Assembly (NCBI RefSeq): GCF_002995495.1
Contig: NZ_PVZV01000010.1
Coordinates: 1-64,000 of the forward strand
From: Actinocorallia populi
GTDB taxonomy: Bacteria > Actinomycetota > Actinomycetes > Streptosporangiales > Streptosporangiaceae
Length of the DNA: 64,000 bases
Reading direction: 5' to 3'
Shown: piece after piece, positions 1 to 64,000 of the stretch
Layout of the letters: each line of letters starts with the position of its first letter
Numbering within the stretch: the stretch's first letter is position 1
The notes under the pieces: model-generated
What the model was told of the DNA's origin: nothing
The model's input: the letters and a program-made list of their open reading frames with translations, nothing else
Database searches by the model: none
Position numbers and translations under genes: made by a program

Positions 1-347
1 AGCAGGCCGCCCGCGATGCAGCGGCCCTGGACCGCGGCGATCGACGGCTTGGGCACGTTGCGCCAGCGCAGCGAGTAGTCCAGGTAGCGCCGCGTCTCGG
101 CGTTGTAGATCCATTCCAGGGTGATCTGCTCGGGGGCGGGCCAGCCGCCGTCGTTCAGGTCGTGCCCGGCGGAGAAGTGCCTTCCCTCGGCCCGCAGGAC
201 GATGACCTTGGCGTCCTCGTCCTGCGCGGCCTTCGTCCAGGCGGCGTCCAGCTCGTCGAGGAGCTGCATGTTCTGGGCGTTGGCGGCCTCGGGGCGGTTG
301 AGGGTGATGGTCGCGATCCCGTCGGCGACCTCGTAGTCGATGTACAA
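1..347 (-). CDS. Enoyl-CoA hydratase/isomerase family protein (3' part missing at window edge)
   Basis: Crotonase-fold protein expected to hydrate or isomerise an unsaturated acyl-CoA in beta-oxidation. About 115 N-terminal residues are visible. They include the family opening ITLNRPEAANAQN, the first oxyanion-hole segment HFSAGHDL near residue 60 and the start of the second (IAAVQGRCIAGG) at the edge. There is no ATG. The best start is TTG at 347, preceded by GAGGAG at 6-nt spacing. It lies 10 nt after the dehydrogenase stop codon, so the gene is the third of one operon. The C-terminal part and the second catalytic glutamate are outside the window, so the exact reaction is unknown. Confidence 0.88.
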   Translation of the reverse strand, partial: MYIDYEVADGIATITLNRPEAANAQNMQLLDELDAAWTKAAQDEDAKVIVLRAEGRHFSAGHDLNDGGWPAPEQITLEWIYNAETRRYLDYSLRWRNVPKPSIAAVQGRCIAGGL

Positions 348-357
348 GTCGGGCTCC

Positions 358-1533
358 TCAGCTTCGGGGCAGGCCGAGCACCCGCTCGGCGATGATGGTG
401 CGCTGGATCTCGGAGGTGCCTCCGGCGATGGTGCCCGAGAAGCTCCGGGCGTACCGCTCGAACCAGCCGGCGTAGAAGTCCTCCAGGGTCATGGGGTTGA
501 ACGGCGCGGTCCGCGCGGGATGCACGAGCGCCTGGGATCCCGCCGCTTCCAGGGCCTGCTCGGTGGCGTTCTGGACGGCTTCGGAGCCGAAGACCTTCAG
601 CACGGACACGGACGCCACGTCCTGCTCGCCCCGTGCCGCCCGCGCCAGGGCGGCCGAACCCATCAGGCGCAGCGCCTGCAGGTCCATGACGAGCGTGGCG
701 TAGCGGTCGCGGGCCAGGACGTCCTCGGGGCGGAAGTCCTGGGTCAGGTCCTCCAGCCGTTCGGCGAAGCTCAGCCACAGCATGGTGCGCTCGTGGCCGA
801 GGGAGCCGTTGGCGACCCGCCATCCGTCGTTCAGCGCGCCGACGAGGTTCTCGGCGGGCACCTTGACGTTCTCGAAGAAGACCTCGTTGAAGTCCAGGTC
901 GTCGGGGCCGACCAGGGAACCGAACGGGCGGCGGTTCACCCCGGGCAGGTCCGTGGGGACGATCAGCACGCTGATGCCCTTGTGCTTGGGCGCGTCGGGG
1001 TCGGTGCGCACGAAGGCGAGGATGAAGTCGGCGTCGTGGGCGCCGGACGTCCAGACCTTCTGCCCGTTCACCACGAAGTGGTCGCCCTGAAGGTCGGCGC
1101 GGGTGCGCAGGGAGGCCAGGTCCGAACCGGCGTCCGGTTCGCTCATGCCCAGCGCGGCGGTCTTCTCCGCGCGCAGGACGGGGACGGCCCAGCGGTGCTT
1201 CTGCTCCTCGGTGCCGAACGAAAGCAGTGAGGCGGCGATGATGCCCAGGCCCTGCGGGTTGAAGCTGTGGTAGATCCGGCGGCGGGCGAGTTCCTCCAGG
1301 TGTACGTACTGCTGGAGCAGGCTCGCGTTCCGGCCGCCGAACTCCGGCGGGTTGGCCGGTAGCAGCCAGCCCTCCTCGAACAGCAGCCGCTGCCAGCGCC
1401 TCGCCCACTCGGGGATGTGGGCGGTGGAGCGGGGGCGCTCGAGTTCTTCCGCCTCCTTGGGCAGGTGCGCGTCGAGGAACGCCGAGAATTCGGCGCGGAA
1501 GGCCTCGACGTCGGCGTCGAACGTCAGCTTCAT
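358..1533 (-). CDS. Acyl-CoA dehydrogenase, larger partner of an adjacent pair
   Basis: Flavin enzyme of about the usual length (391 aa) that should introduce an alpha-beta double bond into an acyl-CoA. The acyl-CoA dehydrogenase domains run in order: an N-terminal helical domain, a beta domain with the FAD/substrate motif MSEPDAGSDLAS, and a C-terminal helical domain ending GTSEIQRTIIAERVLG. Where single-chain enzymes carry the catalytic Glu (EGT), this one has Gly (GGT). That is typical of actinobacterial alpha2-beta2 heterotetramers acting on steroid or polycyclic side chains. The gene overlaps the next dehydrogenase by 4 nt (ATGA), which supports a two-subunit enzyme. The substrate cannot be read from sequence. 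Confidence 0.93.
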   Translation of the reverse strand: MKLTFDADVEAFRAEFSAFLDAHLPKEAEELERPRSTAHIPEWARRWQRLLFEEGWLLPANPPEFGGRNASLLQQYVHLEELARRRIYHSFNPQGLGIIAASLLSFGTEEQKHRWAVPVLRAEKTAALGMSEPDAGSDLASLRTRADLQGDHFVVNGQKVWTSGAHDADFILAFVRTDPDAPKHKGISVLIVPTDLPGVNRRPFGSLVGPDDLDFNEVFFENVKVPAENLVGALNDGWRVANGSLGHERTMLWLSFAERLEDLTQDFRPEDVLARDRYATLVMDLQALRLMGSAALARAARGEQDVASVSVLKVFGSEAVQNATEQALEAAGSQALVHPARTAPFNPMTLEDFYAGWFERYARSFSGTIAGGTSEIQRTIIAERVLGLPRS

Positions 1534-2519
1534 GCGTACTCCTCGGCGATCAGCGCCCGGTGCTCCGCGGCGCCGCCGAGCAGCAGCTCACCCGCCTTGG
1601 CCCGCTTGAGCGCGAACTGAAGGTCGTTCTCCCACGTGTAACCCATGCCTCCGAAGAGTTGGAGGCCGTGGCGGAACACCAGGGACTGGCACTCGCCCGC
1701 GGCGGCCTTGGCCATCGAGGCGGCCAGACGGCGGCGCGGGTCGTCGGCGGCGATCGTCAGCGCCGCGTAATACGCCAGCGCCCGCGCCCGCTCGATCGCC
1801 ACATGCATGTCGGCGGCCTTGTGCTTGACCGCTTGGAACGAGCCGATGGGCACGCCGAACTGGTGCCGGGTGCGCACGTGCTCCAGTGTCAGGTCCAGGA
1901 TGCGCTGGCAGGCGCCGACCGTGGTCAGGGCCAGACCGGTGAGCGCCAGGTGCCGTGTCCTCTGCGGGTCGGCGTTCTCGGCACGGTCCTGGTCGGCGAC
2001 CCGCACGTTCCAGAACGAGACCTCCGCGACGTGCAGGAGCGGGTCGAAGACGGGGGTGCGGGTGACGTGCGCCTCGTCGGCGGGGACGGTGAAGACGCCC
2101 TCGCCGGTGACGACGGCCAGCCGGTCGGCGCGGTCGCCGTCCAGGACGTACCGCGCGGTGCCGTCCAGCACCCAGCCGCCGTCGTCCCGGTGCGCGCTCA
2201 CGCCCTCGAACACGGCGGTCCCGGACACGCCCTTCTCCGCGACCTCCGGGAAGAACGGGGCGAACTGCGTCATCGTCGCCAGGTAGGGGGTGGGATCGGT
2301 CGCCCGGCCCAGCTCCTCCAGCACGATCGCCAGCTCCACCGCCTCACCGGAACCGGTCAGCTCCGTCCAGCCGTGCCGGACGTAGGCCCTCCAGAGCGGC
2401 CCGGGGTCGACGCCCTCGTCCACGACCCCGCGGACCAGCGCGGGCGGGCACTCCTTGGCCAGGACCTCGCGGACGGTGTCCTGCCACAGCCGTTGATCGG
2501 CGTCGAATTCGAAGAGCAT
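1530..2519 (-). CDS. Acyl-CoA dehydrogenase, smaller partner of an adjacent pair
   Basis: A 329-aa acyl-CoA dehydrogenase homologue, shorter than stand-alone enzymes. The C-terminal helical domain is well preserved (RHQFGVPIGSFQAVKHKAADM, LQLFGGMGYTWENDL). The N-terminal FAD-contact region is diverged. This matches the small chain of heterotetrameric FadE pairs. First gene of the operon: start ATG at 2519 with AAGGAGG about 5 nt upstream. The promoter region carries the palindrome at 2559-2573, whose TATTCT can act as the -10 on this strand. The gene is divergent from a TetR regulator. Confidence 0.92.
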   Translation of the reverse strand: MLFEFDADQRLWQDTVREVLAKECPPALVRGVVDEGVDPGPLWRAYVRHGWTELTGSGEAVELAIVLEELGRATDPTPYLATMTQFAPFFPEVAEKGVSGTAVFEGVSAHRDDGGWVLDGTARYVLDGDRADRLAVVTGEGVFTVPADEAHVTRTPVFDPLLHVAEVSFWNVRVADQDRAENADPQRTRHLALTGLALTTVGACQRILDLTLEHVRTRHQFGVPIGSFQAVKHKAADMHVAIERARALAYYAALTIAADDPRRRLAASMAKAAAGECQSLVFRHGLQLFGGMGYTWENDLQFALKRAKAGELLLGGAAEHRALIAEEYA

Positions 2520-2558
2520 CCCGGCCTCCTTCTTTCAGGTTTCGGCATGCGGCTTCGG

Positions 2559-2573
2559 GAGAATATCATTCTC
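2559..2573. promoter_or_regulatory. Operator palindrome GAGAAT-ATC-ATTCTC
   Basis: A perfect 6-3-6 inverted repeat. It overlaps the probable -10 (TATTCT, minus strand) of the acyl-CoA dehydrogenase operon and lies 90 bp before the divergent TetR gene. The same GAGAA-N5-TTCTC element recurs at 3353, 16929, 40195 and, with one mismatch, 41780. The binding protein is not known; the adjacent TetR regulator is the obvious candidate. Confidence 0.7.
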
Positions 2574-2663
2574 GTGAAATGAAAGTAAGAGTCTCCCCAG
2601 GGACGGCCAAGACATGACCAGGGACACAGTCCTCCTGCTCGTACCGTGCAGTAAGGTTTACCT

Positions 2664-3341
2664 ATGGCGCAGAAGACGGATCCGCCCGTGAGTACCGTGA
2701 GCGAAGAGCCGGCCTGGAAGCAGCGCGCGATCGAGCGCTCCACCAAGGCCGCCAAGCTCCGCGCCGAGCAGCGGGTGGAGCGCTTCCTCGACGCCGCCCA
2801 GGCGATCATCACGGAGAAGGGCACCACCGACTTCACCGTGCAGGAGGTCGTCGACCGCTCCCGCCAGTCGCTGCGCAGTTTCTACCAGCACTTCGACGGC
2901 AAGCACGAACTGCTGCTCGCCCTCTTCGAGGACGCGCTGCGGCGGTCCGCCGACCAGATCCGCGCCGCCGCGGCCGGCCAGAGCGACCCGCTGGAGCAGC
3001 TCAAGGTCGCCGTCCACCTGCTGTTCGAGCTGTCCCGGCCCGACCCCGCGGCCCAGCGCCCCCTGTTCACCGACTTCGCCCCCCAGCTGCTGCTCTCCCA
3101 CCCGGCCGAGGTGAAGGACGCGCACTCGCCGATGCTCACGCTCTTCACCGAGCTGATCACCGGCGCCGAGGCCGCGGGCGAGTTGAACTCCTCCCTCAAG
3201 CCCCGCCGCCTCGCCGCGCTGACCATGCAGACGGTGATGTTCAACGCCCAGTCCAGCGGTCCGGCGGACGCCGAGAGCGCCGGCTCCCTCACCTCCGACG
3301 AGGTCTGGGAGTTCTGCTCCCATGGATTCGCCGGGAAGTAG
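2664..3341 (+). CDS. TetR-family transcriptional regulator
   Basis: A 225-aa DNA-binding repressor-type protein. An N-terminal HTH (residues about 35-85, with FTVQEVVDRSRQSLRSFYQH) is followed by an all-helical ligand-binding domain that also carries acidic, proline-rich stretches. A basic N-terminal extension of about 30 residues precedes the HTH. The likely -10 TAAGGT at 2652-2657 ends 6 nt before the ATG, so the mRNA is probably leaderless. The gene is divergent from the acyl-CoA dehydrogenase operon and next to a thioesterase with the same operator. It therefore probably controls CoA-ester catabolism, with an acyl-CoA as a plausible ligand. No close named homologue is claimed. Confidence 0.9.
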   Translation: MAQKTDPPVSTVSEEPAWKQRAIERSTKAAKLRAEQRVERFLDAAQAIITEKGTTDFTVQEVVDRSRQSLRSFYQHFDGKHELLLALFEDALRRSADQIRAAAAGQSDPLEQLKVAVHLLFELSRPDPAAQRPLFTDFAPQLLLSHPAEVKDAHSPMLTLFTELITGAEAAGELNSSLKPRRLAALTMQTVMFNAQSSGPADAESAGSLTSDEVWEFCSHGFAGK

Positions 3342-3352
3342 CCCGAATGGGC

Positions 3353-3367
3353 GAGAAGGCCGTTCTC
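3353..3367. promoter_or_regulatory. Operator palindrome GAGAA-GGCCG-TTCTC with leaderless promoter
   Basis: Second copy of the GAGAA-N5-TTCTC element. It covers the position expected for the -35 of a promoter whose -10 is TATCAT at 3386-3391. The thioesterase ATG follows at 3398, so transcription would start at or next to the start codon. A repressor bound here would block polymerase. Confidence 0.65.
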
Positions 3368-3397
3368 ATTTTTCGATAGCGTCCCTATCATAGGGGA

Positions 3398-4216
3398 ATG
3401 TCCATCGATCTGTGGAACGACCTCCTCGCCTGCCTCGACCTCTCCCCTTCGCAGGCGGACGGCACCAGCGGCTACGAGGGCCGCAACCAGCGGCTGACCT
3501 ACCACCGCCTGTTCGGCGGCCAGCTCCTCGCCCAGTGCGTCCGCGCCGCCTCCCTCACCTGCCCCGACAAGGGCGTCAAGTCCCTGCACGTGCTGTTCCC
3601 CCGCGCGGGCTCCGCCGACGAGCCCGTCCGCTACGAGGTCGAACGCCACCACGAGGGAGGCACCTTCGCCACACTGGCCGTCACCGCCCGCCAGAGCCGC
3701 GGCGTCATCGCCACCGCCTCGGTCTCCCTGCACACGGCCGAGGACGGACGCGACCACCAGACGACCGCCGCCGTCCCCGCCGTACCGGGCGAAGAACACC
3801 GGGTCGACCTCGACCTCCTCCCCTGGGAGACGAGGACCACCGCCGACCTGGACTCCCCCAAGCCCGAGGCCCCCGAACTGGAGTTGTGGCTGCGCTCCCG
3901 GCCCCTCGAACACGACGCCGAGGCCCTGGCACCCGCCCTCACCGCCTACGCCACCGACCTCACCCTCATCGGCACCGCCCTGCGCCCCGTCGACGGCGTC
4001 TCCCAACGCGACGCCGGCACCGCCTTCATCTCGGCGGTGACCTCCCACACCCTGTGGTTCCACCGCCCCTTCCGCACCGACGCCTGGCTCCTGCTCCGCC
4101 AGCACAGCCCCCTCCTCGCCCACGGCCGCAGCTTCGGCCGCGGCGACGTCCTCACCGAAGACGGCTCCCTCGTCGCCTCCTACGCCCAGGAGGCCCTGCT
4201 CCGCTTCAAGGGCTGA
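3398..4216 (+). CDS. tesB: Acyl-CoA thioesterase II
   Basis: Hydrolyses acyl-CoA esters to free acid and CoA. It has the double-hotdog TesB architecture and usual length (272 aa). The first hotdog contains the FGGQLLAQ motif near residue 40. The second carries SHTLWFHRPFRTDAWLLL with the conserved Asp and ends with the family signature SYAQEALLRF containing the catalytic Gln. It is monocistronic, probably leaderless, and carries the regulon operator. Its job may be to release CoA when the beta-oxidation enzymes of the neighbouring operons stall on a branched or cyclic intermediate. That role is inference; the family assignment is firm. Confidence 0.93.
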   Translation: MSIDLWNDLLACLDLSPSQADGTSGYEGRNQRLTYHRLFGGQLLAQCVRAASLTCPDKGVKSLHVLFPRAGSADEPVRYEVERHHEGGTFATLAVTARQSRGVIATASVSLHTAEDGRDHQTTAAVPAVPGEEHRVDLDLLPWETRTTADLDSPKPEAPELELWLRSRPLEHDAEALAPALTAYATDLTLIGTALRPVDGVSQRDAGTAFISAVTSHTLWFHRPFRTDAWLLLRQHSPLLAHGRSFGRGDVLTEDGSLVASYAQEALLRFKG

Positions 4217-4300
4217 AGCCCTCCGCCGCCCCTTCACCGCGCGGCCCCTCGCCGCATGCGGGACCGCGCTCTCCGCAGCCCTCCCCCAAACCCCGAGCGA

Positions 4301-4313
4301 GGGGCTTCGCCCC
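4301..4313. terminator. Short hairpin GGGGC-TTC-GCCCC after the thioesterase gene
   Basis: Stem of 5 G:C pairs with a 3-nt loop, 85 nt after the tesB stop and without a U tract. It is a weak terminator candidate of the kind common in high-GC actinomycetes. Confidence 0.3.
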
Positions 4314-4357
4314 GCCTCCCGTCCGCTGTCACGCGACCAGCACCACGGCAGCGGGCG

Positions 4358-4627
4358 CTATCCGCCTTGCACGACCCGGCCCTGCGGAGTTCCGTAGTAC
4401 CAATGACGCCCGGCCGGAGCGGGAGGGAGCGCACCCGCGGCCAGACCGACCAGAGCCTCCGCCAACTCCACGAGCGAAGCGGCATCGACGTGCTCCGCAC
4501 CGCGCAGAAACCCGGTCGCGCTCTCCTCCAGCTCAGGCCAGGCCGATACTTCCTCCGCTCCGTTGAGGAGCAGAACCGGTCGTGCGCAGCGGCCCTGTCC
4601 ACCCGGCCGCCAAGTCTCACAAGAACC
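4358..4627 (-). pseudogene. 3' fragment of an unidentified gene
   Basis: On the minus strand an open frame without a usable start reads about 85 codons to a TAG at 4358-4360. It has protein-like composition (segments VLLLNGAEEVSAWPELEES and AGRHWYYGTPQGRVV). Its 5' end runs into the transposase-like remnant on the opposite strand, so it looks like the tail of a gene cut by an insertion. I do not recognise the family. The reading frame could still be chance in GC-rich DNA. Confidence 0.3.
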
Positions 4628-4719
4628 GGGCCTACCTGCGCAGACGCGGTATCAAGGTGACGATGACGGTGTCTGCGGACCAACGCGGCTGCACCGCTGT
4701 CTACAGGGCGGTCCAGTAG
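4597..4719 (+). pseudogene. IS5-type transposase remnant
   Basis: A frame ending at TAG 4717-4719 contains SHKNRAYLRRRGIK. This is very close to the (S)xKNRAYLRRRGI block that precedes the last catalytic residue in IS5-family DDE transposases. Only about 40 codons are recognisable and neither end nor inverted repeats are visible. The rest of the 682-bp gap (4217-4898) shows the gene fragment above and otherwise nothing I can assign. Confidence 0.5.
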
Positions 4720-4841
4720 CGGTGCTTGATGCCCGCGTCGGTGGTGCGAGCGTCCTCCAGGACGCCACCGTTGCGTTCGATGACGCGTGCCGACCCGATG
4801 AGGAATCGGCGTTCTTACCGCCAGGGCGGTACAGGTGGGTT

Positions 4842-4863
4842 TATCATGATCGACCCGATCGGG
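4842..4863 (+). promoter_or_regulatory. Candidate promoter and 10-bp palindrome before the 4899 gene
   Basis: TATCAT at 4842-4847 can serve as a -10. It is followed by the perfect palindrome CCCGATCGGG at 4854-4863, inside the would-be 5' leader. A ribosome-binding site GGGAAGGGCGG precedes the ATG at 4899. No convincing -35 was found. Confidence 0.35.
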
Positions 4864-4898
4864 TAGGCGATCTTCGTTTTTGACGGGAAGGGCGGCTG

Positions 4899-5555
4899 AT
4901 GGCCCAGGAGTTCCGCGACCTCGCGGGGAAGGCGGCCAAGGCCGTCGCGCAGCAGGCGCGGCAGCGCGGGGTGTTCCTCTCGCTGAGCGACGAGGAGATC
5001 GGGGCGTTCGTCTCCGGGGTGCTCGAGCCCGGCGAGCGGCTGGAGGTCTTCGCCGATCTCCGGCCGCATCCCGACTGTCCGAAGGTGCCGCGCAGGTCGC
5101 GGGTGCAGGACGGTTTCGGAGGCAGGTCGTCGGCCAGGAAGATGGCCGGGGCCGCGGTGTCGATCGCGGCGTTCGCCGCCGGGGAGTGGGAGCCCGACAG
5201 CCGCGCCCTGTTCTCGACGGCGCTGCACGGCGGGATGGACAGCCTGGCGGGGCGGCTCCGCGTCCAGTACGACCCGGAGACCAGCGGATGCGAGCACGTC
5301 CTGGCCGTGACGGACACGCGGCTGATGCTGGTCCGCATCCGCAGCGGAGTCGGCCGGAGGCTCGGGCCCTCCCTCGTTCCGTGGTGGGTCCGGCACGACC
5401 AGGTTCCGGCCTGCCGCCGCTACGACGAGGGGGACTTCGCCCTCGGCTTCGCCGACTCCTCCTGGATCCGGCTGCGCGGCGGCCTCGCCAGGAGGGGGGA
5501 GGCCGTCCGCGCCTGCTTCCCCGACGTCCCCGGGCCCTGGCCCGGCGACAGGTGA
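4899..5555 (+). CDS. Hypothetical protein
   Basis: A 218-aa protein of unknown function. It is probably soluble: one moderately hydrophobic Ala-rich stretch (MAGAAVSIAAFAAGEW, near residue 83) but no signal peptide. Two Gly/Arg-rich halves and a predicted beta-rich C-terminus (HVLAVTDTRLMLVRIR) recall small domains that read as PH- or SHOCT-like, but no motif is decisive. The start is supported by a strong GGGAAGGGCGG site 5-6 nt upstream. It stands alone, and a hairpin at about 5599-5618 may end it. Confidence 0.7.
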   Translation: MAQEFRDLAGKAAKAVAQQARQRGVFLSLSDEEIGAFVSGVLEPGERLEVFADLRPHPDCPKVPRRSRVQDGFGGRSSARKMAGAAVSIAAFAAGEWEPDSRALFSTALHGGMDSLAGRLRVQYDPETSGCEHVLAVTDTRLMLVRIRSGVGRRLGPSLVPWWVRHDQVPACRRYDEGDFALGFADSSWIRLRGGLARRGEAVRACFPDVPGPWPGDR

Positions 5556-5598
5556 TCCGGCCGGAACCGCACGGCGCGTTCTCGGGGAAGGGGTGTGA

Positions 5599-5618
5599 CC
5601 CGCTTCATAGCGGGGTCC
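5599..5618. terminator. Imperfect hairpin after the hypothetical gene
   Basis: ACCCGCT and AGCGGGGT can pair around TCAT with a one-base bulge, 44 nt past the stop at 5555 and before the flavoprotein gene. It could be a terminator or an operator. Confidence 0.3.
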
Positions 5619-5677
5619 TGTCATGGATCGGGCCGCTGTCTCGCTCAAGGGGCAAGCGAACAGACAGGAGCAAGAGC

Positions 5678-6856
5678 ATGAGGCACCGCATCGTCGTCCT
5701 CGGCGCCGGTTACGCCGGGGCCTACTCGGCCGGGGTCCTGGCCCGCCGCCTCGACCCCGCCGACACCGAGATCACCGTCGTCAACGCCGTGCCGGACTTC
5801 GTCGAGCGGCTGCGCCTCCACCAGCTCGCGGCCGGCCAGGACCTCAAGAAGCACCGGCTGGCCGACATCTTCGCCGGTACCGGGGTGCGGCTGCGCCTGG
5901 CGCGCGTCGAAGCGGTCGACGTCGCACGCAAGTCCGTCGTTCTGGACGACGGCGAGCTCTCCTACGACACCCTCCTCTACACGCTCGGCAGCACCGTCGC
6001 CGACCACGGCGTCCCCGGTGTCGCCGAGCACGCCTTCCACGTCACCGACCGGGCCGCGGCGCTGCGGCTGCGCGAACGCCTGGACGGCCTGGGCGAGGGC
6101 GGGCGCGTGCTGGTCGTGGGCGACGGCCTGACCGGCATCGAGACCGCCACCGAGATCGCCGAGTCGCGGCCCGGGCTGAAGGTGGCGCTGGCCGCCCGCG
6201 GCGAACCGGGCGACTGGCTCTCCCCCGGCGCCCGCCGCCACCTGCGCCAGGCCTTCGACCGCTTCGGCATCACCGTCCACGGGCACACGTCCGTCTCCCG
6301 CGTCGAGACGACGGGGGCGATCGGCGCCGACGGCACCGTCTTCGCGGCCGAGGCGACCGTGTGGTGCGGCGGGTTCGCCGTCCACCCCATCGCGGCGGAC
6401 AGCGGCCTCGAAGCCACCGCCACCGGCCAGATCGTCGTCGACGACACCATGCGCTCGGTCTCGCACCCCGACGTCTACGCCGCCGGTGACAGCGTCCACG
6501 TCATCGGCGAGAACGGCAGGCCGCTGCCGATGTCGTGCGCCTCGGCCGGTTTCACGAGCATGCAGGCGACCGGCGCGATCATCGGCCGCCTGACCGGCCG
6601 CAAGGTCCCGTCCACGGCGCTGAAGTACGTCGGCAACCACATCAGCCTCGGACGGCGCGACGCGATCTTCCAGATGGTCGACGGCGAGGCCCGTGCCAAG
6701 TCCTGGTTCCTGCGGGGCCGCGCCGCCGCGCACTTCAAGAGCGGCATCCTCAAGGGCTCCATCTGGAGCACGAACCACCCGACCTTCGGCATGCCGACCA
6801 GGAAGCACCGCCTGGCCGCCGCTCCCGAACGTTCCACCGCGGCGGCGGTCGCCTAA
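5678..6856 (+). CDS. NAD(P)/FAD-dependent oxidoreductase (NDH-2-like)
   Basis: A 392-aa two-dinucleotide-binding flavoprotein. The FAD-binding GxGxxG is at residues 8-14 (LGAGYAGAYSA), the NAD(P)-binding GxGxxG-like VVGDGLTGIETA lies near residue 150, and the C-terminal FAD signature HPDVYAAGDS near 270. The family includes type II NADH dehydrogenases and related quinone reductases. Here the electron acceptor is unknown. AGGAG sits 8 nt before the chosen ATG; longer upstream frames are not supported. The next gene, an ECF41-type sigma factor, follows after 10 nt. This is a pairing often seen in actinomycetes, suggesting the sigma factor controls the operon. Confidence 0.9.
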   Translation: MRHRIVVLGAGYAGAYSAGVLARRLDPADTEITVVNAVPDFVERLRLHQLAAGQDLKKHRLADIFAGTGVRLRLARVEAVDVARKSVVLDDGELSYDTLLYTLGSTVADHGVPGVAEHAFHVTDRAAALRLRERLDGLGEGGRVLVVGDGLTGIETATEIAESRPGLKVALAARGEPGDWLSPGARRHLRQAFDRFGITVHGHTSVSRVETTGAIGADGTVFAAEATVWCGGFAVHPIAADSGLEATATGQIVVDDTMRSVSHPDVYAAGDSVHVIGENGRPLPMSCASAGFTSMQATGAIIGRLTGRKVPSTALKYVGNHISLGRRDAIFQMVDGEARAKSWFLRGRAAAHFKSGILKGSIWSTNHPTFGMPTRKHRLAAAPERSTAAAVA

Positions 6857-6866
6857 GGTCGGCCGC

Positions 6867-7802
6867 ATGGACACCCTCGCCGTCGAGCGGTTCGAGGCCG
6901 GCCGGTCCCGGCTGGCCTCACTCGCGTACCGCCTGCTCGGCTCGGCCGCCGACGCCGAGGACGCCGTGCAGGACGCGTTCCTGCGCTGGGAGGCGGCCGA
7001 CCGCGACCGGATCGAGGTGCCGGAGGCATGGCTGACCAAGGTCGTCACCAACCTGTGCCTCGACCGGCTCCGCTCCGCGCAGGCGAGACACGAGCGCACG
7101 ACCGGGGTGTGGCTGCCCGAACCGCTCCTCGCCGGCGACCCGATGCTCGGCCCGGCCGACACCTTCGAGCAGCGCGAATCGGTGTCCCTGGCCGTGCTGA
7201 TCCTCATGGAGCGCCTCTCCCCCCACGAGCGCGCCGTCTACGTGCTGCGCGAGGCGTTCTCCCACAGCCACGCCGAGATCGCCGACATCCTCGGCATCAC
7301 CGAGTCCGCCAGCCAGCAGCACCTCCACCGCGCCCGGCGGCGCGTCGCCGCTCCGCGCCGCGACGACACCCCCGACGGCTCCGACGCGCGCCGGATCGTC
7401 AAGGCCTTCCTCGACGCCGCCGCCTCGGGCCGGACCGAACGGCTGATCGCGCTGCTCACCGAGGACGCGACCGCGGTCTCGGACGGCGCCGGACTCACCA
7501 GGAAGTTGCTGCACTTCCCCACCCCGGAGCGCGTGGCCGCCACCATACGGGGCGCGCTCAAACCGAGCGAGAGCAAACGGCGGCTGGCCGGCGGCTCCCC
7601 CGACCTGCACGCCGCCGTGGTCAACGGCTCCCCCGCCCTGATCGCCGTGCTCGACGACCGGGTGGTGGGCCTCGTCGTGTTCGGGACGCGCGACGGCAAG
7701 ATCGCCTCCGCCCACGGCCTGGCCTCCCCGCATCGTCTCGGCCGCCTCACCTCGGCGTGGACGAAGCGGGAACGCCCCGCGCCCCTCATCGAGTCCTGGT
7801 GA
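6867..7802 (+). CDS. sigJ: RNA polymerase sigma factor, SigJ/ECF41 type
   Basis: A 311-aa sigma factor. Region 2 (AYRLLGSAADAEDAVQDAFLRW) and region 4 (HAEIADILGITESASQQHLHRA) are followed by a SnoaL-like C-terminal domain of about 130 residues. That fusion defines the ECF41 group, where the extra domain tunes activity instead of an anti-sigma factor. The group's DGGG motif reads DGAG here, and the NPDKL-type tail motif is replaced by SPHRL. TAAGGT (6854-6859), which includes the stop codon of the preceding gene, lies 7 nt before the ATG and could make a leaderless sigma transcript. Confidence 0.88.
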   Translation: MDTLAVERFEAGRSRLASLAYRLLGSAADAEDAVQDAFLRWEAADRDRIEVPEAWLTKVVTNLCLDRLRSAQARHERTTGVWLPEPLLAGDPMLGPADTFEQRESVSLAVLILMERLSPHERAVYVLREAFSHSHAEIADILGITESASQQHLHRARRRVAAPRRDDTPDGSDARRIVKAFLDAAASGRTERLIALLTEDATAVSDGAGLTRKLLHFPTPERVAATIRGALKPSESKRRLAGGSPDLHAAVVNGSPALIAVLDDRVVGLVVFGTRDGKIASAHGLASPHRLGRLTSAWTKRERPAPLIESW

Positions 7803-7975
7803 CCGATGCCGGACGGGAGCCGTGCCGGGTTCCGCGTTCGCCGTCCGGACAGCGGGCCCGGTGAACGGCGGCCCCCGGCCCGGGGGCGGGGACCGGTCAC
7901 CCGGCCTTCTTCCCCGAAGCCGAGGTGCGGGCTGCACGTTTCCGGCATGTCTTCGCCTCGAAGACCGCGGGCCGT

Positions 7976-8812
7976 CTACCGCGTCCGGTTCAGGCGGTCG
8001 GTCAGGAAGGCGAGGATCTCGTCCCTGGCCCGCAGCGTGGGGTGCCCGTCCTCATCGACGAGGTGGGCGGTGACGACGCTGTGGGGGGTGCCGACGACGT
8101 CGCGGAAGAACGGGGGCGGGTCGGTGTTGGCGGAGCCGCCGGGAAGGACACGGCCGTCGAAGGCGTCGCCGAGGAGCGCCCGGTAGGCGGCGAAGCGCCG
8201 GCCGGTGCACCAGCGGTCGTCGTCGAAGCGGTAGGCGAGGACCTTCAGCCCGTCGCGCGCGATGCGGTCTCGGACAGCGCGTGCGTCCTCGGGGCTGATC
8301 TCGAGTCCGGCGGGGTCGTCCAACGGCAGTGACGGGTGGTTGACCACCGGCGCGATGACGGCCGGTTCGAGCGCCATGGTGAGGGCGAAGTTGCCGGTGA
8401 AGCACAACCCGATCGCGCCGACTCCCGGGCCTCCGCATTCGGCGTGGGCCTGGCGTGCGAGCCTGCGGAGCCACGCCGTGACGGGGCTGGTGCCGCCTCC
8501 GGCGAACGCGCGGAACTCGGCGCTGACGCACGCGCGGCGGATGACCTCCGCGCCGCCCTCGGCCGTGGGATGGGCTCCGTCGATCCCGAAGAGCGAGGGG
8601 ACGTGGACGGTGAAGCCCGCGTCCCGCACCCACCGTGCCAGCCGAAGGACGTCAGGACTGATGCCGGGCATCTCCGGCATCAGCACGACGGCCGGTCCGG
8701 AACCCGCGACGTACACCGTCTTCGCCACCCCCTCCACTTCCACGAGCCGGTGGGAGAAATCCGTGATCGCGTCGTCGAGACGCCCGTCGGCAGCACTCAT
8801 GGCGACGAGCAT
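7976..8812 (-). CDS. Dienelactone hydrolase family protein
   Basis: A 278-aa alpha/beta hydrolase. The nucleophile elbow is GLCFTGNFAL, with Cys in place of Ser as in dienelactone hydrolases. A late Asp (RFDDDRWC) and His (DEDGHPT) can complete a triad. Its role in this organism is unknown; family members open lactones or hydrolyse small esters. The start may be ATG 8812 or ATG 8800 (MSAADGRL). It is divergent from a GlxA-type regulator starting at 8893, which may control it. The 173 bp before its 3' end hold only a GC-rich palindromic stretch (CCCCCGGCCCGGGGG). Confidence 0.88.
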   Translation of the reverse strand: MLVAMSAADGRLDDAITDFSHRLVEVEGVAKTVYVAGSGPAVVLMPEMPGISPDVLRLARWVRDAGFTVHVPSLFGIDGAHPTAEGGAEVIRRACVSAEFRAFAGGGTSPVTAWLRRLARQAHAECGGPGVGAIGLCFTGNFALTMALEPAVIAPVVNHPSLPLDDPAGLEISPEDARAVRDRIARDGLKVLAYRFDDDRWCTGRRFAAYRALLGDAFDGRVLPGGSANTDPPPFFRDVVGTPHSVVTAHLVDEDGHPTLRARDEILAFLTDRLNRTR

Positions 8813-8892
8813 GGACCGGTGCGCACGATGGGACGATGGGCCGGATCGCCATGTACCGGGGTGATCTCGCCAAAGTGTGGGAGGAGACGAGG

Positions 8893-9966
8893 GTGAACGC
8901 GCTGCGGATCGCCGTCCTGGCCTATCCGGGCTGCTTCGCGTCCGAGGTGTTCGGCATACCCGACCTCCTCACGATGGCCGCGCACGTCGCCGGTCCGGAC
9001 CGTGCCGGATACGAGGTGTCGGTCGTCTCGCCCCGCCTCCGCGTCGCCGCGTCGGGCGGTGCGGCGCTAGCCGTCTCTCCGCTGCGCGAGGCGGACGTCC
9101 TCGTCGTACCGGGGTTCGAACTCCGGCCGGGCCTCGACGTGGACGCGAAGCTCGCGCCCCTCGCCCCCGAGATCACGGCGATCCGCGCGCACGCGACGGC
9201 GGGCGGCGCCGTCGTCTCGATCTGCGTCGGCGCGTTCCTGCTCGCCGAGGCGGGGCTTCTCCACCGGCGCCGTGCCACGACGGCATGGTTCTTCGCGGAC
9301 GAATTGGCGCGTCGCTGTCCGGACGCCGACATCCGGCCCGAACGCCTGGTCGTCACCGACAAGGGCGTGACGACGACCGCGGCCTTCAGCGCCATGTACG
9401 ACTTCGCGCTGGAACTGATCCGCCGGCACAGCGGCTCCGACGTGGCACGGGCGACCGCGCGGGTGACCCTCCTCGACGATGCCCGATCGTCCCAGGCCCC
9501 CTATGTCGACGCCCGGCTTCTTCCGCGGCCCGGAAACGAGTTCTCCCACAGGGTCATGCGGCGGCTCGACCAGAACCTCGCCGCCCGGTACGACCTCGCC
9601 GCGCTGTCGAAGGCGTTCAATGTCAGCACCCGGACGCTGCTGCGCCGCTTCGCGGACGAGACCGGCCAAAGCCCCCTCCGTTACCTGCAGTCGTCGCGCG
9701 TCCGCCGCGCACGCCACCTCCTCGAGACCACGGATCTGACCATCGCCGCCATCTCCGCCGCGGTCGGCTACAAGGACTCCGGAACCTTCGCCGCGCTCTT
9801 CTCCGAACACACCGGACGGCGTCCGAGGGACTACCGCGCGGCCTTCCGGCGCGATGCGGACGCGACGGAGCCCCCGGAGCGTGGCGGCGTTCTGGAAATC
9901 GAAGGCGGGCACGGGCCCAGGCCGACGCCGAGGAGCGCGAGCGCCGACAGCAGGTCGATCCGGTAG
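8893..9966 (+). CDS. GlxA-family AraC-type transcriptional regulator
   Basis: A 357-aa regulator with an N-terminal DJ-1/PfpI-like domain (residues 1-170, SICVGAFLLAEAG elbow) and a C-terminal double-HTH AraC domain (DLAALSKAFNVSTRTLLRRF, then AISAAVGYKDSGTFAALF). GTG at 8893 is preferred over the longer ATG at 8836: it has GGAGGAG 8 nt upstream and begins with the family's first strand (ALRIAVLAYPG). A low-complexity tail of about 45 residues follows the HTH. It is divergent from the dienelactone hydrolase gene, its probable target. Confidence 0.9.
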   Translation: MNALRIAVLAYPGCFASEVFGIPDLLTMAAHVAGPDRAGYEVSVVSPRLRVAASGGAALAVSPLREADVLVVPGFELRPGLDVDAKLAPLAPEITAIRAHATAGGAVVSICVGAFLLAEAGLLHRRRATTAWFFADELARRCPDADIRPERLVVTDKGVTTTAAFSAMYDFALELIRRHSGSDVARATARVTLLDDARSSQAPYVDARLLPRPGNEFSHRVMRRLDQNLAARYDLAALSKAFNVSTRTLLRRFADETGQSPLRYLQSSRVRRARHLLETTDLTIAAISAAVGYKDSGTFAALFSEHTGRRPRDYRAAFRRDADATEPPERGGVLEIEGGHGPRPTPRSASADSRSIR

Positions 9967-10048
9967 GACGAGTCGGATGGGCACGCCACAGGCACGACGC
10001 GCCGCTCGTCGAGTCCCGGTGATCGGCGCGGTGAGGCGGGTGCCGGGA

Positions 10049-10693
10049 TCAGCCGAGGATGCCGTCGCGGATCGCTTTGAGCACGGCGTTGGTGCGGTCG
10101 CGGGTGCCGAGCTTGGACAGGATCGAGGACAGGTGGTTCTTGACGGTGCCTTCGGCGAGGAACAGGGCTTCGGCGATCTGCCGGTTTCCGTACCCCTGGG
10201 CGACCAGGCGGAGGACCTCGGTCTCCCGTCGGGTGAGTTCCTGGGGAGGCGGCGTCTCCTGCTCCGGTGGGAGGGCGCCTGAGCGGACGGCGCGGAGCAC
10301 GCGTTCGGTGATCGCCGGCGAGATGAGCGTGTCGCCCGCGGCAAGTGTTTTGACCGCGTGGGTGAGCTGGTCGAGCGTGACGTCCTTCAGGAGGTATCCG
10401 CGGGCCCCCGCCTGGAGCGCGTCGAGGACGAGGTCGTCGTCGTCGAACGTGGTGAGCACGAGAACGGGGACCGCGGTCTCCAGGTCGCGCAGGCGGCAGA
10501 GCGCCCAGATGCCGTCGAACCGTGGCATGCGCGCGTCCATCAGCACCACGTCGGGTCGGGTGGAGAGGATGAGGTCGACGGCGGCGCGTCCGTCTTCGGC
10601 TTCGCCGACGACGGTGATCCCGGCGAGCGTGAGCAGGCTCCGGATGCCCTGCCGCACGATCGTCTGGTCGTCGACGACCACGACCCGTGTCAT
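10049..10693 (-). CDS. NarL/LuxR-family response regulator
   Basis: A 214-aa response regulator. The receiver domain has acidic D8/D9, phospho-acceptor Asp at about 53 (VLMDARMP) and a late Lys (GYLLKD). The C-terminal LuxR HTH is LTRRETEVLRLVAQGYGNRQIAEAL. It overlaps the histidine-kinase gene by 4 nt (ATGA). The pair is divergent from an ABC exporter whose promoter carries a 13-bp inverted repeat, the likely binding site. Such triads often respond to envelope stress or antimicrobials. Confidence 0.94.
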   Translation of the reverse strand: MTRVVVVDDQTIVRQGIRSLLTLAGITVVGEAEDGRAAVDLILSTRPDVVLMDARMPRFDGIWALCRLRDLETAVPVLVLTTFDDDDLVLDALQAGARGYLLKDVTLDQLTHAVKTLAAGDTLISPAITERVLRAVRSGALPPEQETPPPQELTRRETEVLRLVAQGYGNRQIAEALFLAEGTVKNHLSSILSKLGTRDRTNAVLKAIRDGILG

Positions 10694-11784
10694 GGGTGCG
10701 GCACCCGTGCCGTGACGCGGAAACCGCAGGACCCGTCGACCTCAAGGGTGCCGCCGAGTTCCTCGAACCGTTCCGTGAGGCCTCGGAGTCCGTTGCCGGG
10801 CGTCGGGTCCGCTGCTCCGAGTCCGTCGTCCCTCGCATGGAACGTTGTGAAGCGGTCGTCGGATGCGATCTCGACCCAGATCTCTTTCGCGTCGGCGTGG
10901 CGAACGGTGTTGGTGACCACCTCTTGCGTCGCGCGCACGAGAGCCATGCTCACATGTTCGCTGACTCGGACGCCGTCGGCGACGTCGACGGTGACGATGA
11001 GCCCGGGGATGCCGTCGCCGATCCGGTTCAGCGCCTCCTCCAGGTCCGGTGCCGGAGTGCGCAGCCGGTCGACCGTGGTGCGCACGTCGCGGAGCAGTTC
11101 GCGTGCGACGGTGTCGGCGTTGTCGATGTGCTGACGCGCGGTCGTGCCGTCCACATGCCGTGCGGTTTCGAGCTGGAGGGTGAGGGCGGTGAGCTGGTGG
11201 CCGATGAGGTCGTGGAGTTCACGGGAGATGCGCAGGCGTTCGGCGGTGCGGGCCGACTCCGACAGGAGGACGCTCGCCGCCTGCAGCTCGACGTGGGCGG
11301 CGGCCAGCTGCGCGCGCAGCCGCTGTTCTCCGACGAGGGTCGTCGTGCTGAACAGGGTGGCGAGCTGGATCAGGAGGTAGAAGCCGACCGTCATGCCCAG
11401 CTCGAACGGCGCCTGATCCTGGTGGACGTAGGTGATCGCGACCGCGCCGGTGTTCAGGGCGACGACGAGCAGCCCGCACCACAGCGGCACGACGTACACG
11501 CTGAACGCCGCGGTGACGATCAGCAGAATGAGGACGAGCCCCATCTCGGCGGTGACCACCAGGGCCCATGCCGCGGCGACGCCGATGGCGTAACCCGCGA
11601 ACCGAAGCCTCGAGGCGGCCACGGCACCGCAGAGGAGCCCTGCGCCGAACAGAACGAAGACGCCCGCCCATGCCGGACGGGGGATGCTCGTCTCGGCGAC
11701 GCCGAACAACGCGGGGGACGCGACGCAGACCGTGACGGCGAGCATCGCGAGGCCGGCCCATCCCTCCGTTCCCAGTCGGCGCAT
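10690..11784 (-). CDS. Sensor histidine kinase (HisKA_3 type)
   Basis: A 364-aa membrane kinase. Five or six N-terminal hydrophobic segments span residues about 10-150, with almost no extracytoplasmic domain. A short coiled linker, the HisKA_3 box with phospho-His (SRELHDLIGHQLTAL) and a HATPase domain (ATQEVVTNTVRHADA, DDGLGAADPTPGNGLRGL) follow. This is the intramembrane-sensing layout of DesK/LiaS-like kinases. TACCAT 6 nt before the ATG suggests a leaderless transcript for the kinase-regulator operon. Confidence 0.93.
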   Translation of the reverse strand: MRRLGTEGWAGLAMLAVTVCVASPALFGVAETSIPRPAWAGVFVLFGAGLLCGAVAASRLRFAGYAIGVAAAWALVVTAEMGLVLILLIVTAAFSVYVVPLWCGLLVVALNTGAVAITYVHQDQAPFELGMTVGFYLLIQLATLFSTTTLVGEQRLRAQLAAAHVELQAASVLLSESARTAERLRISRELHDLIGHQLTALTLQLETARHVDGTTARQHIDNADTVARELLRDVRTTVDRLRTPAPDLEEALNRIGDGIPGLIVTVDVADGVRVSEHVSMALVRATQEVVTNTVRHADAKEIWVEIASDDRFTTFHARDDGLGAADPTPGNGLRGLTERFEELGGTLEVDGSCGFRVTARVPHP

Positions 11785-11820
11785 GCCCTCATGGTAGGGC
11801 GGGCCGCACGGCGACCGCCC

Positions 11821-11859
11821 CTGCCAGAAGTCATGCCCTCCTGCGGTGACTTCTGGCAG
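11821..11859. promoter_or_regulatory. 13-bp inverted repeat operator and leaderless ABC promoter
   Basis: CTGCCAGAAGTCA (11821-11833) and its exact reverse complement TGACTTCTGGCAG (11847-11859) are separated by 13 bp. The downstream arm abuts the -35 position of the promoter whose -10 is TAGCCT (11883-11888), 6 nt before the ABC gene ATG. The geometry fits an activator dimer, most simply the response regulator encoded at 10049. Confidence 0.65.
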
Positions 11860-11894
11860 ATGTGCGGCCGGTCGTGGATTTCTAGCCTCGGACC

Positions 11895-12632
11895 ATGACT
11901 GAAGACGAACCGGCGATCTTCGCAGAGGGGCTCGCCAAGAGCTACCGGGGAAAGGTCGCCGTCGCGGACGTGAGCCTCCGTGTCGAGCGGGGGGAGACCT
12001 TCGGCATCCTGGGGACGAACGGGGCGGGGAAGACCACCACGGTGGAGATGCTGGCGGGGCTGCGGAAGCCCGATCACGGCACGGTGCGCATCCTCGGGCT
12101 CGACCCGCGCGGTGACCGTCGCCGGGTACGCCAGGTGCTCGGTGTCCAGTTGCAGCACGCGCATCTGCACAACGCGCTGCGTGTGAAGGAGCTCATCGGC
12201 CTGTACCGCAGCTTCTACCGGAGTCCGCGGTCCACGGCGGAGCTCCTGGAGATGGTCGATCTCCGAGAACAGGCGGGCATCGTGTTCGAAAAGCTCTCCG
12301 GAGGCCAGCAGCAGCGCCTCTCGATCGCGCTCGCCCTGGCCGGACGCCCTCGGGTCGTGATCCTCGACGAGCTCACGACCGGCCTGGACCCGAAGGCGCG
12401 CCGCCGCATGTGGGCGATGGTGGAGCGGCTCCAGCAGGAGGGGGTGTCGATCCTGCTGGTCAGTCACGCCATGGAGGAGGTCGAGCGCCTGTGCGACCGC
12501 GTCGCGCTGATCGACGGCGGCCGCGTGATCGCACTCGGCACTCCGCGCGGGATCGTCGCCGGCGCAGGCGAAGAGACCCTGGACGACGCGTTCGTCGCCC
12601 TCACGGGACGAGAGCCGGAGGACATCGGATGA
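11895..12632 (+). CDS. ABC transporter ATP-binding protein
   Basis: A 245-aa export-type ATPase with Walker A GTNGAGKTTT (residues about 38-47), ABC signature LSGGQQQRL, Walker B VVILDEL and switch His (LVSHAM). Walker B is followed by T rather than the usual P (ELTTGLDP). It overlaps the permease gene by 4 nt, forming a two-gene ABC-2 type exporter. Induction by the divergent two-component system is likely. The exported substrate is unknown; lantibiotic or drug efflux is typical for this arrangement. Confidence 0.94.
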   Translation: MTEDEPAIFAEGLAKSYRGKVAVADVSLRVERGETFGILGTNGAGKTTTVEMLAGLRKPDHGTVRILGLDPRGDRRRVRQVLGVQLQHAHLHNALRVKELIGLYRSFYRSPRSTAELLEMVDLREQAGIVFEKLSGGQQQRLSIALALAGRPRVVILDELTTGLDPKARRRMWAMVERLQQEGVSILLVSHAMEEVERLCDRVALIDGGRVIALGTPRGIVAGAGEETLDDAFVALTGREPEDIG

Positions 12633-13396
12633 CCACCGCGATCGACGGCGGCCGGCCGGGTGCCCGGTCGATGCTGACCCTTGTCGGCTGCGAGGCGAAG
12701 ATGGTCGTGCGGGACACCGCCGGGCTGGTCGTTCCGATCGGCCTGCCCCTGCTGATCCTGCTGACCAGTGCCTCCGGAGCGGGGGACGACGTCATCGTCA
12801 ACGGCCGGACCGCGCTGGACCTGTACGTGCTCCCGCTCCTGCTCGCCATGGTCATGGGCGCCATCGGGATCATCAACATGCCGAGCTTCCTCGCCTACTA
12901 CCGCCGCTCCGGAATCCTGCGGCGGCTCGGGGTGACTCCGGCCTCCCCCCTCATGGTGCTCTTCGCCCAGGCCGTCGTGAGCCTCGTGCAGGCCGCCGTC
13001 GGGATCGCGCTGGCCCTCTTCGTGGCCGTCGTCTTCTTCGACGCGCGTCCGCCCGTCGACGTGGGCGCGGCACTCGGTGTGCTGGCCCTGGCCATGGCCG
13101 CGATGTACGGCACCGGCATGATCGTCGCGGCCCTCGCCCCCACCCCCAACTCGGCGGTCGCGATCGGCCTGGTGGGCTTCCTCGGCATCGGGGCGATCGG
13201 CGGCATGTTCGGCGGCCGCGAAGCACTGCCTCCCGCGCTCGCCGAGGTGGGCGGCTGGTTGCCCGTCGGCGCGACCGTGGACGCCCTCGGCGCGGCCTGG
13301 GCGGGAACCGCGGTGGACGCGCCCCCTCTGATCGGTCTCGCAGCGGCGATCCTGGTCGGCACCGTCACAGCGGTGGCCTTCTTCCGCTGGGAGTGA
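12629..13396 (+). CDS. ABC-2 type transporter permease
   Basis: A 255-aa integral membrane protein with about six hydrophobic segments. They include GLVVPIGLPLLILLTSASGA, the helix after YRRSGILRRLGVTPAS, and a conserved late loop ending LPVGATVDALGAAWAG. The RRSGILRRLRVTP-type motif on the cytoplasmic loop is characteristic of ABC-2 permeases paired with DrrA-like ATPases. It is translationally coupled to the ATPase by ATGA. Confidence 0.92.
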   Translation: MTTAIDGGRPGARSMLTLVGCEAKMVVRDTAGLVVPIGLPLLILLTSASGAGDDVIVNGRTALDLYVLPLLLAMVMGAIGIINMPSFLAYYRRSGILRRLGVTPASPLMVLFAQAVVSLVQAAVGIALALFVAVVFFDARPPVDVGAALGVLALAMAAMYGTGMIVAALAPTPNSAVAIGLVGFLGIGAIGGMFGGREALPPALAEVGGWLPVGATVDALGAAWAGTAVDAPPLIGLAAAILVGTVTAVAFFRWE

Positions 13397-13404
13397 AGCG
13401 TCGT

Positions 13405-14283
13405 TCAGTCCGGCCTGCCGGAGGAGGTGCGGAGGAGGAGTTCGGCGGCGGTGTAGGCGTCGTGGTGGCCTTCGGCCACGGCGGTGGCCAGGCGGTCGAG
13501 TTCCGGATGGGTGCGGAGGCGGGTCTGGGCCAGGGAGAGGATCTGGGCGTGGGCTCGGGCCTTGCGGCGGGCCGGGGTGTCGGCGCGGTGGTGGGCCTCG
13601 ATCGCGTCCACGAGTTCGGGCACGCCTTCGCCCTTGGCGGCCGTCAGCGTGAGGATGGGGGCGTCGGTCTCCATGTGGAGATCGCGGACGGTCTGCCGGG
13701 CGCCTTCGCGGTCGGCCTTGTTGACCACCAGGAGGTCGGCGACCTCCAGGAGGCCTGCTTTGGCGGCTTGGACGGCGTCGCCAGCACCGGGAGTGAGGAC
13801 GACGACCACTGGATCGGCGACGGCTGCGATCTCGATCTCCGACTGGCCTACGCCGACCGTCTCCACCAGGACCAGGTCGTAGGAGAGGTGGGCCAGCACC
13901 CGGACGGCGGCGGGGACGGCGGCGGCCAGGCCGCCCAGGTGGCCTCGGGTGGCCAGGGAGCGGATGAGCACGTCGGGGTCGGTGGTGTGGGCGGCCATGC
14001 GGATGCGGTCGCCCAGCAGCGCGCCGCCGCTGTAGGGGGAGGACGGGTCCACGGCCAGGACCGCCACCCGCAGGCCCTTCTCCCGGTAGGCGCCGACGAG
14101 GGCGGCCACGGTCGTCGACTTTCCCGCGCCGGGCGGGCCCGTCAGGCCCACGACCCGGATCACGGCCGGGTCCAGGGCCGTCAGCACCTCCTCCCGGCGG
14201 GTGTCCTCGACGAGGCTCAGCAGCCGCCCGGTGGCGCGGAGGGATCCGCCGCGGGCGGCGGCGAGGAGTTCGGGGATGTTCAC
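13405..14283 (-). CDS. meaB: Methylmalonyl-CoA mutase-associated GTPase MeaB
   Basis: G3E-family P-loop GTPase that gates cofactor loading and protects B12-dependent acyl-CoA mutases. Walker A is GPPGAGKST (residues about 49-57), Walker B-like LVETVGVGQSE and guanine motif VVNKAD. It is 292 aa, slightly shorter than the usual 320-330. The start is GTG at 14283. It lies 73 nt after the thiolase gene on the same strand, so it belongs to the ligase-thiolase operon that reads from the operator at 16929. The split acyl-CoA mutase at 31853-33831 is its likely client and carries the same operator upstream of its operon. Confidence 0.93.
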   Translation of the reverse strand: MNIPELLAAARGGSLRATGRLLSLVEDTRREEVLTALDPAVIRVVGLTGPPGAGKSTTVAALVGAYREKGLRVAVLAVDPSSPYSGGALLGDRIRMAAHTTDPDVLIRSLATRGHLGGLAAAVPAAVRVLAHLSYDLVLVETVGVGQSEIEIAAVADPVVVVLTPGAGDAVQAAKAGLLEVADLLVVNKADREGARQTVRDLHMETDAPILTLTAAKGEGVPELVDAIEAHHRADTPARRKARAHAQILSLAQTRLRTHPELDRLATAVAEGHHDAYTAAELLLRTSSGRPD

Positions 14284-14356
14284 GGCGCCTCATCGAACGG
14301 CCGGGCCGGGTGCCGGGGTGCGAAGGCCCCGGTCCGGCCCGGCGGGAGCAGCGGGG

Positions 14357-15499
14357 TCACGGGGCGTGGACCTCGATGACCGCGGCGGAGCCCATGCCGC
14401 CGCCCGCGCACATCGCGGCGACGCCGACGCCGCCGCCGCGGCGGCGCAGTTCGTGCACGAGGGTGGTGAGCATGCGGGCGCCGGTGGCGGCGACGGGGTG
14501 GCCGAGGGAGCAGCCGCTGCCGTTGACGTTCACCTTCTCCGGGTCGATGCCGAGCATGCCGATGGTGGCGACGCACATGGCGGCGAACGCCTCGTTGATC
14601 TCGAAGAGGTCCACGTCGGACAGCTGCAGGCCGGCGCGGGACAGGGCCTTGGGGATCGCCTTCACGGGGGCGAGGCCGGTCTCGGCGGGGTCCACGCCGA
14701 CGGACGCCCAGGAGCGGACGGTGGCCAGGGCGGGCAGGCCCAGGCGGTCGCTCGCCACGACCAGGGCCGAGGCGGCGTCGTTGGCCCCGGCGGCGTTGCC
14801 CGCGGTGATGCTGAAGCCCTCGATCTCCGGGTGGAGCGGCCGGAGGGAGGCGAGCTTCTCCAGGCTGGTCTCGCGGCGCGGGTGCTCGTCGACGGAGAAG
14901 AGGCCGTACGGGGTCTCGATCGGGAGGATCTCCTCCTTGAACCGGCCCTCGTCGATGGCGCGGACGGCGTTGCGGTGCGAGCGCAGCGCCCAGGCGTCCA
15001 TCTCCTCGCGGGTCACGCCCGCCTTGACCGCGGCGTTCCAGCCCACGGTGATCGACATGTCGAGGTTGGGGGCGTCGGGGCGGTTCGGGTGGGTGGGCGG
15101 GTGCCACGGGTCGATCCAGTCCTCGCCCGAGCGGAACCGGAACTTCGGCGAGGTGGAGGAGGAGTTCACCCCCCCGGCGATGATCAGCTCGTCCATGCCC
15201 GCGCGGATGCTCGCGGCGGCGCTCTGCACGGCGGTCAGGCTCGCGGCGCAGTGCCGGTTCTGCGCCTGGCCCGCCGCCGAGGTGAGCCCGGCGGTGATCG
15301 CGGCGTGCCGGGCCACGACGCCGCCGCCGTACAGGCCCTCGCCCAGGATCACGTCGTCGATCAGCGCCGGGTCGAGCCCGGAGGCGGCGGCGGTGAGGAC
15401 GTGGTGGGCCAGGTCGTAGGCGGTGGTGTCGCGCAGCGTCCCCTTGAAGGCGGTGCCGACGGGGGTGCGCAGTGCGGAAACGATGACTGCCTCAGGCAT
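14357..15499 (-). CDS. Thiolase (acetyl-CoA C-acyltransferase)
   Basis: A 380-aa thiolase for the last step of beta-oxidation, cleaving a 3-ketoacyl-CoA. The nucleophilic Cys is C84 (NRHCAASLTAVQ). NEAFAA carries the active-site His/Asn region, and GHPVAATGAR and the second Cys (CAGGGMGSA) are all present. The sequence style resembles actinobacterial thiolases of sterol side-chain breakdown more than FadA of straight-chain fatty acids. It overlaps the upstream ligase gene by 8 nt. Confidence 0.93.
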   Translation of the reverse strand: MPEAVIVSALRTPVGTAFKGTLRDTTAYDLAHHVLTAAASGLDPALIDDVILGEGLYGGGVVARHAAITAGLTSAAGQAQNRHCAASLTAVQSAAASIRAGMDELIIAGGVNSSSTSPKFRFRSGEDWIDPWHPPTHPNRPDAPNLDMSITVGWNAAVKAGVTREEMDAWALRSHRNAVRAIDEGRFKEEILPIETPYGLFSVDEHPRRETSLEKLASLRPLHPEIEGFSITAGNAAGANDAASALVVASDRLGLPALATVRSWASVGVDPAETGLAPVKAIPKALSRAGLQLSDVDLFEINEAFAAMCVATIGMLGIDPEKVNVNGSGCSLGHPVAATGARMLTTLVHELRRRGGGVGVAAMCAGGGMGSAAVIEVHAP

Positions 15500-16928
15500 G
15501 GGTCTTCTCCATCTCGGCCAGCAGGGTGCGGCGCAGCAGCTTCCCGGTGTCGGTCTTGGGCAGGTCGTCGCGGAACACGATGGTGTCGGGGGTCTTGGAC
15601 GAGCGCAGCCGGTCCCTGACCCACCGCTTGAGCTCCTCCTCGGTCGCGGGATCGGTGCCGCTCACGACGAAGGCGACGATCCGCTGGCCCCACTCGGTGT
15701 CGGGCACCCCGATCACCACGGCCTCGCCGACGCCCGGGTGGGTCAGGAGCACGTCCTCGATCTCGGCGGGGGCTATGTTCTCGCCGCCCCGGATGATGGT
15801 GTCGTCGGCACGGCCCTCGATGAACACGTAGCCGTCGGCGTCGAGGCGGCCGCGGTCGCGGGTGGAGAACCAGCCCTCGGCGTCCAGGACGCTCCGGCCG
15901 CTGTACTCGCCGGAGATCTGCTCGCCGCGCACGTACACCAGGCCGGTCTCGCCCGCGCCGAGCACCTCGCCGTCCTCGGAGCGGATCTGGAACTCCACGC
16001 CGGGCACGGGGCGTCCCACCGAGCCGAGGCGCTCCCGCACGGCCGGGTCGTCCGACGTCATGGCCTTGCGGTGGTCGCCGGGTCCGAGGACTGCGATCGA
16101 GGAGGCCGTCTCGGTCAGGCCGTAGGCGTTGACGAATCCCGTGTTCGGGAAGACCTTCAGCGCCCGTTCCAGGACGGGCAGCGGGGTGCGCGAGCCCCCG
16201 TACGCGAGGCTGGCCAGGGTCGGCGTCGCGGCGTCGTCGCCTTCCACCGCGTCGACGATGCGCGCCAGCATCGTCGGCACCACCAGGGAGTGCGTGACGC
16301 GTTCCCGCCGGACGGTCTCCAGCCATTCGTCGGGCTGGAACGCCGCCAGGTAGACGACACGGCGTCCGGTGTAGACGTTGGTCAGGAGGTTCGCCAGACC
16401 TGCGATGTGGTACGGCGGGACCGCCACGAGGGCGGCGGCGTCCGCGTCGGCCGACGCGAATTCCAGGGTGTTCATCACGTAGGCGAGCAGGTGCCTGTGG
16501 CGCAGCACCGCCGCCTTCGGCTCGGACGTCGTGCCGCTGGTGTAGAGCAGGACCGCCACGGCGTCCGGGTCCGTGGGCGCCTCGGCCTGCGACGGGGCGC
16601 CCGCGGGTGCGAGCAGTCCGTCGAGGTCCTCCTGGCGCAGGACGAGGGCGCCGGGGTGGCGGGCCTGCAGGCCGTTCAGCTGGTGGTCGCCGAGCCGGTA
16701 GTTCAGGGGCACGAAGGGCACGCCCGCGATGGCCGCGCCGAAGAGCGCGACGGGGTAGGCCAGGTGGTTGGTGCCCAGGTAGAGAACGGCCGGGTGATCC
16801 CGGAACCGGTCGGCGGCGGAGCGCGCGAGGCTCAGGAGCTCGGAGGCGGTCACCGTGCGGCCGTCGGCCGTCACCACCGGCCGGTCGCCGGCCGATGCCG
16901 CCATGTCAAGGATCAGGGTGATATTCAT
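15492..16928 (-). CDS. Acyl-CoA synthetase (AMP-forming)
   Basis: Activates a carboxylic acid to its CoA thioester. A 478-aa member of the ANL superfamily with P-loop LLYTSGTTSEPKA, the VNAYGLTETAS motif, the hinge STRDRGRLDADGY and the terminal catalytic Lys region KTDTGKLLRR. It is shorter than long-chain FadD proteins. The ATG at 16928 lies directly behind the operator palindrome. TAGCAT inside the palindrome ends 4 nt before the ATG, so the message is probably leaderless and the repressor would cover the -10. An inner ATG at 16904 is possible. First gene of ligase-thiolase-meaB. Confidence 0.92.
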   Translation of the reverse strand: MNITLILDMAASAGDRPVVTADGRTVTASELLSLARSAADRFRDHPAVLYLGTNHLAYPVALFGAAIAGVPFVPLNYRLGDHQLNGLQARHPGALVLRQEDLDGLLAPAGAPSQAEAPTDPDAVAVLLYTSGTTSEPKAAVLRHRHLLAYVMNTLEFASADADAAALVAVPPYHIAGLANLLTNVYTGRRVVYLAAFQPDEWLETVRRERVTHSLVVPTMLARIVDAVEGDDAATPTLASLAYGGSRTPLPVLERALKVFPNTGFVNAYGLTETASSIAVLGPGDHRKAMTSDDPAVRERLGSVGRPVPGVEFQIRSEDGEVLGAGETGLVYVRGEQISGEYSGRSVLDAEGWFSTRDRGRLDADGYVFIEGRADDTIIRGGENIAPAEIEDVLLTHPGVGEAVVIGVPDTEWGQRIVAFVVSGTDPATEEELKRWVRDRLRSSKTPDTIVFRDDLPKTDTGKLLRRTLLAEMEKTHA

Positions 16929-16943
16929 GAGAATGCTATTCTC
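16929..16943. promoter_or_regulatory. Operator palindrome GAGAAT-GCT-ATTCTC between divergent genes
   Basis: A perfect 6-3-6 repeat that supplies a -10 to each side: TAGCAT for the minus-strand ligase and TATTCT (16937-16942) for the plus-strand SDR. It touches the ligase start codon. One bound repressor would silence both directions. Confidence 0.7.
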
Positions 16944-16982
16944 GCAAACCAAGAGCTTCGGTTGCAAGGGAGGGAAACGCCA

Positions 16983-17747
16983 ATGCAGATCAGGGGATGT
17001 TCGGCACTGGTGGCCGGCGGCACGGGCGGCCTGGGCGAGGCCACCGTCCGGCGGCTGCACGCCGCGGGCGCCAAGGTGGTCGTCGCCGACGTCAACGACG
17101 AGAAGGGCAAGGCGCTGGAGCAGGAGCTCGGCGTCCGCTACCTGCACACCGACGCCGGCAGCGAGGACGACGTCCGCGCGGCCATCGCCGCGGCGGAGGC
17201 CGAGGGCCCCTTCCGCGTCTCGGTGGACACCCACGGCGGCCCGGCCGGAGGCGGCCGCCTCGTCGGCAAGGACGGCGAGCCCATGCCGCTGGACGCCTTC
17301 CGCACGACCCTCGAGTCCTACCTCGTCAGCGTCTTCAACGTCATGCGCCTGACCGCCGCCGCGATGGGCCGCCAGGAGGTCTCCGAGGACGGCGAGCGCG
17401 GCGTCATCGTCAACACCGCCTCCATCGCCGCCTACGAGGGCCAGATCGGCCAGCTCCCCTACTCCGCGGCCAAGGGCGGCGTCGTCGGCATGACCCTTGT
17501 CGCCGCCCGCGACCTGTCCCCCCTGGCCATCCGCGTCGTCACGATCGCCCCCGGCACCTTCAACACCCCCGCCTACGGCCAGCACGCCGACCGTCTCGAG
17601 GCCTACTGGGGCCCCCAGGTCCCCCACCCCCGCCGCATGGGCCGCTCCGCGGAGTACGCCGCCCTCGCCTGCCACATCGTCGAGAACACCTACCTCAACG
17701 GAGAGGTCATCCGCCTCGACGGCGCCCTCCGCTTCCCCCCGAAGTGA
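16983..17747 (+). CDS. Short-chain dehydrogenase (3-hydroxyacyl-CoA dehydrogenase type)
   Basis: A 254-aa SDR with the N-terminal nucleotide loop AGGTGGLGEA, catalytic Ser (NTASIAAYEG) and the YSAAK active site. It has the PGTFNTPA segment typical of the HSD10-like 3-hydroxyacyl-CoA dehydrogenase group. It probably oxidises a 3-hydroxyacyl-CoA to the ketoacyl-CoA cleaved by the divergent thiolase. GGAGGG lies 7 nt before the ATG. An Asp after strand 2 (VVVADVND) favours NAD over NADP. Confidence 0.9.
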   Translation: MQIRGCSALVAGGTGGLGEATVRRLHAAGAKVVVADVNDEKGKALEQELGVRYLHTDAGSEDDVRAAIAAAEAEGPFRVSVDTHGGPAGGGRLVGKDGEPMPLDAFRTTLESYLVSVFNVMRLTAAAMGRQEVSEDGERGVIVNTASIAAYEGQIGQLPYSAAKGGVVGMTLVAARDLSPLAIRVVTIAPGTFNTPAYGQHADRLEAYWGPQVPHPRRMGRSAEYAALACHIVENTYLNGEVIRLDGALRFPPK

Positions 17748-17799
17748 CAGCGGGCGGCCGGGACCGCGCCGACGCGCTCGGCGGACCCCGGCCGCCGCG

Positions 17800-18390
17800 T
17801 CAAGAACGGTGCCAGACGGTTCCGCGGCGCTCGTGTTCGAGGACCGCTCCGGCGAGCAGGGCCGCGTCGACGCCGTAGAGGCGCTCGATGAGCCAGAGGC
17901 CGAGGTCGATGCCGGAGGTGACGCCTCCCGACGTGACCAGGTCGCCGTCGTCGACGACACGCGCGTCGACGACCGTTCCGCCCTGGGCCCTCAGGTCGTC
18001 CTTGGCCACGCGGTGCGTCGTGCAGGGCCGCCCCTCGGTCAGCCCGGCGGCGGACAGCAGCATGGCGCCGGTGCACACCGCCGCCATGATCAGGCCGGGA
18101 CGCCGGGCCTCGGCCAGCGCCTTCGGCAGGACGCCGCGGCGGATCTGCTCGTCCAGGGCGGACCCCTCGCCGTAGCCGCCGCCGGGCACCAGGACCACGT
18201 CCGCGGACCGCGGCGCCCACGGCTCGCGCACCGCGATCTCGAGGCCGGAGGAGGCGGTCACCGTACCCGGGCCGTCGACCGCAGCAAACGTGTACCGCAC
18301 CCCGTCCATGACGCCCAGCGCGGCGATCGTTCCGACGAAATCCTGCTCCTCCACACCGTCGTAGAGCACCGTGTACACGTGAAGAGACAT
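17800..18390 (-). CDS. DJ-1/PfpI family protein
   Basis: A 196-aa glutamine-amidotransferase-like protein. The conserved elbow Cys is in AAVCTGAMLLSAAG, with a nearby His (CTTHRV) and an early Glu/Asp segment (EEQDFVG). It resembles isonitrile hydratase and other stand-alone DJ-1 enzymes. AAAGGA is 5 nt from the ATG at 18390. It is divergent from a GlxA-type regulator that carries the same fold in its sensor domain, a common genomic pairing. Confidence 0.88.
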   Translation of the reverse strand: MSLHVYTVLYDGVEEQDFVGTIAALGVMDGVRYTFAAVDGPGTVTASSGLEIAVREPWAPRSADVVLVPGGGYGEGSALDEQIRRGVLPKALAEARRPGLIMAAVCTGAMLLSAAGLTEGRPCTTHRVAKDDLRAQGGTVVDARVVDDGDLVTSGGVTSGIDLGLWLIERLYGVDAALLAGAVLEHERRGTVWHRS

Positions 18391-18454
18391 GTCGGTCCTT
18401 TCGAAAAGTGACGAACGGAGCCGAGTATGTCGAGGGCACGACCAGGGCGGACAG

Positions 18455-18482
18455 TGGCAGGAATGCCCATCATGCGTAAGAT
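18455..18482 (+). promoter_or_regulatory. Candidate GlxA site and promoter
   Basis: TGGCAGGAATGCCCA (18455-18469) is a near-palindrome upstream of -10 TAAGAT (18477-18482). The regulator ATG at 18491 follows 8 nt after the -10. The site could serve autoregulation and the divergent DJ-1 gene. Confidence 0.35.
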
Positions 18483-18490
18483 CCGGCCAC

Positions 18491-19453
18491 ATGCATGTTG
18501 TCGCGGTACTCGCCCTTGACGGCACCGTCGGTTTCGACCTGACGATCCCCTGCCAGGTCTTCTCCATCGCACCCGGCTACGAGCTGCGGGTCTGCGCCGA
18601 ACGGAACACGACGGCGACCGCCGCCGGGCGTGAGCTCTTCCGGATCTCCTCGCGCTTCGGCCTGGCCGACGCGCGTGACGCGGACACCGTGATCGTGCCG
18701 GGCGCCGATCCGGACCGGCCGCCGCGGCCGAGGGTCCTGAGGCTGCTGCGCGAGGCGGCGGCAGGTGGCGCGCGCATCGCGTCGATCTGCACCGGCGCGT
18801 TCACGCTGGCGGCGGCGGGGCTGCTGGACGGCCGCCGGGCCACGACCCACTGGATGCTCGCCGGCCGGCTCGCCGAGGCGCGTCCGGAGGTCGAGGTGGA
18901 CCCGTCCGTCCTGTTCGTCGACGGCGGTCGGATCCTGACCTCGGCGGGAGTCGCGGCGGGACTCGACCTGTGCCTGCACATGGTGCGCGACGACCACGGC
19001 GCGGCGGTGGCCGCCGAGACCGCGCGGATGATCGTGATGCCGCCGCAGCGCGCCGGAGGCCAGGCCCAGTTCATCGAACACCGCGAGCCCGTCGGCGACG
19101 CCTCGGGCCTCGGCCCGGTCCTGCAATGGATGCAGGACAACCTCGGAACGCCGATGACCGTCGCCGACATCGCGGCCGCGGCGAACATGAGCACACGCAG
19201 CCTGGCCCGGCGGTTCCGCGCGCAGACGGGCACGACGCCGTCGCGCTGGCTCCTCGACCGGCGGCTGCAGCGGGCGAGGGAACTGCTCGAGACGACCGGC
19301 CTCCCGGTGGAGCGGATCGCCCGGATGACGGGCTTCGGTTCGGTGGAGACCCTGCGGCACCACTTCGCCCGGCACGTCGGCACCACCCCCGGCTCCTACC
19401 GGGCGGCCTTCCGGAGCGAGGCTCCCCGTCCGGCGGGTCAGGCGTCGAGGTAG
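18491..19453 (+). CDS. GlxA-family AraC-type transcriptional regulator
   Basis: A 320-aa regulator with an N-terminal DJ-1-like domain (SICTGAFTLAAAGLLDGRRATTHW near residues 95-120) and a C-terminal AraC domain (TVADIAAAANMSTRSLARRF; IARMTGFGSVETLRHHF). The start at 18491 is chosen because the domain's first strand begins immediately and a -10 hexamer lies 8 nt upstream. Its 3' end overlaps the convergent response-regulator gene by 16 nt. Confidence 0.9.
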   Translation: MHVVAVLALDGTVGFDLTIPCQVFSIAPGYELRVCAERNTTATAAGRELFRISSRFGLADARDADTVIVPGADPDRPPRPRVLRLLREAAAGGARIASICTGAFTLAAAGLLDGRRATTHWMLAGRLAEARPEVEVDPSVLFVDGGRILTSAGVAAGLDLCLHMVRDDHGAAVAAETARMIVMPPQRAGGQAQFIEHREPVGDASGLGPVLQWMQDNLGTPMTVADIAAAANMSTRSLARRFRAQTGTTPSRWLLDRRLQRARELLETTGLPVERIARMTGFGSVETLRHHFARHVGTTPGSYRAAFRSEAPRPAGQASR

Positions 19454-20082
19454 CGCAGGATGGCCAGCACCCGGCGGCTGTAGCCGGGGTCACGCGGCAG
19501 TTCGAGCTTTTCCATCAGCGCGTTGATGTGTTTTTCGACGGTGCTCAGCGACACGTGCAGGCGTTCGGCGATCGCCGCGTTGACGCAGCCCTGGGCGAGG
19601 TGCCGCAGCACCTCCGTCTCGCGCGGGCTCAGCCTGCTCAGCGGGTCGGCGCGGGTGGTGCGCAGGATCAGCTGGCGGACCACCTCGGGGTCGAAGGCCG
19701 TGCCGCCCGCGTGGATCCGCTCCAGCGCGTCGAGGAAGTCGGCCACCTGCGAGACGCGGTCCTTCAGCAGGTAGCCGAGGCCTTCGGCGTCGCCCGCGAG
19801 GAGCCTGGCGGCGTAGGTCTTCTCCACGTACTGCGACAGGACGAGCACGCCGACGCCCGGGTGGCGCTCGCGGATCTCCAGTGCCGCGCGCAGCCCCTCG
19901 TCCGTGTGCGTCGGCGGCATGCGCACGTCGACCACCGCCACGTCCGGCGGCCGCTCGTCGACCGCCTCGAGCAGCGCCCGCCCGTCGCCGACGGCGGCCG
20001 TGACCTCGTGCCCGGCGTCGGCGAGCAGCCGGGTCAGGCCCTCGCGGAGCAGGACCGAGTCGTCGGCCAGGATCAGCCGCAC
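19438..20082 (-). CDS. LuxR-family response regulator
   Basis: A 214-aa NarL-type regulator. The receiver has phospho-Asp near residue 52 (VVDVRMPP), a Lys in GYLLKDR and a terminal HTH (LSPRETEVLRHLAQGCVNAAIAERL). It overlaps the kinase gene by 10 nt. The likely target is the promoter region at 21220-21330, which carries a 22-bp-spaced direct repeat. Confidence 0.93.
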   Translation of the reverse strand: MRLILADDSVLLREGLTRLLADAGHEVTAAVGDGRALLEAVDERPPDVAVVDVRMPPTHTDEGLRAALEIRERHPGVGVLVLSQYVEKTYAARLLAGDAEGLGYLLKDRVSQVADFLDALERIHAGGTAFDPEVVRQLILRTTRADPLSRLSPRETEVLRHLAQGCVNAAIAERLHVSLSTVEKHINALMEKLELPRDPGYSRRVLAILRYLDA

Positions 20083-21218
20083 GGGACCTCCTTGGGCAGT
20101 TCGGCGGTGATCCGGGTGGGGCCGCCCGGAGGGCTGTCGACGGTGAACGTCCCGTCCAGCGCCCGGACGCGCCGGGCGAGCCCGGACAGGCCGCCGCCGG
20201 AGGGGTCGGCGCCGCCCGCCCCGTCGTCGGAGACCGCCACGCTCACCGTCTGCTCGTCCTCGTCCACCACGACCAGGACGGCACGCGCGTCCGCGTGCTT
20301 GACCGCGTTGGTGATCGCCTCGCGGACGATGAAGTACAGGGCGGTCTCGATCGAGGAAGCCGGCCGCCCGGCCAGCCCGTAGCGCACGGTCACCGGCACG
20401 CCGGACTGCTCGGCGATGCCCGCGAGCGCGGCGGGCAGCCCCAGCTCGTCGAGCGCGGTCGGGTAGATCCGCCAGGCCACGCTGCGCAGCTCGTCCAGGA
20501 GCAGGCGCGACTCGGCGCAGGCCTGGACGACCAGTTCGCGGGTCCTGGCCGGGTCGGCGCTGTGCTCGGCGCGGCCCAGCAGCATCGCCAGTGCCACGCC
20601 CCGCTGCTGGACGCCGTCGTGCAGGTCGCGTTCGATCCTGCGCCGCTCGTCGTCCACGGCGCGGACGATGTCCGAGCGGGTCTCGGTCAGCTCGGCGATG
20701 CGCCGGCGCATCCGCTCCGGGCTGCCCGGCCCCAGGAGGCGGTCGGCCAGCGAACGCTCCGCGGCGCCGACGGCGACGGCTCCGGCCAGGGCCAGGGCGA
20801 GCAGGAACCCGCCCATCAGCACCGCCACGACTCCGACGTTGCTGATCACCTTCACGCCCGGGAGGACGAACGGCACGGACTCGCTCCCGCCGACGAGGAG
20901 GTCCCGCGACCCGCCGAACAGGAGCAGGCAGCCGAGGAAGAGCCCGGCGGCCACGGCGTACCCCGCCATCAGGCCCGCGGTGGCGCGCACGGCGAGGAAG
21001 CCGTATCCGCCACCCTCGGCCGTCCGGTGCCCCAGCCAGGCGGCGAGCCTGGCGCGTTCGAGCGCCAGCAGCCGCTCCGCGCCCCGGTCGCAGGCGGGCC
21101 GCGCCGCCGGGACCAGGCGGGCGGGCCAGGCCGCGCAGAGGAACACCAGCTCGACGACGCCGAGGACCGCGCCCGCCAGCACTCCCACCAGGGTGCGCAC
21201 ACCACGTCGACCTGACAC
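20073..21218 (-). CDS. Sensor histidine kinase
   Basis: A 381-aa membrane kinase. Hydrophobic segments lie at residues about 10-35, 75-100 and 120-155. HisKA_3 has the His in ERRRIERDLHDGVQQR, and HATPase has REAITNAVKHADA and GGGLSGLARRV. An extended reading frame continues upstream, but the GTG at 21218 is best: TAGACT (21231-21226, minus) stands 7 nt before it, as for leaderless genes elsewhere in the window. It is divergent from a secreted serine hydrolase. Confidence 0.9.
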   Translation of the reverse strand: MSGRRGVRTLVGVLAGAVLGVVELVFLCAAWPARLVPAARPACDRGAERLLALERARLAAWLGHRTAEGGGYGFLAVRATAGLMAGYAVAAGLFLGCLLLFGGSRDLLVGGSESVPFVLPGVKVISNVGVVAVLMGGFLLALALAGAVAVGAAERSLADRLLGPGSPERMRRRIAELTETRSDIVRAVDDERRRIERDLHDGVQQRGVALAMLLGRAEHSADPARTRELVVQACAESRLLLDELRSVAWRIYPTALDELGLPAALAGIAEQSGVPVTVRYGLAGRPASSIETALYFIVREAITNAVKHADARAVLVVVDEDEQTVSVAVSDDGAGGADPSGGGLSGLARRVRALDGTFTVDSPPGGPTRITAELPKEVPCG

Positions 21219-21262
21219 GTCCAGCAGTCTAGGCACCACACCACCTGCGGGTTCATAGCGGT

Positions 21263-21295
21263 TTCCCGTAATGAACCGGCAGGATTCCCGCAATG
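21263..21295. promoter_or_regulatory. 22-bp-period direct repeat TTCCCG(T/C)AATG
   Basis: TTCCCGTAATG (21263-21273) and TTCCCGCAATG (21285-21295) are repeated with a 22-bp period, two helical turns. They lie between the kinase promoter and the hydrolase promoter (-10 TAGCTT at about 21318-21323). GGTTCAT and ATGAACC also form an inverted repeat across the first copy. The likely ligand is the response regulator at 19438. Confidence 0.5.
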
Positions 21296-21329
21296 GTGCC
21301 GGGTAGGGACGGATCATTAGCTTCGGCTC

Positions 21330-22742
21330 ATGCTCCGAACCGCCCTCGCCTCGTTCTCCCTCGCCCTGCTCTTCGGCGCCGCTCCACCCGTCTCCGCATC
21401 CGCTCCCGCGCCGACCCCCGCGTCGATAGACGCCTACGTCGAGCAGTACCGCGAGGCCACGGGGTTGCCGGGCGTCGCCGTCGCGATCACGAAGGGGAAC
21501 GAGGTCGTCCACACCGCCGGATACGGCAGTACCGCCACCGGAAAGCCCGTGACGGCGGGCACCCCCATGGCGGTGGCGTCGGTCAGCAAGTCCGTCACCG
21601 CCCTGGCCGTCATGCAGCTGGTCGAGAAGGGGAAGGTCGCCCTCGACCAGCCGGTGCGCCGCTACCTGCCCGAGTTCACGATGGCCGACCCCAGGGCCGC
21701 GAAGATCACCGTACGGCAGCTGCTCCACCAGACCTCGGGCATGGCCGACTCGGCCTTCCACGAGAAGAGCGAACCCCAGCCGGGAACGCTCAAGGGCTCG
21801 GTGGCCAGGCTCCGGACGGCGAAGCTCGCCGCGGACCCCGGGACCGTCTTCAGCTACCACAACACCAACTACCAGGTCGCCGCACGGCTCGTCGAAGTCG
21901 TCAGCGGTCAGCCGTTCGCCGCCTACCTGGACGCGCACGTGTTCGAGCCCCTCGGCATGCACGACAGCACGACGATCGACACCGACCGCGACCTGCCCGC
22001 CAGCGCCCGCGGCCACCTGTACGTCCTCGGCCGGGCCGTCGCGCTGCCGGAGCCCACCGGCTTCGGCAACGGCTCCGGCGGGGTCATCACCACCGCCGAC
22101 GACATGGCCCGGTGGCTGATCGCGCAGCACTCCGGCATCCTGTCCCCGCAGAGCGTCAAGGAGATGCGCACTCCCTCCGCGCAGAACGAGGAATACGCCC
22201 TCGGCTGGTTTCTGGAGGAGACCGAAAGCGGCACCCCCGTGCTCGAACACGGCGGCGACCTGTTCACCTCCACCGCCTACCAGCTGCTGATGCCCGATTC
22301 GGGTTACGGCATCGCCGTCATGGCCAGCACCGGCATGTTCTTCTCCGACGCGCAGAACCTCATGACCGGCCTGACCGCCCTCGTCGAGGGCCGCACTCCG
22401 CCGTCTCCCCCCTCCCAGCTGTCCCGTCTCCTCACCGACCTGTTCTTCGTGCTGCTGACCCTGGTGACCATCGGCCTCGCGGTGCGGGGCACGATCCGCG
22501 CCCGCCGCTGGTCCACGAACCGCACGGGATGGCAGCTGTGGCGGCTGGTGCCGTACTTCGCCCCGCTCGCGTTGTGCCTGACGCTCGTCCCGATCCACCG
22601 CGTGCTGGCCCGAGGCCGCGACGCCATGTGGATCCAGCTGGCCTACCTCTACCCGACCTTCACGATCTGGCTGCTGACGGCGTCGGTCGCGGGCCTGGCG
22701 GTGGTGGCAGCACGCCTGTGGGGAAAGACCCGGCCCCGGTGA
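21330..22742 (+). CDS. Secreted or membrane serine hydrolase (beta-lactamase/class C fold)
   Basis: A 470-aa protein. An N-terminal signal sequence (residues 1-25) leads to a penicillin-binding/beta-lactamase-like domain with SVSK (S84, K87), YHN (FSYHNTNY) and HGG (LEHGGDL) motifs. Three or four transmembrane helices occupy the last 110 residues, so the catalytic domain probably sits outside the membrane. Substrates of this family range from D-amino peptides to esters. TAGCTT 6 nt before the ATG suggests a leaderless message under the divergent two-component system. Confidence 0.9.
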   Translation: MLRTALASFSLALLFGAAPPVSASAPAPTPASIDAYVEQYREATGLPGVAVAITKGNEVVHTAGYGSTATGKPVTAGTPMAVASVSKSVTALAVMQLVEKGKVALDQPVRRYLPEFTMADPRAAKITVRQLLHQTSGMADSAFHEKSEPQPGTLKGSVARLRTAKLAADPGTVFSYHNTNYQVAARLVEVVSGQPFAAYLDAHVFEPLGMHDSTTIDTDRDLPASARGHLYVLGRAVALPEPTGFGNGSGGVITTADDMARWLIAQHSGILSPQSVKEMRTPSAQNEEYALGWFLEETESGTPVLEHGGDLFTSTAYQLLMPDSGYGIAVMASTGMFFSDAQNLMTGLTALVEGRTPPSPPSQLSRLLTDLFFVLLTLVTIGLAVRGTIRARRWSTNRTGWQLWRLVPYFAPLALCLTLVPIHRVLARGRDAMWIQLAYLYPTFTIWLLTASVAGLAVVAARLWGKTRPR

Positions 22743-22749
22743 ACCGGGT

Positions 22750-24300
22750 TCAGAGGCGGACCAGGGTGACGGGGCGGCCGGACGGGCCGTTGCTGCCGGT
22801 GATGGTCGGCATGGGAGAGCGCTGGTCGAAGACGATGAGCGTTCCGCAGGGCAGGCCCATGCGCCTCAGGTAGCCGTCCAGCTGGACGAGTCCTCGGGTC
22901 TCCGGGTCGGCGCGGCCCCTGTGGTGGACCTTCAGCTCGACGGCCTCCCACTGCTCGGTGCCGTCGGGGAGCGGCCAGCGGACGAGGATGTCGATGCGGC
23001 CCCGGCCCACGGCGTACTCGCGGTCGATGAGGCCGCCGCCGTTGACGACGCGGTGCAGCCAGGCCATGAACACCAGCTGGCAGGCCGCCTCCGCATAGTT
23101 GTGCTCACGGGAGATGATCTCACCGTGCAGGCTCCAGAATCCCGTGAACTCCTCCAGGAGGAGCTCGAAGTCCAGACGTCCTTCCGAGGTGACGAACGAC
23201 CGCGAATCGATCTGGATGGCGTTCTCGATCTGCTCGGTCAGGACCCGGACGACGACCTCCTGGTAGATCGGATTGGCCATCTGCAGGGATCGGCTCAGCT
23301 TGATCAGGCCGAGATCGCGGGCGTAGGAGGCGTCGTCGTTGTAGGCCAGGTCGACGGAGGGCACGGTACCGGCGATCATCGGCTCGATGATGCGCTTGAC
23401 CGGCGGCTCGTTCAGCCGGGCCACCAGCGAGTCCAGATGCGTCGCACGCGCGACGATCAGGCGTTCCACGGCCGTCTCCATGTGCTTGTCGGTGACCGGC
23501 TCGGTCACCGGCACGCGCATCTTGTCGATGACTTCGCGGGCCAGCGCGTTCACCAGCCACGGCTGTCCCTGGCTCGCCTCGAAAGCACGCTGGACCGCCT
23601 CGGGGGTGAACTTCTGGCCGGTGGCCTCCGTGTGCTGCTCGTACAGCTCCGTCACCTGCACATAGGTGAAGTCCGCGAGGCGAAGGGAGTCGACCTTGAT
23701 ATTGAACGGGCTCGAGCTCCCCAACCGCTCAGGATCGCCACCCGGGGCGGCCTTGTAGTCTCGGACGTCCCGTAGACCGCACAGCACCACGGAATGGGGG
23801 AATCTGTGGGGACGGTTCCGATGACCGTCACGCAACTGGCTCAGGACGCTGACCAGGTTGTCGCCGGTCAAGGTGTCGATCTCGTCGAAGAACAGGACCA
23901 GCGGGAAAGGGCAGCGGACCGCCCAGTCCCGCAACGCCCTGCGCAGCCGGTTGCCCGGTACCGCGTCCGGCCACGGATCGGGCGGGCGGAGCTCCGGCGC
24001 GAGCTCCATGTCCTCGGCGGCCTCCGCAATGCTTCCGAGAAGCCGGGCCTCCGCGTCCTCGAACGTCTTCGCCGTTTGCGCCGTCTCGCAAGAGAACGAG
24101 ACGGCGACGTACTCCCCCTCGGCGTTGAGCGTTCGAGCCAACGTCTCCAGCACGGTGGTCTTCCCCGACTGACGGGGAGCGTGGAGAACGAAGTAGTTTC
24201 CCCGCTCGATGTACTCCCGCGCCTCGGGCAGCCGGGGCTCCGGCGGGAGCATGTAGTGCTCGTCCTCCCGGCAGGGACCGGTCGTGTTGAAGTACTTCAC
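22750..24300 (-). CDS. AAA-type ATPase with C-terminal nuclease-like domain
   Basis: A 516-aa protein of unknown role. The N-terminal P-loop domain has Walker A APRQSGKTT (residues 41-49) and Walker B VLFFDEID (about 140-147). A winged-helix-like middle follows. The C-terminal region (about 425-465) reads GRGRIDILVRWP then WEAVELKVH, the spacing of a PD-(D/E)xK nuclease core. GTG 24300 is preferred because the family begins KYFNTTGP at this point. TAGTGT lies 7 nt upstream. The layout recalls AAA-like mobile or defence-associated ATPases; no partner gene is adjacent. Confidence 0.8.
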   Translation of the reverse strand: MKYFNTTGPCREDEHYMLPPEPRLPEAREYIERGNYFVLHAPRQSGKTTVLETLARTLNAEGEYVAVSFSCETAQTAKTFEDAEARLLGSIAEAAEDMELAPELRPPDPWPDAVPGNRLRRALRDWAVRCPFPLVLFFDEIDTLTGDNLVSVLSQLRDGHRNRPHRFPHSVVLCGLRDVRDYKAAPGGDPERLGSSSPFNIKVDSLRLADFTYVQVTELYEQHTEATGQKFTPEAVQRAFEASQGQPWLVNALAREVIDKMRVPVTEPVTDKHMETAVERLIVARATHLDSLVARLNEPPVKRIIEPMIAGTVPSVDLAYNDDASYARDLGLIKLSRSLQMANPIYQEVVVRVLTEQIENAIQIDSRSFVTSEGRLDFELLLEEFTGFWSLHGEIISREHNYAEAACQLVFMAWLHRVVNGGGLIDREYAVGRGRIDILVRWPLPDGTEQWEAVELKVHHRGRADPETRGLVQLDGYLRRMGLPCGTLIVFDQRSPMPTITGSNGPSGRPVTLVRL

Positions 24301-24351
24301 GCTCCGCACACTACAGGTCGACAATCCGTGGTGTACCCGAATGTGTCAAGA

Positions 24352-24380
24352 CCGGCCCAGGAGCGGTGCTCCCGGGCCGG
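24352..24380. terminator. Hairpin terminator of the 15-gene operon
   Basis: CCGGCCCAGGAGC and GCTCCCGGGCCGG pair over 13 positions with one A-C mismatch and a GGT loop. The hairpin sits 49 nt after the last stop of the minus-strand operon (24430) and before the divergent AAA gene start. Confidence 0.6.
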
Positions 24381-24429
24381 CCGTACCGTTCGTCCCGGTT
24401 CCCTGAAGGGTGAGGAAGGGCGGGAACCG

Positions 24430-25287
24430 CTACGAACGGTCGATGAAGGGGTAGATCCGGGTGAAGTCGGTGCCAGGCTCCGATTTCGCGAATCTTTCCC
24501 AGAGGGACGTGACGGCCTCGCCCATCTCCGTCGCTCCGCCGCGTTCGGCGACGGCGTCGAGGTAGAGGCGCACGTCCTTGGCCATGAGGGTGTTGCCGAA
24601 GCCCGCGGCGTACGTGCCGGTGAGCACGTGGTTCGGGAACTTGTCGCCGGTGGCCGAGTTGCGGCCGCTGGAGGCGTTCAGGACCTCGAGCATCGTGCCC
24701 ATGTCCAGGCCCGCGGCGACGCCGAAGGCGACGGCCTCGCTGGTCGCGGCGAGCGCGGTGGCGGCGAGGAAGTTGTTGGCCAGCTTCAGGGCCTGGGCGG
24801 GGCCCGCGCGGTCGCCCACCCGGTGGAGCCGGTCGGTGAGGGCGGCCAGCACCGGCTCGGCACCGGCGCAGGCCTCGTCCGTCCCCGAGTACATGACGGC
24901 GAGCGTGCGGGCTCTGGCCCCGGCGGGGCCGCCGGACACCGGGGCGTCGACGTAGGAGACGCCGTGTGCGGCGAGGAGTGCCGCGTTCACCTCGGCGGCG
25001 GCCACGCCGATCGTGGAGGTGTCGATGACATGGGTGACCGCGAGGCCCTCGACCGCGGCGATCTCCCGTATCACCTGGCCGGAGGTCCTGCCGTCGGGCA
25101 GGCTCAGCACCACCACGCCGGTTTCTCTCGCGACCTCGGCGACGCTTCCGGCCGCGACCGCGCCCTCGGGGACGCGTTCGGGCCCGGCGGCGTCGTAGGC
25201 GACCAGGGGGAGGCCATGCCGCACCACGTTCGCCGCCAGCGCGCCGCCCATGTTCCCCAGTCCCACGAAACCGACCGTCGTCGTCAC
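24430..25287 (-). CDS. NAD(P)-dependent beta-hydroxyacid dehydrogenase
   Basis: A 285-aa 3-hydroxyisobutyrate-dehydrogenase family enzyme. N-terminal Rossmann motif GFVGLGNMGG, substrate loop DAPVSGGPAGA and catalytic Lys in ALKLANN are all in canonical positions. It oxidises a 3-hydroxy acid or reduces the semialdehyde; the real substrate is unknown. Last gene of the long operon, overlapping the preceding small gene by 4 nt. A second paralogue lies at 33860 in the same operon. Confidence 0.92.
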   Translation of the reverse strand: MTTTVGFVGLGNMGGALAANVVRHGLPLVAYDAAGPERVPEGAVAAGSVAEVARETGVVVLSLPDGRTSGQVIREIAAVEGLAVTHVIDTSTIGVAAAEVNAALLAAHGVSYVDAPVSGGPAGARARTLAVMYSGTDEACAGAEPVLAALTDRLHRVGDRAGPAQALKLANNFLAATALAATSEAVAFGVAAGLDMGTMLEVLNASSGRNSATGDKFPNHVLTGTYAAGFGNTLMAKDVRLYLDAVAERGGATEMGEAVTSLWERFAKSEPGTDFTRIYPFIDRS

Positions 25288-25664
25288 GCCTCCTCCCGGG
25301 CTGCCCGCAGCTCGCGGAGGATGCGTTTCGCGGTGACTCCGGCGGGGGCTCCGCAGTAGGCGGCGAGCTGGAAGGGCAGCTCGTCGAGCTCCTCGTCGGT
25401 GACGCCGGCGCGGTGGGCACTGGCCGCGTGGAGGCGGAACTCCTCCACGCGGCCCAGGGCCGCGGTCATCGCCAGGACGAGCAGGCTGCGGTCACGGGAG
25501 GTGAGGGCTCCCTCCCTGGCCCAGACGCCCCAGGCCATCGACGTGATGTAGTCCTGGAACTCGCGGCCCGCCTCGTCCGGGTCGGCCGTGACGCCGTCGA
25601 CGTAGGCGTCGCCGAGCACGGCGCGGCGCATGGCGCGGGCCGCGGCCAGGGGGTCCTCGGCCAC
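25284..25664 (-). CDS. Carboxymuconolactone decarboxylase family protein
   Basis: A 126-aa small all-helical protein. The family core WAREGALTSRDRSLLVLAMTAALGR is followed by HAASAHRAGVTDEELDE and QLAAYCGAPAG. The AhpD CxxC is absent and only one Cys is present, so a decarboxylase-like rather than disulfide-reductase role is likelier. It is the 14th gene of the operon and overlaps the next gene by 4 nt. Confidence 0.9.
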   Translation of the reverse strand: MAEDPLAAARAMRRAVLGDAYVDGVTADPDEAGREFQDYITSMAWGVWAREGALTSRDRSLLVLAMTAALGRVEEFRLHAASAHRAGVTDEELDELPFQLAAYCGAPAGVTAKRILRELRAAREEA

Positions 25665-25668
25665 CGGG

Positions 25669-26436
25669 TCAGCCCTTGCCCTTGGTGAGCTTCTCGATGA
25701 TGGCGGCGAAGTCGTCGGTCTGGAACGACTGGTGCTCGGCGGTCATCGCGAAGTCGAGGGTGGCCAGGACGGCGCGCTCCAGCTGGAGGTTGAGCAGGCG
25801 CTTGGTGCTCTCAACGGCCTGGCGGGGCAGCTTCGCGATCTTCGCCGCGCACTCCGTCGCCTCGGCCAGGGGGTCGGCCGCGACGTGGTTGGCCAGGCCC
25901 ATCTGGACGGCGCGTTCGGCGGGGATGCGGGCGCCGGTGAGGGCGTACTCCTTGGCCAGCAGCAGGCTGGTGTGCAGCGGCCAGGTGAGGGGGCCGCCGT
26001 CGGCGGCGACCAGGCCGACCTGCACGTGCGGGTCGGCGAGGTAGGCGTTCTCGGCCATGTAGACGACGTCGCTGAGCGCGACGAGGCTGCAGCCGAGGCC
26101 GACGGCCGGGCCGTTGACGGCGGCGACCACCGGGATGCGGCAGCGGGCCATGCCGAGCACCAGGTCGCGGCCGTGCGCGATGGTGGAGGCGCGCAGCTCG
26201 GGGTCGTCCCGCAGCTCCTTGAGGTAGGTGAAGTCCCCCCCGGCCGAGAACGCCTTCCCGGCGCCGGTGAGGACGGCCGCGCGGGCGTTCCGGTCCTCGC
26301 TGAGCTGCGGCCACAGCTTGGCGAGGCCGGTGTGCAGGGAGTCGTTGACGGCGTTGAGCGCCTCGGGGCGGTTCAGGGTGATGAACCGCAGCGGGCCTTC
26401 CTCGCGGACTTCGATCTCCTTGGGCACGTCGTACAT
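25669..26436 (-). CDS. Enoyl-CoA hydratase/isomerase
   Basis: A 255-aa crotonase. The first oxyanion loop is AFSAGGDFTYL (near residue 65) and the second AVNGPAVGLGCSLVAL. The Glu positions of canonical hydratases read DPHVQVGLVAADGG, so one catalytic Glu appears replaced by Val/Asp-type residues and the reaction may be non-standard. It starts 1 nt after the dehydrogenase stop in the operon. Confidence 0.9.
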   Translation of the reverse strand: MYDVPKEIEVREEGPLRFITLNRPEALNAVNDSLHTGLAKLWPQLSEDRNARAAVLTGAGKAFSAGGDFTYLKELRDDPELRASTIAHGRDLVLGMARCRIPVVAAVNGPAVGLGCSLVALSDVVYMAENAYLADPHVQVGLVAADGGPLTWPLHTSLLLAKEYALTGARIPAERAVQMGLANHVAADPLAEATECAAKIAKLPRQAVESTKRLLNLQLERAVLATLDFAMTAEHQSFQTDDFAAIIEKLTKGKG

Positions 26437-26437
26437 G

Positions 26438-27529
26438 TCAGGCTCCCAATCCGAGGATGCGCGAGGCGATGATGTTCTTCTGGATCTGCGCGGTGCCGCC
26501 CATGACGCTCTGCGCGCGGCTGTAGAGGTAGGTGCCGAGCAGCTCCGGGTCGCGGGTTCCGGCGACGGCCAGGGCCGCGTGCCCGACGGACTGCTCGGTC
26601 CAGGTCATGAGCAGCTTGTCCAGGGAGCCGTCGGGGCCGTGCTCGACGCCGTCGAGCCGGTCGGACAGCCGCCGCTGCACGTGCAGGCGGAGCATCTCGG
26701 TCTCGACCGCGGCCCAGGCGAGCTCCTCGGGGACCTCGCCGTCGCCCACCCGTTCCAGCAGCTGGCGGACGGTCTTGCCGTAGCGGGCGGAGTAGCCCAG
26801 CTCGGCGGGTTCGCGTTCGTGCCCGACGATGGTCATCGCCAGCTTCCAGCCCTCGCCGGGCGCGCCGACCATCTGGCTCGCGGGGACGCGGGCGCCGTCG
26901 AAGGCGACCTGGCCGAACTCGGTGGTCACCCCGTTGATCATCCGCAGCGGGCGCTGCTCGATGCCCGGCTGGTGCATCGAGACGATGAACCCCGACAGGC
27001 CCTTGTGGCGGGGCACGTCCGGGTCGGTGCGGGCCAGCAGGAGGCACCAGTCGGCCACGTCGGAGTAGCTCGTCCAGATCTTGTGGCCGTGGATGACGTA
27101 CTCGTCGCCCTCACGGGTGGCGGTGGTCGTCAGCGAGGCCAGGTCCGAGCCCGCGCCGGGCTCGCTGAAACCCTGGCACCAGCGCTCCGTCCCGTTGATC
27201 ATCCCGGGCAGGAAGCGGCGCTGCAGCTCCCGGCTCCCGTGCCTGCCCAGGCCCTGCATGAGGTAGCCGAGGCTGGGCCGGGACGGGGCGCCGGCGCGGG
27301 CCAGCTCCTCGTCGAGGATGACGTCGTAGACCGGCGGCAGCTCCTTGCCGCCGTACTCCTTCGGCCAGGAGAGGCCGAAGAACCCGGCGGAGTACAGCGC
27401 CTGGTGCCATTCGCCCTGCCTGCGCCAGTAGTCGTCTCCCGAGGTGGGGAACGTCCCGGCCGTCTCGGCGAGCCAGGACCTCAGCCGCTCCCGGAAGGCG
27501 GCCTCCTCGGGCGAGTCACGAAAGTCCAA
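26438..27529 (-). CDS. Acyl-CoA dehydrogenase, larger partner
   Basis: A 363-aa dehydrogenase with the FAD segment GFSEPGAGSDLASL, the VNGKKVW-like block HGHKIWTSYSDVADW and a C-terminus ending MGGTAQIQKNIIASRILG. As in the pair at 358-2519, Gly replaces the usual catalytic Glu before GTAQIQ. It overlaps the smaller dehydrogenase by 14 nt, indicating a two-chain enzyme. Confidence 0.92.
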   Translation of the reverse strand: MDFRDSPEEAAFRERLRSWLAETAGTFPTSGDDYWRRQGEWHQALYSAGFFGLSWPKEYGGKELPPVYDVILDEELARAGAPSRPSLGYLMQGLGRHGSRELQRRFLPGMINGTERWCQGFSEPGAGSDLASLTTTATREGDEYVIHGHKIWTSYSDVADWCLLLARTDPDVPRHKGLSGFIVSMHQPGIEQRPLRMINGVTTEFGQVAFDGARVPASQMVGAPGEGWKLAMTIVGHEREPAELGYSARYGKTVRQLLERVGDGEVPEELAWAAVETEMLRLHVQRRLSDRLDGVEHGPDGSLDKLLMTWTEQSVGHAALAVAGTRDPELLGTYLYSRAQSVMGGTAQIQKNIIASRILGLGA

Positions 27530-28421
27530 GGTCGATCTCCTTCAGGCTCACGGGGAACAGGTGGGTGGAGGTCAGCGCCCGCCGCAGGTGGACGTGGGCG
27601 AGGCACTCCCAGGTGTTGCCGATGCCGCCGTGCACCTGCACGGACGTCTCGCAGACGGTCCGCGCGGCGCGGGCGCAGTAGACCTTGGCGATCCGGGCGG
27701 CCCGCAGCGCCGCGGCCGGTTCCAGCTCGTCGACGGCCCAGGCGGCGTGCCGCAGGACGCTCACCGAGCCCTCGATCAGCGCGAGGGACTCGGCCAGCAG
27801 GTGCGCCACGGCCTGGTAGGAGCCGATCGTCTTCCCGTACTGCTCCCGCACCTTGGCGTAGTCGCAGGCCAGCGTGTGCGCGCCGCGGGACGTGCCCACG
27901 AGGTCGGCGGCGGTGACGACCAGCGCCAGCGCCCGCCAGCGGTCGGCCTCGTCGTCGGCCAGCTCGCCGACCGCCTCGAGCGGGCCGACGACCTCGGCGG
28001 TCCGGCGGGTCAGGTCGGCTCCGGGCGTGAGCGTGCCGGTCCGTCCGGCCAGCACCCGGGCGCCCTCCAGGGCGAGCACCCGCTCGATCCCCCGGGCGTC
28101 CAGGGCGTCGGCGCCGACCGCGACCGTCCAGGACCCGCCGGGGGCGCCGGTGCGCCTGCGCAGGTCGTCGGCGAGCACGGGGCCCAGGAACGGCGCGTCG
28201 ACCAGACCGCGGCCGAACTCCTCGGCGACGAGCGCCACCTCGACACCGGAGGCGCCGTCGGAGCGCAGGGTCCGCCAGCCGGTGGCGGCGACCGCCTTCT
28301 CCAGCCGGGCGGCCCGTTCGGCGTCGTCCAGTTCGAGGACGGAGCCGGGCCCCAGGTCGGCGGCCAGCCGGGCGGCCGCGTCGCGCAGCTCCCGCTGCTC
28401 AGTGGTCAGACGTGCGTCCAT
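27516..28421 (-). CDS. Acyl-CoA dehydrogenase, smaller partner
   Basis: A 301-aa acyl-CoA dehydrogenase homologue with a reduced N-terminal region. The C-terminal domain is well conserved (REQYGKTIGSYQAVAHLLAE, SVQVHGGIGNTWECLAHVHL). Typical small chain of alpha2-beta2 FadE enzymes. It overlaps both flanking genes, so stoichiometric translation is likely. Confidence 0.91.
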   Translation of the reverse strand: MDARLTTEQRELRDAAARLAADLGPGSVLELDDAERAARLEKAVAATGWRTLRSDGASGVEVALVAEEFGRGLVDAPFLGPVLADDLRRRTGAPGGSWTVAVGADALDARGIERVLALEGARVLAGRTGTLTPGADLTRRTAEVVGPLEAVGELADDEADRWRALALVVTAADLVGTSRGAHTLACDYAKVREQYGKTIGSYQAVAHLLAESLALIEGSVSVLRHAAWAVDELEPAAALRAARIAKVYCARAARTVCETSVQVHGGIGNTWECLAHVHLRRALTSTHLFPVSLKEIDLGLS

Positions 28422-29811
28422 GACGCTCCTTCAGGACTCGGCGCAGCACCTTGCCGGAGGGCAGGCGCGGGATCTCGGCCACGAGCACCACCTCGCTCGG
28501 CCGTTTGTAGGAGGCGAGCCGTTCGCCGACCAGCGCGATGAGCTCGGCGGGCTCGACCGGGCCCTCCGGCGCGACGGCCGCGACGATCGCCTCCCCGTTC
28601 GCGGCGTCGGGGACGCCGTACACCGCGCAGTCGGCGACGGCCGGGTGGCCGTGCAGGACGGCCTCGACCTCGGCGGGGGCCACCTGGAAGCCGCGCACCT
28701 TGATCATTTCTTTGGAGCGGTCGGTGAGCCGCACCCAGCCGTCCGCGTCCACGCTGCCGACGTCGCCGGTGCGGTACCAGCCGCCGTCGAACGCGCCCGC
28801 CGTGGCCTCCTCGGGCAGGTATCCGGCCATCAGCGACTCCGCGCGGGCCTGGATCTCCCCCGTCTCGCCGGGGGCGACCGGCTCGCCGGTCTCCAGCGAC
28901 ACCACGCGCAGCTCCACCCCCGGCACGGCGCGGCCGGCGCTGTCGAGCCGCGCGCCTTCGACCGGGTTGGCGGAGATGACGGGCAGCTCGCTGGCCCCGT
29001 AGGCGGGCATCCAGCCGACGCCGGTCCGCGCGGTGACGGCCTCGGCGACGCTCGGGGTCACCGGTGTCGCGCCCCACATGATGTAGCGCAGCGACGACAG
29101 GTCGTAGGACTCCAGCTTCGGATGGGACGCCAGGGCCAGCGCGATCGGCGCGACCGCCATCTCCACGGTGATCCGGTCGGTCTCGATGCACTGCAGCACC
29201 CGCTCCAGGTCGAACCGGCGGTGCAGCCGCAACCAGGCGCCGGACTCCAGCGCGGTGACGATGTTGAGGATGCCCAGGATGTGCGAGGGCGGCGTGGTGA
29301 CCTGGATCCGGTCGTCCTCCGTCAGCCCCAGCACCCGGCGCCAGTGCCCGACGGCCGCGCCGAACGAGGCGCGGGTGTGCCGGACGGCCTTGGGCATGCC
29401 GGTCGTGCCGGAGCTGAACACCAGCAGCGCGTCGGCCCGGGGGTCGGGCTCGGGGAACGGGCCGTGCCCGGACCCGGTCGGCTCGACCGGCTCGTCCAGA
29501 TGGAGCATCGGCATCAGCTCGGCCAGCACCGGGTGGTCGCCCACCGCGTGCGACGGCCGGGTGATCGCCATGGCGTGCTCGGCCTCGGCACGCTTCCACG
29601 CCGGGCTGAACAGCACGACCGCCGCGCCCAGCCGCCAGACCGCCTGCACCGCCACCACGAACTCGGGCCGGTTGGACGACATGAGCGCGACCCGGTCTCC
29701 CGGGCGCACCCCGCGCCGCGCCAGCGCCCCCGCCATCGCGTCGGCCATCGAACCCAGCCGGGAGAGGGTGTACTCCCGCCCTTCGAAGGCGAGTGCCGTC
29801 CGCTCGCTCAT
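28399..29811 (-). CDS. Acyl-CoA synthetase (AMP-forming)
   Basis: A 470-aa ANL enzyme with P-loop LVFSSGTTGMPKA, the MPAYGASELP motif (Ser instead of the usual Thr-Glu context), hinge YRTGDVGSVDADGW and terminal PSGKVLRR with the catalytic Lys. It activates an unknown acid for the beta-oxidation enzymes encoded around it. It overlaps the CoA-transferase gene by 4 nt and the small dehydrogenase by 23 nt. Confidence 0.92.
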   Translation of the reverse strand: MSERTALAFEGREYTLSRLGSMADAMAGALARRGVRPGDRVALMSSNRPEFVVAVQAVWRLGAAVVLFSPAWKRAEAEHAMAITRPSHAVGDHPVLAELMPMLHLDEPVEPTGSGHGPFPEPDPRADALLVFSSGTTGMPKAVRHTRASFGAAVGHWRRVLGLTEDDRIQVTTPPSHILGILNIVTALESGAWLRLHRRFDLERVLQCIETDRITVEMAVAPIALALASHPKLESYDLSSLRYIMWGATPVTPSVAEAVTARTGVGWMPAYGASELPVISANPVEGARLDSAGRAVPGVELRVVSLETGEPVAPGETGEIQARAESLMAGYLPEEATAGAFDGGWYRTGDVGSVDADGWVRLTDRSKEMIKVRGFQVAPAEVEAVLHGHPAVADCAVYGVPDAANGEAIVAAVAPEGPVEPAELIALVGERLASYKRPSEVVLVAEIPRLPSGKVLRRVLKERHGRTSDH

Positions 29812-30869
29812 GTCTCTTCCTCACCGTCCGTCAGGCCGCCGTGTTCGCCCAGGCGGGGCGGGGGGCGGTAGTCGGGTTCGTGGCCGGCCACCTTGATGGA
29901 GCCGCCGACCAGGCGGAAGCCGCCGGCCGTCACGACCATCTCCGGGGTGGCCTCCAGCGCCTCGGGCAGCGTGCGGACGGCGGCCGCGGGGACGCCCGAC
30001 GGGCGGAGCCTCGCCTCCCAGGAGACCGCGGTGTCGGCGGCCAGCGCCCTCGTCACCACGGCCAGGACCTCTTCGCGGCGTTCGGCGCGTTCGGCCATCG
30101 TCGGGAAGCCCTCGATTCCGGCCTCGGCCGCGAACGACTTCCAGAAGCCGTCATGGGTGACGAACAACGCCAGGTGGCCTTCGGCCGTCGGGAACAGCTG
30201 GGCCGGCACGTAGTAGGAGTGCGCGCCGTTGGGCAGGCGCCGGGGCTCGGTCCCCTCGTTGAGGTAGGCCGACGCGCGGTAGTTGAGCTGGGAGAGCATC
30301 ACGTCCCGCAGCGACACCTCCACCTGGCCGCCGCGCCCGGAGACGATCTGGGCGAGCAGCCCGATCGCGGCGGTCAGCCCCGAGGAGTTGTCGGCCGAGG
30401 AGTAGCCGGGCAGCGTCGGCGGGCCGTCCGGGTCGCCGGTGAGCGAGGCGACGCCGGTGGAGGCCTGGACGACGTAGTCGAAGGCCGGGTCGTCGCCCGC
30501 GTCCATGCCGAAGCCGGTGAGCGCGACGCACACGATGCGCTCGTTCCACCGCTTCAGGTCCTCGTAGGTGAGCCCCAGCCTGCGGATCGCCGACGGCTTC
30601 AGGTTGACCAGCAGCGCATGGGACTGCGCCACCAGGGCGCCCAGCCGCTCCCGGCCGTCCGCGGAGTTCAGGTCGAGGCGCACGCTGCGCTTGCCGCGGT
30701 TGAGGCTGGCGAAGTAGGCGTCGCTCACCTGGCGGGAGATGTCCCCGCCGGGCGGCTCGATCTTGGTGACCTCGGCGCCGAGGTCGGCGAGCATCATCGT
30801 CGCGTAGGGGCCGGCCAGCATGTGGCCGACCTCCAGGATCCTGATGCCCGCCAGCGGGCCGGGGCTCAC
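29808..30869 (-). CDS. CaiB/BaiF family CoA-transferase or alpha-methylacyl-CoA racemase
   Basis: A 353-aa class III CoA-transferase fold with opening GIRILEVGHMLAGPYATMMLADLGAEV, the NRGKRSVRLDL block and the catalytic Asp region DPAFDYVVQA. It is shorter than most transferases (about 400), as are alpha-methylacyl-CoA racemases (about 360). Either moving CoA between acids or epimerising a 2-methyl branch fits the operon. Confidence 0.9.
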   Translation of the reverse strand: MSPGPLAGIRILEVGHMLAGPYATMMLADLGAEVTKIEPPGGDISRQVSDAYFASLNRGKRSVRLDLNSADGRERLGALVAQSHALLVNLKPSAIRRLGLTYEDLKRWNERIVCVALTGFGMDAGDDPAFDYVVQASTGVASLTGDPDGPPTLPGYSSADNSSGLTAAIGLLAQIVSGRGGQVEVSLRDVMLSQLNYRASAYLNEGTEPRRLPNGAHSYYVPAQLFPTAEGHLALFVTHDGFWKSFAAEAGIEGFPTMAERAERREEVLAVVTRALAADTAVSWEARLRPSGVPAAAVRTLPEALEATPEMVVTAGGFRLVGGSIKVAGHEPDYRPPPRLGEHGGLTDGEEET

Positions 30870-31822
30870 CGGAACTCCTTCGCGAGCTCGGAGATCATCT
30901 CCCGGGTCCGGTACTTGGAGGCGACGAGTTCGTCACGGTCGTCGCCGATCGGCAGCAGGCGCACCGACAGGTCGGTGACGCCGGCGTCGGCGAACCGCTG
31001 GAAGCGCGCCGCGATCGCCTTCTCGTCACCTGCCGCGCACAGGTCGCCCACGTCCCTGGCGTCGCCGTACTCCAGCAGCTTCTGGTAGTTCGGCGAGATC
31101 TCCGCCTCGCCCAGGATCCGGTTGGCGCGTTCGCGCGCCTCGTCGACCCGGGAGGGTTCGCACAGGCAGACCGGGACTCCCGCGATGATGCGCGGGGCCT
31201 GGCGCCCGGCCTCCTCGGCCGCCTTGGTGATGCGCGGCACGACGTGTTCGGCGACCGCCCGTTCGTCGGCCATCCACAACACGGTCCCGTCGGCGTGCTC
31301 GCCGGCCAGCTTCAGCATGACCGGGCCGAGCGCGGCGACCAGCACCGGCATCGGGGCCGCCGGGCCGAGGTCCAGCGGGTTGTGCACCTCGAACGTGCCG
31401 TTCGCCACGTCCACCGGGCCGGGGCCGTTCAGCGCGGCGCGCAGCACCTCCAGGTAGTCGCGGGTGTACGCCGCGGGCTTCTCATAGGGCAGGCCGAGCA
31501 TGTCCCGGATGATCCAGTGGTGGGACGGGCCGACGCCCAGCGCCAGCCGCCCCCCGGCCGCGGCGTTCGCGGACAGCGCCTGCCGGGCCAGCGCGATCGG
31601 ATGCTGGGCCTGCAGCGGCACGACCGCCGTGCCCAGTTCGATGCGGGAGGTCCGCGTGCCCATCAGGGCCACCGCGGTCAGCGCGTCGAAGTCCGTAGGG
31701 ACCTGCGGGATCCACGCGCTGTCCATCCCCGCGGACTCGGCCCACTCTATGTCGGCGAGCAGTTTCTCGACCTTGCGGGCGCCGTCCCCCCGCTCCGCAC
31801 CGATCATCACACCGATCCGCAC
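30866..31822 (-). CDS. LLM-class (probably F420-dependent) oxidoreductase
   Basis: A 318-aa TIM-barrel luciferase-like protein. GVMIGAE, AESAGMDSAWIPQ, ELGTAVVPLQAQHPIALARQ and GVGPSHHWIIRDMLG match F420-dependent oxidoreductases such as the MSMEG_2249-like group. Its place between a CoA-transferase and the mutase subunits suggests hydride transfer on an intermediate of the same pathway. Cofactor assignment is by family, not shown here. Confidence 0.88.
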   Translation of the reverse strand: MRIGVMIGAERGDGARKVEKLLADIEWAESAGMDSAWIPQVPTDFDALTAVALMGTRTSRIELGTAVVPLQAQHPIALARQALSANAAAGGRLALGVGPSHHWIIRDMLGLPYEKPAAYTRDYLEVLRAALNGPGPVDVANGTFEVHNPLDLGPAAPMPVLVAALGPVMLKLAGEHADGTVLWMADERAVAEHVVPRITKAAEEAGRQAPRIIAGVPVCLCEPSRVDEARERANRILGEAEISPNYQKLLEYGDARDVGDLCAAGDEKAIAARFQRFADAGVTDLSVRLLPIGDDRDELVASKYRTREMISELAKEFR

Positions 31823-31852
31823 GTCTCCTCCTTCTTCCGAAAAACCGCGGGC

Positions 31853-32254
31853 TCAGGACGCGGCGGGGGTGGCGGTCAGCGCGCGCACCTCCGCGACCAG
31901 GGCGTCCAGGGGGGTGCCGGTGGGGAAGACGGCGGCGGCACCGGCCTCCCGCAGCTTCGGCACGTCGCCCAGGGGGATGGTTCCGCCGACGATGACCGCG
32001 ATGTCCCCGGCACCGGCCGCGCGCAGCGCCTCGACGGTCCGGGCGGTCAGGGCTATGTGCGCGCCGGACAGGATGCTGAGGCCCACGACGGCCACGTCCT
32101 CCTGCAGGGCGATCGCCACGATGTCGTCGACCTTCTGCCGGATCCCGGTGAAGACGACCTCGAAACCGGCGTCGCGCAGCGTGCGGGCGACGATCTTGGC
32201 TCCGCGGTCGTGGCCGTCCAGGCCCGGCTTGGCCACGAGGACTCTTGTCGGCAT
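31853..32254 (-). CDS. Acyl-CoA mutase small (B12-binding) subunit
   Basis: A 133-aa cobalamin-binding domain. The DxHxxG motif is GLDGHDRGAK with the lower axial His at residue 15, followed by SILSGAH and VGGTIP, which line the nucleotide tail. It binds adenosylcobalamin and pairs with the large subunit, whose stop overlaps this ATG (TGATG). Separate small subunits occur in isobutyryl-CoA and 2-hydroxyisobutyryl-CoA mutases. Confidence 0.94.
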   Translation of the reverse strand: MPTRVLVAKPGLDGHDRGAKIVARTLRDAGFEVVFTGIRQKVDDIVAIALQEDVAVVGLSILSGAHIALTARTVEALRAAGAGDIAVIVGGTIPLGDVPKLREAGAAAVFPTGTPLDALVAEVRALTATPAAS

Positions 32255-33831
32255 CAGAACACCACCGGTTGCTGGAATTCGCCCCACACGTCCTTGAGGG
32301 CGGCGACCATCTCGCCGACCGTGCAGTAGGCGTTGGCGCAGTCGATCAGGGGACCCATCAGGTTCTCGGTGCCCTCCGCGGCGCGGGAGAGCGCGGCGAG
32401 GGCGGCGCGGGCCGCCGCGGGATCGCGTTCGGCCTTGACCTTGGCCAGGCGCTTGAGCTGGCGCTCGCGGCCCTCGGCGTCGAGTTCGTAGGTGGCCAGG
32501 TCGGGCGCCGGCTCCTCGGAGACGAAGCGGTTGACGCCCACGACCGGGCGTTCGCCCTCCTCGATCTCCCGGTGGATCTTGTACGCCTCGTCGGCGATGA
32601 GGCCCTGCAGGTAGCCGTCCTCGATGGCGCGGACCATGCCGCCGTGCCGCTCGAGGTCCGCCATGATCTCGACGATCTTCTCCTCGGTCGCGTCGGTGAG
32701 CGCCTCGACGAAGTAGGAGCCGCCGAGCGGGTCCACGACCTTGGCGACGCCCGTCTCGTGGGCGAGGATCTGCTGGGTGCGCAGCGCGAGCGTCGCCGAC
32801 TCCTCGCTGGGCAGCGCGAACGGCTCGTCCCAGGCGGCGGTGAACATCGACTGGACGCCGCCCAGCACCGAGGCCATCGCCTCGTAGGCGACCCGGACGA
32901 TGTTGTTCTGCGCCTGCGGTGCGTACAGGGAGGCACCGCCAGAAACACAACCGAAGCGGAACATCGACGCCTTGTCAGACGTCGCCCCGTAGCGCTCCCG
33001 GACGATCGTCGCCCAGCGGCGGCGGCCCGCGCGGTACTTGGCGATCTCCTCGAAGAACTCGCCGTGCGTGTAGAAGAAGAACGAGATCTGCGGCGCGAAC
33101 TGCTCGATCGTCATCCGGCCGCGCTCGATGACGGTGTCGCAGTAGGTGACGCCGTCGGCGAGGGTGAAGGCCATCTCCTGGACGGCGTTGGCGCCCGCGT
33201 CGCGGAAGTGCGCGCCCGCCACGGAGATCGCGTTGAACCGCGGCACCTCGGCGGCGCAGAACTCGATGGTGTCGGCGATCAGCCGCAGGGACGGCTCGGG
33301 CGGCCAGATCCAGGTGCCGCGCGAGGCGTACTCCTTGAGGATGTCGTTCTGGATCGTGCCGGTGAGCTTCGCCCGCGGCACGCCCTTCTTCTCCGCGGCG
33401 GCCACGTAGAACGCCAGCAGGATCGCGGCGGTGCCGTTGATGGTGAAGCTGGTGCTGATCCTGTCCAGGGGGATGCCGTCGAACAGCACCTCGGCGTCGG
33501 CGAGGGTGTCGATGGCGACGCCGACCCGGCCGACCTCCTCGCTCACCTCGGGGTCGTCGGAGTCGTAGCCGCACTGGGTCGGCAGGTCGAGCGCCACCGA
33601 CAGGCCGGTGCCGCCCTGCTCCAGCAGGTAGCGGTAGCGCTCGTTGGACTCCTCGGCGGTGCCGAAGCCGGAGTACTGGCGGAACGTCCACATCTTCTTG
33701 CGGTAACCCGCGGCGAAGTTGCCGCGGGTGAACGGGAAGGAGCCGGGGCCGGGCGGATCGGCGCGCCGGTCCTCGGGTCCGTAGACCGGCTTCAGGGGGA
33801 TGCCGGACGAGGTCCGGCCGGGGTCGTTCAT
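32254..33831 (-). CDS. Acyl-CoA mutase large subunit (methylmalonyl-CoA mutase family)
   Basis: A 525-aa TIM-barrel subunit that rearranges the carbon skeleton of an acyl-CoA by radical chemistry. Using the methylmalonyl-CoA mutase numbering (offset 36), Tyr89 is Y53, Gln197 is Q161, Arg207 is R171 and His244 is H208. All are kept, unlike isobutyryl-CoA mutases, which have Phe and Gln at the first and third of these. Tyr243, however, is Ala (A207, in SVAGAHFRDAG). The subunit split is Icm-like but the carboxylate-binding Tyr/Arg pair is Mcm-like, so a 2-substituted malonyl-type substrate is possible. MeaB is encoded at 13405. Confidence 0.92.
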   Translation of the reverse strand: MNDPGRTSSGIPLKPVYGPEDRRADPPGPGSFPFTRGNFAAGYRKKMWTFRQYSGFGTAEESNERYRYLLEQGGTGLSVALDLPTQCGYDSDDPEVSEEVGRVGVAIDTLADAEVLFDGIPLDRISTSFTINGTAAILLAFYVAAAEKKGVPRAKLTGTIQNDILKEYASRGTWIWPPEPSLRLIADTIEFCAAEVPRFNAISVAGAHFRDAGANAVQEMAFTLADGVTYCDTVIERGRMTIEQFAPQISFFFYTHGEFFEEIAKYRAGRRRWATIVRERYGATSDKASMFRFGCVSGGASLYAPQAQNNIVRVAYEAMASVLGGVQSMFTAAWDEPFALPSEESATLALRTQQILAHETGVAKVVDPLGGSYFVEALTDATEEKIVEIMADLERHGGMVRAIEDGYLQGLIADEAYKIHREIEEGERPVVGVNRFVSEEPAPDLATYELDAEGRERQLKRLAKVKAERDPAAARAALAALSRAAEGTENLMGPLIDCANAYCTVGEMVAALKDVWGEFQQPVVF

Positions 33832-33859
33832 GGGGGTGTCACTCCTCGTTCCATGGCGT

Positions 33860-34708
33860 TCACTCCTTGTCGGCGAGGCCGTCTGTTTCTTCGGGCGCGG
33901 GCCTCAGCGCGGCGGCGAGGGAGGCCAGCGCGGCCTCCAGCGCGCCGAGATCGCCGCCGAGCTCCGCGGAGGTCTTCTTGACGTGGTCCACGTCCTTGCC
34001 CAGGAATTCGGCGGTGTCCGCGGTGAACCGCGCGACCGAGCCGCGGGAGGCGACGCCCGCCATCGCGCGGCTCGTGGAGCTGCCGTGCGGGAGCGCCCGC
34101 AGGAGGTCCTCCTCCGCCAGGCCCCACCGGGCCGCCAGCGCGACCGTGTCGGCCAGCAGCCCGAGCTGGGCGGCGAACAGCGCGTTGTTGAGGAGCTTCA
34201 CCCGCTGGCCCGAACCCGGCGGGCCGACGTGCAGGAGCGGCTCGCCGTAGGCCTCCAGCGCGGGCCGCACCCGCTCCACCGCCCCCGCAGGGCCGCCCGC
34301 GAAGAGGGTCAGCCGTCCGGCGGCGATGTCGTGCGGCCCGCCGCTGACCGGCACGTCGAGCGCCTCGATCCCGCGTGCCGCGGCCTCGGCGGCGACGGCC
34401 TCGGCCGTGGCCGGGCTCCCGGTGGTGTGCACGACGAGCACGGACCCGGACGGCATCGCGTCGAACAGCGCACCGCCCAGGCACACCTCCCGGACCTGCT
34501 CGTCGGTGAAGACGCACACCATGACGGCCTCCGCGTCCGCGGCGACCTCCGCGAGGTCGTCCGCGACGCGCGGCCCCCGCCCTTCCAGGGCGCGGCGGGT
34601 GCCGGCCGAACGGGCCAGCACCTTCACGTCGTGGCCCGCGGCGGTGAGCCGGTCCACCATCGGGCGGCCCATCCGCCCGGCGCCGACGAATCCGAGGCGC
34701 ATCCTCAC
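33860..34708 (-). CDS. NAD(P)-dependent beta-hydroxyacid dehydrogenase
   Basis: A 282-aa member of the 3-hydroxyisobutyrate dehydrogenase family. Rossmann motif GFVGAGRMGRPM, substrate loop DVPVSGGPHD and catalytic Lys in VKLLNNA are all present. ATG 34702 (MRLGFVG) is an equally good start. It is encoded 28 nt before the mutase large subunit. It shares only family features with the paralogue at 24430, so the two may handle different hydroxy acids of one pathway. Confidence 0.91.
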   Translation of the reverse strand: MRMRLGFVGAGRMGRPMVDRLTAAGHDVKVLARSAGTRRALEGRGPRVADDLAEVAADAEAVMVCVFTDEQVREVCLGGALFDAMPSGSVLVVHTTGSPATAEAVAAEAAARGIEALDVPVSGGPHDIAAGRLTLFAGGPAGAVERVRPALEAYGEPLLHVGPPGSGQRVKLLNNALFAAQLGLLADTVALAARWGLAEEDLLRALPHGSSTSRAMAGVASRGSVARFTADTAEFLGKDVDHVKKTSAELGGDLGALEAALASLAAALRPAPEETDGLADKE

Positions 34709-34732
34709 TCCTTCCCTTCAGCGGTGCCCTGG

Positions 34733-35134
34733 TCAGGGGGTGGATCGCGGCGCTGCCGACACCCGCCGCCGCACCTGCTTGATCAGGCGGTTGGTCTCGT
34801 AGGCGACGAGTCCCGGGTTCCCTCCGGCGTCGGCCAGCACGGCCAGGCAGCTCCCCTGTCCCGCGGGCAGCACGAAGAACAGCAGGGCGTCCAGCTCCAC
34901 GAAGGCCTGGCGCACCCGCTCTCCACCGAAGTGATCACGCGCGCCGTTGGCCAGGCTGTGGAAGCCCGACGCCAGCGCCGCGAGGAATTCCGCGCCCTGC
35001 GGCGTGACGTTCCCCGACGCGCCCATCACCAGCCCGTCCCGGGACAGCAGGACCGCTTGGCGCACCTCGTCGACCCGGGTGACCAGGTCGTCGAGCAGCC
35101 AGTCGAACTCGTGCGCGTTCCGGCTTCCGCTCAT
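34733..35134 (-). CDS. Roadblock/LC7 domain protein
   Basis: A 133-aa protein of the dynein-light-chain-like fold found as the second member (CvnB) of actinobacterial conservons. Opening EFDWLLDDLVTRVDEVRQAVLLSRDG, then GNVTPQGAEFLAALASGFHSL. It usually works with a kinase, a DUF742 protein and a small Ras-like GTPase; the latter two are missing here. Its start overlaps the end of the kinase gene by 4 nt. Confidence 0.92.
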   Translation of the reverse strand: MSGSRNAHEFDWLLDDLVTRVDEVRQAVLLSRDGLVMGASGNVTPQGAEFLAALASGFHSLANGARDHFGGERVRQAFVELDALLFFVLPAGQGSCLAVLADAGGNPGLVAYETNRLIKQVRRRVSAAPRSTP

Positions 35135-37554
35135 GGCCGCCTCCTCGTCTCGTCCGGACCGTCGTCCATGTCGTCGTCATCCGCACGGGCCTGCAGCCAG
35201 CCGGACTGCAGCGAGGTCATCAGGTTGCGGCGCAGCTCCGGGTCCGGGTCGTCGAACGCCTCCTCGTCCCGGCCCGCCACCACGTCCCAGGAGGCCGAGG
35301 AGTGGTCGCGCAACTGCGGCGCCAGGTTCTCCTGCCGCCTCCGCCGCGGGAGCCGCCTCGTGCCCGGCTCCCGCCGGTCCTCCTCCTGGGCCGCCGCGGG
35401 CCCGGCGGGCGAGGGCGGCGGGGTGGGCGGGGGAACGGGCGGCGGCACCGCGGCATGCCTCGCCGGGGGCGTCGCATTCCGCACCGGCGGGTCCTGCGGA
35501 GCCGCGTACCTCGCCGGGGCGTCGGAGCGCCGGGCGGGTCCGGACAGCGCCGGATGGGGCTTGCCCCCGTGGCCCTCCTGCCCGCGCGCCTGGTCGCCGT
35601 TGGCCACCAGGGACCGCGGGACCAGCACGATCGCGGTGGTGCCGCCGTACGCGGAGGCCTGGAGCCGCACCCTGATCTCGTGCAGCGCCGCCAGCCGCGC
35701 CACGACGAAGAGCCCGAGCCGGTCGGTGTCGGCCAGGTCGAACTCCACCGGCTCGGCCAGGCGCTGGTTCAGCTCGGCCAGCTGCTCGGCGTCCAGGCCC
35801 AGCCCGCGGTCGATCACCTCGATCACCAGCCCGTTGGCCACCAGGTCCGCCTTGACGGTCACCTCGGTGGTCGGCGGGGAGAAGGAGGCGGCGTTCTCGA
35901 TCAGTTCGGCCAGCAGGTGGATCACGTCGGTGACGACGTCGCCGTCCACCGAGGACGCGTCGGCCGACGGCGTGGTCTCCACCTCCACCCGGGTGTAGTC
36001 CTCCACCTCGGCGATGGACGCGCGGATCAGGTCCTCGGCCGAGACCGGCCGGTCCCAGGCGCGCGTCGTCTGCGCGCCCGACAGGATGACCAGGCCCTCG
36101 GCGTGGCGGCGCATGCGGGTGGTGAGGTGGTCGAGCCGGAACAGGGCCTCCAGTTCCTCGGGGCTGGAGGCCCTGCGCTCCATCTCGTCCAGCAGCCGCA
36201 GCTGGCGGTGCAGCAGCGACTGGCTGCGCCAGGAGAGGTTGACGAAGACGCGGTTGATGCTCGAGCGCAGCTCCGCCTCGCCGACCGCGGTGCCGACCGC
36301 GGTCCGCTGGACCGTGGCGAACGCGTCGGCGACCAGGGCGACCTCCCGCGTCCGGCCCGCCGGGGGCCGGGGCGCCTCGGCCTCCACGTCCACCTTCTCG
36401 CCGCGGCGCAGGCGCGCCACCACCCGGGGCAGCCGCTCGTGGGCGAGTTCCTGCGCCATGTGCTGCAGCCCGCGCAGCTCGCGGGCCAGCCGGCCGGCGA
36501 ACAACAGCGAGATCGCGACCGAGACGGCCACGGCCAGCAGGCCGACGCCGCCCGTCAGGTAGAACCGCAACATGATCTCGTCGCGGATCGGCTGGAGCTG
36601 CTGCTTCTCCAGCACCTTGCTCGCCTGGTCGTTGGTGCCCAGCCAGGCCGGCGTCAGCTGCGCGAGCGCGGCCTTCCACTCGGTCTGCCGGGGCGCGGCG
36701 CCGCGCTGCACGAGGCCGTCCTCCAGCGACCGGTAGGAGGTGTAGGCCGGTGACTCCGCGAACCGCCGCAGGATCAGGGAGATCTCCCCCTCCACCCCGG
36801 CGCGCGCCAGCTCGAAGAACTCCTCCTGGCTGCCGGCCCAGCGGGCGAACGCCGCGCGGTGGGCGGGGCTCACCGTGCCGGTCCTGGCGGTCGACAGCAG
36901 CACGTCCTGGCGCAGGACGAAGTCGTGCGCCCAGAAGAGATAGAGCAGCGAGTTGCTGTGCTGGTAGACGCCGACGTCGTCGACGCTCGCCAGGGTCGTC
37001 ATCAGCCGGACCGAGCCGTCGATCAGCGCGCTGTACCCGTCGATGGACCGCAGCGGGTTGATCTGCTCCGCCTCGACCTGGGAACGCAGCGTCCCGAGTT
37101 CGTCGTAGGAGCCGTTGAGCGCCTCCAGCCGCTGCGCCACCGCGCCCGTGACCGCCTCCTGCACCTTCGGGGAGAGGGAGGACTCGCGGAAGATCTCCAG
37201 CTGGGTGGCCGTCGCGGCCGTCTTCTCCCGGAACGCCTGGGCGTTCTTCTCCCCGGGAGCGGCCAGCAGGAGCGCCGCGGCGGCCCTCTCCTGCTGGACG
37301 GCCTGGATGAGGGCGCCGGTGGGCACGCCGATCTCGTCGTAGACGGTGGAGAAGTCGCCGCGCTCCAGCGCGTCGGACAGCGTCGCGGCGGTGGAGAAGA
37401 TCCACAACCCCGCCAGCGAGACCAGCGGGATCACCAGCAGGATCCCGATCCTGCGCCGGATCGGGAGGGTGCGCAGCCGTTCGCGGGAGCGGCCCCCGGG
37501 TTCCGGCGGTCCCGATTCCCGCGGTGGGGCCCCGCTCTCGGCTCTTCGTCTCAT
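35131..37554 (-). CDS. Nitrate/nitrite-sensing-domain histidine kinase, CvnA-like
   Basis: An 807-aa membrane sensor. TM1 is at about 33-55, then an extracytoplasmic helical NIT-type domain (about 70-310), TM2 at about 330-355 and a HAMP-like linker. The phospho-transfer-like helix NLSWRSQSLLHRQLRLLDEM and a HATPase domain (LLAELIENAASFSPP, DRGLGLDAEQL, LGLFVVARLA) follow. The last 180 residues are a disordered Pro/Arg-rich tail. A long in-frame extension upstream is not used: the ATG at 37554 overlaps the ligase stop (ATGA). Its place inside a catabolic operon is unusual. Confidence 0.9.
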   Translation of the reverse strand: MRRRAESGAPPRESGPPEPGGRSRERLRTLPIRRRIGILLVIPLVSLAGLWIFSTAATLSDALERGDFSTVYDEIGVPTGALIQAVQQERAAAALLLAAPGEKNAQAFREKTAATATQLEIFRESSLSPKVQEAVTGAVAQRLEALNGSYDELGTLRSQVEAEQINPLRSIDGYSALIDGSVRLMTTLASVDDVGVYQHSNSLLYLFWAHDFVLRQDVLLSTARTGTVSPAHRAAFARWAGSQEEFFELARAGVEGEISLILRRFAESPAYTSYRSLEDGLVQRGAAPRQTEWKAALAQLTPAWLGTNDQASKVLEKQQLQPIRDEIMLRFYLTGGVGLLAVAVSVAISLLFAGRLARELRGLQHMAQELAHERLPRVVARLRRGEKVDVEAEAPRPPAGRTREVALVADAFATVQRTAVGTAVGEAELRSSINRVFVNLSWRSQSLLHRQLRLLDEMERRASSPEELEALFRLDHLTTRMRRHAEGLVILSGAQTTRAWDRPVSAEDLIRASIAEVEDYTRVEVETTPSADASSVDGDVVTDVIHLLAELIENAASFSPPTTEVTVKADLVANGLVIEVIDRGLGLDAEQLAELNQRLAEPVEFDLADTDRLGLFVVARLAALHEIRVRLQASAYGGTTAIVLVPRSLVANGDQARGQEGHGGKPHPALSGPARRSDAPARYAAPQDPPVRNATPPARHAAVPPPVPPPTPPPSPAGPAAAQEEDRREPGTRRLPRRRRQENLAPQLRDHSSASWDVVAGRDEEAFDDPDPELRRNLMTSLQSGWLQARADDDDMDDGPDETRRRP

Positions 37555-38996
37555 TGCAGGCGGTCCTTCATCACCTTGCCGGTGGCGTTGAGGGGGAGTT
37601 CCTCCAGGAGGACCACGGAGCGCGGCACCTTGTAGCCGGCCATGCGCTCCCTGCTCCAGGCGATCAGCGCCTGCTCGGTGACGGGGGCGCGGGGCACGAC
37701 GAAGGCCTTGCCCACCTGGCCGAGCCGCTCGTCGGGGACGCCGATGACGGCGGCCTGGGCGACGGCCGGGTGCTCCAGCAGGAAGTCCTCGATCTCGGCG
37801 GGGTAGGCGTTGAAGCCGCCCACGATGAACATGTCCTTCTTGCGGCCGATGATCTTCAGCCTGCCGTTCTCGTCCAGCGACCCGAGGTCGCCGGTGTGCA
37901 GCCAGCCGTCGGCGTCGACCGCCTCGGCGGTGGCCTCCGGGTCGTCGAGGTAGCCCCGCATCACGCTGTAGCCGCGCACGAGGACCTCGCCGTCGTCGGC
38001 GATGCGCACCTCGACGCCGTCGCACGGGGTGCCGACCGTCGTCGCGATGTCCTCGAACGAGTCGCCCGGCCGGGAGGCGGTGGCCGTCCCCGCCTCGGTC
38101 AGGCCGTAGCCGGTCATGATCGAGGTGAAGGGCAGCTCGGTGCTGACCCGGCGGATGAGCTCGACCGGGATGTCGGCGGCGCCGGTCACGGCCACCCGCA
38201 ACGAGGAGATGTCGCGCCCCGCCCGGGTCCGCCGGTCGCCCGGAGCCGCCAGCAGCGAGTGGTAGACGGTGGGCGCGCCGGGCAGCACCGTCACCTTCTC
38301 GCGTTCCACCAGCTCCAGGACGTGGCCGACGTCGAAGACCGGCACCGGGAGGATCGTCATGCCCCTGATCAGGGACGCGACGCAGCCCGCCTTGTAGCCG
38401 AAGGTGTGGAAGAACGGGTTGACGATCAGGTAGCGGTCGCCTTCGCGCGTCCCGGCCAGGTCGCACCACTCGGAGTACAGCCGGAGGGTCTGGCGGTGGT
38501 TCATCATGACGCCCTTGGGGCGCCCGGTCGTCCCGGACGTGAAGATGACGTCGGCGACGTCGTCGCCGCTCACCTTCCGCTCGAACGGCGAGCCGCTGGA
38601 CAAGAAGTCCGACTTCAGGTCGATCAGCGGCACGCCGTCCGGCGCGGTGTACTCCTGGCCGAGGAAGCCCTGCTGGACCAGGAGCAGCTTGGAGCCGCTG
38701 CGGCGGATGACGTCGCCGGCCTCCTCGGCCTTGAACCGGGTGTTGACCGGCACCAGCACGCCGCCCGCGGTCACCAGGCCGAACGCCGCGATGATCCACT
38801 CTGCCGAGTTGGGCGCCCAGACCGCCGCCCGGTCCCCCTTCCCGATCCCGGCCGAGGCGAAGGCGCCCGCCGCCGTGCGGACGCGCTCGGCCAGCTCGGT
38901 GAAGGTGAGCCGGAGCGGCCCGTCCACGACCGCTTCGGCGTCGCCGAAGCGGTCGGACGAGCCGAGCACCATCTCGGGGATGGTGTCCCAGGTCAT
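37551..38996 (-). CDS. Acyl-CoA synthetase (FadD3-like, AMP-forming)
   Basis: A 481-aa ANL ligase with P-loop VIFTSGTTGRPKGVM, MTGYGLTEAGT, LHTGDLGSLDENGRLKIIGRKKD and terminal Lys in NATGKVMKDRL. The sequence style resembles actinobacterial ligases that activate steroid-ring or cyclic carboxylates (FadD3 group), but that substrate is not shown. Second gene of the operon, overlapping both neighbours by 4 nt. Confidence 0.92.
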   Translation of the reverse strand: MTWDTIPEMVLGSSDRFGDAEAVVDGPLRLTFTELAERVRTAAGAFASAGIGKGDRAAVWAPNSAEWIIAAFGLVTAGGVLVPVNTRFKAEEAGDVIRRSGSKLLLVQQGFLGQEYTAPDGVPLIDLKSDFLSSGSPFERKVSGDDVADVIFTSGTTGRPKGVMMNHRQTLRLYSEWCDLAGTREGDRYLIVNPFFHTFGYKAGCVASLIRGMTILPVPVFDVGHVLELVEREKVTVLPGAPTVYHSLLAAPGDRRTRAGRDISSLRVAVTGAADIPVELIRRVSTELPFTSIMTGYGLTEAGTATASRPGDSFEDIATTVGTPCDGVEVRIADDGEVLVRGYSVMRGYLDDPEATAEAVDADGWLHTGDLGSLDENGRLKIIGRKKDMFIVGGFNAYPAEIEDFLLEHPAVAQAAVIGVPDERLGQVGKAFVVPRAPVTEQALIAWSRERMAGYKVPRSVVLLEELPLNATGKVMKDRLQ

Positions 38997-40171
38997 TTCG
39001 CGATCAGCCTGGCGAGGTTGCCGCCCATGATCTTGGCCTTCTCCTCGTCGGTGAAGGCCGTGAGCTCGTCGACGTGGGTGATCGGGTCGGCCTTGCCCTC
39101 GGGGTGGGGGTAGTCCGAGCCGAACAGCACACGGTCGATCCCCAACAGGTCGCCCAGCGCGGCCATGTCGTCCTCGATGAACGGGCTGACGTGGATCAGG
39201 CGGCGCATCTGCTCCACCGGGTGCTCCTCGAAGCCGTGCGGCATCTTCTTGTAGGCGTCCTTCAGGCTCGCCATCAGCGGGGCCACCCAGGACGACCCGG
39301 TCTCCACGGTCGCGATCTTCAGGTCGGGGAAGCGGGACAGGCAGCCGTGGGCGATCAGCGACCCCACCGCGTCCTCGATCGGCCGCCACTGCCCGAGGTG
39401 GCGGAAGGGCTGGGGCTTGAACGGCAGGTACTCCTGCCCGGCGCCCTCCCAGTCGTTGACGTAGCGCGCGTAACCGCTGTCTGAGGAGTGGAAGGCCACC
39501 AGCGTGCCGGACTCCTGCACCAGCTTCCAGAACGGGTCGAACTCCGGCAGCGCGAACGACCGGGGGCCGCGGAACCCGTAGGCCGGGGCGGGGCGGATCA
39601 GGATGGCGCGCGCTCCGCGCTCCAGCGCCCACTCCAGCTCCTCGATCGCCTTCTCCACGATCGGCAGCGTGATCACCGGGGTGGTGAAGATGCGGTCCTT
39701 GTAGTTGAACGACCAGACCTCGTCCAGCCACTGGTTGAGCGCGTGGACGACCACGTGTGTCAGTTCCGGGTCGTCGCGCATGCGCTCTTCCAGCAGGCTC
39801 GCCAGCGTCGGGAACATCAGGGTGCGCTGGACGCCCTGCTCGTCCATCAGCTCCAGCCGCGGGCCGGGCTCCCGGAACGCCGGGATCGACTCCATCGGGG
39901 CGCCGACGATCTCCCGGTAGGACTTGCCCTCCGGGTTGCCGTGCTTGAAGTAGTCCTCCTGCGCGCCCGGACGTGCCACCTTCTCGAACGTCGGGTTCGG
40001 GATGTACTCGCTGATCTGGCCCTTGATCGCGATCTTCGTCCGGCCCCTGACCTGCACGTACTGGATCGCGCTCTGGTACTCCTTCGGCAGGTACCGGGTG
40101 AACGCGTCCTCGGGCTCGTACAGGTGGTTGTCCGCGTCGAAGACCGGATACGGAAGCACACGTGACGGCAT
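38993..40171 (-). CDS. Amidohydrolase-family metal-dependent hydrolase
   Basis: A 392-aa TIM-barrel hydrolase of the COG2159 type. The metal-site opening is VFDADNHLYEP (D-x-(D)-x-H), a later His is in VAFHSSDSGY, and the C-terminal FGSDYPHPEG carries the final metal Asp. Members hydrolyse or decarboxylate ring compounds. First gene of the 15-gene operon: AAGGAGG precedes ATG 40171, and the promoter contains the operator at 40195-40209. Confidence 0.91.
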   Translation of the reverse strand: MPSRVLPYPVFDADNHLYEPEDAFTRYLPKEYQSAIQYVQVRGRTKIAIKGQISEYIPNPTFEKVARPGAQEDYFKHGNPEGKSYREIVGAPMESIPAFREPGPRLELMDEQGVQRTLMFPTLASLLEERMRDDPELTHVVVHALNQWLDEVWSFNYKDRIFTTPVITLPIVEKAIEELEWALERGARAILIRPAPAYGFRGPRSFALPEFDPFWKLVQESGTLVAFHSSDSGYARYVNDWEGAGQEYLPFKPQPFRHLGQWRPIEDAVGSLIAHGCLSRFPDLKIATVETGSSWVAPLMASLKDAYKKMPHGFEEHPVEQMRRLIHVSPFIEDDMAALGDLLGIDRVLFGSDYPHPEGKADPITHVDELTAFTDEEKAKIMGGNLARLIAK

Positions 40172-40194
40172 TGAGATCCTCCTTTGCGGAATGC

Positions 40195-40209
40195 GAGAAT
40201 CCTATTCTC
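40195..40209. promoter_or_regulatory. Operator palindrome GAGAAT-CCT-ATTCTC
   Basis: Perfect 6-3-6 repeat at the head of the amidohydrolase operon. On the minus strand TAGGAT inside it can act as -10, 28 nt before the start codon. It overlaps the stop codon of the upstream ligase gene by 2 bp. Confidence 0.7.
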
Positions 40210-41755
40210 AAGTGGAGCGTACTGCAATGTCCTGAAGGCTCCGCCTCAGGACGAACTTCTGGACCTTGCCGCTGGCGGTGCGCGGGAAGTCGGCGACCTC
40301 GCGCAGCTCCTCCGGCCACTTCTGCCGGGCCAGCCCCACGCCCTCCAGGTGGGCGCGCATCTCCTCCAGGGAGAACATCGCGTGGCCGGGACGCAGCCGC
40401 ACCACGGCGGCGGCGTGCTCGCCGAGCCGCGCGTCGGGGGCGGCCACCACCGCGGCCTCCGCGACCGCGGGCATGCCGAGGAGCGCCTCCTCGACCTCCA
40501 GCGCGCTGATGTTCTCGCCGCCGCGGATGATGACGTCGGACTTGCGGTCGGTGATCGTCAGGTAGCCGTCCTCGTCGACCACCCCGATGTCGCCGGTGCG
40601 GTACCAGCCGTCCTCGTCGAAGGCGGCCTCGGTCAGCGCCGGGTCGGTGTAACCCAGGCACAGCTCCGGGCCGCGGCTGAGGATCTCGCCGTCCTCGGCC
40701 AGCCGCAGCTCCACGCCGGGCAGGACGTCGCCGTCGGTGTGCAGCCGCTTGTCCACGGGCGCGGTGTACCGCGAACCCGTGATCGACGGGTGCTCGGTGC
40801 TGCCGTAGGAGCGGAACACCGTGATGCCCAGGTCCTCCAGGCGGGTGGTGACCGCCGACGGGACCGAGGAGCCGCCGAGGCCGGCGTACTTCATGTACGG
40901 CAGGTGCCCGGGTGTGAAGTCGGGGTGGTCGAGCAGGCTCGTCACGTAGTACGTCGCGCCGCCCCCGACGGTGAGCCCGTCGCTCTTCATCAGCGCCAGC
41001 GCCTGCCCCGGGTCCCAGACGTCGGCGAGGTTCACCGGGGTTCCGTCCAGCACCGGGATGAGGAAGGCGTTCACCATGCCGATGAAGTGGCCCACCGGGG
41101 CCGCGGTGAGCTGCTTGCCCCGGTCCGGCGGGTAGAGCCCGGCGAGCTGGCGCGTCTCGTGGCCGAGCGTCCGGTGGCTGTGCACGACGCCCTTGGGGTC
41201 GCTGGTCGTGCCGGAGGTGAACGCGATCAGGCAGGGTGCCGACGGGTCCGCCGCCAGGACGCCCTCCATGGGCTCGTCGGCCAGCAGGTCGTCGAAGTCG
41301 CGTCCCACCACGCCGACGACGGGCACGTCGGCGAAGAGGTCGGCCTGGTGCTCCAGCCTGCCGAAGCTCTCGGGGCCGATGAAGACGCGGGGCTTGACCG
41401 TCTCCAGGATGTAGCCGACCTCCTTGCGCCCGTAGAAGTGCACGACGGGCACCACGGTCGCGCCGAGGAACGACGACGCCCAGAAGACCGCGGCCGCCTC
41501 CATCCAGTTGGGGAGCTGGAAGACGACCGTGTCGCCGGGGCCGACGCCCCGGTCCCGCAGGCCCGCGGCGAGCCTGCGGGCCACCCGTTCGACGTCGCGG
41601 AAGGTGCCGGACCAGGGCCGTACGGCCGAGTGCACCCGGAACAGGGTGTCGGGCGCCTCCCGCAGGCCGCGTGCGAGCAGGTCACCGATGGTCTCCCGGG
41701 TCCACCAGCCCGCCTCCTCGTAGCGCCTGACCAGCTCAGGGGGGATCGTTCGCAT
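40208..41755 (-). CDS. Acyl-CoA synthetase (AMP-forming)
   Basis: A 515-aa ANL ligase with P-loop LIAFTSGTTSDPKGVV, the YGSTEHPS motif, hinge YRTGDIGVVDEDGY and terminal TASGKVQKF. The general look is of cyclohexanecarboxylate/medium-chain ligases. ATG 41755 is chosen over the longer frame that runs through the operator because GGAGCG lies 7 nt upstream. TACAAT (41789-41784) is a near-perfect -10 in the operator. Confidence 0.92.
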   Translation of the reverse strand: MRTIPPELVRRYEEAGWWTRETIGDLLARGLREAPDTLFRVHSAVRPWSGTFRDVERVARRLAAGLRDRGVGPGDTVVFQLPNWMEAAAVFWASSFLGATVVPVVHFYGRKEVGYILETVKPRVFIGPESFGRLEHQADLFADVPVVGVVGRDFDDLLADEPMEGVLAADPSAPCLIAFTSGTTSDPKGVVHSHRTLGHETRQLAGLYPPDRGKQLTAAPVGHFIGMVNAFLIPVLDGTPVNLADVWDPGQALALMKSDGLTVGGGATYYVTSLLDHPDFTPGHLPYMKYAGLGGSSVPSAVTTRLEDLGITVFRSYGSTEHPSITGSRYTAPVDKRLHTDGDVLPGVELRLAEDGEILSRGPELCLGYTDPALTEAAFDEDGWYRTGDIGVVDEDGYLTITDRKSDVIIRGGENISALEVEEALLGMPAVAEAAVVAAPDARLGEHAAAVVRLRPGHAMFSLEEMRAHLEGVGLARQKWPEELREVADFPRTASGKVQKFVLRRSLQDIAVRST

Positions 41756-41779
41756 GATGAGCGCTCCGTTCGTAGACAG

Positions 41780-41794
41780 GAGAATTGTAATCTC
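41780..41794. promoter_or_regulatory. Operator-like palindrome GAGAA-TTGTA-ATCTC (one mismatch)
   Basis: Fifth copy of the regulon element, with A for T in the right half-site. It contains the -10 TACAAT of the minus-strand ligase. A further half-site GAGAA lies at 41802-41806 near the plus-strand reductase, whose possible -10 TAAATT (41809-41814) ends 6 nt before ATG 41821. Confidence 0.6.
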
Positions 41795-41820
41795 ACTAGC
41801 GGAGAAGATAAATTCCATAC

Positions 41821-42807
41821 ATGGCACGAGACCACGGCTTCCACCCGATCCGCGTCAAGCGGGTCATCCAGGAGACGGCCGACACCCGAACCTACGTACT
41901 GGACACGGCTTTCGACTACGAAGCCGGTCAGTTCATGACGTTCAAGGTGTGCGGCACGCTCCGCAGCTACTCGATGTCCAGCTCGCCGACTACCGACACC
42001 GAGGTGATGACGACCGTCAAGCGGGTTCCCGGCGGCCTGGTCTCGAACTGGATGCACGACCACCTCTCCCCCGGCGACCTCGTCGAGGCCACCCTCCCCG
42101 CCGGCGTCTTCTGCCTGCGGGAGAACGGCGCTCCGCTCGTGGCGTTCTGCGGCGGCAGCGGCGTCACCCCGGTCCTGTCCCTGGTCAAGACCGCGCTGGC
42201 CACGACGGACCGGCGGGTGAGACTGCTGACGGCCGACCGTGACGCGGACGCGGTCATCTTCGGGCCGGTGCTGGACGGACTGGCCGAGCGGTACCCCGGC
42301 CGGTTCGAGCTGCGCCGCCACCTGGACACCGACGGCGGCTTCCTCACGGAGCCGCAGATCCGGGAGTTCGCCGGGAACGCTCCCGGCACCGACTTCTACG
42401 TCTGCGGCCCGGACCCGTTCATGGACCTGGTGGAACGGGTCCTGCTGGACGGGGGGACCGACCCGTCGCAGATCCTCATCGAGCGGTTCGGGCTCCCCGC
42501 CGCCGAACCCGCCGAGCAGCCCGCGGAGGCCGAGGGCACCATCACCATCGTCCTGGGCGGCAAGAAGCACACCGTCCCGCAGCACTCCGGCGAGACCCTG
42601 CTGCAGAGCGCGCGCCGGGCGGGCCTCTCACCGCCCTTCTCCTGCGAGGCGGGCAACTGCGCCACCTGCATCGCCCAGGTCACCGAGGGCGCGGCGCGGA
42701 TGCAGATCAACAACGCGCTCGAGGACGACGAGATCGCCGACGGCTGGGTGCTCACCTGCCAGGGCGAGCCGACGACCCCCGACATCACCGTCGTCTACGA
42801 GGACTGA
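41821..42807 (+). CDS. Ferredoxin reductase-type electron-transfer protein (KshB-like)
   Basis: A 328-aa three-domain flavo-iron-sulfur protein. The FAD domain has RSYSMSSSP, the NAD(P) domain GGSGVTPVLSL and CGPDPFM. The C-terminal plant-type [2Fe-2S] domain has CEAGNCATC plus a final Cys in VLTCQG. This order matches KshB and HmpA-type reductases that feed Rieske or diiron monooxygenases. No oxygenase subunit is encoded in the window, so the partner must be elsewhere. It heads a plus-strand operon with the next two genes and carries the regulon operator. Confidence 0.92.
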   Translation: MARDHGFHPIRVKRVIQETADTRTYVLDTAFDYEAGQFMTFKVCGTLRSYSMSSSPTTDTEVMTTVKRVPGGLVSNWMHDHLSPGDLVEATLPAGVFCLRENGAPLVAFCGGSGVTPVLSLVKTALATTDRRVRLLTADRDADAVIFGPVLDGLAERYPGRFELRRHLDTDGGFLTEPQIREFAGNAPGTDFYVCGPDPFMDLVERVLLDGGTDPSQILIERFGLPAAEPAEQPAEAEGTITIVLGGKKHTVPQHSGETLLQSARRAGLSPPFSCEAGNCATCIAQVTEGAARMQINNALEDDEIADGWVLTCQGEPTTPDITVVYED

Positions 42808-42834
42808 CGGCCCCCAACGAGCCTGGAGACACAC

Positions 42835-43557
42835 GTGGCAGAGGTAGAACTCGACTTCGACGGCGGCCTCGCGGTCATCACCATCAACCGGCCGCACGCG
42901 CGCAACGCCATCGCCCCGTCCACCATGGACGAGCTGGAGAAGGCGCTCACCGAGGCCGCCGACGCGCAGGCGCTGGTCATCACCGGGGCGGGCGACCGCG
43001 CCTTCGTCTCGGGCGGCGACCTGAAGGAGCTGGCGAAACTGCGCACCGAGGAGCAGGCCATGGACATGGCACTGCGCATGCGGGGCGTCTGCGACCGGAT
43101 CGCCGCCTTCCCCGGCCCGGTGATCGCCGCGCTGAACGGCCACGCCCTGGGCGGCGGAGCCGAGGTCGCGGTGGCCGCCGACATCCGGATCGCGGCCGAC
43201 GACATCCGGATCGGCTTCAACCAGGTGGCCCTGGCGATCATGCCGGCCTGGGGCGGCGCCGAACGGCTCGCCTCCCTCGTCGGCCGCGGCCGGGCGCTGA
43301 TGCTGGCGGGCTCCGGCGAGATCCTCGGCGCCGCCGAGGCCGAGCGCCTCGGCCTGGTGGACCGGGTCGTGCCCCGCGCGTCCTTCGAGAAGGGCTGGCG
43401 CTCCCTGGCGGAGTCCCTGGCCAACGGCTCCGTACGGTCGATCAAGCAGGTCATGACAGGTGTCGCTCCGGACGAGGCCGCACGCGCCTTCGCCCGCCTG
43501 TGGGTGGCGGACGCCCACTGGGAAGCAGCTGAAAGGGTGATGAACCGTGGCAAATGA
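42835..43557 (+). CDS. Enoyl-CoA hydratase
   Basis: A 240-aa crotonase starting at GTG 42835. The first oxyanion loop is RAFVSGGDLKEL, the second ALNGHALGGGAEVAVAADIR, and it has the IMPAWGGAERLASL region. The Glu after GGGA sits where the first catalytic Glu is expected, but the second Glu position reads PAWGG, so isomerase or other chemistry is possible. It lies 27 nt after the reductase gene and overlaps the next gene by 11 nt. Confidence 0.9.
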   Translation: MAEVELDFDGGLAVITINRPHARNAIAPSTMDELEKALTEAADAQALVITGAGDRAFVSGGDLKELAKLRTEEQAMDMALRMRGVCDRIAAFPGPVIAALNGHALGGGAEVAVAADIRIAADDIRIGFNQVALAIMPAWGGAERLASLVGRGRALMLAGSGEILGAAEAERLGLVDRVVPRASFEKGWRSLAESLANGSVRSIKQVMTGVAPDEAARAFARLWVADAHWEAAERVMNRGK

Positions 43558-44275
43558 AGTGCAGGTCGAGACGAGCCGCACCGGCCTGGTCGTACGCCCG
43601 CCGGATCCGGCCGAGATGGCCGTCCTCTACCTGCACGGCGACTCGTCCTTCTCGGGCGAGCCGGAGCAGGCGCTCGAGGCCGCCGAGCACCTCAGCCTGC
43701 GGACGGGCGCCACCGTCGTATGCGCCCGCTACCGCCCCGTCTTCCCCTCCGCGCTCGTGGACGTCCAGACCGCCTACCACTACAGCCAGGCCATGGGCCC
43801 GGTCGCCGTGGCGGGCGAGGGCGCAGGCGCCGGACTCGCCGCCGCCCTGCTGATCCGGCTGCGCGACGCCGGATCCACGCTCCCCTCCTGCGCGACGCTC
43901 GTCTCTCCGCTGCTCGACCTGAGCCTCCAGGCCCCGAGCTTGCTGTTCAACGCGAGCGCCAACCCCGAGTTCGACCTCGCCGAGCTCCGCGCCCGAGTCG
44001 GGCGGTACGCCGCCGACCGAGACCTCACGGATCCTTTCGTGAGCCCGCTGCACGGCAACCTCCACGGCCTCCCGCCCGTCCAGCTCCTCACCTCGGGCAC
44101 CGACCCCCTGCTGGACGACGCCCTGGCCTTCGCCGCCCGCGCCGCCCACTCCAGCGTCTCGGTCGACCTGCACGTCCACCCGGACGCCACGGGCCTGCAC
44201 GCCGAGACCATCCCCTCCATGGCCGCTTTCATCAGGACCCAGACCCCTGCCGCCGTCACCCGCACCTCCACCTGA
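43547..44275 (+). CDS. HSL-type alpha/beta hydrolase fold protein lacking the nucleophile Ser
   Basis: A 242-aa protein of the hormone-sensitive-lipase fold. Where active members have HGGG and GDSAGG, this one reads YLHGDSSFSG and AGEGAGAG, so the nucleophile Ser is Gly92. The acid position (SGTDPLLDD) remains and a late His-rich stretch is present. It is probably catalytically dead, or uses other chemistry, and may be a binding or scaffold protein. It starts at GTG 43547, co-translated with the hydratase. A 42-bp piece of this gene recurs at 55914. Confidence 0.82.
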   Translation: MANEVQVETSRTGLVVRPPDPAEMAVLYLHGDSSFSGEPEQALEAAEHLSLRTGATVVCARYRPVFPSALVDVQTAYHYSQAMGPVAVAGEGAGAGLAAALLIRLRDAGSTLPSCATLVSPLLDLSLQAPSLLFNASANPEFDLAELRARVGRYAADRDLTDPFVSPLHGNLHGLPPVQLLTSGTDPLLDDALAFAARAAHSSVSVDLHVHPDATGLHAETIPSMAAFIRTQTPAAVTRTST

Positions 44276-44319
44276 ACGGAAAGGGCCGGAAGATGTCGCT
44301 CTTCCAGCCCTTTCCGTTC
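44274..44319. terminator. Strong 20-bp hairpin ending the reductase operon
   Basis: Two 20-nt arms (44274-44293 and 44300-44319) pair with a single C-A mismatch around the loop TGTCGC. The left arm begins within the hydrolase stop codon. No U tract follows, as is usual in this GC range. Confidence 0.75.
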
Positions 44320-44367
44320 TGCCGACTCTTCATCAGCGGATCCGGGGGTCGAGCCCCTGACGGCGCC
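44320..44367 (+). repeat. tRNA-Lys-like 3' half: probable attachment-site remnant
   Basis: Starting inside the anticodon stem, the sequence shows GACTCTTCATC (anticodon CTT context). Next comes a perfect 5-bp T-arm with stems CGGGG and CCCTG around GTCGAGC. An acceptor-strand end GACGGCGCC follows. Canonical loops read TTCGAGT, so two loop bases are changed. There is no 5' half, so this is not a functional tRNA. An integrase remnant follows 210 bp away, making this a likely att site. Confidence 0.55.
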
Positions 44368-44576
44368 CCCTGATCTGGGTGATCCCCCTGTTGAGAGAGC
44401 AACCAGCCCTGTTGGTGAAGCCGATGGGAGACCAGCGTCGGCTTGCTGGCGGGGCATGCCGACCACCGACGTCTATGCCACTGCAACATCACCGTGCAAT
44501 GTGTGACACGCCAGTCTGGCAGAGCGCCTCGGTGTCTGCTTGCGTCGAGGACGCTTGGCTCTGGGAACGCCGGTCC

Positions 44577-44766
44577 GGCATCGAGGATGAGCTGGGGCAC
44601 CGCCTCGGCGGAGTCATGAGCAACTCGGGGCACGACTGCGACGTAGGTCGGCGGTGAGCACGAAGCTCGCGTGACTGAGCTGGTCCTGGATGACCTTCAA
44701 ATCCGTCCCGGCCTGCAAGACCAGGCTGCCAGCGATCCCATGGTGCTCTGCAGCGTCAGGAAACTC
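44577..44766 (-). pseudogene. Tyrosine recombinase (phage-type integrase) remnant
   Basis: The minus strand reads GSLVLQAGTDLKVIQDQLSH and then ASFVLTAD, the C-terminal box of actinobacterial tyrosine integrases (AAGxDLKxVQDxLGHAS). After a frameshift it continues as VAHDSAEAVPQLILDAG, the usual end of these proteins. The LRHG box is degraded (AEHHG) and the catalytic domain is missing upstream. The remaining parts of the 44276-44979 gap show nothing else I can assign. Confidence 0.65.
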
Positions 44767-44979
44767 CCGCTCGCTGTGATCCTGCTGATGCGGAACACCA
44801 GCACAAGTACCGCACCGACGCCGCTCCGCGCGTCGACTCCTCATGCGGCATCTGCCATTTCCTGGCGGTGCGAGTCGTCGCCTGTCCGACAGCTGCTCAC
44901 ACTCGCTGATCATTACCAGCCGGTCCACCGATCGCTGACACACGGGATCCTCTTGCCCAAAGGCAGCGTCTGACTGGAC

Positions 44980-46374
44980 GTGGACGACTCCTACCGCCCT
45001 CAGCCAATCCCCGGTATTCCTTCCGTAACCGATGAAGGCACCCCGCCGAAGCGCCGGTGGATAGGGACCGTAGTCGGCGTACTCGGCGCGATCGCAATGC
45101 TCGCTGCACTATTCGCGGTGCTGGGGCCGGGCGCAGCCTGGTGGGTCGAGCACGTCGACAAGGTCCCGCTTGATGGCAAGGACGCGGTCACCGGCAAGGA
45201 CCGCCAAGACGTGCTCGACAACGCCCGCGGCCGACTCGCCGGGATCGCAGCCGGGTTGCTCGCAGCAGCGGCAATCTTCTACACCGCGGCAAACGCGGCC
45301 TCAGCCCGCCGCACAGCCGAGGCCGCAGTTCGCAGCTCCGAAGCCTCTGAACGCACCACCCAGGCCGCCTTCCACAGCGCCGAAGCCTCCCAAGAAACTG
45401 CCCGCGCTGCCGTCCGCACCGCTGCTGCCACTGAACGTGGCCTGGTCACCGGCCGCTACACCGCCGCCATCGACCAGCTCGGCTCCGACAAACCAGCCGT
45501 CCAACTCGGCGGTGTTCACGCCTTGGCCGGCATCGCCGACGACGCACCCGACATGCGCCAGACCTGCATCGACGTTCTATGCTCCTACCTCCGCCTGCCC
45601 TATGACCCAGACCCTGGTGCCAACGGTGATCCCTCAGCCCGCAAGGCCTACCGAGCCTTTCGCGAAGTCCGCCACACCGTCATCCGCCTTATTGGCAACC
45701 GCCTCCGCCTGTCCTCAAACAACCCTCACTCCTGGCAAGGCAGCGACTTCGACTTCACCGATGTCATCTTCGACGGCGGCGATCTCCACAAGTCCGTCTT
45801 TTCCGGAGGCACCATCGACTTCAAGGGCGCGCAGTTCGCCAGCGGTACCGTCAACTTCGAAGAAGCGGAGTTCATTGACGGGTACGTCAGCTTCAAGGGC
45901 GCGCAGTTCACCGGCGGCACCCTCGACTTCACGGAGGCGAAATTCGCCGGCAGTGACATCAGCTTCGAGTTTGCGAAGTTCTTCGATGGCATTCTCAATT
46001 TCGAGTACGCAGAGTTCTCCGATGGAGAGGTTCAATTCTGGGATACAGAGTTCAGCGGAGGCCACATGAACTTCTCGTACATCAACCTCACAGGTGGCAT
46101 CCTCCATTTCTTGGGCGCGACCCTTAACGGCAACACCATCGACTTCAGAGACAGTCGGTTTTCTGATGGATCCATCTTCTTCGAGGATACAGAATTCGCC
46201 GACGGTACCGTCAGCTTCGATAATACGACACTCACTGGCGACACCATTTTCTTCAAAAATTCTGAACTCACCGGCGGCACCGTCGACTTCACCAATGCGA
46301 AATGTCAGCGGCCGCCATCATTTACCAGGCAAGATCTGGGTATACTACTGCCAACAGAATGGCATAACTCCTAG
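44980..46374 (+). CDS. Membrane-anchored protein with fourteen 12-residue repeats
   Basis: A 464-aa protein. Two transmembrane segments (about 30-52 and 88-105) are followed by an Ala/Ser-rich coiled-coil-like stretch (about 105-150) and a globular linker. Then come some 14 tandem 12-residue repeats (about 275-445) of pattern xGxhxFxxhxFx, for example GGTIDFKGAQFA. The pattern resembles pentapeptide-repeat beta-helices but has a 12-residue period. The start GTG at 44980 has a poor ribosome site. The second half is visibly richer in A/T than neighbouring genes, suggesting transfer. Function unknown. Confidence 0.82.
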   Translation: MDDSYRPQPIPGIPSVTDEGTPPKRRWIGTVVGVLGAIAMLAALFAVLGPGAAWWVEHVDKVPLDGKDAVTGKDRQDVLDNARGRLAGIAAGLLAAAAIFYTAANAASARRTAEAAVRSSEASERTTQAAFHSAEASQETARAAVRTAAATERGLVTGRYTAAIDQLGSDKPAVQLGGVHALAGIADDAPDMRQTCIDVLCSYLRLPYDPDPGANGDPSARKAYRAFREVRHTVIRLIGNRLRLSSNNPHSWQGSDFDFTDVIFDGGDLHKSVFSGGTIDFKGAQFASGTVNFEEAEFIDGYVSFKGAQFTGGTLDFTEAKFAGSDISFEFAKFFDGILNFEYAEFSDGEVQFWDTEFSGGHMNFSYINLTGGILHFLGATLNGNTIDFRDSRFSDGSIFFEDTEFADGTVSFDNTTLTGDTIFFKNSELTGGTVDFTNAKCQRPPSFTRQDLGILLPTEWHNS

Positions 46375-46396
46375 CAGCACAAAGAACACTCCTCTT

Positions 46397-46416
46397 TCCC
46401 ACTCCCTAAAGTGGGA
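46397..46416. terminator. Hairpin between convergent genes
   Basis: TCCCACT and AGTGGGA pair over 7 bp around CCCTAA, 23 nt after the repeat-protein stop and before the 3' end of the minus-strand kinase-like gene. Candidate bidirectional terminator. Confidence 0.55.
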
Positions 46417-46489
46417 GGATCAGGTAGCCCTTACCGAGGGTGGCTATTGGTTACGTAGCAACCGGTTGCCAGTGAGGCGGAGGTCATCT

Positions 46490-47401
46490 TCATCCCTCAG
46501 GCCTGAGCCCGGCACTCCCTTGAGGCGAACCGAGCCCATGGTGATGGGAAGTGCTCAGCAGATGCCGGACATGCGCTCTCACGTGAGGAGCGAGACGGGC
46601 ATGGACGGGGTCTCGGTCGGCTGCTTGCAGAAGGATCGCCGCCACGGTGATCTCGGCAAGCCGACCGTCTGGCGTGTCCAGGACATTCAAAAAGGTCTTC
46701 CGGACTTGTGCGGCCGTTTCCGGGACGGGCAGGGTGTAGGCGTGGAGATGCGCAGCATCGAAGCCGTGTGGGGCGGGGCCGAACCCTTCCCAGTCCAGGA
46801 TGGTGAGTTCAGGGCCGGTGAGGTTGGCCCAATGGAGATCTCCATGGGCCAACCCCCATCTCTGGACAGTGGTGTCGAGGCCTGTCTCACCGAGGTAGCG
46901 CGGGATGGTCCGATGAATGTAGTCCTGTGTGACGACGGGCTGACGGCCGTCGGGGACCGGCGTTGCGGCGACCACGTCGCAGGCACGCCGCAACTGGAAC
47001 CACCAGGTGTCAGGCAACGCTATGCGCTCGGTGAGATCGGGAGAAGGCGAGCAGGGAGGCTCTGGCACATACGAGCTGAGTTCGGCGCGGTAGGCGTACT
47101 CATGGCCTTTCCACTCGGCGGAACGAAGCAGTCGGGGCCTTGGGATCTCATCCGAGAGCACCGCGGCGGCCGTTTTCGTGCCGACCCAGAGTTTGCCGCC
47201 GGCTTTGCCCGCCGGGGCTTCCATCACACGAAGCCATGCGCGCCCGTGAGCGTCTTCAACCGGCATCCCGAGCGTTCTGCCGCCATGGCCCCAAGCCTCG
47301 GGCGTCCCGAAGACCGGAGCGCAGGTGAGTCGTGTCGCCGCGTCGGTGAAGGCGGCATGCATCCGGTCTCGTACAGCCGAATCATCAGGCTCGGAGAACA
47401 C
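46490..47401 (-). CDS. Aminoglycoside-phosphotransferase-like kinase fold protein
   Basis: A 303-aa protein with the catalytic motif HGDLHWANL and metal-binding DWEGFG of the APH/choline-kinase fold, so a small-molecule or peptide phosphotransferase is likely. GTG 47401 is chosen: GGGAGG lies 6-7 nt upstream and the gene then overlaps the aldo-keto reductase by 17 nt. The upstream frame extension has no support. Last gene of the four-gene set beginning with the 40-aa peptide. Confidence 0.8.
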   Translation of the reverse strand: MFSEPDDSAVRDRMHAAFTDAATRLTCAPVFGTPEAWGHGGRTLGMPVEDAHGRAWLRVMEAPAGKAGGKLWVGTKTAAAVLSDEIPRPRLLRSAEWKGHEYAYRAELSSYVPEPPCSPSPDLTERIALPDTWWFQLRRACDVVAATPVPDGRQPVVTQDYIHRTIPRYLGETGLDTTVQRWGLAHGDLHWANLTGPELTILDWEGFGPAPHGFDAAHLHAYTLPVPETAAQVRKTFLNVLDTPDGRLAEITVAAILLQAADRDPVHARLAPHVRAHVRHLLSTSHHHGLGSPQGSAGLRPEG

Positions 47402-48290
47402 GGCAGACCTCCCGGAGGTGGGGTGGTGTGATCGGTGGGCGGCGGAACGCTGTGAGAGCGTCCTGCCAGTGTGCCGTAGTCGAAGCTGAAAGCAGGGCAC
47501 CGGTGACACCCGGTGTGGAGGCCACCACGGACAGGGCCGCCACCACGGGGGACGAGCCGGGGCTGATCCGAGCGGCCAGATCTTCGGTGACCATGTCGGT
47601 GAGTTCGCCGCCACTCAGCGGCGCAGAAGCCCATACCTCGAGCCCGGCCTCGGCCGCCTGCGTGACAGGACCGGCGCTTCGGAGAGCTTCGGCGACCGGG
47701 CGGATGTGCACGAGACTCACGGGGAGCTGGATCGCCTTCAAGTGAAAGTCAGAACTTCCAGCAGCGTCTCGTGCTGCAGAGATCAGCTCTCGTACGGTGA
47801 ATGCGCCGTCGGTGAAGCCGCTCCAGGTGGCGATTCCGTAACCGGTGATCTGGCCAGCGTGGACGGACTGCTCGCAGACCTCGAATGCCCGAGCCATCTG
47901 GGTGAGGAGCCGAGCCCGATCATGATGGGCATCGTGTTCGGGGTTATGCAGGTAGAGGAGGTCGAGTCGTTTTCTGCGCAGCTCAGCGATATTGGCGGCG
48001 ATCCGATGGTCGATGTAGGCCGGGGATATGGAGTGGCATCGAGCCGCTTCCTGATCGGTGATGGTGCCCATACGCCGCGCGGTCTGAGCCTGCGTACGGG
48101 TCATGTGCCCAACCTTGGTGAAGACCCGTACCTCAGGATGGTGGGGCAGAATCCGAGCCAGTTGCTCATGTGCGGTTCCGTGAGCGTAGACGGGAGCCGT
48201 GTCGATGGCCGTGACACCGGCCGCGATGGCCACACGGGCGGCAACGGCCACGTCGCGACAGCGATACGTCCCCAAGCCGAGGGCGGTCAC
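47385..48290 (-). CDS. Aldo/keto reductase
   Basis: A 301-aa NADPH-dependent TIM-barrel reductase with the full catalytic tetrad: D30 and Y35 (AIDTAPVYAHG), K59 (VFTKVGH) and H115 (LLYLHNPE). It overlaps the oxygenase gene by 4 nt and the kinase-like gene by 17 nt, so it acts in the same pathway. The substrate is unknown; acting on a carbonyl produced by the oxygenase is a possibility. Confidence 0.9.
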   Translation of the reverse strand: MTALGLGTYRCRDVAVAARVAIAAGVTAIDTAPVYAHGTAHEQLARILPHHPEVRVFTKVGHMTRTQAQTARRMGTITDQEAARCHSISPAYIDHRIAANIAELRRKRLDLLYLHNPEHDAHHDRARLLTQMARAFEVCEQSVHAGQITGYGIATWSGFTDGAFTVRELISAARDAAGSSDFHLKAIQLPVSLVHIRPVAEALRSAGPVTQAAEAGLEVWASAPLSGGELTDMVTEDLAARISPGSSPVVAALSVVASTPGVTGALLSASTTAHWQDALTAFRRPPITPPHLREVCRVLRA

Positions 48291-49474
48291 CGTCGCTCTC
48301 CCACGGACAAGATCCCGGCATGCAGGAATTGACTGAGAAGGTCAGCGGCCTGTGCGGTGGTGATGTCCGAAGCCTGAGCGAGAACGCCGAGAACCTCTGA
48401 ACGGCCGGAGACAAGGATCTCCAGCAGGGGCTCCGCTCGGCATGCGAGCGACCAGCGCTGTCCAGCAGCTTCCAGCACCAGGTTCTCTCCCGAGCGTCTC
48501 ATGACCGCACGCGGAGCCGTCAGCGCGACCCGCAGATCGGGATCGGCTGGGAGCGTCTCGTGAACGGCGTGAGGCAGGCTGAAGCCGCCATGGACTCCAT
48601 AAGCGGAGTCTCTTGCAGTCAGGTACTTCTCGATCAGAGACGGGTCTCCGAGTCTCTCGGCCAGCAGCTCGGCGATGTCGTTCCGCCACATGGCGTCCGC
48701 GTGGTCGGCCGTGCGGGGAATGTCGGTGCGAATGATCTCGTGGGCGCGTAGTTCGTCGATCAGCCAGGCCAGCAGGTCGACTCCGGTGTGGGTGGTCAGT
48801 CCACAGGTCAGGTGAAGTGACGGCTGCCCGGTGGAGGCTGCGGCGGCGTGCCACCAGCCCCGTGGCACATGCAGGACGTCACCGGCGCGGAGAGTGAACT
48901 CGTCGATCGGCGTCGTGGGAGGGGCGTCGTCGAAGTCGACGTCCCGGTACAGCGGAGCCGGTCGGGTCGGGCCGTAGACCCGCCACCGTTTCGCTCCCGA
49001 GATCTGGATGACGATGACGTCGTGGTCGTCCCAATGAACGCCGAAGCCTTCCTTCGCGGTCCAGGAGGCGTAGGCGTTGACCTGGACACCGGTGCGCAAC
49101 TGCCGTTCCAGAGCGCTCACCAGGTCGCGGATCGGCGGGTGCATCTCCTCGATGGCGTCCAGCACCAGGGTCGCACCCTTCCGAAGTTGGGCGGACAGGA
49201 GGTGGGGCTGCGGGGCATGCCAGGGCTGCATGCGCCGGTACGTCCGCTGCTCGCAGTACTCCTCTACCCGGATGGTCTCTCCGCCGAGGGCGAGACGCAG
49301 CCGGGGCGGTTCCAGCCGATGGGTGTTGAGGATCTCGTTCAGTGCCGGCCAGGTCAGCAGGTCGGCGAATCGGTTCTGCTCCCCGGCGGGCGCGGAGAAG
49401 ACACGGTGGGCGCGGCCCAGGTCCTGGGCGAGGAACTCGTCCCCGCCCAGGACCTTGACGATCAGATCGGACAT
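48287..49474 (-). CDS. JmjC/cupin-4 family Fe(II)/2-oxoglutarate oxygenase
   Basis: A 395-aa protein. The double-stranded beta-helix core contains the iron triad H147-x-D149 (FGVHWDDHD) and H209 (VPRGWWHAA), plus the KRWRVY strand typical of the ribosomal-oxygenase/YcfD-like cupin group. A C-terminal winged-helix-like region of about 150 residues follows. Such enzymes hydroxylate amino-acid side chains of proteins or peptides. It starts 9 nt after the stop of a 40-codon gene and has no strong ribosome site of its own, so it is translationally coupled to the peptide, its possible substrate. Confidence 0.88.
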   Translation of the reverse strand: MSDLIVKVLGGDEFLAQDLGRAHRVFSAPAGEQNRFADLLTWPALNEILNTHRLEPPRLRLALGGETIRVEEYCEQRTYRRMQPWHAPQPHLLSAQLRKGATLVLDAIEEMHPPIRDLVSALERQLRTGVQVNAYASWTAKEGFGVHWDDHDVIVIQISGAKRWRVYGPTRPAPLYRDVDFDDAPPTTPIDEFTLRAGDVLHVPRGWWHAAAASTGQPSLHLTCGLTTHTGVDLLAWLIDELRAHEIIRTDIPRTADHADAMWRNDIAELLAERLGDPSLIEKYLTARDSAYGVHGGFSLPHAVHETLPADPDLRVALTAPRAVMRRSGENLVLEAAGQRWSLACRAEPLLEILVSGRSEVLGVLAQASDITTAQAADLLSQFLHAGILSVGERR

Positions 49475-49483
49475 TGTCGCTGA

Positions 49484-49606
49484 TCAGTTGTCGTTGAGGT
49501 CGGACTTGCCGGTGGACCCGCCGTCGGACGGCTGCGTGGCCCGGCCGCGCGCCGCCACGATCCTCTCCACGGCCACCACCAGGCCGCCGTTCGCCTCGCT
49601 GTTCAT
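49484..49606 (-). CDS. 40-residue peptide, candidate precursor of a modified peptide
   Basis: ATG 49606 is preceded by AAAGGAG at 6-nt spacing, the best ribosome site of the cluster. The peptide opens MNSEANGGLVVAVERIVAAR (possibly a leader helix) and ends in a Gly/Ser/Asp/Asn-rich stretch with GGSTGKSDLNDN. It has no Cys, so it is unlike lanthipeptides or sactipeptides; Asp, Asn, Arg and Lys are candidate hydroxylation sites for the adjacent JmjC/cupin enzyme. A longer in-frame start upstream is not needed. It could also be just a small regulatory protein. Confidence 0.6.
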   Translation of the reverse strand: MNSEANGGLVVAVERIVAARGRATQPSDGGSTGKSDLNDN

Positions 49607-49747
49607 CGCTGCTCCTTTCCACCGCACCGCCCCTGTGGCGGGCTCGGCATGCCCACACTCTGCGGTGTGCAGCACGGCCCGAACAGTGGCCGGGACCGTG
49701 CCCCGGTTCCGTGGACTCGGCCCACGGAGCCATCTCCTCGATCACCG

Positions 49748-49775
49748 TTGCGCTCCGTCCGGAGACCGCTACGCT
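49748..49775 (+). promoter_or_regulatory. Promoter of the HTH-SLOG gene
   Basis: TTGCGC (49748-49753) and TACGCT (49770-49775) are 16 bp apart, placing transcription start near 49782, about 30 nt before GTG 49813. Confidence 0.45.
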
Positions 49776-49812
49776 CTTGGTCGAGGCCATAGGCGAGCCG
49801 AAGGCGAACGAC

Positions 49813-50706
49813 GTGACCAGGCGCAGAATCTTCGATCCGGGAGCAGTCCCGATACGGTTCTGGCAGCGTGACGACGTCCAAGCATCCCTCGCGCACCGCG
49901 ATGTAGCGCAGTTGTTCCGCCTGTTCCTGGACGAGTTCTCCGAATGCACCCAGACCCAGCTCGCTCTGCTCACCCAGCATGACCGTTCGGACATCTCCAA
50001 CTGGGTACGCGGCATACGCCAAGGCCGCGTGTCCGACATCGAGGTGCTGATCCGCATAGCTGACGGGCTTCACATGCCCGACCAGGCCAGAGCCCTGTTC
50101 GGCCTCGCCCCGGTCGGTGCTGACGGACCAGAGCTCGTCTCCACCGGCCCTCGGCATCCGGAGGTCGGCCACGGTACGGGCCGCTCCGCCACCGTGCGGG
50201 CTCATGGGTCGGCGCATGTCGCCATCTGCGGCAGCCGGGCGCCGGACACCGAGGCCGGTGTGATCGACGTCGCCGTCCGCTGCCTCGCGCGGCTCGTCAT
50301 GAGCAGGGAGTACAAGGTCAGCCACGGACCGGTCGGCGTGGGCATCGAGGTCATGACCTACATCGCCGACCGCTACCGTCCACCGGGCTTCACCTTGGCG
50401 CTCGGGCTCTTCGGTCACCGCGCCGTCGTCCAGGACTCGGAGTTCGTCATCGTCGTCGGCGGTGCGGTCGGCACCCAGACCGAGATCGACCTCGCCCTGT
50501 CCATGAACAAGAAGATCATCCCGCTGCCGGGGAGCGGAGGAGCAGCCCGCCGCTTCTACCGCCAGGCGGCCGAAGACCGGCGTGCCCGCTCATGGATGGC
50601 CGACGAACACTTCGCCGCCCTCCACACATGCCACGATCCCGGAGAAGACTTCGCCCGGATCATCGAGCATCTGATCGACAACGACCCCGGAGTACCAAGT
50701 GACTGA
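49813..50706 (+). CDS. XRE-like HTH protein with SLOG (nucleotide-binding) domain
   Basis: A 297-aa fusion. A helix-turn-helix (residues about 28-95, TQTQLALLTQHDRSDISNWV) is followed by a SLOG-type Rossmann domain with AICGSRAP, VSHGPVGVG and the LOG-like loop VVGGAVGTQTEIDLAL. SLOG domains sense or hydrolyse nucleotide derivatives, so the protein may be a nucleotide-responsive regulator. GTG 49813 is preferred over GTG 49711 because a promoter maps between them. It overlaps the reductase gene by 8 nt. Confidence 0.78.
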   Translation: MTRRRIFDPGAVPIRFWQRDDVQASLAHRDVAQLFRLFLDEFSECTQTQLALLTQHDRSDISNWVRGIRQGRVSDIEVLIRIADGLHMPDQARALFGLAPVGADGPELVSTGPRHPEVGHGTGRSATVRAHGSAHVAICGSRAPDTEAGVIDVAVRCLARLVMSREYKVSHGPVGVGIEVMTYIADRYRPPGFTLALGLFGHRAVVQDSEFVIVVGGAVGTQTEIDLALSMNKKIIPLPGSGGAARRFYRQAAEDRRARSWMADEHFAALHTCHDPGEDFARIIEHLIDNDPGVPSD

Positions 50707-51400
50707 ACGCCCCTACGTCCTGCTGTCCTGCGCGTCCTCGATCGACGGCCACATCGACGACAACACCGAGGAACGGCTCCTGCTGTCCAACGACGAGGAC
50801 TTCGACCGCGTCGACGAGGTCCGGGCGACCTGCGACGCGATCCTCGTCGGCGCCAACACCATCCGCCGCGACAACCCCCGTCTGCTCGTCCGCGCGCAGG
50901 ATCGCCGCCAGAACCGTGTGACGCGCGGCCTGCCGGAGAGCCCGATCAAGGTCACTTTCACCAGCAGTGGCGATCTCGACCCTGAAGCCAAGTTCTTCAC
51001 CGCCGGAGATGTCGAGAAAATCGTGTACTGCCCCGACGCGGCCCTCGACAAGTGCCGAGACCGTCTCGGCGGCGTCGCCACCGTGGTGGGCGTCGGCGAG
51101 GCGGTCGGCTTGGAAACCGTGCTGGCGGATCTCGCTTCCCGGGGCATTCGCCGGTTGATGGTGGAGGGTGGCGGCACCGTCCACACCCAGTTCCTCACCG
51201 AGGGCCTCGCCGACGAGCTCCAGCTTGTGATCGCACCCTTCTTCGTCGGCGATGCCGACGCCCCCCGCTTCGTCGGCCCGGGTAGCTTCCCGCACCACTC
51301 CGGCAACCGGATGACCGTCGCCGAAGTGCGTCAGATCGGCGACGTCATCCTCGCCCGCTACCTTCTCCGGCGGCCGGACGAAGCGGGGACCGATCAGTAG
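50699..51400 (+). CDS. RibD C-terminal-like reductase (dihydrofolate-reductase fold)
   Basis: A 233-aa stand-alone RibD_C enzyme. The N-terminal strand YVLLSCASSIDGHID, ATCDAILVGANTIRRDNPRL and the late VEGGGTVHTQFLTEGLADEL are the family's NADPH and substrate motifs. RibD itself reduces a ribosylamino-pyrimidine; paralogues work in nucleoside or cofactor pathways. Coupling to a SLOG protein hints at nucleotide-type chemistry. Its 3' end overlaps the next convergent gene by 7 nt. Confidence 0.87.
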   Translation: MTERPYVLLSCASSIDGHIDDNTEERLLLSNDEDFDRVDEVRATCDAILVGANTIRRDNPRLLVRAQDRRQNRVTRGLPESPIKVTFTSSGDLDPEAKFFTAGDVEKIVYCPDAALDKCRDRLGGVATVVGVGEAVGLETVLADLASRGIRRLMVEGGGTVHTQFLTEGLADELQLVIAPFFVGDADAPRFVGPGSFPHHSGNRMTVAEVRQIGDVILARYLLRRPDEAGTDQ

Positions 51401-51780
51401 GCCACGTTGAAGGTGACGCCGAGCCTTCCGTCGGGGAGGCGCTGCCAGTCCCATTCCTTGGCGAGCAGGTCGAGCAGCCACAGTCCTCGGCCGTCTTCCG
51501 CGTCGTCGGGGCGCGCGAGCGCCACCAGCGATGCGGGGCCGCCTCCGGCGTCGACGACTCGCACGTGAACGGACCGCTCCGAGAGCTCAGCCGTGATTTC
51601 GACCGTTCCGCCTTCCTCCCGGGAGCGGCTGTGGGTGCAGGAATTGGTGAAGGTCTCGGACAACAGGAGCACGGTGGTGTCGGTGGCGGGGTGGTCCTCT
51701 CCCAGCCAGGCGGCCAGCCAGCGCCTCGCCTCGGACACCTGGTCCGGGGTGCCGGGGAAGACGGCGGACACCCGGCTCAT
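51394..51780 (-). CDS. ATP-binding protein, anti-sigma-like HATPase
   Basis: A 128-aa GHKL ATPase domain of the RsbW/SpoIIAB type widespread in actinomycetes: LLLSETFTNSCTHS (N box), VVDAGGGPASL (G1) and GRGLWLLDLLAKEW (G2). It starts at ATG 51780, coupled to the preceding DUF gene by ATGA. It probably binds an anti-sigma antagonist or acts as a serine kinase; the partner is unknown. Confidence 0.87.
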   Translation of the reverse strand: MSRVSAVFPGTPDQVSEARRWLAAWLGEDHPATDTTVLLLSETFTNSCTHSRSREEGGTVEITAELSERSVHVRVVDAGGGPASLVALARPDDAEDGRGLWLLDLLAKEWDWQRLPDGRLGVTFNVAY

Positions 51781-52058
51781 CCCGTCACCGTCCGGGCGAT
51801 GCGCGCGGCGGCCTCGTCCGGGTGGCGGGCCTCGACGCGTTCTCTTCCCCAGGCGTAGATCCATCCGTCTGGGTGTCGCACCGCTCTGACGCAGAGGCCG
51901 CCCTGCGGGGGAGACGTTCGGTCCACCCACAGGACCGCGCCGCCGGACAGCTGGTCGACCAGCGCGGTGCTGCAGCCGTACTCGCCGAGTCGGCTGCCCA
52001 GCTCGGCGAGGAGGTACGAGCGGACCGTGTCCGAGGGAAGAATTCGTGGTCGCGTCAT
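51777..52058 (-). CDS. Small actinobacterial protein of unknown function
   Basis: A 93-aa soluble protein (SDTVRSYLLAELGSRLGEYG, GWIYAWGRERVEARHPDEAA) encoded directly before, and coupled to, the anti-sigma-like ATPase. Proteins of this look often sit beside HATPase/XRE/DUF397 sets in actinomycetes. ATG 52058 is chosen; a frame up to 52190 exists but adds unsupported residues. Confidence 0.72.
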   Translation of the reverse strand: MTRPRILPSDTVRSYLLAELGSRLGEYGCSTALVDQLSGGAVLWVDRTSPPQGGLCVRAVRHPDGWIYAWGRERVEARHPDEAAARIARTVTG

Positions 52059-52288
52059 CACCGTTCCAGAAAACGTCGTCGGTGCGGCCGGTCCGAGAAG
52101 TCGCGGAGTTTCCGATCTGCCGCATGATTCGTTCGGCCAAGCTGCTGATCTGCCTGACCAGGCTCGCAGTCGGGAACTACGGTGAGCCATGAACCGGTGA
52201 CACCCCTGCGTCGCTCCGCCTTCGAACGGCCGTCAACCGCGAGGCAGAGGTTTTCACCCACGTGCCGTGGTGGAAATGAAAGGCCCCC

Positions 52289-53110
52289 ATGCCTCGACGT
52301 AAGGAGATGAAGGCGGATTCCCTTCGCAGCTATTTCGGTGCGAAGCTCCGACGCCGCCGCGAAGCCCTCGGGTTCTCCCTCGAACGGCTCTCGACCGAGC
52401 TCGGTTACACGCCCCAGTGGATCCACAAGATGGAGACCACCGACAAGGCCGTCCCCGCGAAGTTCGCCGAGGACGTCGCGACCTACTTCGAAGACCCCGA
52501 GTTCGTCGAGGTCCACGACGCGATCCGGCGGGCCGGACGCCTGGCGTACCTCCCGCGCGGCTTTCCGCAGTTCATCGAGCTGGAGAACGAGGCGACCTCC
52601 ATCAGGGCCTACGTCGTGCAGGTCGTCCCCGGGCTCCTGCAGACCAAGGAGTACGCCACAGCCGTGATGAGCGCGGGCCAAGCCCTTGAAGCGCTGGAGG
52701 AGATCGTGGCCGCACGTATGGAACGTCAGTCCATCCTGCGCCGGGCTCCGTTCACCCAGTTCCAGTTCGTGATCAACGAAGCGGCGCTGCGCACGCCGGT
52801 GGGCGGTGGCGACGTGATGCGGGAGCAACTCCAGCGACTCATCGACATCACCTGCCTGCCGAACATCCAGATACGGATCCTGCCGTTCTCTTCGGTCACC
52901 TACGCGGCACTGGACGGCCTGTTCACCGTCCTCGGCTTCGAGGACGGAACAGAGACCGCCTACCTTGAAGGACCCGAGGCGTCCCAGGTGATCGAAGATC
53001 CGAAATTGATCGCGAGATTCGCCGTGAGGTTCGGCATCATCATGGGTGAAGCGCTTCCCCGGTCCGCTTCCCTCGATCTGCTCGCGCAATATCTGAAGGA
53101 GTACACATGA
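52289..53110 (+). CDS. XRE-family regulator with DUF5753-type domain
   Basis: A 273-aa protein with an N-terminal XRE HTH (LRRRREALGFSLERLSTELG and YTPQWIHKME) and a C-terminal DUF5753-like domain (VVPGLLQTKEYA, RMERQSILRR, QIRILPFSS). It is the actinobacterial partner of DUF397 proteins, here encoded next with a 4-nt overlap. GAAAGG is 5-6 nt before ATG 52289. Such pairs control development or antibiotic genes in streptomycetes. Confidence 0.93.
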   Translation: MPRRKEMKADSLRSYFGAKLRRRREALGFSLERLSTELGYTPQWIHKMETTDKAVPAKFAEDVATYFEDPEFVEVHDAIRRAGRLAYLPRGFPQFIELENEATSIRAYVVQVVPGLLQTKEYATAVMSAGQALEALEEIVAARMERQSILRRAPFTQFQFVINEAALRTPVGGGDVMREQLQRLIDITCLPNIQIRILPFSSVTYAALDGLFTVLGFEDGTETAYLEGPEASQVIEDPKLIARFAVRFGIIMGEALPRSASLDLLAQYLKEYT

Positions 53111-53304
53111 TCGAACCCACTCCCTCTGCCGCGAACTGGCGCAAGAGTAGCTACAGCGGGCAGGGCGGACAGGACTGCGTCGAGGTGGCCGATCTGGCCC
53201 CGGTGATCGCCGTGCGCGACTCCAAGAACCCCGGCAGAGCGCCCCTGGCATTCTCCCGGAGCGCGTGGGCTGCGTTCTCCACACGGCTCAAGAGCGGGCT
53301 CTGA
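53107..53304 (+). CDS. DUF397 domain protein
   Basis: A 65-aa protein with the diagnostic pattern NWRKSSYSGQGGQDCVEVA, VIAVRDSKNP and a terminal FSRSAWAAF. These small proteins act with the upstream XRE/DUF5753 regulator, probably as its antagonist. Overlap ATGA with the preceding gene. Confidence 0.95.
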   Translation: MIEPTPSAANWRKSSYSGQGGQDCVEVADLAPVIAVRDSKNPGRAPLAFSRSAWAAFSTRLKSGL

Positions 53305-53369
53305 GCCCGCCGAAGCCCGCAGACGCCGGCTCTCCGAAGCGCGGCAAGCGCACAGGGCCGACGTGACCG

Positions 53370-54314
53370 TTAAACCAGGTTGCCCGGCATGCCTTCGTCT
53401 GCTGCGGATGGTGTCGTCCATTCGAACGGGAACGCCTGCCGGAGGCGGTCCTTGGCCTGTTCCCGTATCTCCGCCGCTCCATACCCGACGATCGGCTTGA
53501 CGCAGTACTCGCGGACGGCCGGATGGCGGCGAGGTTCCCGGCACATCAGCGCGGCGAGAACGCGGATCGGCCAGGCCAGGCGGAAAACGTCCTCGGCGGC
53601 GACGCCGCCTGTGGCGATTCTCTGCAGGTGCTCGCAGACGAGTTCCACCGCCCGTTCCATGATCTCCTGTTCCGGCAGAAGCGCGGCCCAACCGTCCGGA
53701 TGCTGCTCGTCCTTGCTGGTGAGCACCAGGACGACCGCCTGTTTCACCTGGTCGTACCGCCCTCCGCACTCGTCCAGGGCGTGGGCGGTCTGCGCCAGCA
53801 GTTCGCACCAGAAATGTACCTGGGGAGCCTGTTGCTGAAGGGCGTTGATGCGCTGGTCACCGAACTCCCGACGCAGCCGCGGGATCACGTGGTCCTCGAC
53901 GAACCGGTCGTGCTCTTCGGCCGTGGGGCGTCGGCGCGGGTCGTCCGGATCCCGGTCGCGGGAGATCCGGAACGGTTCACCGAGCCGCTTGGTCGTCTCG
54001 TACAGGTTCCGGTCACGCCGGAGCCACCGAATGACCGCGGCGACGAACGTCTTGATCGCTGCACGCTGCCCGTCCGCGGTCTGCGGTTTGGGCTTGCCCC
54101 GGACGGAGGCGGAGTCCCCGGGCCGCCCCACGACGGTGGCCCAGGCTTCGTCGGCCTTCTGATCGAGCTCTCGTAGAGCGTTGTCCGATGTGGCGGCGGC
54201 GATGGCGAGCGCGTGCTGCCAGCCGTGCTCCGCGCTCCCGCACGAGCAGGCGCACGGCGATTTCTCCGCTCGTTCGCAGCTCTTACTGTGGCCGGTACGT
54301 TCAGTCGTCGGCAT
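53370..54314 (-). CDS. Hypothetical protein with N-terminal Cys/His cluster
   Basis: A 314-aa protein of unknown function. The first 35 residues contain C13, C21, C23, C25, H30 and H34 (CACSCG core), a possible zinc or metal site. The remainder is helical and rich in charged residues (DERFVEDHV-like blocks, PQVHFWCELLAQTAHALDEC). ATG 54314 with GGAGG 4 nt upstream is preferred over 54350. It stands alone and convergent with the DUF397 gene. I do not recognise the family. Confidence 0.7.
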   Translation of the reverse strand: MPTTERTGHSKSCERAEKSPCACSCGSAEHGWQHALAIAAATSDNALRELDQKADEAWATVVGRPGDSASVRGKPKPQTADGQRAAIKTFVAAVIRWLRRDRNLYETTKRLGEPFRISRDRDPDDPRRRPTAEEHDRFVEDHVIPRLRREFGDQRINALQQQAPQVHFWCELLAQTAHALDECGGRYDQVKQAVVLVLTSKDEQHPDGWAALLPEQEIMERAVELVCEHLQRIATGGVAAEDVFRLAWPIRVLAALMCREPRRHPAVREYCVKPIVGYGAAEIREQAKDRLRQAFPFEWTTPSAADEGMPGNLV

Positions 54315-54567
54315 TCGCCCTCCACGAAGTACGAACGGCAGAGGACGCATCGTCCGTCGGCAACGCAGACCTGTGAAGACGCTGAACAGACATCTCCGAC
54401 TTACTGCTCAACTTATAGAGACCTGTACAAGTCGCCTTGACCTGCCGTTTCGGGAGTGGGATTCGCCGAAAAGGGTGCGAGAGGCGGGCACGGCGTTCCG
54501 GCACCGCTGCTCCGGCCCGAGTAGGCGGGTTCGGTAGCGTCGGACCGAACGCCGACAGGAGGCTCAT

Positions 54568-55530
54568 ATGGACGAGACCATCCAGACCCGGCACGGTGCA
54601 GGCGCGTCCACGCGGGTGTTCACCTTCCTGCTGCGCTTCTGGCTGCGGCCCTTCATGCGGTATGTGCTGTTCACGCGGCTGGGAATGTGGATGGGAAGCA
54701 CATTCGACCCCTTGTGCGGTGTGATGGCCGCGCCCCGGGGCACCAGGACCGTCCCCATGAGGTTCGAGGGGTTCGCGGCCGAGTGGGTACGCGGGCCCGG
54801 CGTCACCCCGTCCCAGGACCGCGGCCGGGTCATCCTGTACTTCCATGGCGGCGGGTTCGTCGCCGGGGGGCTGCGCTCCCATCGGCGGATGATCGCCCGA
54901 TTGTCCGCCGCGGCCGGGGTGCCCGCGCTGTCGGTGGCCTACCGGCAGCTTCCCCACACGACGCTGCCCGGCACGGTCGCCGACTGCGTGACCGCCTACC
55001 GGTACCTGCTCGACGAGGGATTCTCCCCCGGCGAGATCGTCTTCGCGGGGGACTCCGCCGGCGGGTTCCTCACCTTCGCGACCGCTCTCCAGGCCATCCG
55101 CGAGGGACTGCCCGCCCCGGGCGGCCTCGTCGCGATGTCACCGTTCACCGACCTCGACCACTCCGCCAAACTCGACCACGCCAACGCACGACTCGACCCC
55201 TACATCCCCGGCAGCTGCTTCCCCGGCCTCGCCAAGATGCTGCTGGGCGGACTGCCCCTCGAACCGCTCCACTCCCCCGTCAACGGCGCCCTCGCCGCCT
55301 TCCCGCCCACTCTGATCCACTGCGGATCCATCGAGATCCTCCTGCCCGACGCCCAGCTCATGACCGAACGCCTCGCCGCCGCAGGCGTCCCCGTCACCCT
55401 CGTCATCTGGGACCGCCAACCCCACGTCTTCCAGATCTTCGCCGACTTCTGCCGCGAAGGCCTCCGCTCCCTCGACGAAATGGGCGCCTTCATCCGAGAC
55501 CTCCCCACCTCCGCAGAACACGCCGCCTGA
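54568..55530 (+). CDS. HSL-family alpha/beta hydrolase (esterase/lipase)
   Basis: A 320-aa hydrolase with a complete catalytic set: oxyanion HGGG (YFHGGGFVAGG), nucleophile GDSAGG, an acidic residue near CGSIEILLPD and His in RQPHVFQIF. It hydrolyses short-acyl or lipid esters. The N-terminal 45 residues are hydrophobic (LRFWLRPFMRYVLF) and may associate with the membrane. AGGAGG lies 5 nt before ATG 54568. It is followed by decayed regulator and hydrolase pieces. Confidence 0.92.
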   Translation: MDETIQTRHGAGASTRVFTFLLRFWLRPFMRYVLFTRLGMWMGSTFDPLCGVMAAPRGTRTVPMRFEGFAAEWVRGPGVTPSQDRGRVILYFHGGGFVAGGLRSHRRMIARLSAAAGVPALSVAYRQLPHTTLPGTVADCVTAYRYLLDEGFSPGEIVFAGDSAGGFLTFATALQAIREGLPAPGGLVAMSPFTDLDHSAKLDHANARLDPYIPGSCFPGLAKMLLGGLPLEPLHSPVNGALAAFPPTLIHCGSIEILLPDAQLMTERLAAAGVPVTLVIWDRQPHVFQIFADFCREGLRSLDEMGAFIRDLPTSAEHAA

Positions 55531-55639
55531 CCACCGCTCCCCGCAGGAACCGACCAGGCACCACGACTCAGCGGTTCACGCCAGGTTCGCGCCAGTGGTC
55601 TGGGCCCCGGGAAGTCCAGAACGGACTCCGACCGGTTTC

Positions 55640-55975
55640 CGTGTTCTCCCAGAGACGTCCGCTCCCTCACGCATGGAGGAACGCGCGTGCAGGAGATGCC
55701 CCCGCCGAACGTCTCGTCCGTCTGATGCCGCTGCTCCCGCCCGACAGCCGGAACCGCTCTGGAAGAGCGCCGCGACGACTGCGGCGACCACTCCCCTGCC
55801 ATGTCGATCCGCTGGTGGGTCGGTGACACCGAGATGGTGCCTGAGGGCGCCCCGCGCATCCTCGCCGAGATGGTGCTCACCGTGTTCGGCGATCCCGGGG
55901 CGGAGCCGAACGGCTCGCCGCCGCCCTGCTGATCCGGCTGCGCGACGCCGGATCCGCCCTCCCCTGAGCCAGATG
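55640..55975 (+). pseudogene. Decayed TetR regulator followed by a hydrolase fragment
   Basis: Frame one reads DAPAERLVRLMPLLPPD, a TetR ligand-domain helix. After a frameshift, DCGDHSPAMSIRWWVGD then VPEGAPRILAEM continues the same kind of protein. From about 55905 the frame changes again to RLAAALLIRLRDAGSALP and a stop. That piece duplicates 42 bp of the hydrolase gene at 43835. Nothing in 55531-55975 looks translated as a whole gene. Confidence 0.5.
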
Positions 55976-55997
55976 GCGTCCTCCTTCCGACGTTCCC

Positions 55998-56290
55998 TCA
56001 TCGACCGCCTGCATCGGCCTTCCCTGCGCGTCCGGCCAGGAGGCCCACCGCCAGGAGCAGTCCGAAGCCCGCCGAGACCGCGGCGGCGAGGAACGCCCGG
56101 GCGATGCCGCGGGCGAGCGGCTCGCCTCCGGTCGCACCGGGGGCCGCCAGTTCGAGGACGGCCGCGAACACGGCCAGGCCGATCGTGCCGCCCAGTGACC
56201 AGCCGTGCGAGGAGGCCCGCAGGAAGCCGTGGACCACCGCGGCCATGCCGACGGCCGCGGTGACGAACGTCTTGACCGCTGCACGGGGCG
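55998..56290 (-). pseudogene. Membrane-protein remnant with three hydrophobic segments
   Basis: A minus-strand frame without a clear start encodes FVTAAVGMAAVVHGFL, GGTIGLAVFAAVLELAA and AFLAAAVSAGFGLLLAVGLL. The HGW...GTIGL region and the terminal helix resemble parts of MFS efflux proteins joined after a deletion. It could alternatively be a small three-helix membrane protein using an internal GTG. Confidence 0.4.
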
Positions 56291-56320
56291 GGGCTGTCCC
56301 GGTCGTCCGGCTGGAGGCTG

Positions 56321-57481
56321 TTACAGGCCCAGGGCCGCTGTGACCAGGGTGGTGACGGTGTCGCGGTGGGCGGGGGTGTTCTCCCAGTGGAGGGCGCGGC
56401 CGGTCTCGACCACCACGCCCAGGGCCGCGTGGACCAGGACCCGGGTCCGGCGGGGGTCCAGGTCGGGGCGGGCGAGGCGGAGCTGCTGTTCCCAGACGGC
56501 GATGTGGTCGCGTTGGGCGAGGGCGAGCGGGCGGCGGACCTCCGGGGGGAGGCCGGGCATCTCGGCTCTGGCGACGCTGGTCATCGCGGTGTACTCGAAG
56601 CTGTAGGCCACATAGGTCGCCGCCAGGGTGTGCACCGACTCGTGGGGGTCCGTCACTCCGTGCAGGTTCTGCTCGACGGCCTGGCCCAGGATTCCGGCGG
56701 CCTGCAGGCAGGCCGCGGCCAGGATGTCGACCTTGCTGGAGTAGTGCCGGTAGAGCGCGGAAGGGGCCACCCCGACCGCCTTCGCGATCTGCCCGCTCGT
56801 GACATTGGCGAACCCGTCCCGGGCGAACAGCGGGATGGCCGCCGCCAGGATCTCCGCCCGCCGTGTGCGCGGCACGGGCCGGGCGGGCAGGTCGACCGAG
56901 CGTACGCGTCCGCCCGGAACCGCGTCGGCCGCCGCCACCCGGAGCGCGGCCGAAAGGAGCACCTCTTCGAGGCGGCGCTGCGCGATGGAGGTGTGGTGCG
57001 TCGTGACGGACCCGATCGCGCCGAGCGCCGCGACGGTGCGCAGCCCCTCCAGCGGCAGCGGGTGCTCGCGGCGCACCGCCACCGTCACCTTCTCGACGAC
57101 CTGCGCGAACTTGGCCCTGACCCGCCGACGGTCCTCGTCCTCCAGGTACCGGGACAGCCATCGGTACACGCCGCCCGACGCCCGGCGCTCCACCGTCACC
57201 CGGACGACCGCGCCGAGCACCTCCGCCAGCGAGGCCTCGGCCGGCACCTCGTCGAGCGTCCCGGCGAGCCCCGTCACCATCGAGTCCGCGCACTCGGCGA
57301 ACAGCGCGTACTTGTTCGGAAAGTGCCGGTACAGGGCGGCCGCGGTGATGCCCACTCCGCCGGCGATCTCCTCCATGGAGGCCGCGTGGTAGCCCCGCTC
57401 GCTGAACACCGGGCCGGCGGCTTCGATGATCTGCTGTTTGCGGTTGCGCGGCCGGGTCGCCACGCCCGTCGCCGACGTCAC
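56321..57481 (-). CDS. Tandem TetR regulator (two TetR units, Mce3R-like)
   Basis: A 386-aa protein with two complete TetR modules in one chain. The first HTH is at about 15-65 (SMEEIAGGVGITAAALYRHF) and the second at about 205-255 (TSGQIAKAVGVAPSALYRHY), each with its own ligand domain. This duplicated layout is that of mycobacterial Mce3R, which controls lipid and sterol-related beta-oxidation. GTG 57481 is the start. It is divergent from nothing; the GMC gene ends 95 bp upstream on the same strand, so it may also be read through from there. Confidence 0.9.
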   Translation of the reverse strand: MTSATGVATRPRNRKQQIIEAAGPVFSERGYHAASMEEIAGGVGITAAALYRHFPNKYALFAECADSMVTGLAGTLDEVPAEASLAEVLGAVVRVTVERRASGGVYRWLSRYLEDEDRRRVRAKFAQVVEKVTVAVRREHPLPLEGLRTVAALGAIGSVTTHHTSIAQRRLEEVLLSAALRVAAADAVPGGRVRSVDLPARPVPRTRRAEILAAAIPLFARDGFANVTSGQIAKAVGVAPSALYRHYSSKVDILAAACLQAAGILGQAVEQNLHGVTDPHESVHTLAATYVAYSFEYTAMTSVARAEMPGLPPEVRRPLALAQRDHIAVWEQQLRLARPDLDPRRTRVLVHAALGVVVETGRALHWENTPAHRDTVTTLVTAALGL

Positions 57482-57576
57482 GGCGACACTCGCTGAGACT
57501 TGCAGACGAACATGGCCATACCGCAGTCAATCACAAGGTGGTGGCCATGCGCGCAGCGTTGATCACGATGGGTGGC

Positions 57577-59538
57577 TCAACCCCCGGTGCGGAGGCGGTC
57601 CGCCAGCCGGGTGGCGTTCATGTAGGCGATGGCCTCGATGGAGACCATGGGATTCACACCGGATGAGGTCGGGAAGCAGGAGGCGTCCGCCACCACGACG
57701 TTGGGCACTTCCCAGGTCGCTCCGTCGGGGTCGGTCGCGCTCGTCTTCCGGTCGCCGCCCATGCGCGCGGTGCCCATGATGTGCAGTGCGGCGATCGCGC
57801 AGCGGCCCGGCCGGAGGCCGGCGGAGTGGCAGGCCGCGATGAACTCCTCGTAGGTGCCCCGCCGTCCCGGCTCGTAGGACGGCCCGGCCTGGTGCGCCGA
57901 GGAGATCCGGCGGGCTCCGGCGGCCTCCAGGATCCGGGTCGCGCCCTCGATCCCCCTGCGCAGGTGCGCCGCGTCGTGATCCGACAGCCGGTAGTGCGGC
58001 ACGGGCTCGCCGTCACGGGCCACCTTGACCTCGCCGGAGTCGCGGTCCCGGGTGATGATCCCGACCCCGGCCGTGTGGGCCAGGTCCTTCATCGCGGCCA
58101 GGTGGGCGGCGCCGCCGCGCCAGTTCATGAAGCCCTGCAGCGATGCGGGGTTGCCCGGACCCGTCTCGTAGATGACGCCGTACCCGTTGCCGTCGAGGTC
58201 GCTGTCCTGGCTGGAGTACCGGGTCTGCATCCCGCCCTCCCACGGGCGGATCTCCTCGTCGAAGAGGCCCCACACGGCCGTGGCGGGGTGCAGCCGCAGG
58301 TGGCGGCCGATGGCCGGGTCGGTGAATCCGGAGCGGCGCAGCAGCGCCGGGGTCTGGATGGCTCCCGCGGCCACCACGACGGCGCGGGCGCGCACGGTCA
58401 CCGCGTGGCCCCGGCCGGTGACGCCGCGCACGCCGACGGCACGGCCGTGCTTCGTCTCGATGGCCCGGACGTCGGTGTCGATGACCAGCCGCGCCCCGGC
58501 GGCCTCGGCGTCGGCGAGCCAGGTCTTGGTGACCGACTGCTTGGCCCCGAGCCGGCAGCCGTATCCGCACCGTCCGCAGTCGGTCCCCATGTCGCAGCCC
58601 ACCACGTTGCGGGGCATCGCGTCGACGTGCCAGCCGAGTGCGCGCAGGCCGCGCTCCAGGACCTCGTCACGGGCCGAGGGAGTGCTGTGGTCGGTGTTCA
58701 CCGAGAGCCGGCTCATCACCGCGTCGGTGGCGCGGGTGTACTCCTCGTCCGCGAACTGACCGGCGCCGAGGGCCGCCCACTCGGCGCGCACTTCGGCGGG
58801 TGTGGGGAAGGAGGTCGTCCAGTTGACGACGGTGCCGCCGCCCAGGCACGAGCCCGCGACGAGCGCGACCTGGCCCTCGGCGGTGGAGGCCGGACCTGCC
58901 GCGTACAACCGGCTCAGGCCGGCGAGCTCCTGTCCGTCGAAGTCGGCGTCGTCGTAGTAGCCGCCGCGCTCCAGGACGACCACGCCGAGGCCCGCGGCGG
59001 CGAGGACCCCGGCCGCGGTGCCGCCTCCGGCACCGGATCCGACGACCACGACGTCGCAGTCGAGCGTGGTGTCGGCGGTCGGCGACAGAGGAGAGAGCTT
59101 CGGGCGCGGGGCTGATGCCAGCGTCCCCAGGGGGCCGGGGTATCCGATGGCGTCCCAGACCGGCGAGGTCCCGGTCGGGCCCGGGGCGAGCATGTAGGCG
59201 GAGGTCGCCAGGCCGCGCAGGGACTGGAACAGCACCCGTTTGGTCTCCGAGGACGAGTCGCCCAGCCCCAGCAGCACCCGTTCCCGGTCCGCGGCGGCCA
59301 GCCGCGAGAACCGGCGCCCGCCCGTGCCCAGGACCAGCCCCATCGCGCGCGAATCCCACAGGGACAGCAGCAGCTCCAGCTGCTTGCGGTCCTTGGCTCG
59401 GGGCTGGCCGCCTGCGAGCGCCTCGGCGATGTCCACGGCTCCCAGCGCGCCGGCGGACGGGATCGCCGCGCCGTCGCCGGGAGTGAAGGTGTCGCAGATG
59501 GCGGTGAGCGCCGCCCGCTGTCGAGCGTCGAAGGTCAT
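57577..59538 (-). CDS. GMC-family oxidoreductase (long-chain alcohol oxidase-like)
   Basis: A 653-aa FAD enzyme. An N-terminal helical domain of about 120 residues similar to gluconate-dehydrogenase subunit 3 is fused to a GMC core. The core has the dinucleotide loop VVVGSGAGGGTAAGVLA, LGGGTVVNW, the Cys cluster CDMGTDCGRCGYGC and the C-terminal active-site region LHIMGTARMGGD with a late SGVNPM. This architecture is seen in fatty-alcohol and sterol oxidases. Beside lcp it could oxidise terminal groups of isoprenoid cleavage products. The promoter uses TTGACG, 17 bp, TACTTT, with the -35 inside the 18-bp palindrome. Confidence 0.9.
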   Translation of the reverse strand: MTFDARQRAALTAICDTFTPGDGAAIPSAGALGAVDIAEALAGGQPRAKDRKQLELLLSLWDSRAMGLVLGTGGRRFSRLAAADRERVLLGLGDSSSETKRVLFQSLRGLATSAYMLAPGPTGTSPVWDAIGYPGPLGTLASAPRPKLSPLSPTADTTLDCDVVVVGSGAGGGTAAGVLAAAGLGVVVLERGGYYDDADFDGQELAGLSRLYAAGPASTAEGQVALVAGSCLGGGTVVNWTTSFPTPAEVRAEWAALGAGQFADEEYTRATDAVMSRLSVNTDHSTPSARDEVLERGLRALGWHVDAMPRNVVGCDMGTDCGRCGYGCRLGAKQSVTKTWLADAEAAGARLVIDTDVRAIETKHGRAVGVRGVTGRGHAVTVRARAVVVAAGAIQTPALLRRSGFTDPAIGRHLRLHPATAVWGLFDEEIRPWEGGMQTRYSSQDSDLDGNGYGVIYETGPGNPASLQGFMNWRGGAAHLAAMKDLAHTAGVGIITRDRDSGEVKVARDGEPVPHYRLSDHDAAHLRRGIEGATRILEAAGARRISSAHQAGPSYEPGRRGTYEEFIAACHSAGLRPGRCAIAALHIMGTARMGGDRKTSATDPDGATWEVPNVVVADASCFPTSSGVNPMVSIEAIAYMNATRLADRLRTGG

Positions 59539-59624
59539 GAGAGCGTCCCTTGTCTGCGGAGGAGGGCCCGTCGGCCGGGCCGGGTGTGAGCCGCGTCACG
59601 CGGGGCATGAAAGTATCCAAGACT

Positions 59625-59642
59625 GAGATTGACGTCAATCTC
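59625..59642. promoter_or_regulatory. Perfect 18-bp palindrome GAGATTGACGTCAATCTC
   Basis: Located between the divergent GMC and TetR genes. On the minus strand TTGACG inside it is the -35 of the GMC promoter, with TACTTT 17 bp downstream. A partial copy (GAGATT-x-AC-x-TCA) lies just after the lcp -10. Most likely the operator of the adjacent TetR protein. Confidence 0.75.
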
Positions 59643-59742
59643 TACCTTTCCGGTCAGCGAGCCACGGGAGGCGGCCCCGCGTGCGTCGCTGGTAACGTCG
59701 CTGCCTTCAAGGACCGCCGAGACGTCGAGACGAGGTGCGACC

Positions 59743-60426
59743 GTGCCCGAACACGCCGCCGGGACCGACGGGGCGAGCAGCAGGCGCACCCGTGTCGACC
59801 GGCGCCGTGAGACCACGCCGCGGCGTCTTCGTGACGCGGCGCGCGTCGTCTTCGAGCGGGACGGCTTCCACAACGCCCGGCTCTCCGACATCAGCGCCGA
59901 GGCGAAGGTCGGGGCGGGGACGCTCTACAACTACTTCCGGTCCAAGCACGATCTGCTGTTCGAGCTGATGAAGGACGTCTCCGCCGATCTGACCGGGATC
60001 GCGCCCGATCGCACCGGTGCCCAGCAGGACCCCGCCCGCCGCATCGAGGAGGTCAACCGGGTCTACCTCGAGGCGTTCCGGCGCAACGCCCACGTGCTGC
60101 AGGCGGTCTACCAGGCGCGCGACGAGGACGAGCGGCTCAGGGCCCAGTGGGACGAGGTCGCCGACCACTTCCAGAGCAGGGCCACGCGCGCGATAGCCGC
60201 GTGGCAGGAGGCCGGTATGGCGTACCGGGATCTGGACCCGCGCCACACCGCGCACGCCCTGACGCTGATGGTCGAGCGCGTGGTCATGGCCTGGTCCTAC
60301 GAAGGCGTCGAGTACGACGCGGAGACCCTGATCGCCACCATCAACAAGATCTGGATCCGTTCGCTGGGACTGGCGGGCGACGCCGGGCCGCGCCCCGGTA
60401 CCGCCGCGCGGCCCGTCGCCGAGTAG
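59743..60426 (+). CDS. TetR-family regulator next to lcp
   Basis: A 227-aa repressor-type protein with HTH residues about 30-75 (RLSDISAEAKVGAGTLYNYF) and a helical sensor domain. A longer frame begins at TTG 59629 inside the palindrome. GTG 59743 is preferred because GAGG lies 8-9 nt upstream and the family starts near this point. Its position between a GMC oxidase and lcp, and a shared operator, make it the probable regulator of rubber oxidation, comparable in context to LcpR of Gordonia. Confidence 0.9.
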   Translation: MPEHAAGTDGASSRRTRVDRRRETTPRRLRDAARVVFERDGFHNARLSDISAEAKVGAGTLYNYFRSKHDLLFELMKDVSADLTGIAPDRTGAQQDPARRIEEVNRVYLEAFRRNAHVLQAVYQARDEDERLRAQWDEVADHFQSRATRAIAAWQEAGMAYRDLDPRHTAHALTLMVERVVMAWSYEGVEYDAETLIATINKIWIRSLGLAGDAGPRPGTAARPVAE

Positions 60427-60549
60427 GACGCGACCCGCCTTCCGGGCGAGGCGCTCGGCCCGGTCGTTCCGACGCGGCCCTGGACAAGTACCCCGTTTCG
60501 GTCAGCCGCATGCCCTTGCGCAGCCGAAAAAATCCCCCGAAACAGGCTC

Positions 60550-60602
60550 TTGCCGACCCCGATCCGCCTGGCTATGTTAATTGAGATTCACCTCAGGTTT
60601 CC
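60550..60602 (+). promoter_or_regulatory. lcp promoter with operator-like repeat
   Basis: TTGCCG (60550-60555), 17 bp, TATGTT (60573-60578) form a good promoter. Directly downstream, GAGATTCACCTCA (60583-60595) matches 11 of 13 positions of the left part of the 18-bp palindrome at 59625. It covers the expected start of transcription, a repressing position. The leader before ATG 60691 is about 105 nt. Confidence 0.6.
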
Positions 60603-60690
60603 TTCTTTCAGCTGTTCGGTCCGCTCCCACCCCCCAAGCCACAGGCGCGCTGAGCTGCCGTCTTGGCTTTACGCGGAAGTAGGTAAGTAA

Positions 60691-61902
60691 ATGGAGAATC
60701 TCAGCAGAAGGCGTGTCATGTCGCTCGGTGCCGCCCTGGGGCTCACCGGCCTGACCCTCGAAGCGCCCACGCTGTGGTCGTGGTCGTCCCTGGGTTCGAT
60801 CGCCAAGGCCGACGAGGTCACCGACCCGTTCCAGGTGTGGGACCCCGCGGCGGACCAGGTCGCGGCCCGGCTGCTCGCCGACGGCTCGATCCCGGCGGTC
60901 AACGCCGCCTGGGACTCGTGGCGCCTCAACAAGGACCCGCTGCCGTCCGGCATGCCGGACTACCTGGTCTCCTACCTCCAGCAGGTCAACAAGCTCCCCG
61001 CGTGGGCCGACCGCAGCAAACTCTCCCGGGCCCAGACGCTCTACAAGCGCCTGAGCGGCTACCTGTTCATCTCCGAGAGCCTCGGCAGCGGGTTCCTGAG
61101 CACCGTGATCCCGCGGGAGGCCCGCTCGGTCTACTGGTCCGCGGGCGGCGCCGACATGCAGGACCGCGCGGCCAAGACCTTCACCTTCGGGTACGACCTG
61201 CACCACGAGGACGCCTTCGACCCGGAGGGCGCCTTCATCACCTCCGCCAACAAGACGCGCCTGGTGCACGCCATGGTGCGCAACCTGCTCCCGCTCTCGC
61301 CCCGGTTCCAGGCGACCACCGATCAGCCGTCGCCGATCAGCAACGGCGACATCCTGGTCACCTTCCACTCCGTGGGCACCGTGGCGTGGAAGAACATGAG
61401 GAAGTGGGGCGTGCGGTACTGGTCGGCCGACCAGGCCGCGGACCTGCACGCCTGGCAGGTCGCCCTCTCCCTGCTCGGAGTCCAGGACCAGTTCATCCCG
61501 CAGACCTGGAAGGACGCCGAGGAGCAGGCGGAGCAGATGTTGTGGCCCAGGGTGGCCCCCACGGTCGAGGGCAACGCCCTGGCCGAGATGCTGCTCGACG
61601 CCGTGGCGGGGCTCGGCACGGAACTGAGCACGGGCTTCGTCAGCGAGATGGTCCGCTACCTCATCGGCGACACCTACTGGCGCTGGCTCGAGCTGCCGGC
61701 GGACCTCGCCGCACGCGCCCTGATCAAGGTCAACTGGCCGCTCTACGTCGCCTTCCGCGAGGGCCTGTCACTCGTCGCCCCCAGCAGCTTCAACCTGTTC
61801 GACGGATTCGTCCGCGGCATCTCCATGCTGTACCTCAACAACGGCTCGTCGACGACGCACACTCCCATCACCCTCCCCTCGGCGAACCGCCCCGGCTCCT
61901 GA
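60691..61902 (+). CDS. lcp: Latex-clearing protein (rubber oxygenase)
   Basis: Secreted b-type haem dioxygenase that cleaves double bonds of poly(cis-1,4-isoprene) to oligo-isoprenoids with aldehyde and ketone ends. A 403-aa protein with a Tat signal (SRRRVM, hydrophobic core to about residue 40). Every residue known to matter in Streptomyces Lcp is present at a constant offset of five: E143 (148), R159 (164), K162 (167), T163 (168) and the haem ligand H193 (198, in RLVHAMVRNLL). Length also matches. Regulation is probably by the adjacent TetR through the repeat at the promoter. Confidence 0.92.
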   Translation: MENLSRRRVMSLGAALGLTGLTLEAPTLWSWSSLGSIAKADEVTDPFQVWDPAADQVAARLLADGSIPAVNAAWDSWRLNKDPLPSGMPDYLVSYLQQVNKLPAWADRSKLSRAQTLYKRLSGYLFISESLGSGFLSTVIPREARSVYWSAGGADMQDRAAKTFTFGYDLHHEDAFDPEGAFITSANKTRLVHAMVRNLLPLSPRFQATTDQPSPISNGDILVTFHSVGTVAWKNMRKWGVRYWSADQAADLHAWQVALSLLGVQDQFIPQTWKDAEEQAEQMLWPRVAPTVEGNALAEMLLDAVAGLGTELSTGFVSEMVRYLIGDTYWRWLELPADLAARALIKVNWPLYVAFREGLSLVAPSSFNLFDGFVRGISMLYLNNGSSTTHTPITLPSANRPGS

Positions 61903-61919
61903 ACCGCCGGACCCCGCCC

Positions 61920-61955
61920 GCGCCCCGCCGCTCGAGTTCTCGAGCCGCGGGGCGC
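61920..61955. terminator. Hairpin after lcp
   Basis: Two 17-nt GC-rich arms (GCGCCCCGCCGCTCGAG and its near-exact complement, one mismatch) are separated by TT, 17 nt past the lcp stop. Likely terminator. The remaining 160 bp to the convergent CoA-transferase gene show nothing assignable. Confidence 0.6.
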
Positions 61956-62119
61956 TCCGCACCCGGATCCACCTCGGCGACGCGCCGATGCCTCCCCTTG
62001 CCGAGCTCCAAGCCGGAACCCGTCGGTCGCCCGCCGAAGCACACGAGCATGCCGGACCCCTCCGGAAGGACCTCGCCGCCGCCATGGGCGTGAGCGTCGC
62101 GCGCCGACCGGGCTTGCGG

Positions 62120-63325
62120 TCAGGTGACGGCGCCTGCCGTCTTGAGCTCGATGATGCGCTCCCAGTCGAGGCCGAGTTCCAGGAGGATCTCCTCGGTCTG
62201 GGCGGCGAACTCCGGGGCCGGGGCGAGGTCGGGGGCGGTGACGTCGAACTGGACGGGGTTGGCGACCAGCTCGAGTTCTCCGGCCTTGCGCAGGTATTCG
62301 TTCGCTCGGATCTGGGGGTCTTCGCCCACCTGGAGGGAGTCCTGGACGGGGGCCCAGGGGCCGGCCAGGGTGGCGAAGCGCTCGGTCCACTCCGGGAGGG
62401 TGCGGGAGGCGATCACCTTTCGGAGGATCTCGACGGCCTCGGCGGTGTTGGCGGCGATCAGCTCGCCGGTGGCGAAGCGCGGATCGTCGATCAGGTCCGC
62501 ACGGTCGATGTGGCGGCAGACGTCGGCCCAGAACTTGGCGGGCTGCAGCATGACGAAGGAGATGTGGCGGTCGTCGGCCGTGCGGTACAGGCCCGAGAGG
62601 GGGTTGGCCGTCGAGCCGTGCGTGCCCAGCGGGGGTGTCTCCCAGGCTTCGCCCAGGTGCTGGGACAGGGCGATTCCGTGGCCCATGGCCCACAGGCCGC
62701 TGCCGAGCAGGGAGACGTCGACGACCGAGGGTTCGCCGGTGCGTTCGCGGCGGAACAGGGCCGCCGCGATGCCTCCCGCCAGGTTCGTGCCGGAGATGGT
62801 GTCGCCGTAGGCGGGGGCGGGCGGGTTGATCAGGCCCGCCGAGCCGGACGGGGTGATGCTGGCCGCGGTCGCGGCGCGGGCCCAGAAGGCCGTCATGTCG
62901 TAGCCGCCCCGTTCGGCTTCCGCGCCGCGGGGGCCGAGGGCGCTGCCCCGCGCGTAGACGGCCTTCGGGTTCACCGCGCGGATGTCGTCGACGTCGATGC
63001 CGAACTTCGCGCGGTGGCCGGGCAGGAAGCTGGTCAGGAACACGTCGGCCCGGCGGGCCAGGTCCAGCAGCACCTCCCTGCCCTCGGGCTTCGACATGTC
63101 GAGGCCGATGCTGCGCTTGCCGCGGTTGGCGTGCTCGATGTTGGGGTTGGGGTCGCCTTCGACCTTGAAGGTGCCGGTCTGGCGGAGGCCGCGCTGCGGG
63201 TCGCCGTTGACGGCGTGCTCGACCTTGATGACCTCGGCGCCCCAGTCGGCGAGGACCGCGCCCGCGGACGGGACGAAGCCGTACATCGCCACCTCGAGGA
63301 CGCGTACTCCTTCGAGGGGCCTCAT
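62120..63325 (-). CDS. CaiB/BaiF family CoA-transferase
   Basis: A 401-aa class III CoA-transferase of full length: GVRVLEVAMYGFVPSAGAVLADWGAEVIKVE, NRGKRSIGLDM, and catalytic Asp in RGGYDMTAFWARA. It transfers CoA to a carboxylic acid, or racemises 2-methylacyl-CoA in related enzymes. It overlaps the aldehyde dehydrogenase gene by 4 nt. Aldehyde oxidation followed by CoA activation would suit Lcp cleavage products, though a general role cannot be excluded. Confidence 0.91.
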   Translation of the reverse strand: MRPLEGVRVLEVAMYGFVPSAGAVLADWGAEVIKVEHAVNGDPQRGLRQTGTFKVEGDPNPNIEHANRGKRSIGLDMSKPEGREVLLDLARRADVFLTSFLPGHRAKFGIDVDDIRAVNPKAVYARGSALGPRGAEAERGGYDMTAFWARAATAASITPSGSAGLINPPAPAYGDTISGTNLAGGIAAALFRRERTGEPSVVDVSLLGSGLWAMGHGIALSQHLGEAWETPPLGTHGSTANPLSGLYRTADDRHISFVMLQPAKFWADVCRHIDRADLIDDPRFATGELIAANTAEAVEILRKVIASRTLPEWTERFATLAGPWAPVQDSLQVGEDPQIRANEYLRKAGELELVANPVQFDVTAPDLAPAPEFAAQTEEILLELGLDWERIIELKTAGAVT

Positions 63326-64000
63326 GCGACCACCGTCGCGAGGGTCTTGATCTGCAGGAACTCCTCCAGGCCCTGCACGCCCATCTCCCGGCCGAGGCCC
63401 GACTGCTTGTAGCCGCCGAAGGGCGCGTCGGCGGCGAAGTAGTTGCCGCCGTTGATGCTGAACGTGCCGGTGCGGATCCGGCGCGCCACCCGCAGCGCCC
63501 GCTCCTCGTCGCGGCTGTGCACCGCGCCGGACAGGCCGAAGATCGAGTTGTTGGCGATGCGCACCGCGTCCTCGTCGTCGGTGTAGGGGATGACGGCGAG
63601 GACGGGGCCGAACACCTCGTTCTGCGCGATCTCGCTGTCGGGGTCGACGTTCGCCAGCAGGGTCGGCTGGTAGAAGAAGCCCGGGTCGACCTTCTGCCCG
63701 CCGGTCACCAGCGTCGCGCCCTCCTCGACGGCGCGCCCGACCATGGCGTGCACCTTGTCGCGCTGCTTGGCGCTGATGAGCGGGCCCATGTAGGTCTGCG
63801 GGTCGGCGGGGTCGCCGTACCTGATCCGGCCCATGGACGCCGCGACCTTCGCCACGATCTCGTCGTGGCTCTCCCGGGGCACGAGCAGCCGGGTGGTGAG
63901 CGCGCAGCCCTGTCCGGCATGCGAGCAGATGGTGAAACCGGCGAACATGGCCGCGGCGTCGAAGTCCGCGTCGTCCAGGACGATCATCGCGGACTTGCCG
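63322..64000 (-). CDS. Aldehyde dehydrogenase (5' part beyond window)
   Basis: C-terminal 225 or so residues of an NAD(P)-dependent aldehyde dehydrogenase. The catalytic Cys is in HAGQGCALTTRLLV, the coenzyme-site Glu region is EVFGPVLAVIPY, and the end is APFGGYKQSGLGREMGVQGLEEF. It oxidises an aldehyde to the acid. Translationally coupled to the CoA-transferase. The N-terminal cofactor domain lies outside the window. Confidence 0.92.
   Translation of the reverse strand, partial: GKSAMIVLDDADFDAAAMFAGFTICSHAGQGCALTTRLLVPRESHDEIVAKVAASMGRIRYGDPADPQTYMGPLISAKQRDKVHAMVGRAVEEGATLVTGGQKVDPGFFYQPTLLANVDPDSEIAQNEVFGPVLAVIPYTDDEDAVRIANNSIFGLSGAVHSRDEERALRVARRIRTGTFSINGGNYFAADAPFGGYKQSGLGREMGVQGLEEFLQIKTLATVVA

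Follow-up and report, generated by a model that had tools for sequence, protein, structure and literature searches.

A recurrent four-gene cassette in actinomycetes that probably makes a modified ribosomal peptide

An operon of Actinocorallia populi recurs in other actinomycetes with a near-identical peptide tail, and we therefore conclude that it is probably a self-contained, undescribed cassette for a modified ribosomal peptide of the RiPP type. The initial annotation had suggested a modified-peptide cluster, and with a conserved peptide and linked enzymes this is the best reading of the locus. The genes, their coupling, conservation and co-occurrence, the intact active sites and the predicted folds were established directly.

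Results

A single minus-strand operon

The window, the whole 64,000-nucleotide stretch of DNA that we analyzed, holds the following features.

49484..49606, minus strand: precursor-like peptide gene, 40 aa, frame kept in relatives
49612..49617, minus strand: AAGGAG ribosome site of the peptide gene, read from the sequence
48287..49474, minus strand: JmjC_2/cupin 2-oxoglutarate oxygenase, 395 aa, from Pfam, fold and invariant residues
48302..48532, minus strand: winged-helix C-terminal domain of the oxygenase, residues about 315-391, from the structure model
47385..48290, minus strand: aldo-keto reductase (AKR), 301 aa, from Pfam and invariant residues
46490..47401, minus strand: APH-fold kinase, 303 aa, revised GTG start, from alignment, Pfam of relatives and fold search
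49711..50706, plus strand: divergent candidate regulator gene, with an HTH-like region (by eye) and a weak SLOG-type match

The peptide, oxygenase, AKR and kinase genes form a single operon with overlapping genes. The peptide, MNSEANGGLVVAVERIVAARGRATQPSDGGSTGKSDLNDN, begins at the ATG at 49606, and its stop lies 9 nt from the oxygenase ATG. As first described, this spacer (TCAGCGACA) carries no ribosome site, and none of the oxygenase gene's own was seen in the window. The oxygenase and AKR genes overlap by 4 nt (GTGA), and the AKR and kinase genes by 17 nt once the kinase start is revised. The coordinates and reading frames of the initial annotation were correct, and the listed peptide, oxygenase and AKR ORFs stand, but the kinase start moved from 47614 to 47401. 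The listed kinase ORF (374 aa, from the GTG at 47614) probably extends too far upstream: relatives, whose own starts were picked by script near the match, align from the GTG at 47401.

The four genes recur together

The initial annotation had staked its reading on the peptide frame being kept beside the oxygenase, and it was: for the closest oxygenases (L033-L072), all 40 loci have the frame upstream (38 peptides found by tblastn, those of L055 and L070 by reading). Two of the 40 loci break off within the oxygenase; the other 38 all have the AKR and kinase as well, and the order peptide-oxygenase-AKR-kinase recurs in relatives. In a second sample of 295 genomes, 37 gave a total of 42 oxygenase matches; the best 30 of these all have the peptide (20 by a strict motif and 10 variants by reading). 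Searching in reverse, we found that 11 of 11 peptide matches (60 genomes) and 25 of 26 AKR matches (199 genomes) adjoin the oxygenase. This linkage in both directions bears out the proposal that the four genes belong together, and each of the six plasmid regions whose set is intact carries all of them. Three genomes lack the AKR, in one case with no peptide recognized, but keep the oxygenase and kinase, which therefore look like the core pair; L188 is an example of a set without the AKR. At L187 oxygenase and kinase are present with no recognized peptide, and at L073 a 48%-identical oxygenase accompanies a different peptide, with no AKR or kinase.

The cassette thus has the short conserved precursor gene linked to modifying enzymes that is expected of a RiPP locus. 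No leader protease or exporter was found among the genes common to the loci, and none was constant in the plasmid regions; not all RiPPs require these in the cluster.

The peptide tail is nearly constant

The peptide comprises a leader part, LVVAVERIVAARGR, with the conserved pattern L...I.AxRxR, and a tail, QPSDGGSTGKSDLNDN, with the pattern D...D-x-N-D. The frame persists in Thermomonosporaceae, Nocardiopsidaceae and Streptomycetaceae. The initial annotation had asked whether the tail is conserved or hypervariable; it is strongly conserved, ending ...D-x-N-D, a state atypical of many RiPP families. G-7, D-4, N-2 and D-1 show no variation among 35 distinct peptides, and the leader-half Arg residues at -20 and -18 are near-invariant. 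None of 6000 random sequences contained a strict tail motif. Between the two halves of the peptide, dN/dS is lower for the tail in two of three groups and slightly higher for it in Actinomadura. No Ser/Thr position is universal: two plasmid peptides have Gly in place of S-13, and at position -8 L010 has Cys, while variants recognized by reading have Gly there and Thr/Ser one place earlier. The window peptide has no Cys, in keeping with the Cys-free tail first described, and among relatives only the L010 and L153 peptides contain one. NCBIfam gave no named peptide family; in Pfam the window peptide matched none, and six relative peptides gave two chance-level matches only.

The tail Lys, one of the modification targets first put forward, was rejected as an unlikely target because its position is K, R or V across relatives.

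A near-invariant tail, with no dedicated protease or exporter conserved, would also suit a pathway in which host proteases cut the peptide and the cassette turns it into a small, non-peptide-like metabolite, as for PQQ and mycofactocin. We consider this improbable, as we know of no cassette enzyme of a kind that belongs to PQQ/mycofactocin-type cofactor pathways.

It is very unlikely that the ORF serves instead as a regulatory leader, controlling the oxygenase gene through its own translation, and that the peptide is not a substrate. The short ORF does lie directly upstream of an oxygenase gene with no visible ribosome site, and translational coupling is likely. However, the peptide is under selection on its amino acids (dN/dS 0.33-0.60), the gap before the oxygenase start ranges between 2 and 22 nt (36 measured loci) while the tail stays constant, and a scan of 46300-49800 for promoters and terminator-like sites found neither.

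A JmjC oxygenase with a predicted RRE-like end

The oxygenase matches Pfam JmjC_2 (E 6e-29). Across 35 oxygenases, distant ones included, H147, D149, H209 and K162 never vary, giving the H-x-D...H metal triad and lysine of a JmjC ribosomal-oxygenase-like 2OG enzyme; we take K162 to be the lysine for 2-oxoglutarate. A 100/97 branch of the tree sets the cassette oxygenases to one side, with L192 as the one stray long-branch row, and AKR-less copies are nested among them (L050, L047, L071, L102 and rows <250 aa were left out; placement of the long branches L192, L191, L077 and L193 is unsure). In Nocardiopsis sp. CNT312, oxygenase and AKR occupy one open frame.

The nearest solved folds are NO66, MINA53 and YcfD, with which the enzyme shares the JmjC_2 catalytic domain, a winged-helix C-terminus and the metal residues. 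This kinship raises the alternative that the oxygenase acts on a ribosomal protein while the peptide, AKR and kinase serve another pathway, to which we give a very small chance. Unlike those enzymes, to which it is only 15-19% identical in fold alignments, the oxygenase is linked to a peptide gene in both search directions, is patchily distributed (the 37 of 295 genomes above) and is partly plasmid-borne; moreover, two distant relatives lie near RiPP genes, a lantibiotic dehydratase and a TfuA gene.

In the structure model, the C-terminal domain has strands at 324-344 followed by three helices, and this βββ-ααα order is that of RiPP recognition elements (RREs). Of 34 aligned oxygenases, 6 matched Pfam ROXA-like_wH with an E value of 1 or better. 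The model suggests that the winged helix may bind the leader, although it need not, because ribosomal oxygenases acting on ribosomal proteins also have one. Bregman et al. 2025 describe RRE-like domains fused to JmjC, with bacterial homologs said to occur in RiPP-like contexts (PMC12710340). The oxygenase resembles their proteins in joining JmjC PF08007 to a βββ-ααα domain; the abstract and sections 6 and 7 of that paper mention neither such a class nor a peptide, AKR or kinase of this kind (PMC12710340).

Reductase and kinase

The initial annotation had reported intact catalytic residues in all three enzymes, and this held across relatives: besides the oxygenase triad in 35 sequences, the AKR tetrad D30, Y35, K59 and H115 is invariant in 24 AKRs, and the kinase H-x-D and D-x-E motifs are kept in 28 kinases, with HGD changed to HAD in two plasmid rows. 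The AKR matches Pfam Aldo_ket_red (E 2.5e-20), and its profile found no solved relatives by sequence at E 1e-10. The window kinase had no Pfam match, and the kinase profile found no solved relatives by sequence at E 0.1; APH matched in 14 of 24 aligned kinases (Pfam, E 0.1 or better), and a fold search with the window kinase model returned APH-fold kinases. The kinase thus combines an APH fold with the catalytic H-x-D and the metal-binding Asp of that family. Other APH-fold enzymes act on small molecules, and by analogy the substrate here could be a small molecule instead of the peptide.

None of the four proteins matched PADLOC at E 0.01, and a defense system was rejected.

Neighboring regulators

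The divergent gene at 49711..50706, whose Pfam SLOG match is below cut-off, lies at the same place in 5 further loci, all Actinomadura-type, and its product is a candidate regulator. HTH_31 occurs in 20 of 68 upstream versus 2 of 58 downstream proteins (Fisher p 1e-4), counted as proteins and not loci, with up to two of >=140 aa per side and locus under a rough ORF rule, and two long upstream proteins dropped from 70. Since some of the loci are related and so do not count as independent, and the regulators are not orthologs, this excess is only suggestive of a link to the cassette. HTH/TPR genes of several unrelated kinds lie upstream in part of the loci, and these might be candidates for the peptide-binding TPR regulator of RRNPP-type signaling.

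Discussion

Two RiPP pathways offer partial parallels. CaoK is an APH-like kinase that phosphorylates Ser/Thr of the precursor of cacaoidin, a class V lanthipeptide (PMC9486802). As there, an APH-fold kinase is encoded with the precursor here, where it may likewise phosphorylate the peptide. Unlike the cacaoidin pathway, which has the CaoY lyase as well as CaoK, the cassette has no lyase among its four genes, and by inspection no further gene common to the loci resembles the HopA1-like lyase of class V systems. With no lyase among the four genes, and no Cys in the window peptide to supply the core Cys that class V thioether rings need, lanthionine is therefore not expected. BipG, a JmjC ornithine gamma-hydroxylase, hydroxylates the RiPP precursor of biphenomycin (PMC12707348), and the oxygenase here is similarly predicted to act on a side chain of a ribosomal precursor. 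Biphenomycin formation further calls for an MNIO, a B12 radical SAM enzyme, an arginase and a TldD-type protease. The four genes here include none of these, and passages on that pathway name no AKR or kinase (PMC12707348). No open-access full text that we found describes the cassette, or a JmjC oxygenase with an APH-fold kinase and no lyase.

For the proposed RiPP cassette, we infer that the peptide is the substrate, and likewise the modification sites, their order and the product. The winged-helix, RRE-like C-terminus of the oxygenase would hold the leader half (L...I.AxRxR), and the JmjC domain would then hydroxylate at least one invariant tail Asp/Asn (D...D-x-N-D), most likely at the beta carbon. 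The leader-half Arg at -20 and -18 are possible targets too, and YcfD, a fold relative of the oxygenase, is an arginyl hydroxylase. The APH-fold kinase would phosphorylate the peptide at a conserved Ser/Thr or at the new hydroxyl, and the AKR would contribute an optional redox step. The initial annotation had proposed hydroxylation followed by redox or phosphorylation, but this order may not hold, as three genomes keep the oxygenase and kinase without the AKR. The tail shows hardly any variation across three families of actinomycetes, which makes it probable that the cassette yields a single compound acting on one fixed target, for example a signal, and not an antibiotic under diversification.

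A more specific version, which we advance as a rather unlikely one, is a new RiPP class bearing hydroxylated Asp/Asn and a stable phosphate without lanthionine, made by a JmjC enzyme and an APH-fold kinase with an optional AKR; it would serve as a conserved intracellular or exchanged signal for the neighboring HTH regulators, carried between actinomycetes on plasmids. Should the cassette prove to be of the RiPP type, the known RiPPs would gain a class whose hallmark is a JmjC oxygenase with an APH-fold kinase acting without a lyase. These four small genes recur in many genomes of soil actinomycetes and on plasmids, and the near-constancy of the core in three families argues for a conserved actinomycete function rather than an arms-race product.

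The four-gene cassette

The four genes lie in close succession on the minus strand, and the order, the peptide and the nine-base gap of the initial annotation all stand. For the kinase, the GTG at 47401, at which the alignment with relatives sets in, is the probable start, rather than 47614.

Features of the cassette and its surroundings in the window
49606 to 46490, minus: cassette
minus, first gene of the cassette: peptide gene, 40 codons, AAGGAG site
minus, nine bases after the peptide gene: JmjC/cupin oxygenase, 395 aa
minus, 4-nt overlap with the oxygenase gene: aldo-keto reductase (AKR), 301 aa
minus, probable start GTG 47401, 17-nt overlap with the AKR gene: APH-fold kinase
44980-46374, strand opposite to the kinase gene and directly beyond it: pentapeptide-repeat protein
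upstream of the cassette: SLOG gene, then RibD_C-type reductase gene (50699-51400)
51394-53304, grouped: DUF5753 HTH regulator, DUF397 protein, HATPase_c_2 protein

The 8.25-Mb genome holds a single oxygenase match at E 1e-20, and the closest oxygenase in the tree set is that of Actinomadura barringtoniae (74% identity). Actinomadura-type loci retain the SLOG and RibD_C-type pair upstream of the cassette. Relatives of the window HTH and HATPase proteins occur in 18/40 and 11/40 clustered stretches, respectively.

Recurrence in other genomes

The initial annotation had made its reading depend on a peptide frame conserved beside the oxygenase gene in relatives. Scanning a GTDB species collection yielded 79 loci, and in all 40 of L033-L072 (42-74% identity) the frame lies directly upstream of the oxygenase, 38 found by tblastn and two (L055, L070) by reading. 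The full order of peptide, oxygenase, AKR and kinase, also sought elsewhere, recurs in 38 of these; in the other two, L069 and L070, the locus breaks off within the oxygenase (L102 represents the second half of the L069 genome). The remaining 38 loci (L073-L101, L103-L111), with oxygenases mostly 34-41% identical, have no match to the window AKR or kinase. The L073 oxygenase, 48% identical over residues 3-285, has a different peptide, lacks AKR and kinase, and is placed outside the cassette group by the tree.

In a second sample, 295 genomes from the genus of G478 (G478 and Streptomyces aureus have identical oxygenases), 37 genomes held 42 oxygenase matches at E 1e-60. The peptide is present in each of the best 30 of the 42; a strict motif, found in 0/6000 random sequences, identified it in 20, and reading of the variant SD[NV][TS]GG[KR][ST]DxND in the other 10. 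Eight lower matches were fetched: five have the peptide (L188, L189, L190, L195, L196), and it was not seen in L187, L191 or L192. The last two have distant oxygenases and no match to AKR or kinase; L191 (G907) lies near lantibiotic dehydratase and metallo-beta-lactamase-like genes and L192 (G890) near TfuA and nitroreductase genes.

Searching with single components gave the same association. With the peptide as sole query, 60 genomes of an Actinomadura-like genus (that of G037) gave 11 hits, each adjoining the oxygenase. The AKR as sole query hit 26 sites across 199 genomes from the G478 genus; the oxygenase adjoins 25 of these, G542:C24 being the exception. JmjC matches at E 1e-20 occur in 109/297 genomes of the GTDB family and 34/396 of the phylum, mostly of the distant kind.

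The cassette also occurs on plasmids. The oxygenase matched 145 plasmid records at E 1e-5, 39 of them with 80% or more of its length covered; the 15 matches listed include other genera with distant JmjC proteins. Six of eight plasmid regions examined carry all four genes, with the peptide annotated only as hypothetical (that of L144 was found by reading). The Streptomyces plasmid loci L147 and L148 are decayed, their oxygenase matches reduced to some 87 and 276 residues with transposase genes nearby, and the peptide is still present. In G753:C1, a contig of 8,501,012 bases, the oxygenase gene occupies mirror positions near both ends (22138-23079 and 8477931-8478872), an arrangement as in terminal inverted repeats. 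HTH_31 was found in 20/68 upstream versus 2/58 downstream proteins, the genes that carry it being of different types (DUF5753, TPR and, in Actinomadura, SLOG).

A sister JmjC group (L074-L111), mostly from Nocardiopsidaceae, lies downstream of another, equally constant peptide of 35-38 aa ending SSDF[IV], about MDPIEVEVEDLAEVTSRDITAGGDSDGTDSSSDFI, some 60-170 nt upstream of the JmjC gene. These loci have no match to the window AKR or kinase. Upstream, 30/38 loci analysed carry a protein family whose member in L090 (example locus, about 3503-7122) was identified as prolyl oligopeptidase.

A conserved peptide tail

Whether the tail is conserved or hypervariable had been left as a check. Numbering back from the last Asp of N-D (D-1), a C-terminal alignment of 35 distinct peptides (without L054) has G-7, D-4, N-2 and D-1 invariant; S-13, D-12, G-11, G-10, L-31 and R-20 are kept in 33/35 and R-18 in 32/35. 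The tail is therefore the opposite of hypervariable. After N-D, an extension of zero to five residues varies freely. For the last 34 codons, dN/dS was 0.33, 0.48 and 0.60 in 9 Actinomadura-type, 12 Nocardiopsis-type and 16 Streptomyces-type sequences (L054, L055, L067 and L072 left out).

S-13 and T/S-8 are candidate phosphate sites. Neither is universal, because position -13 is Gly in two plasmid peptides, position -8 is Cys in L010, and the variant peptides have Thr/Ser at -9 instead. Arg -20 and Arg -18 are possible hydroxylation sites.

The enzymes

The named catalytic residues of oxygenase, AKR and kinase, reported intact in the window, are all conserved in alignments with relatives. Three genomes (L187, L188, L189) have adjoining oxygenase and kinase without an AKR match; reading revealed a peptide at L188 and L189, and none was recognised at L187. 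Because the three (L187 as L114 in the tree) form one group nested inside the Streptomyces cassettes, the AKR was probably lost once in this lineage. L193, which the tree places apart from the cassette group, has oxygenase and AKR with a peptide of another kind, and nothing in it matched the kinase. In Nocardiopsis sp. CNT312, one genome in which a sequencing slip is possible, a single open frame spans both oxygenase and AKR. This frame of 689 aa (L050, 5995-8064; also contig G241:C24) is possibly a natural fusion.

The predicted oxygenase model (mean pLDDT 93) matches NO66, MINA53 and YcfD. Its last domain has a bbb-aaa order, the order described for RiPP recognition elements. Since Pfam matches a ROXA-like winged helix in 6/34 aligned oxygenases, the domain seems to be inherited from ribosomal oxygenases, and it may have been co-opted for binding the leader. 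A 2025 paper describes such bbb-aaa domains fused to JmjC, with bacterial homologs in RiPP-like contexts (PMC12710340); its abstract and sections 6 and 7 name no such cassette.

A proposed pathway

Open-access full texts yielded no description of the cassette and none of five peptide strings searched. Single steps have described precedents: the JmjC enzyme BipG can hydroxylate a RiPP precursor (PMC12707348), the APH-like kinase CaoK can phosphorylate one (PMC9486802), and PesHI is reported in a 2026 preprint to form beta-hydroxyaspartate at the position immediately preceding a RiPP's C-terminal residue, a former Asn (PMC13060819). In the pathway we consider most likely, the peptide is made first and would then be bound by the oxygenase and hydroxylated at Asp/Asn; the kinase would phosphorylate it and, in most lineages, the AKR would oxidise or reduce it, with cutting and export presumably left to host functions.
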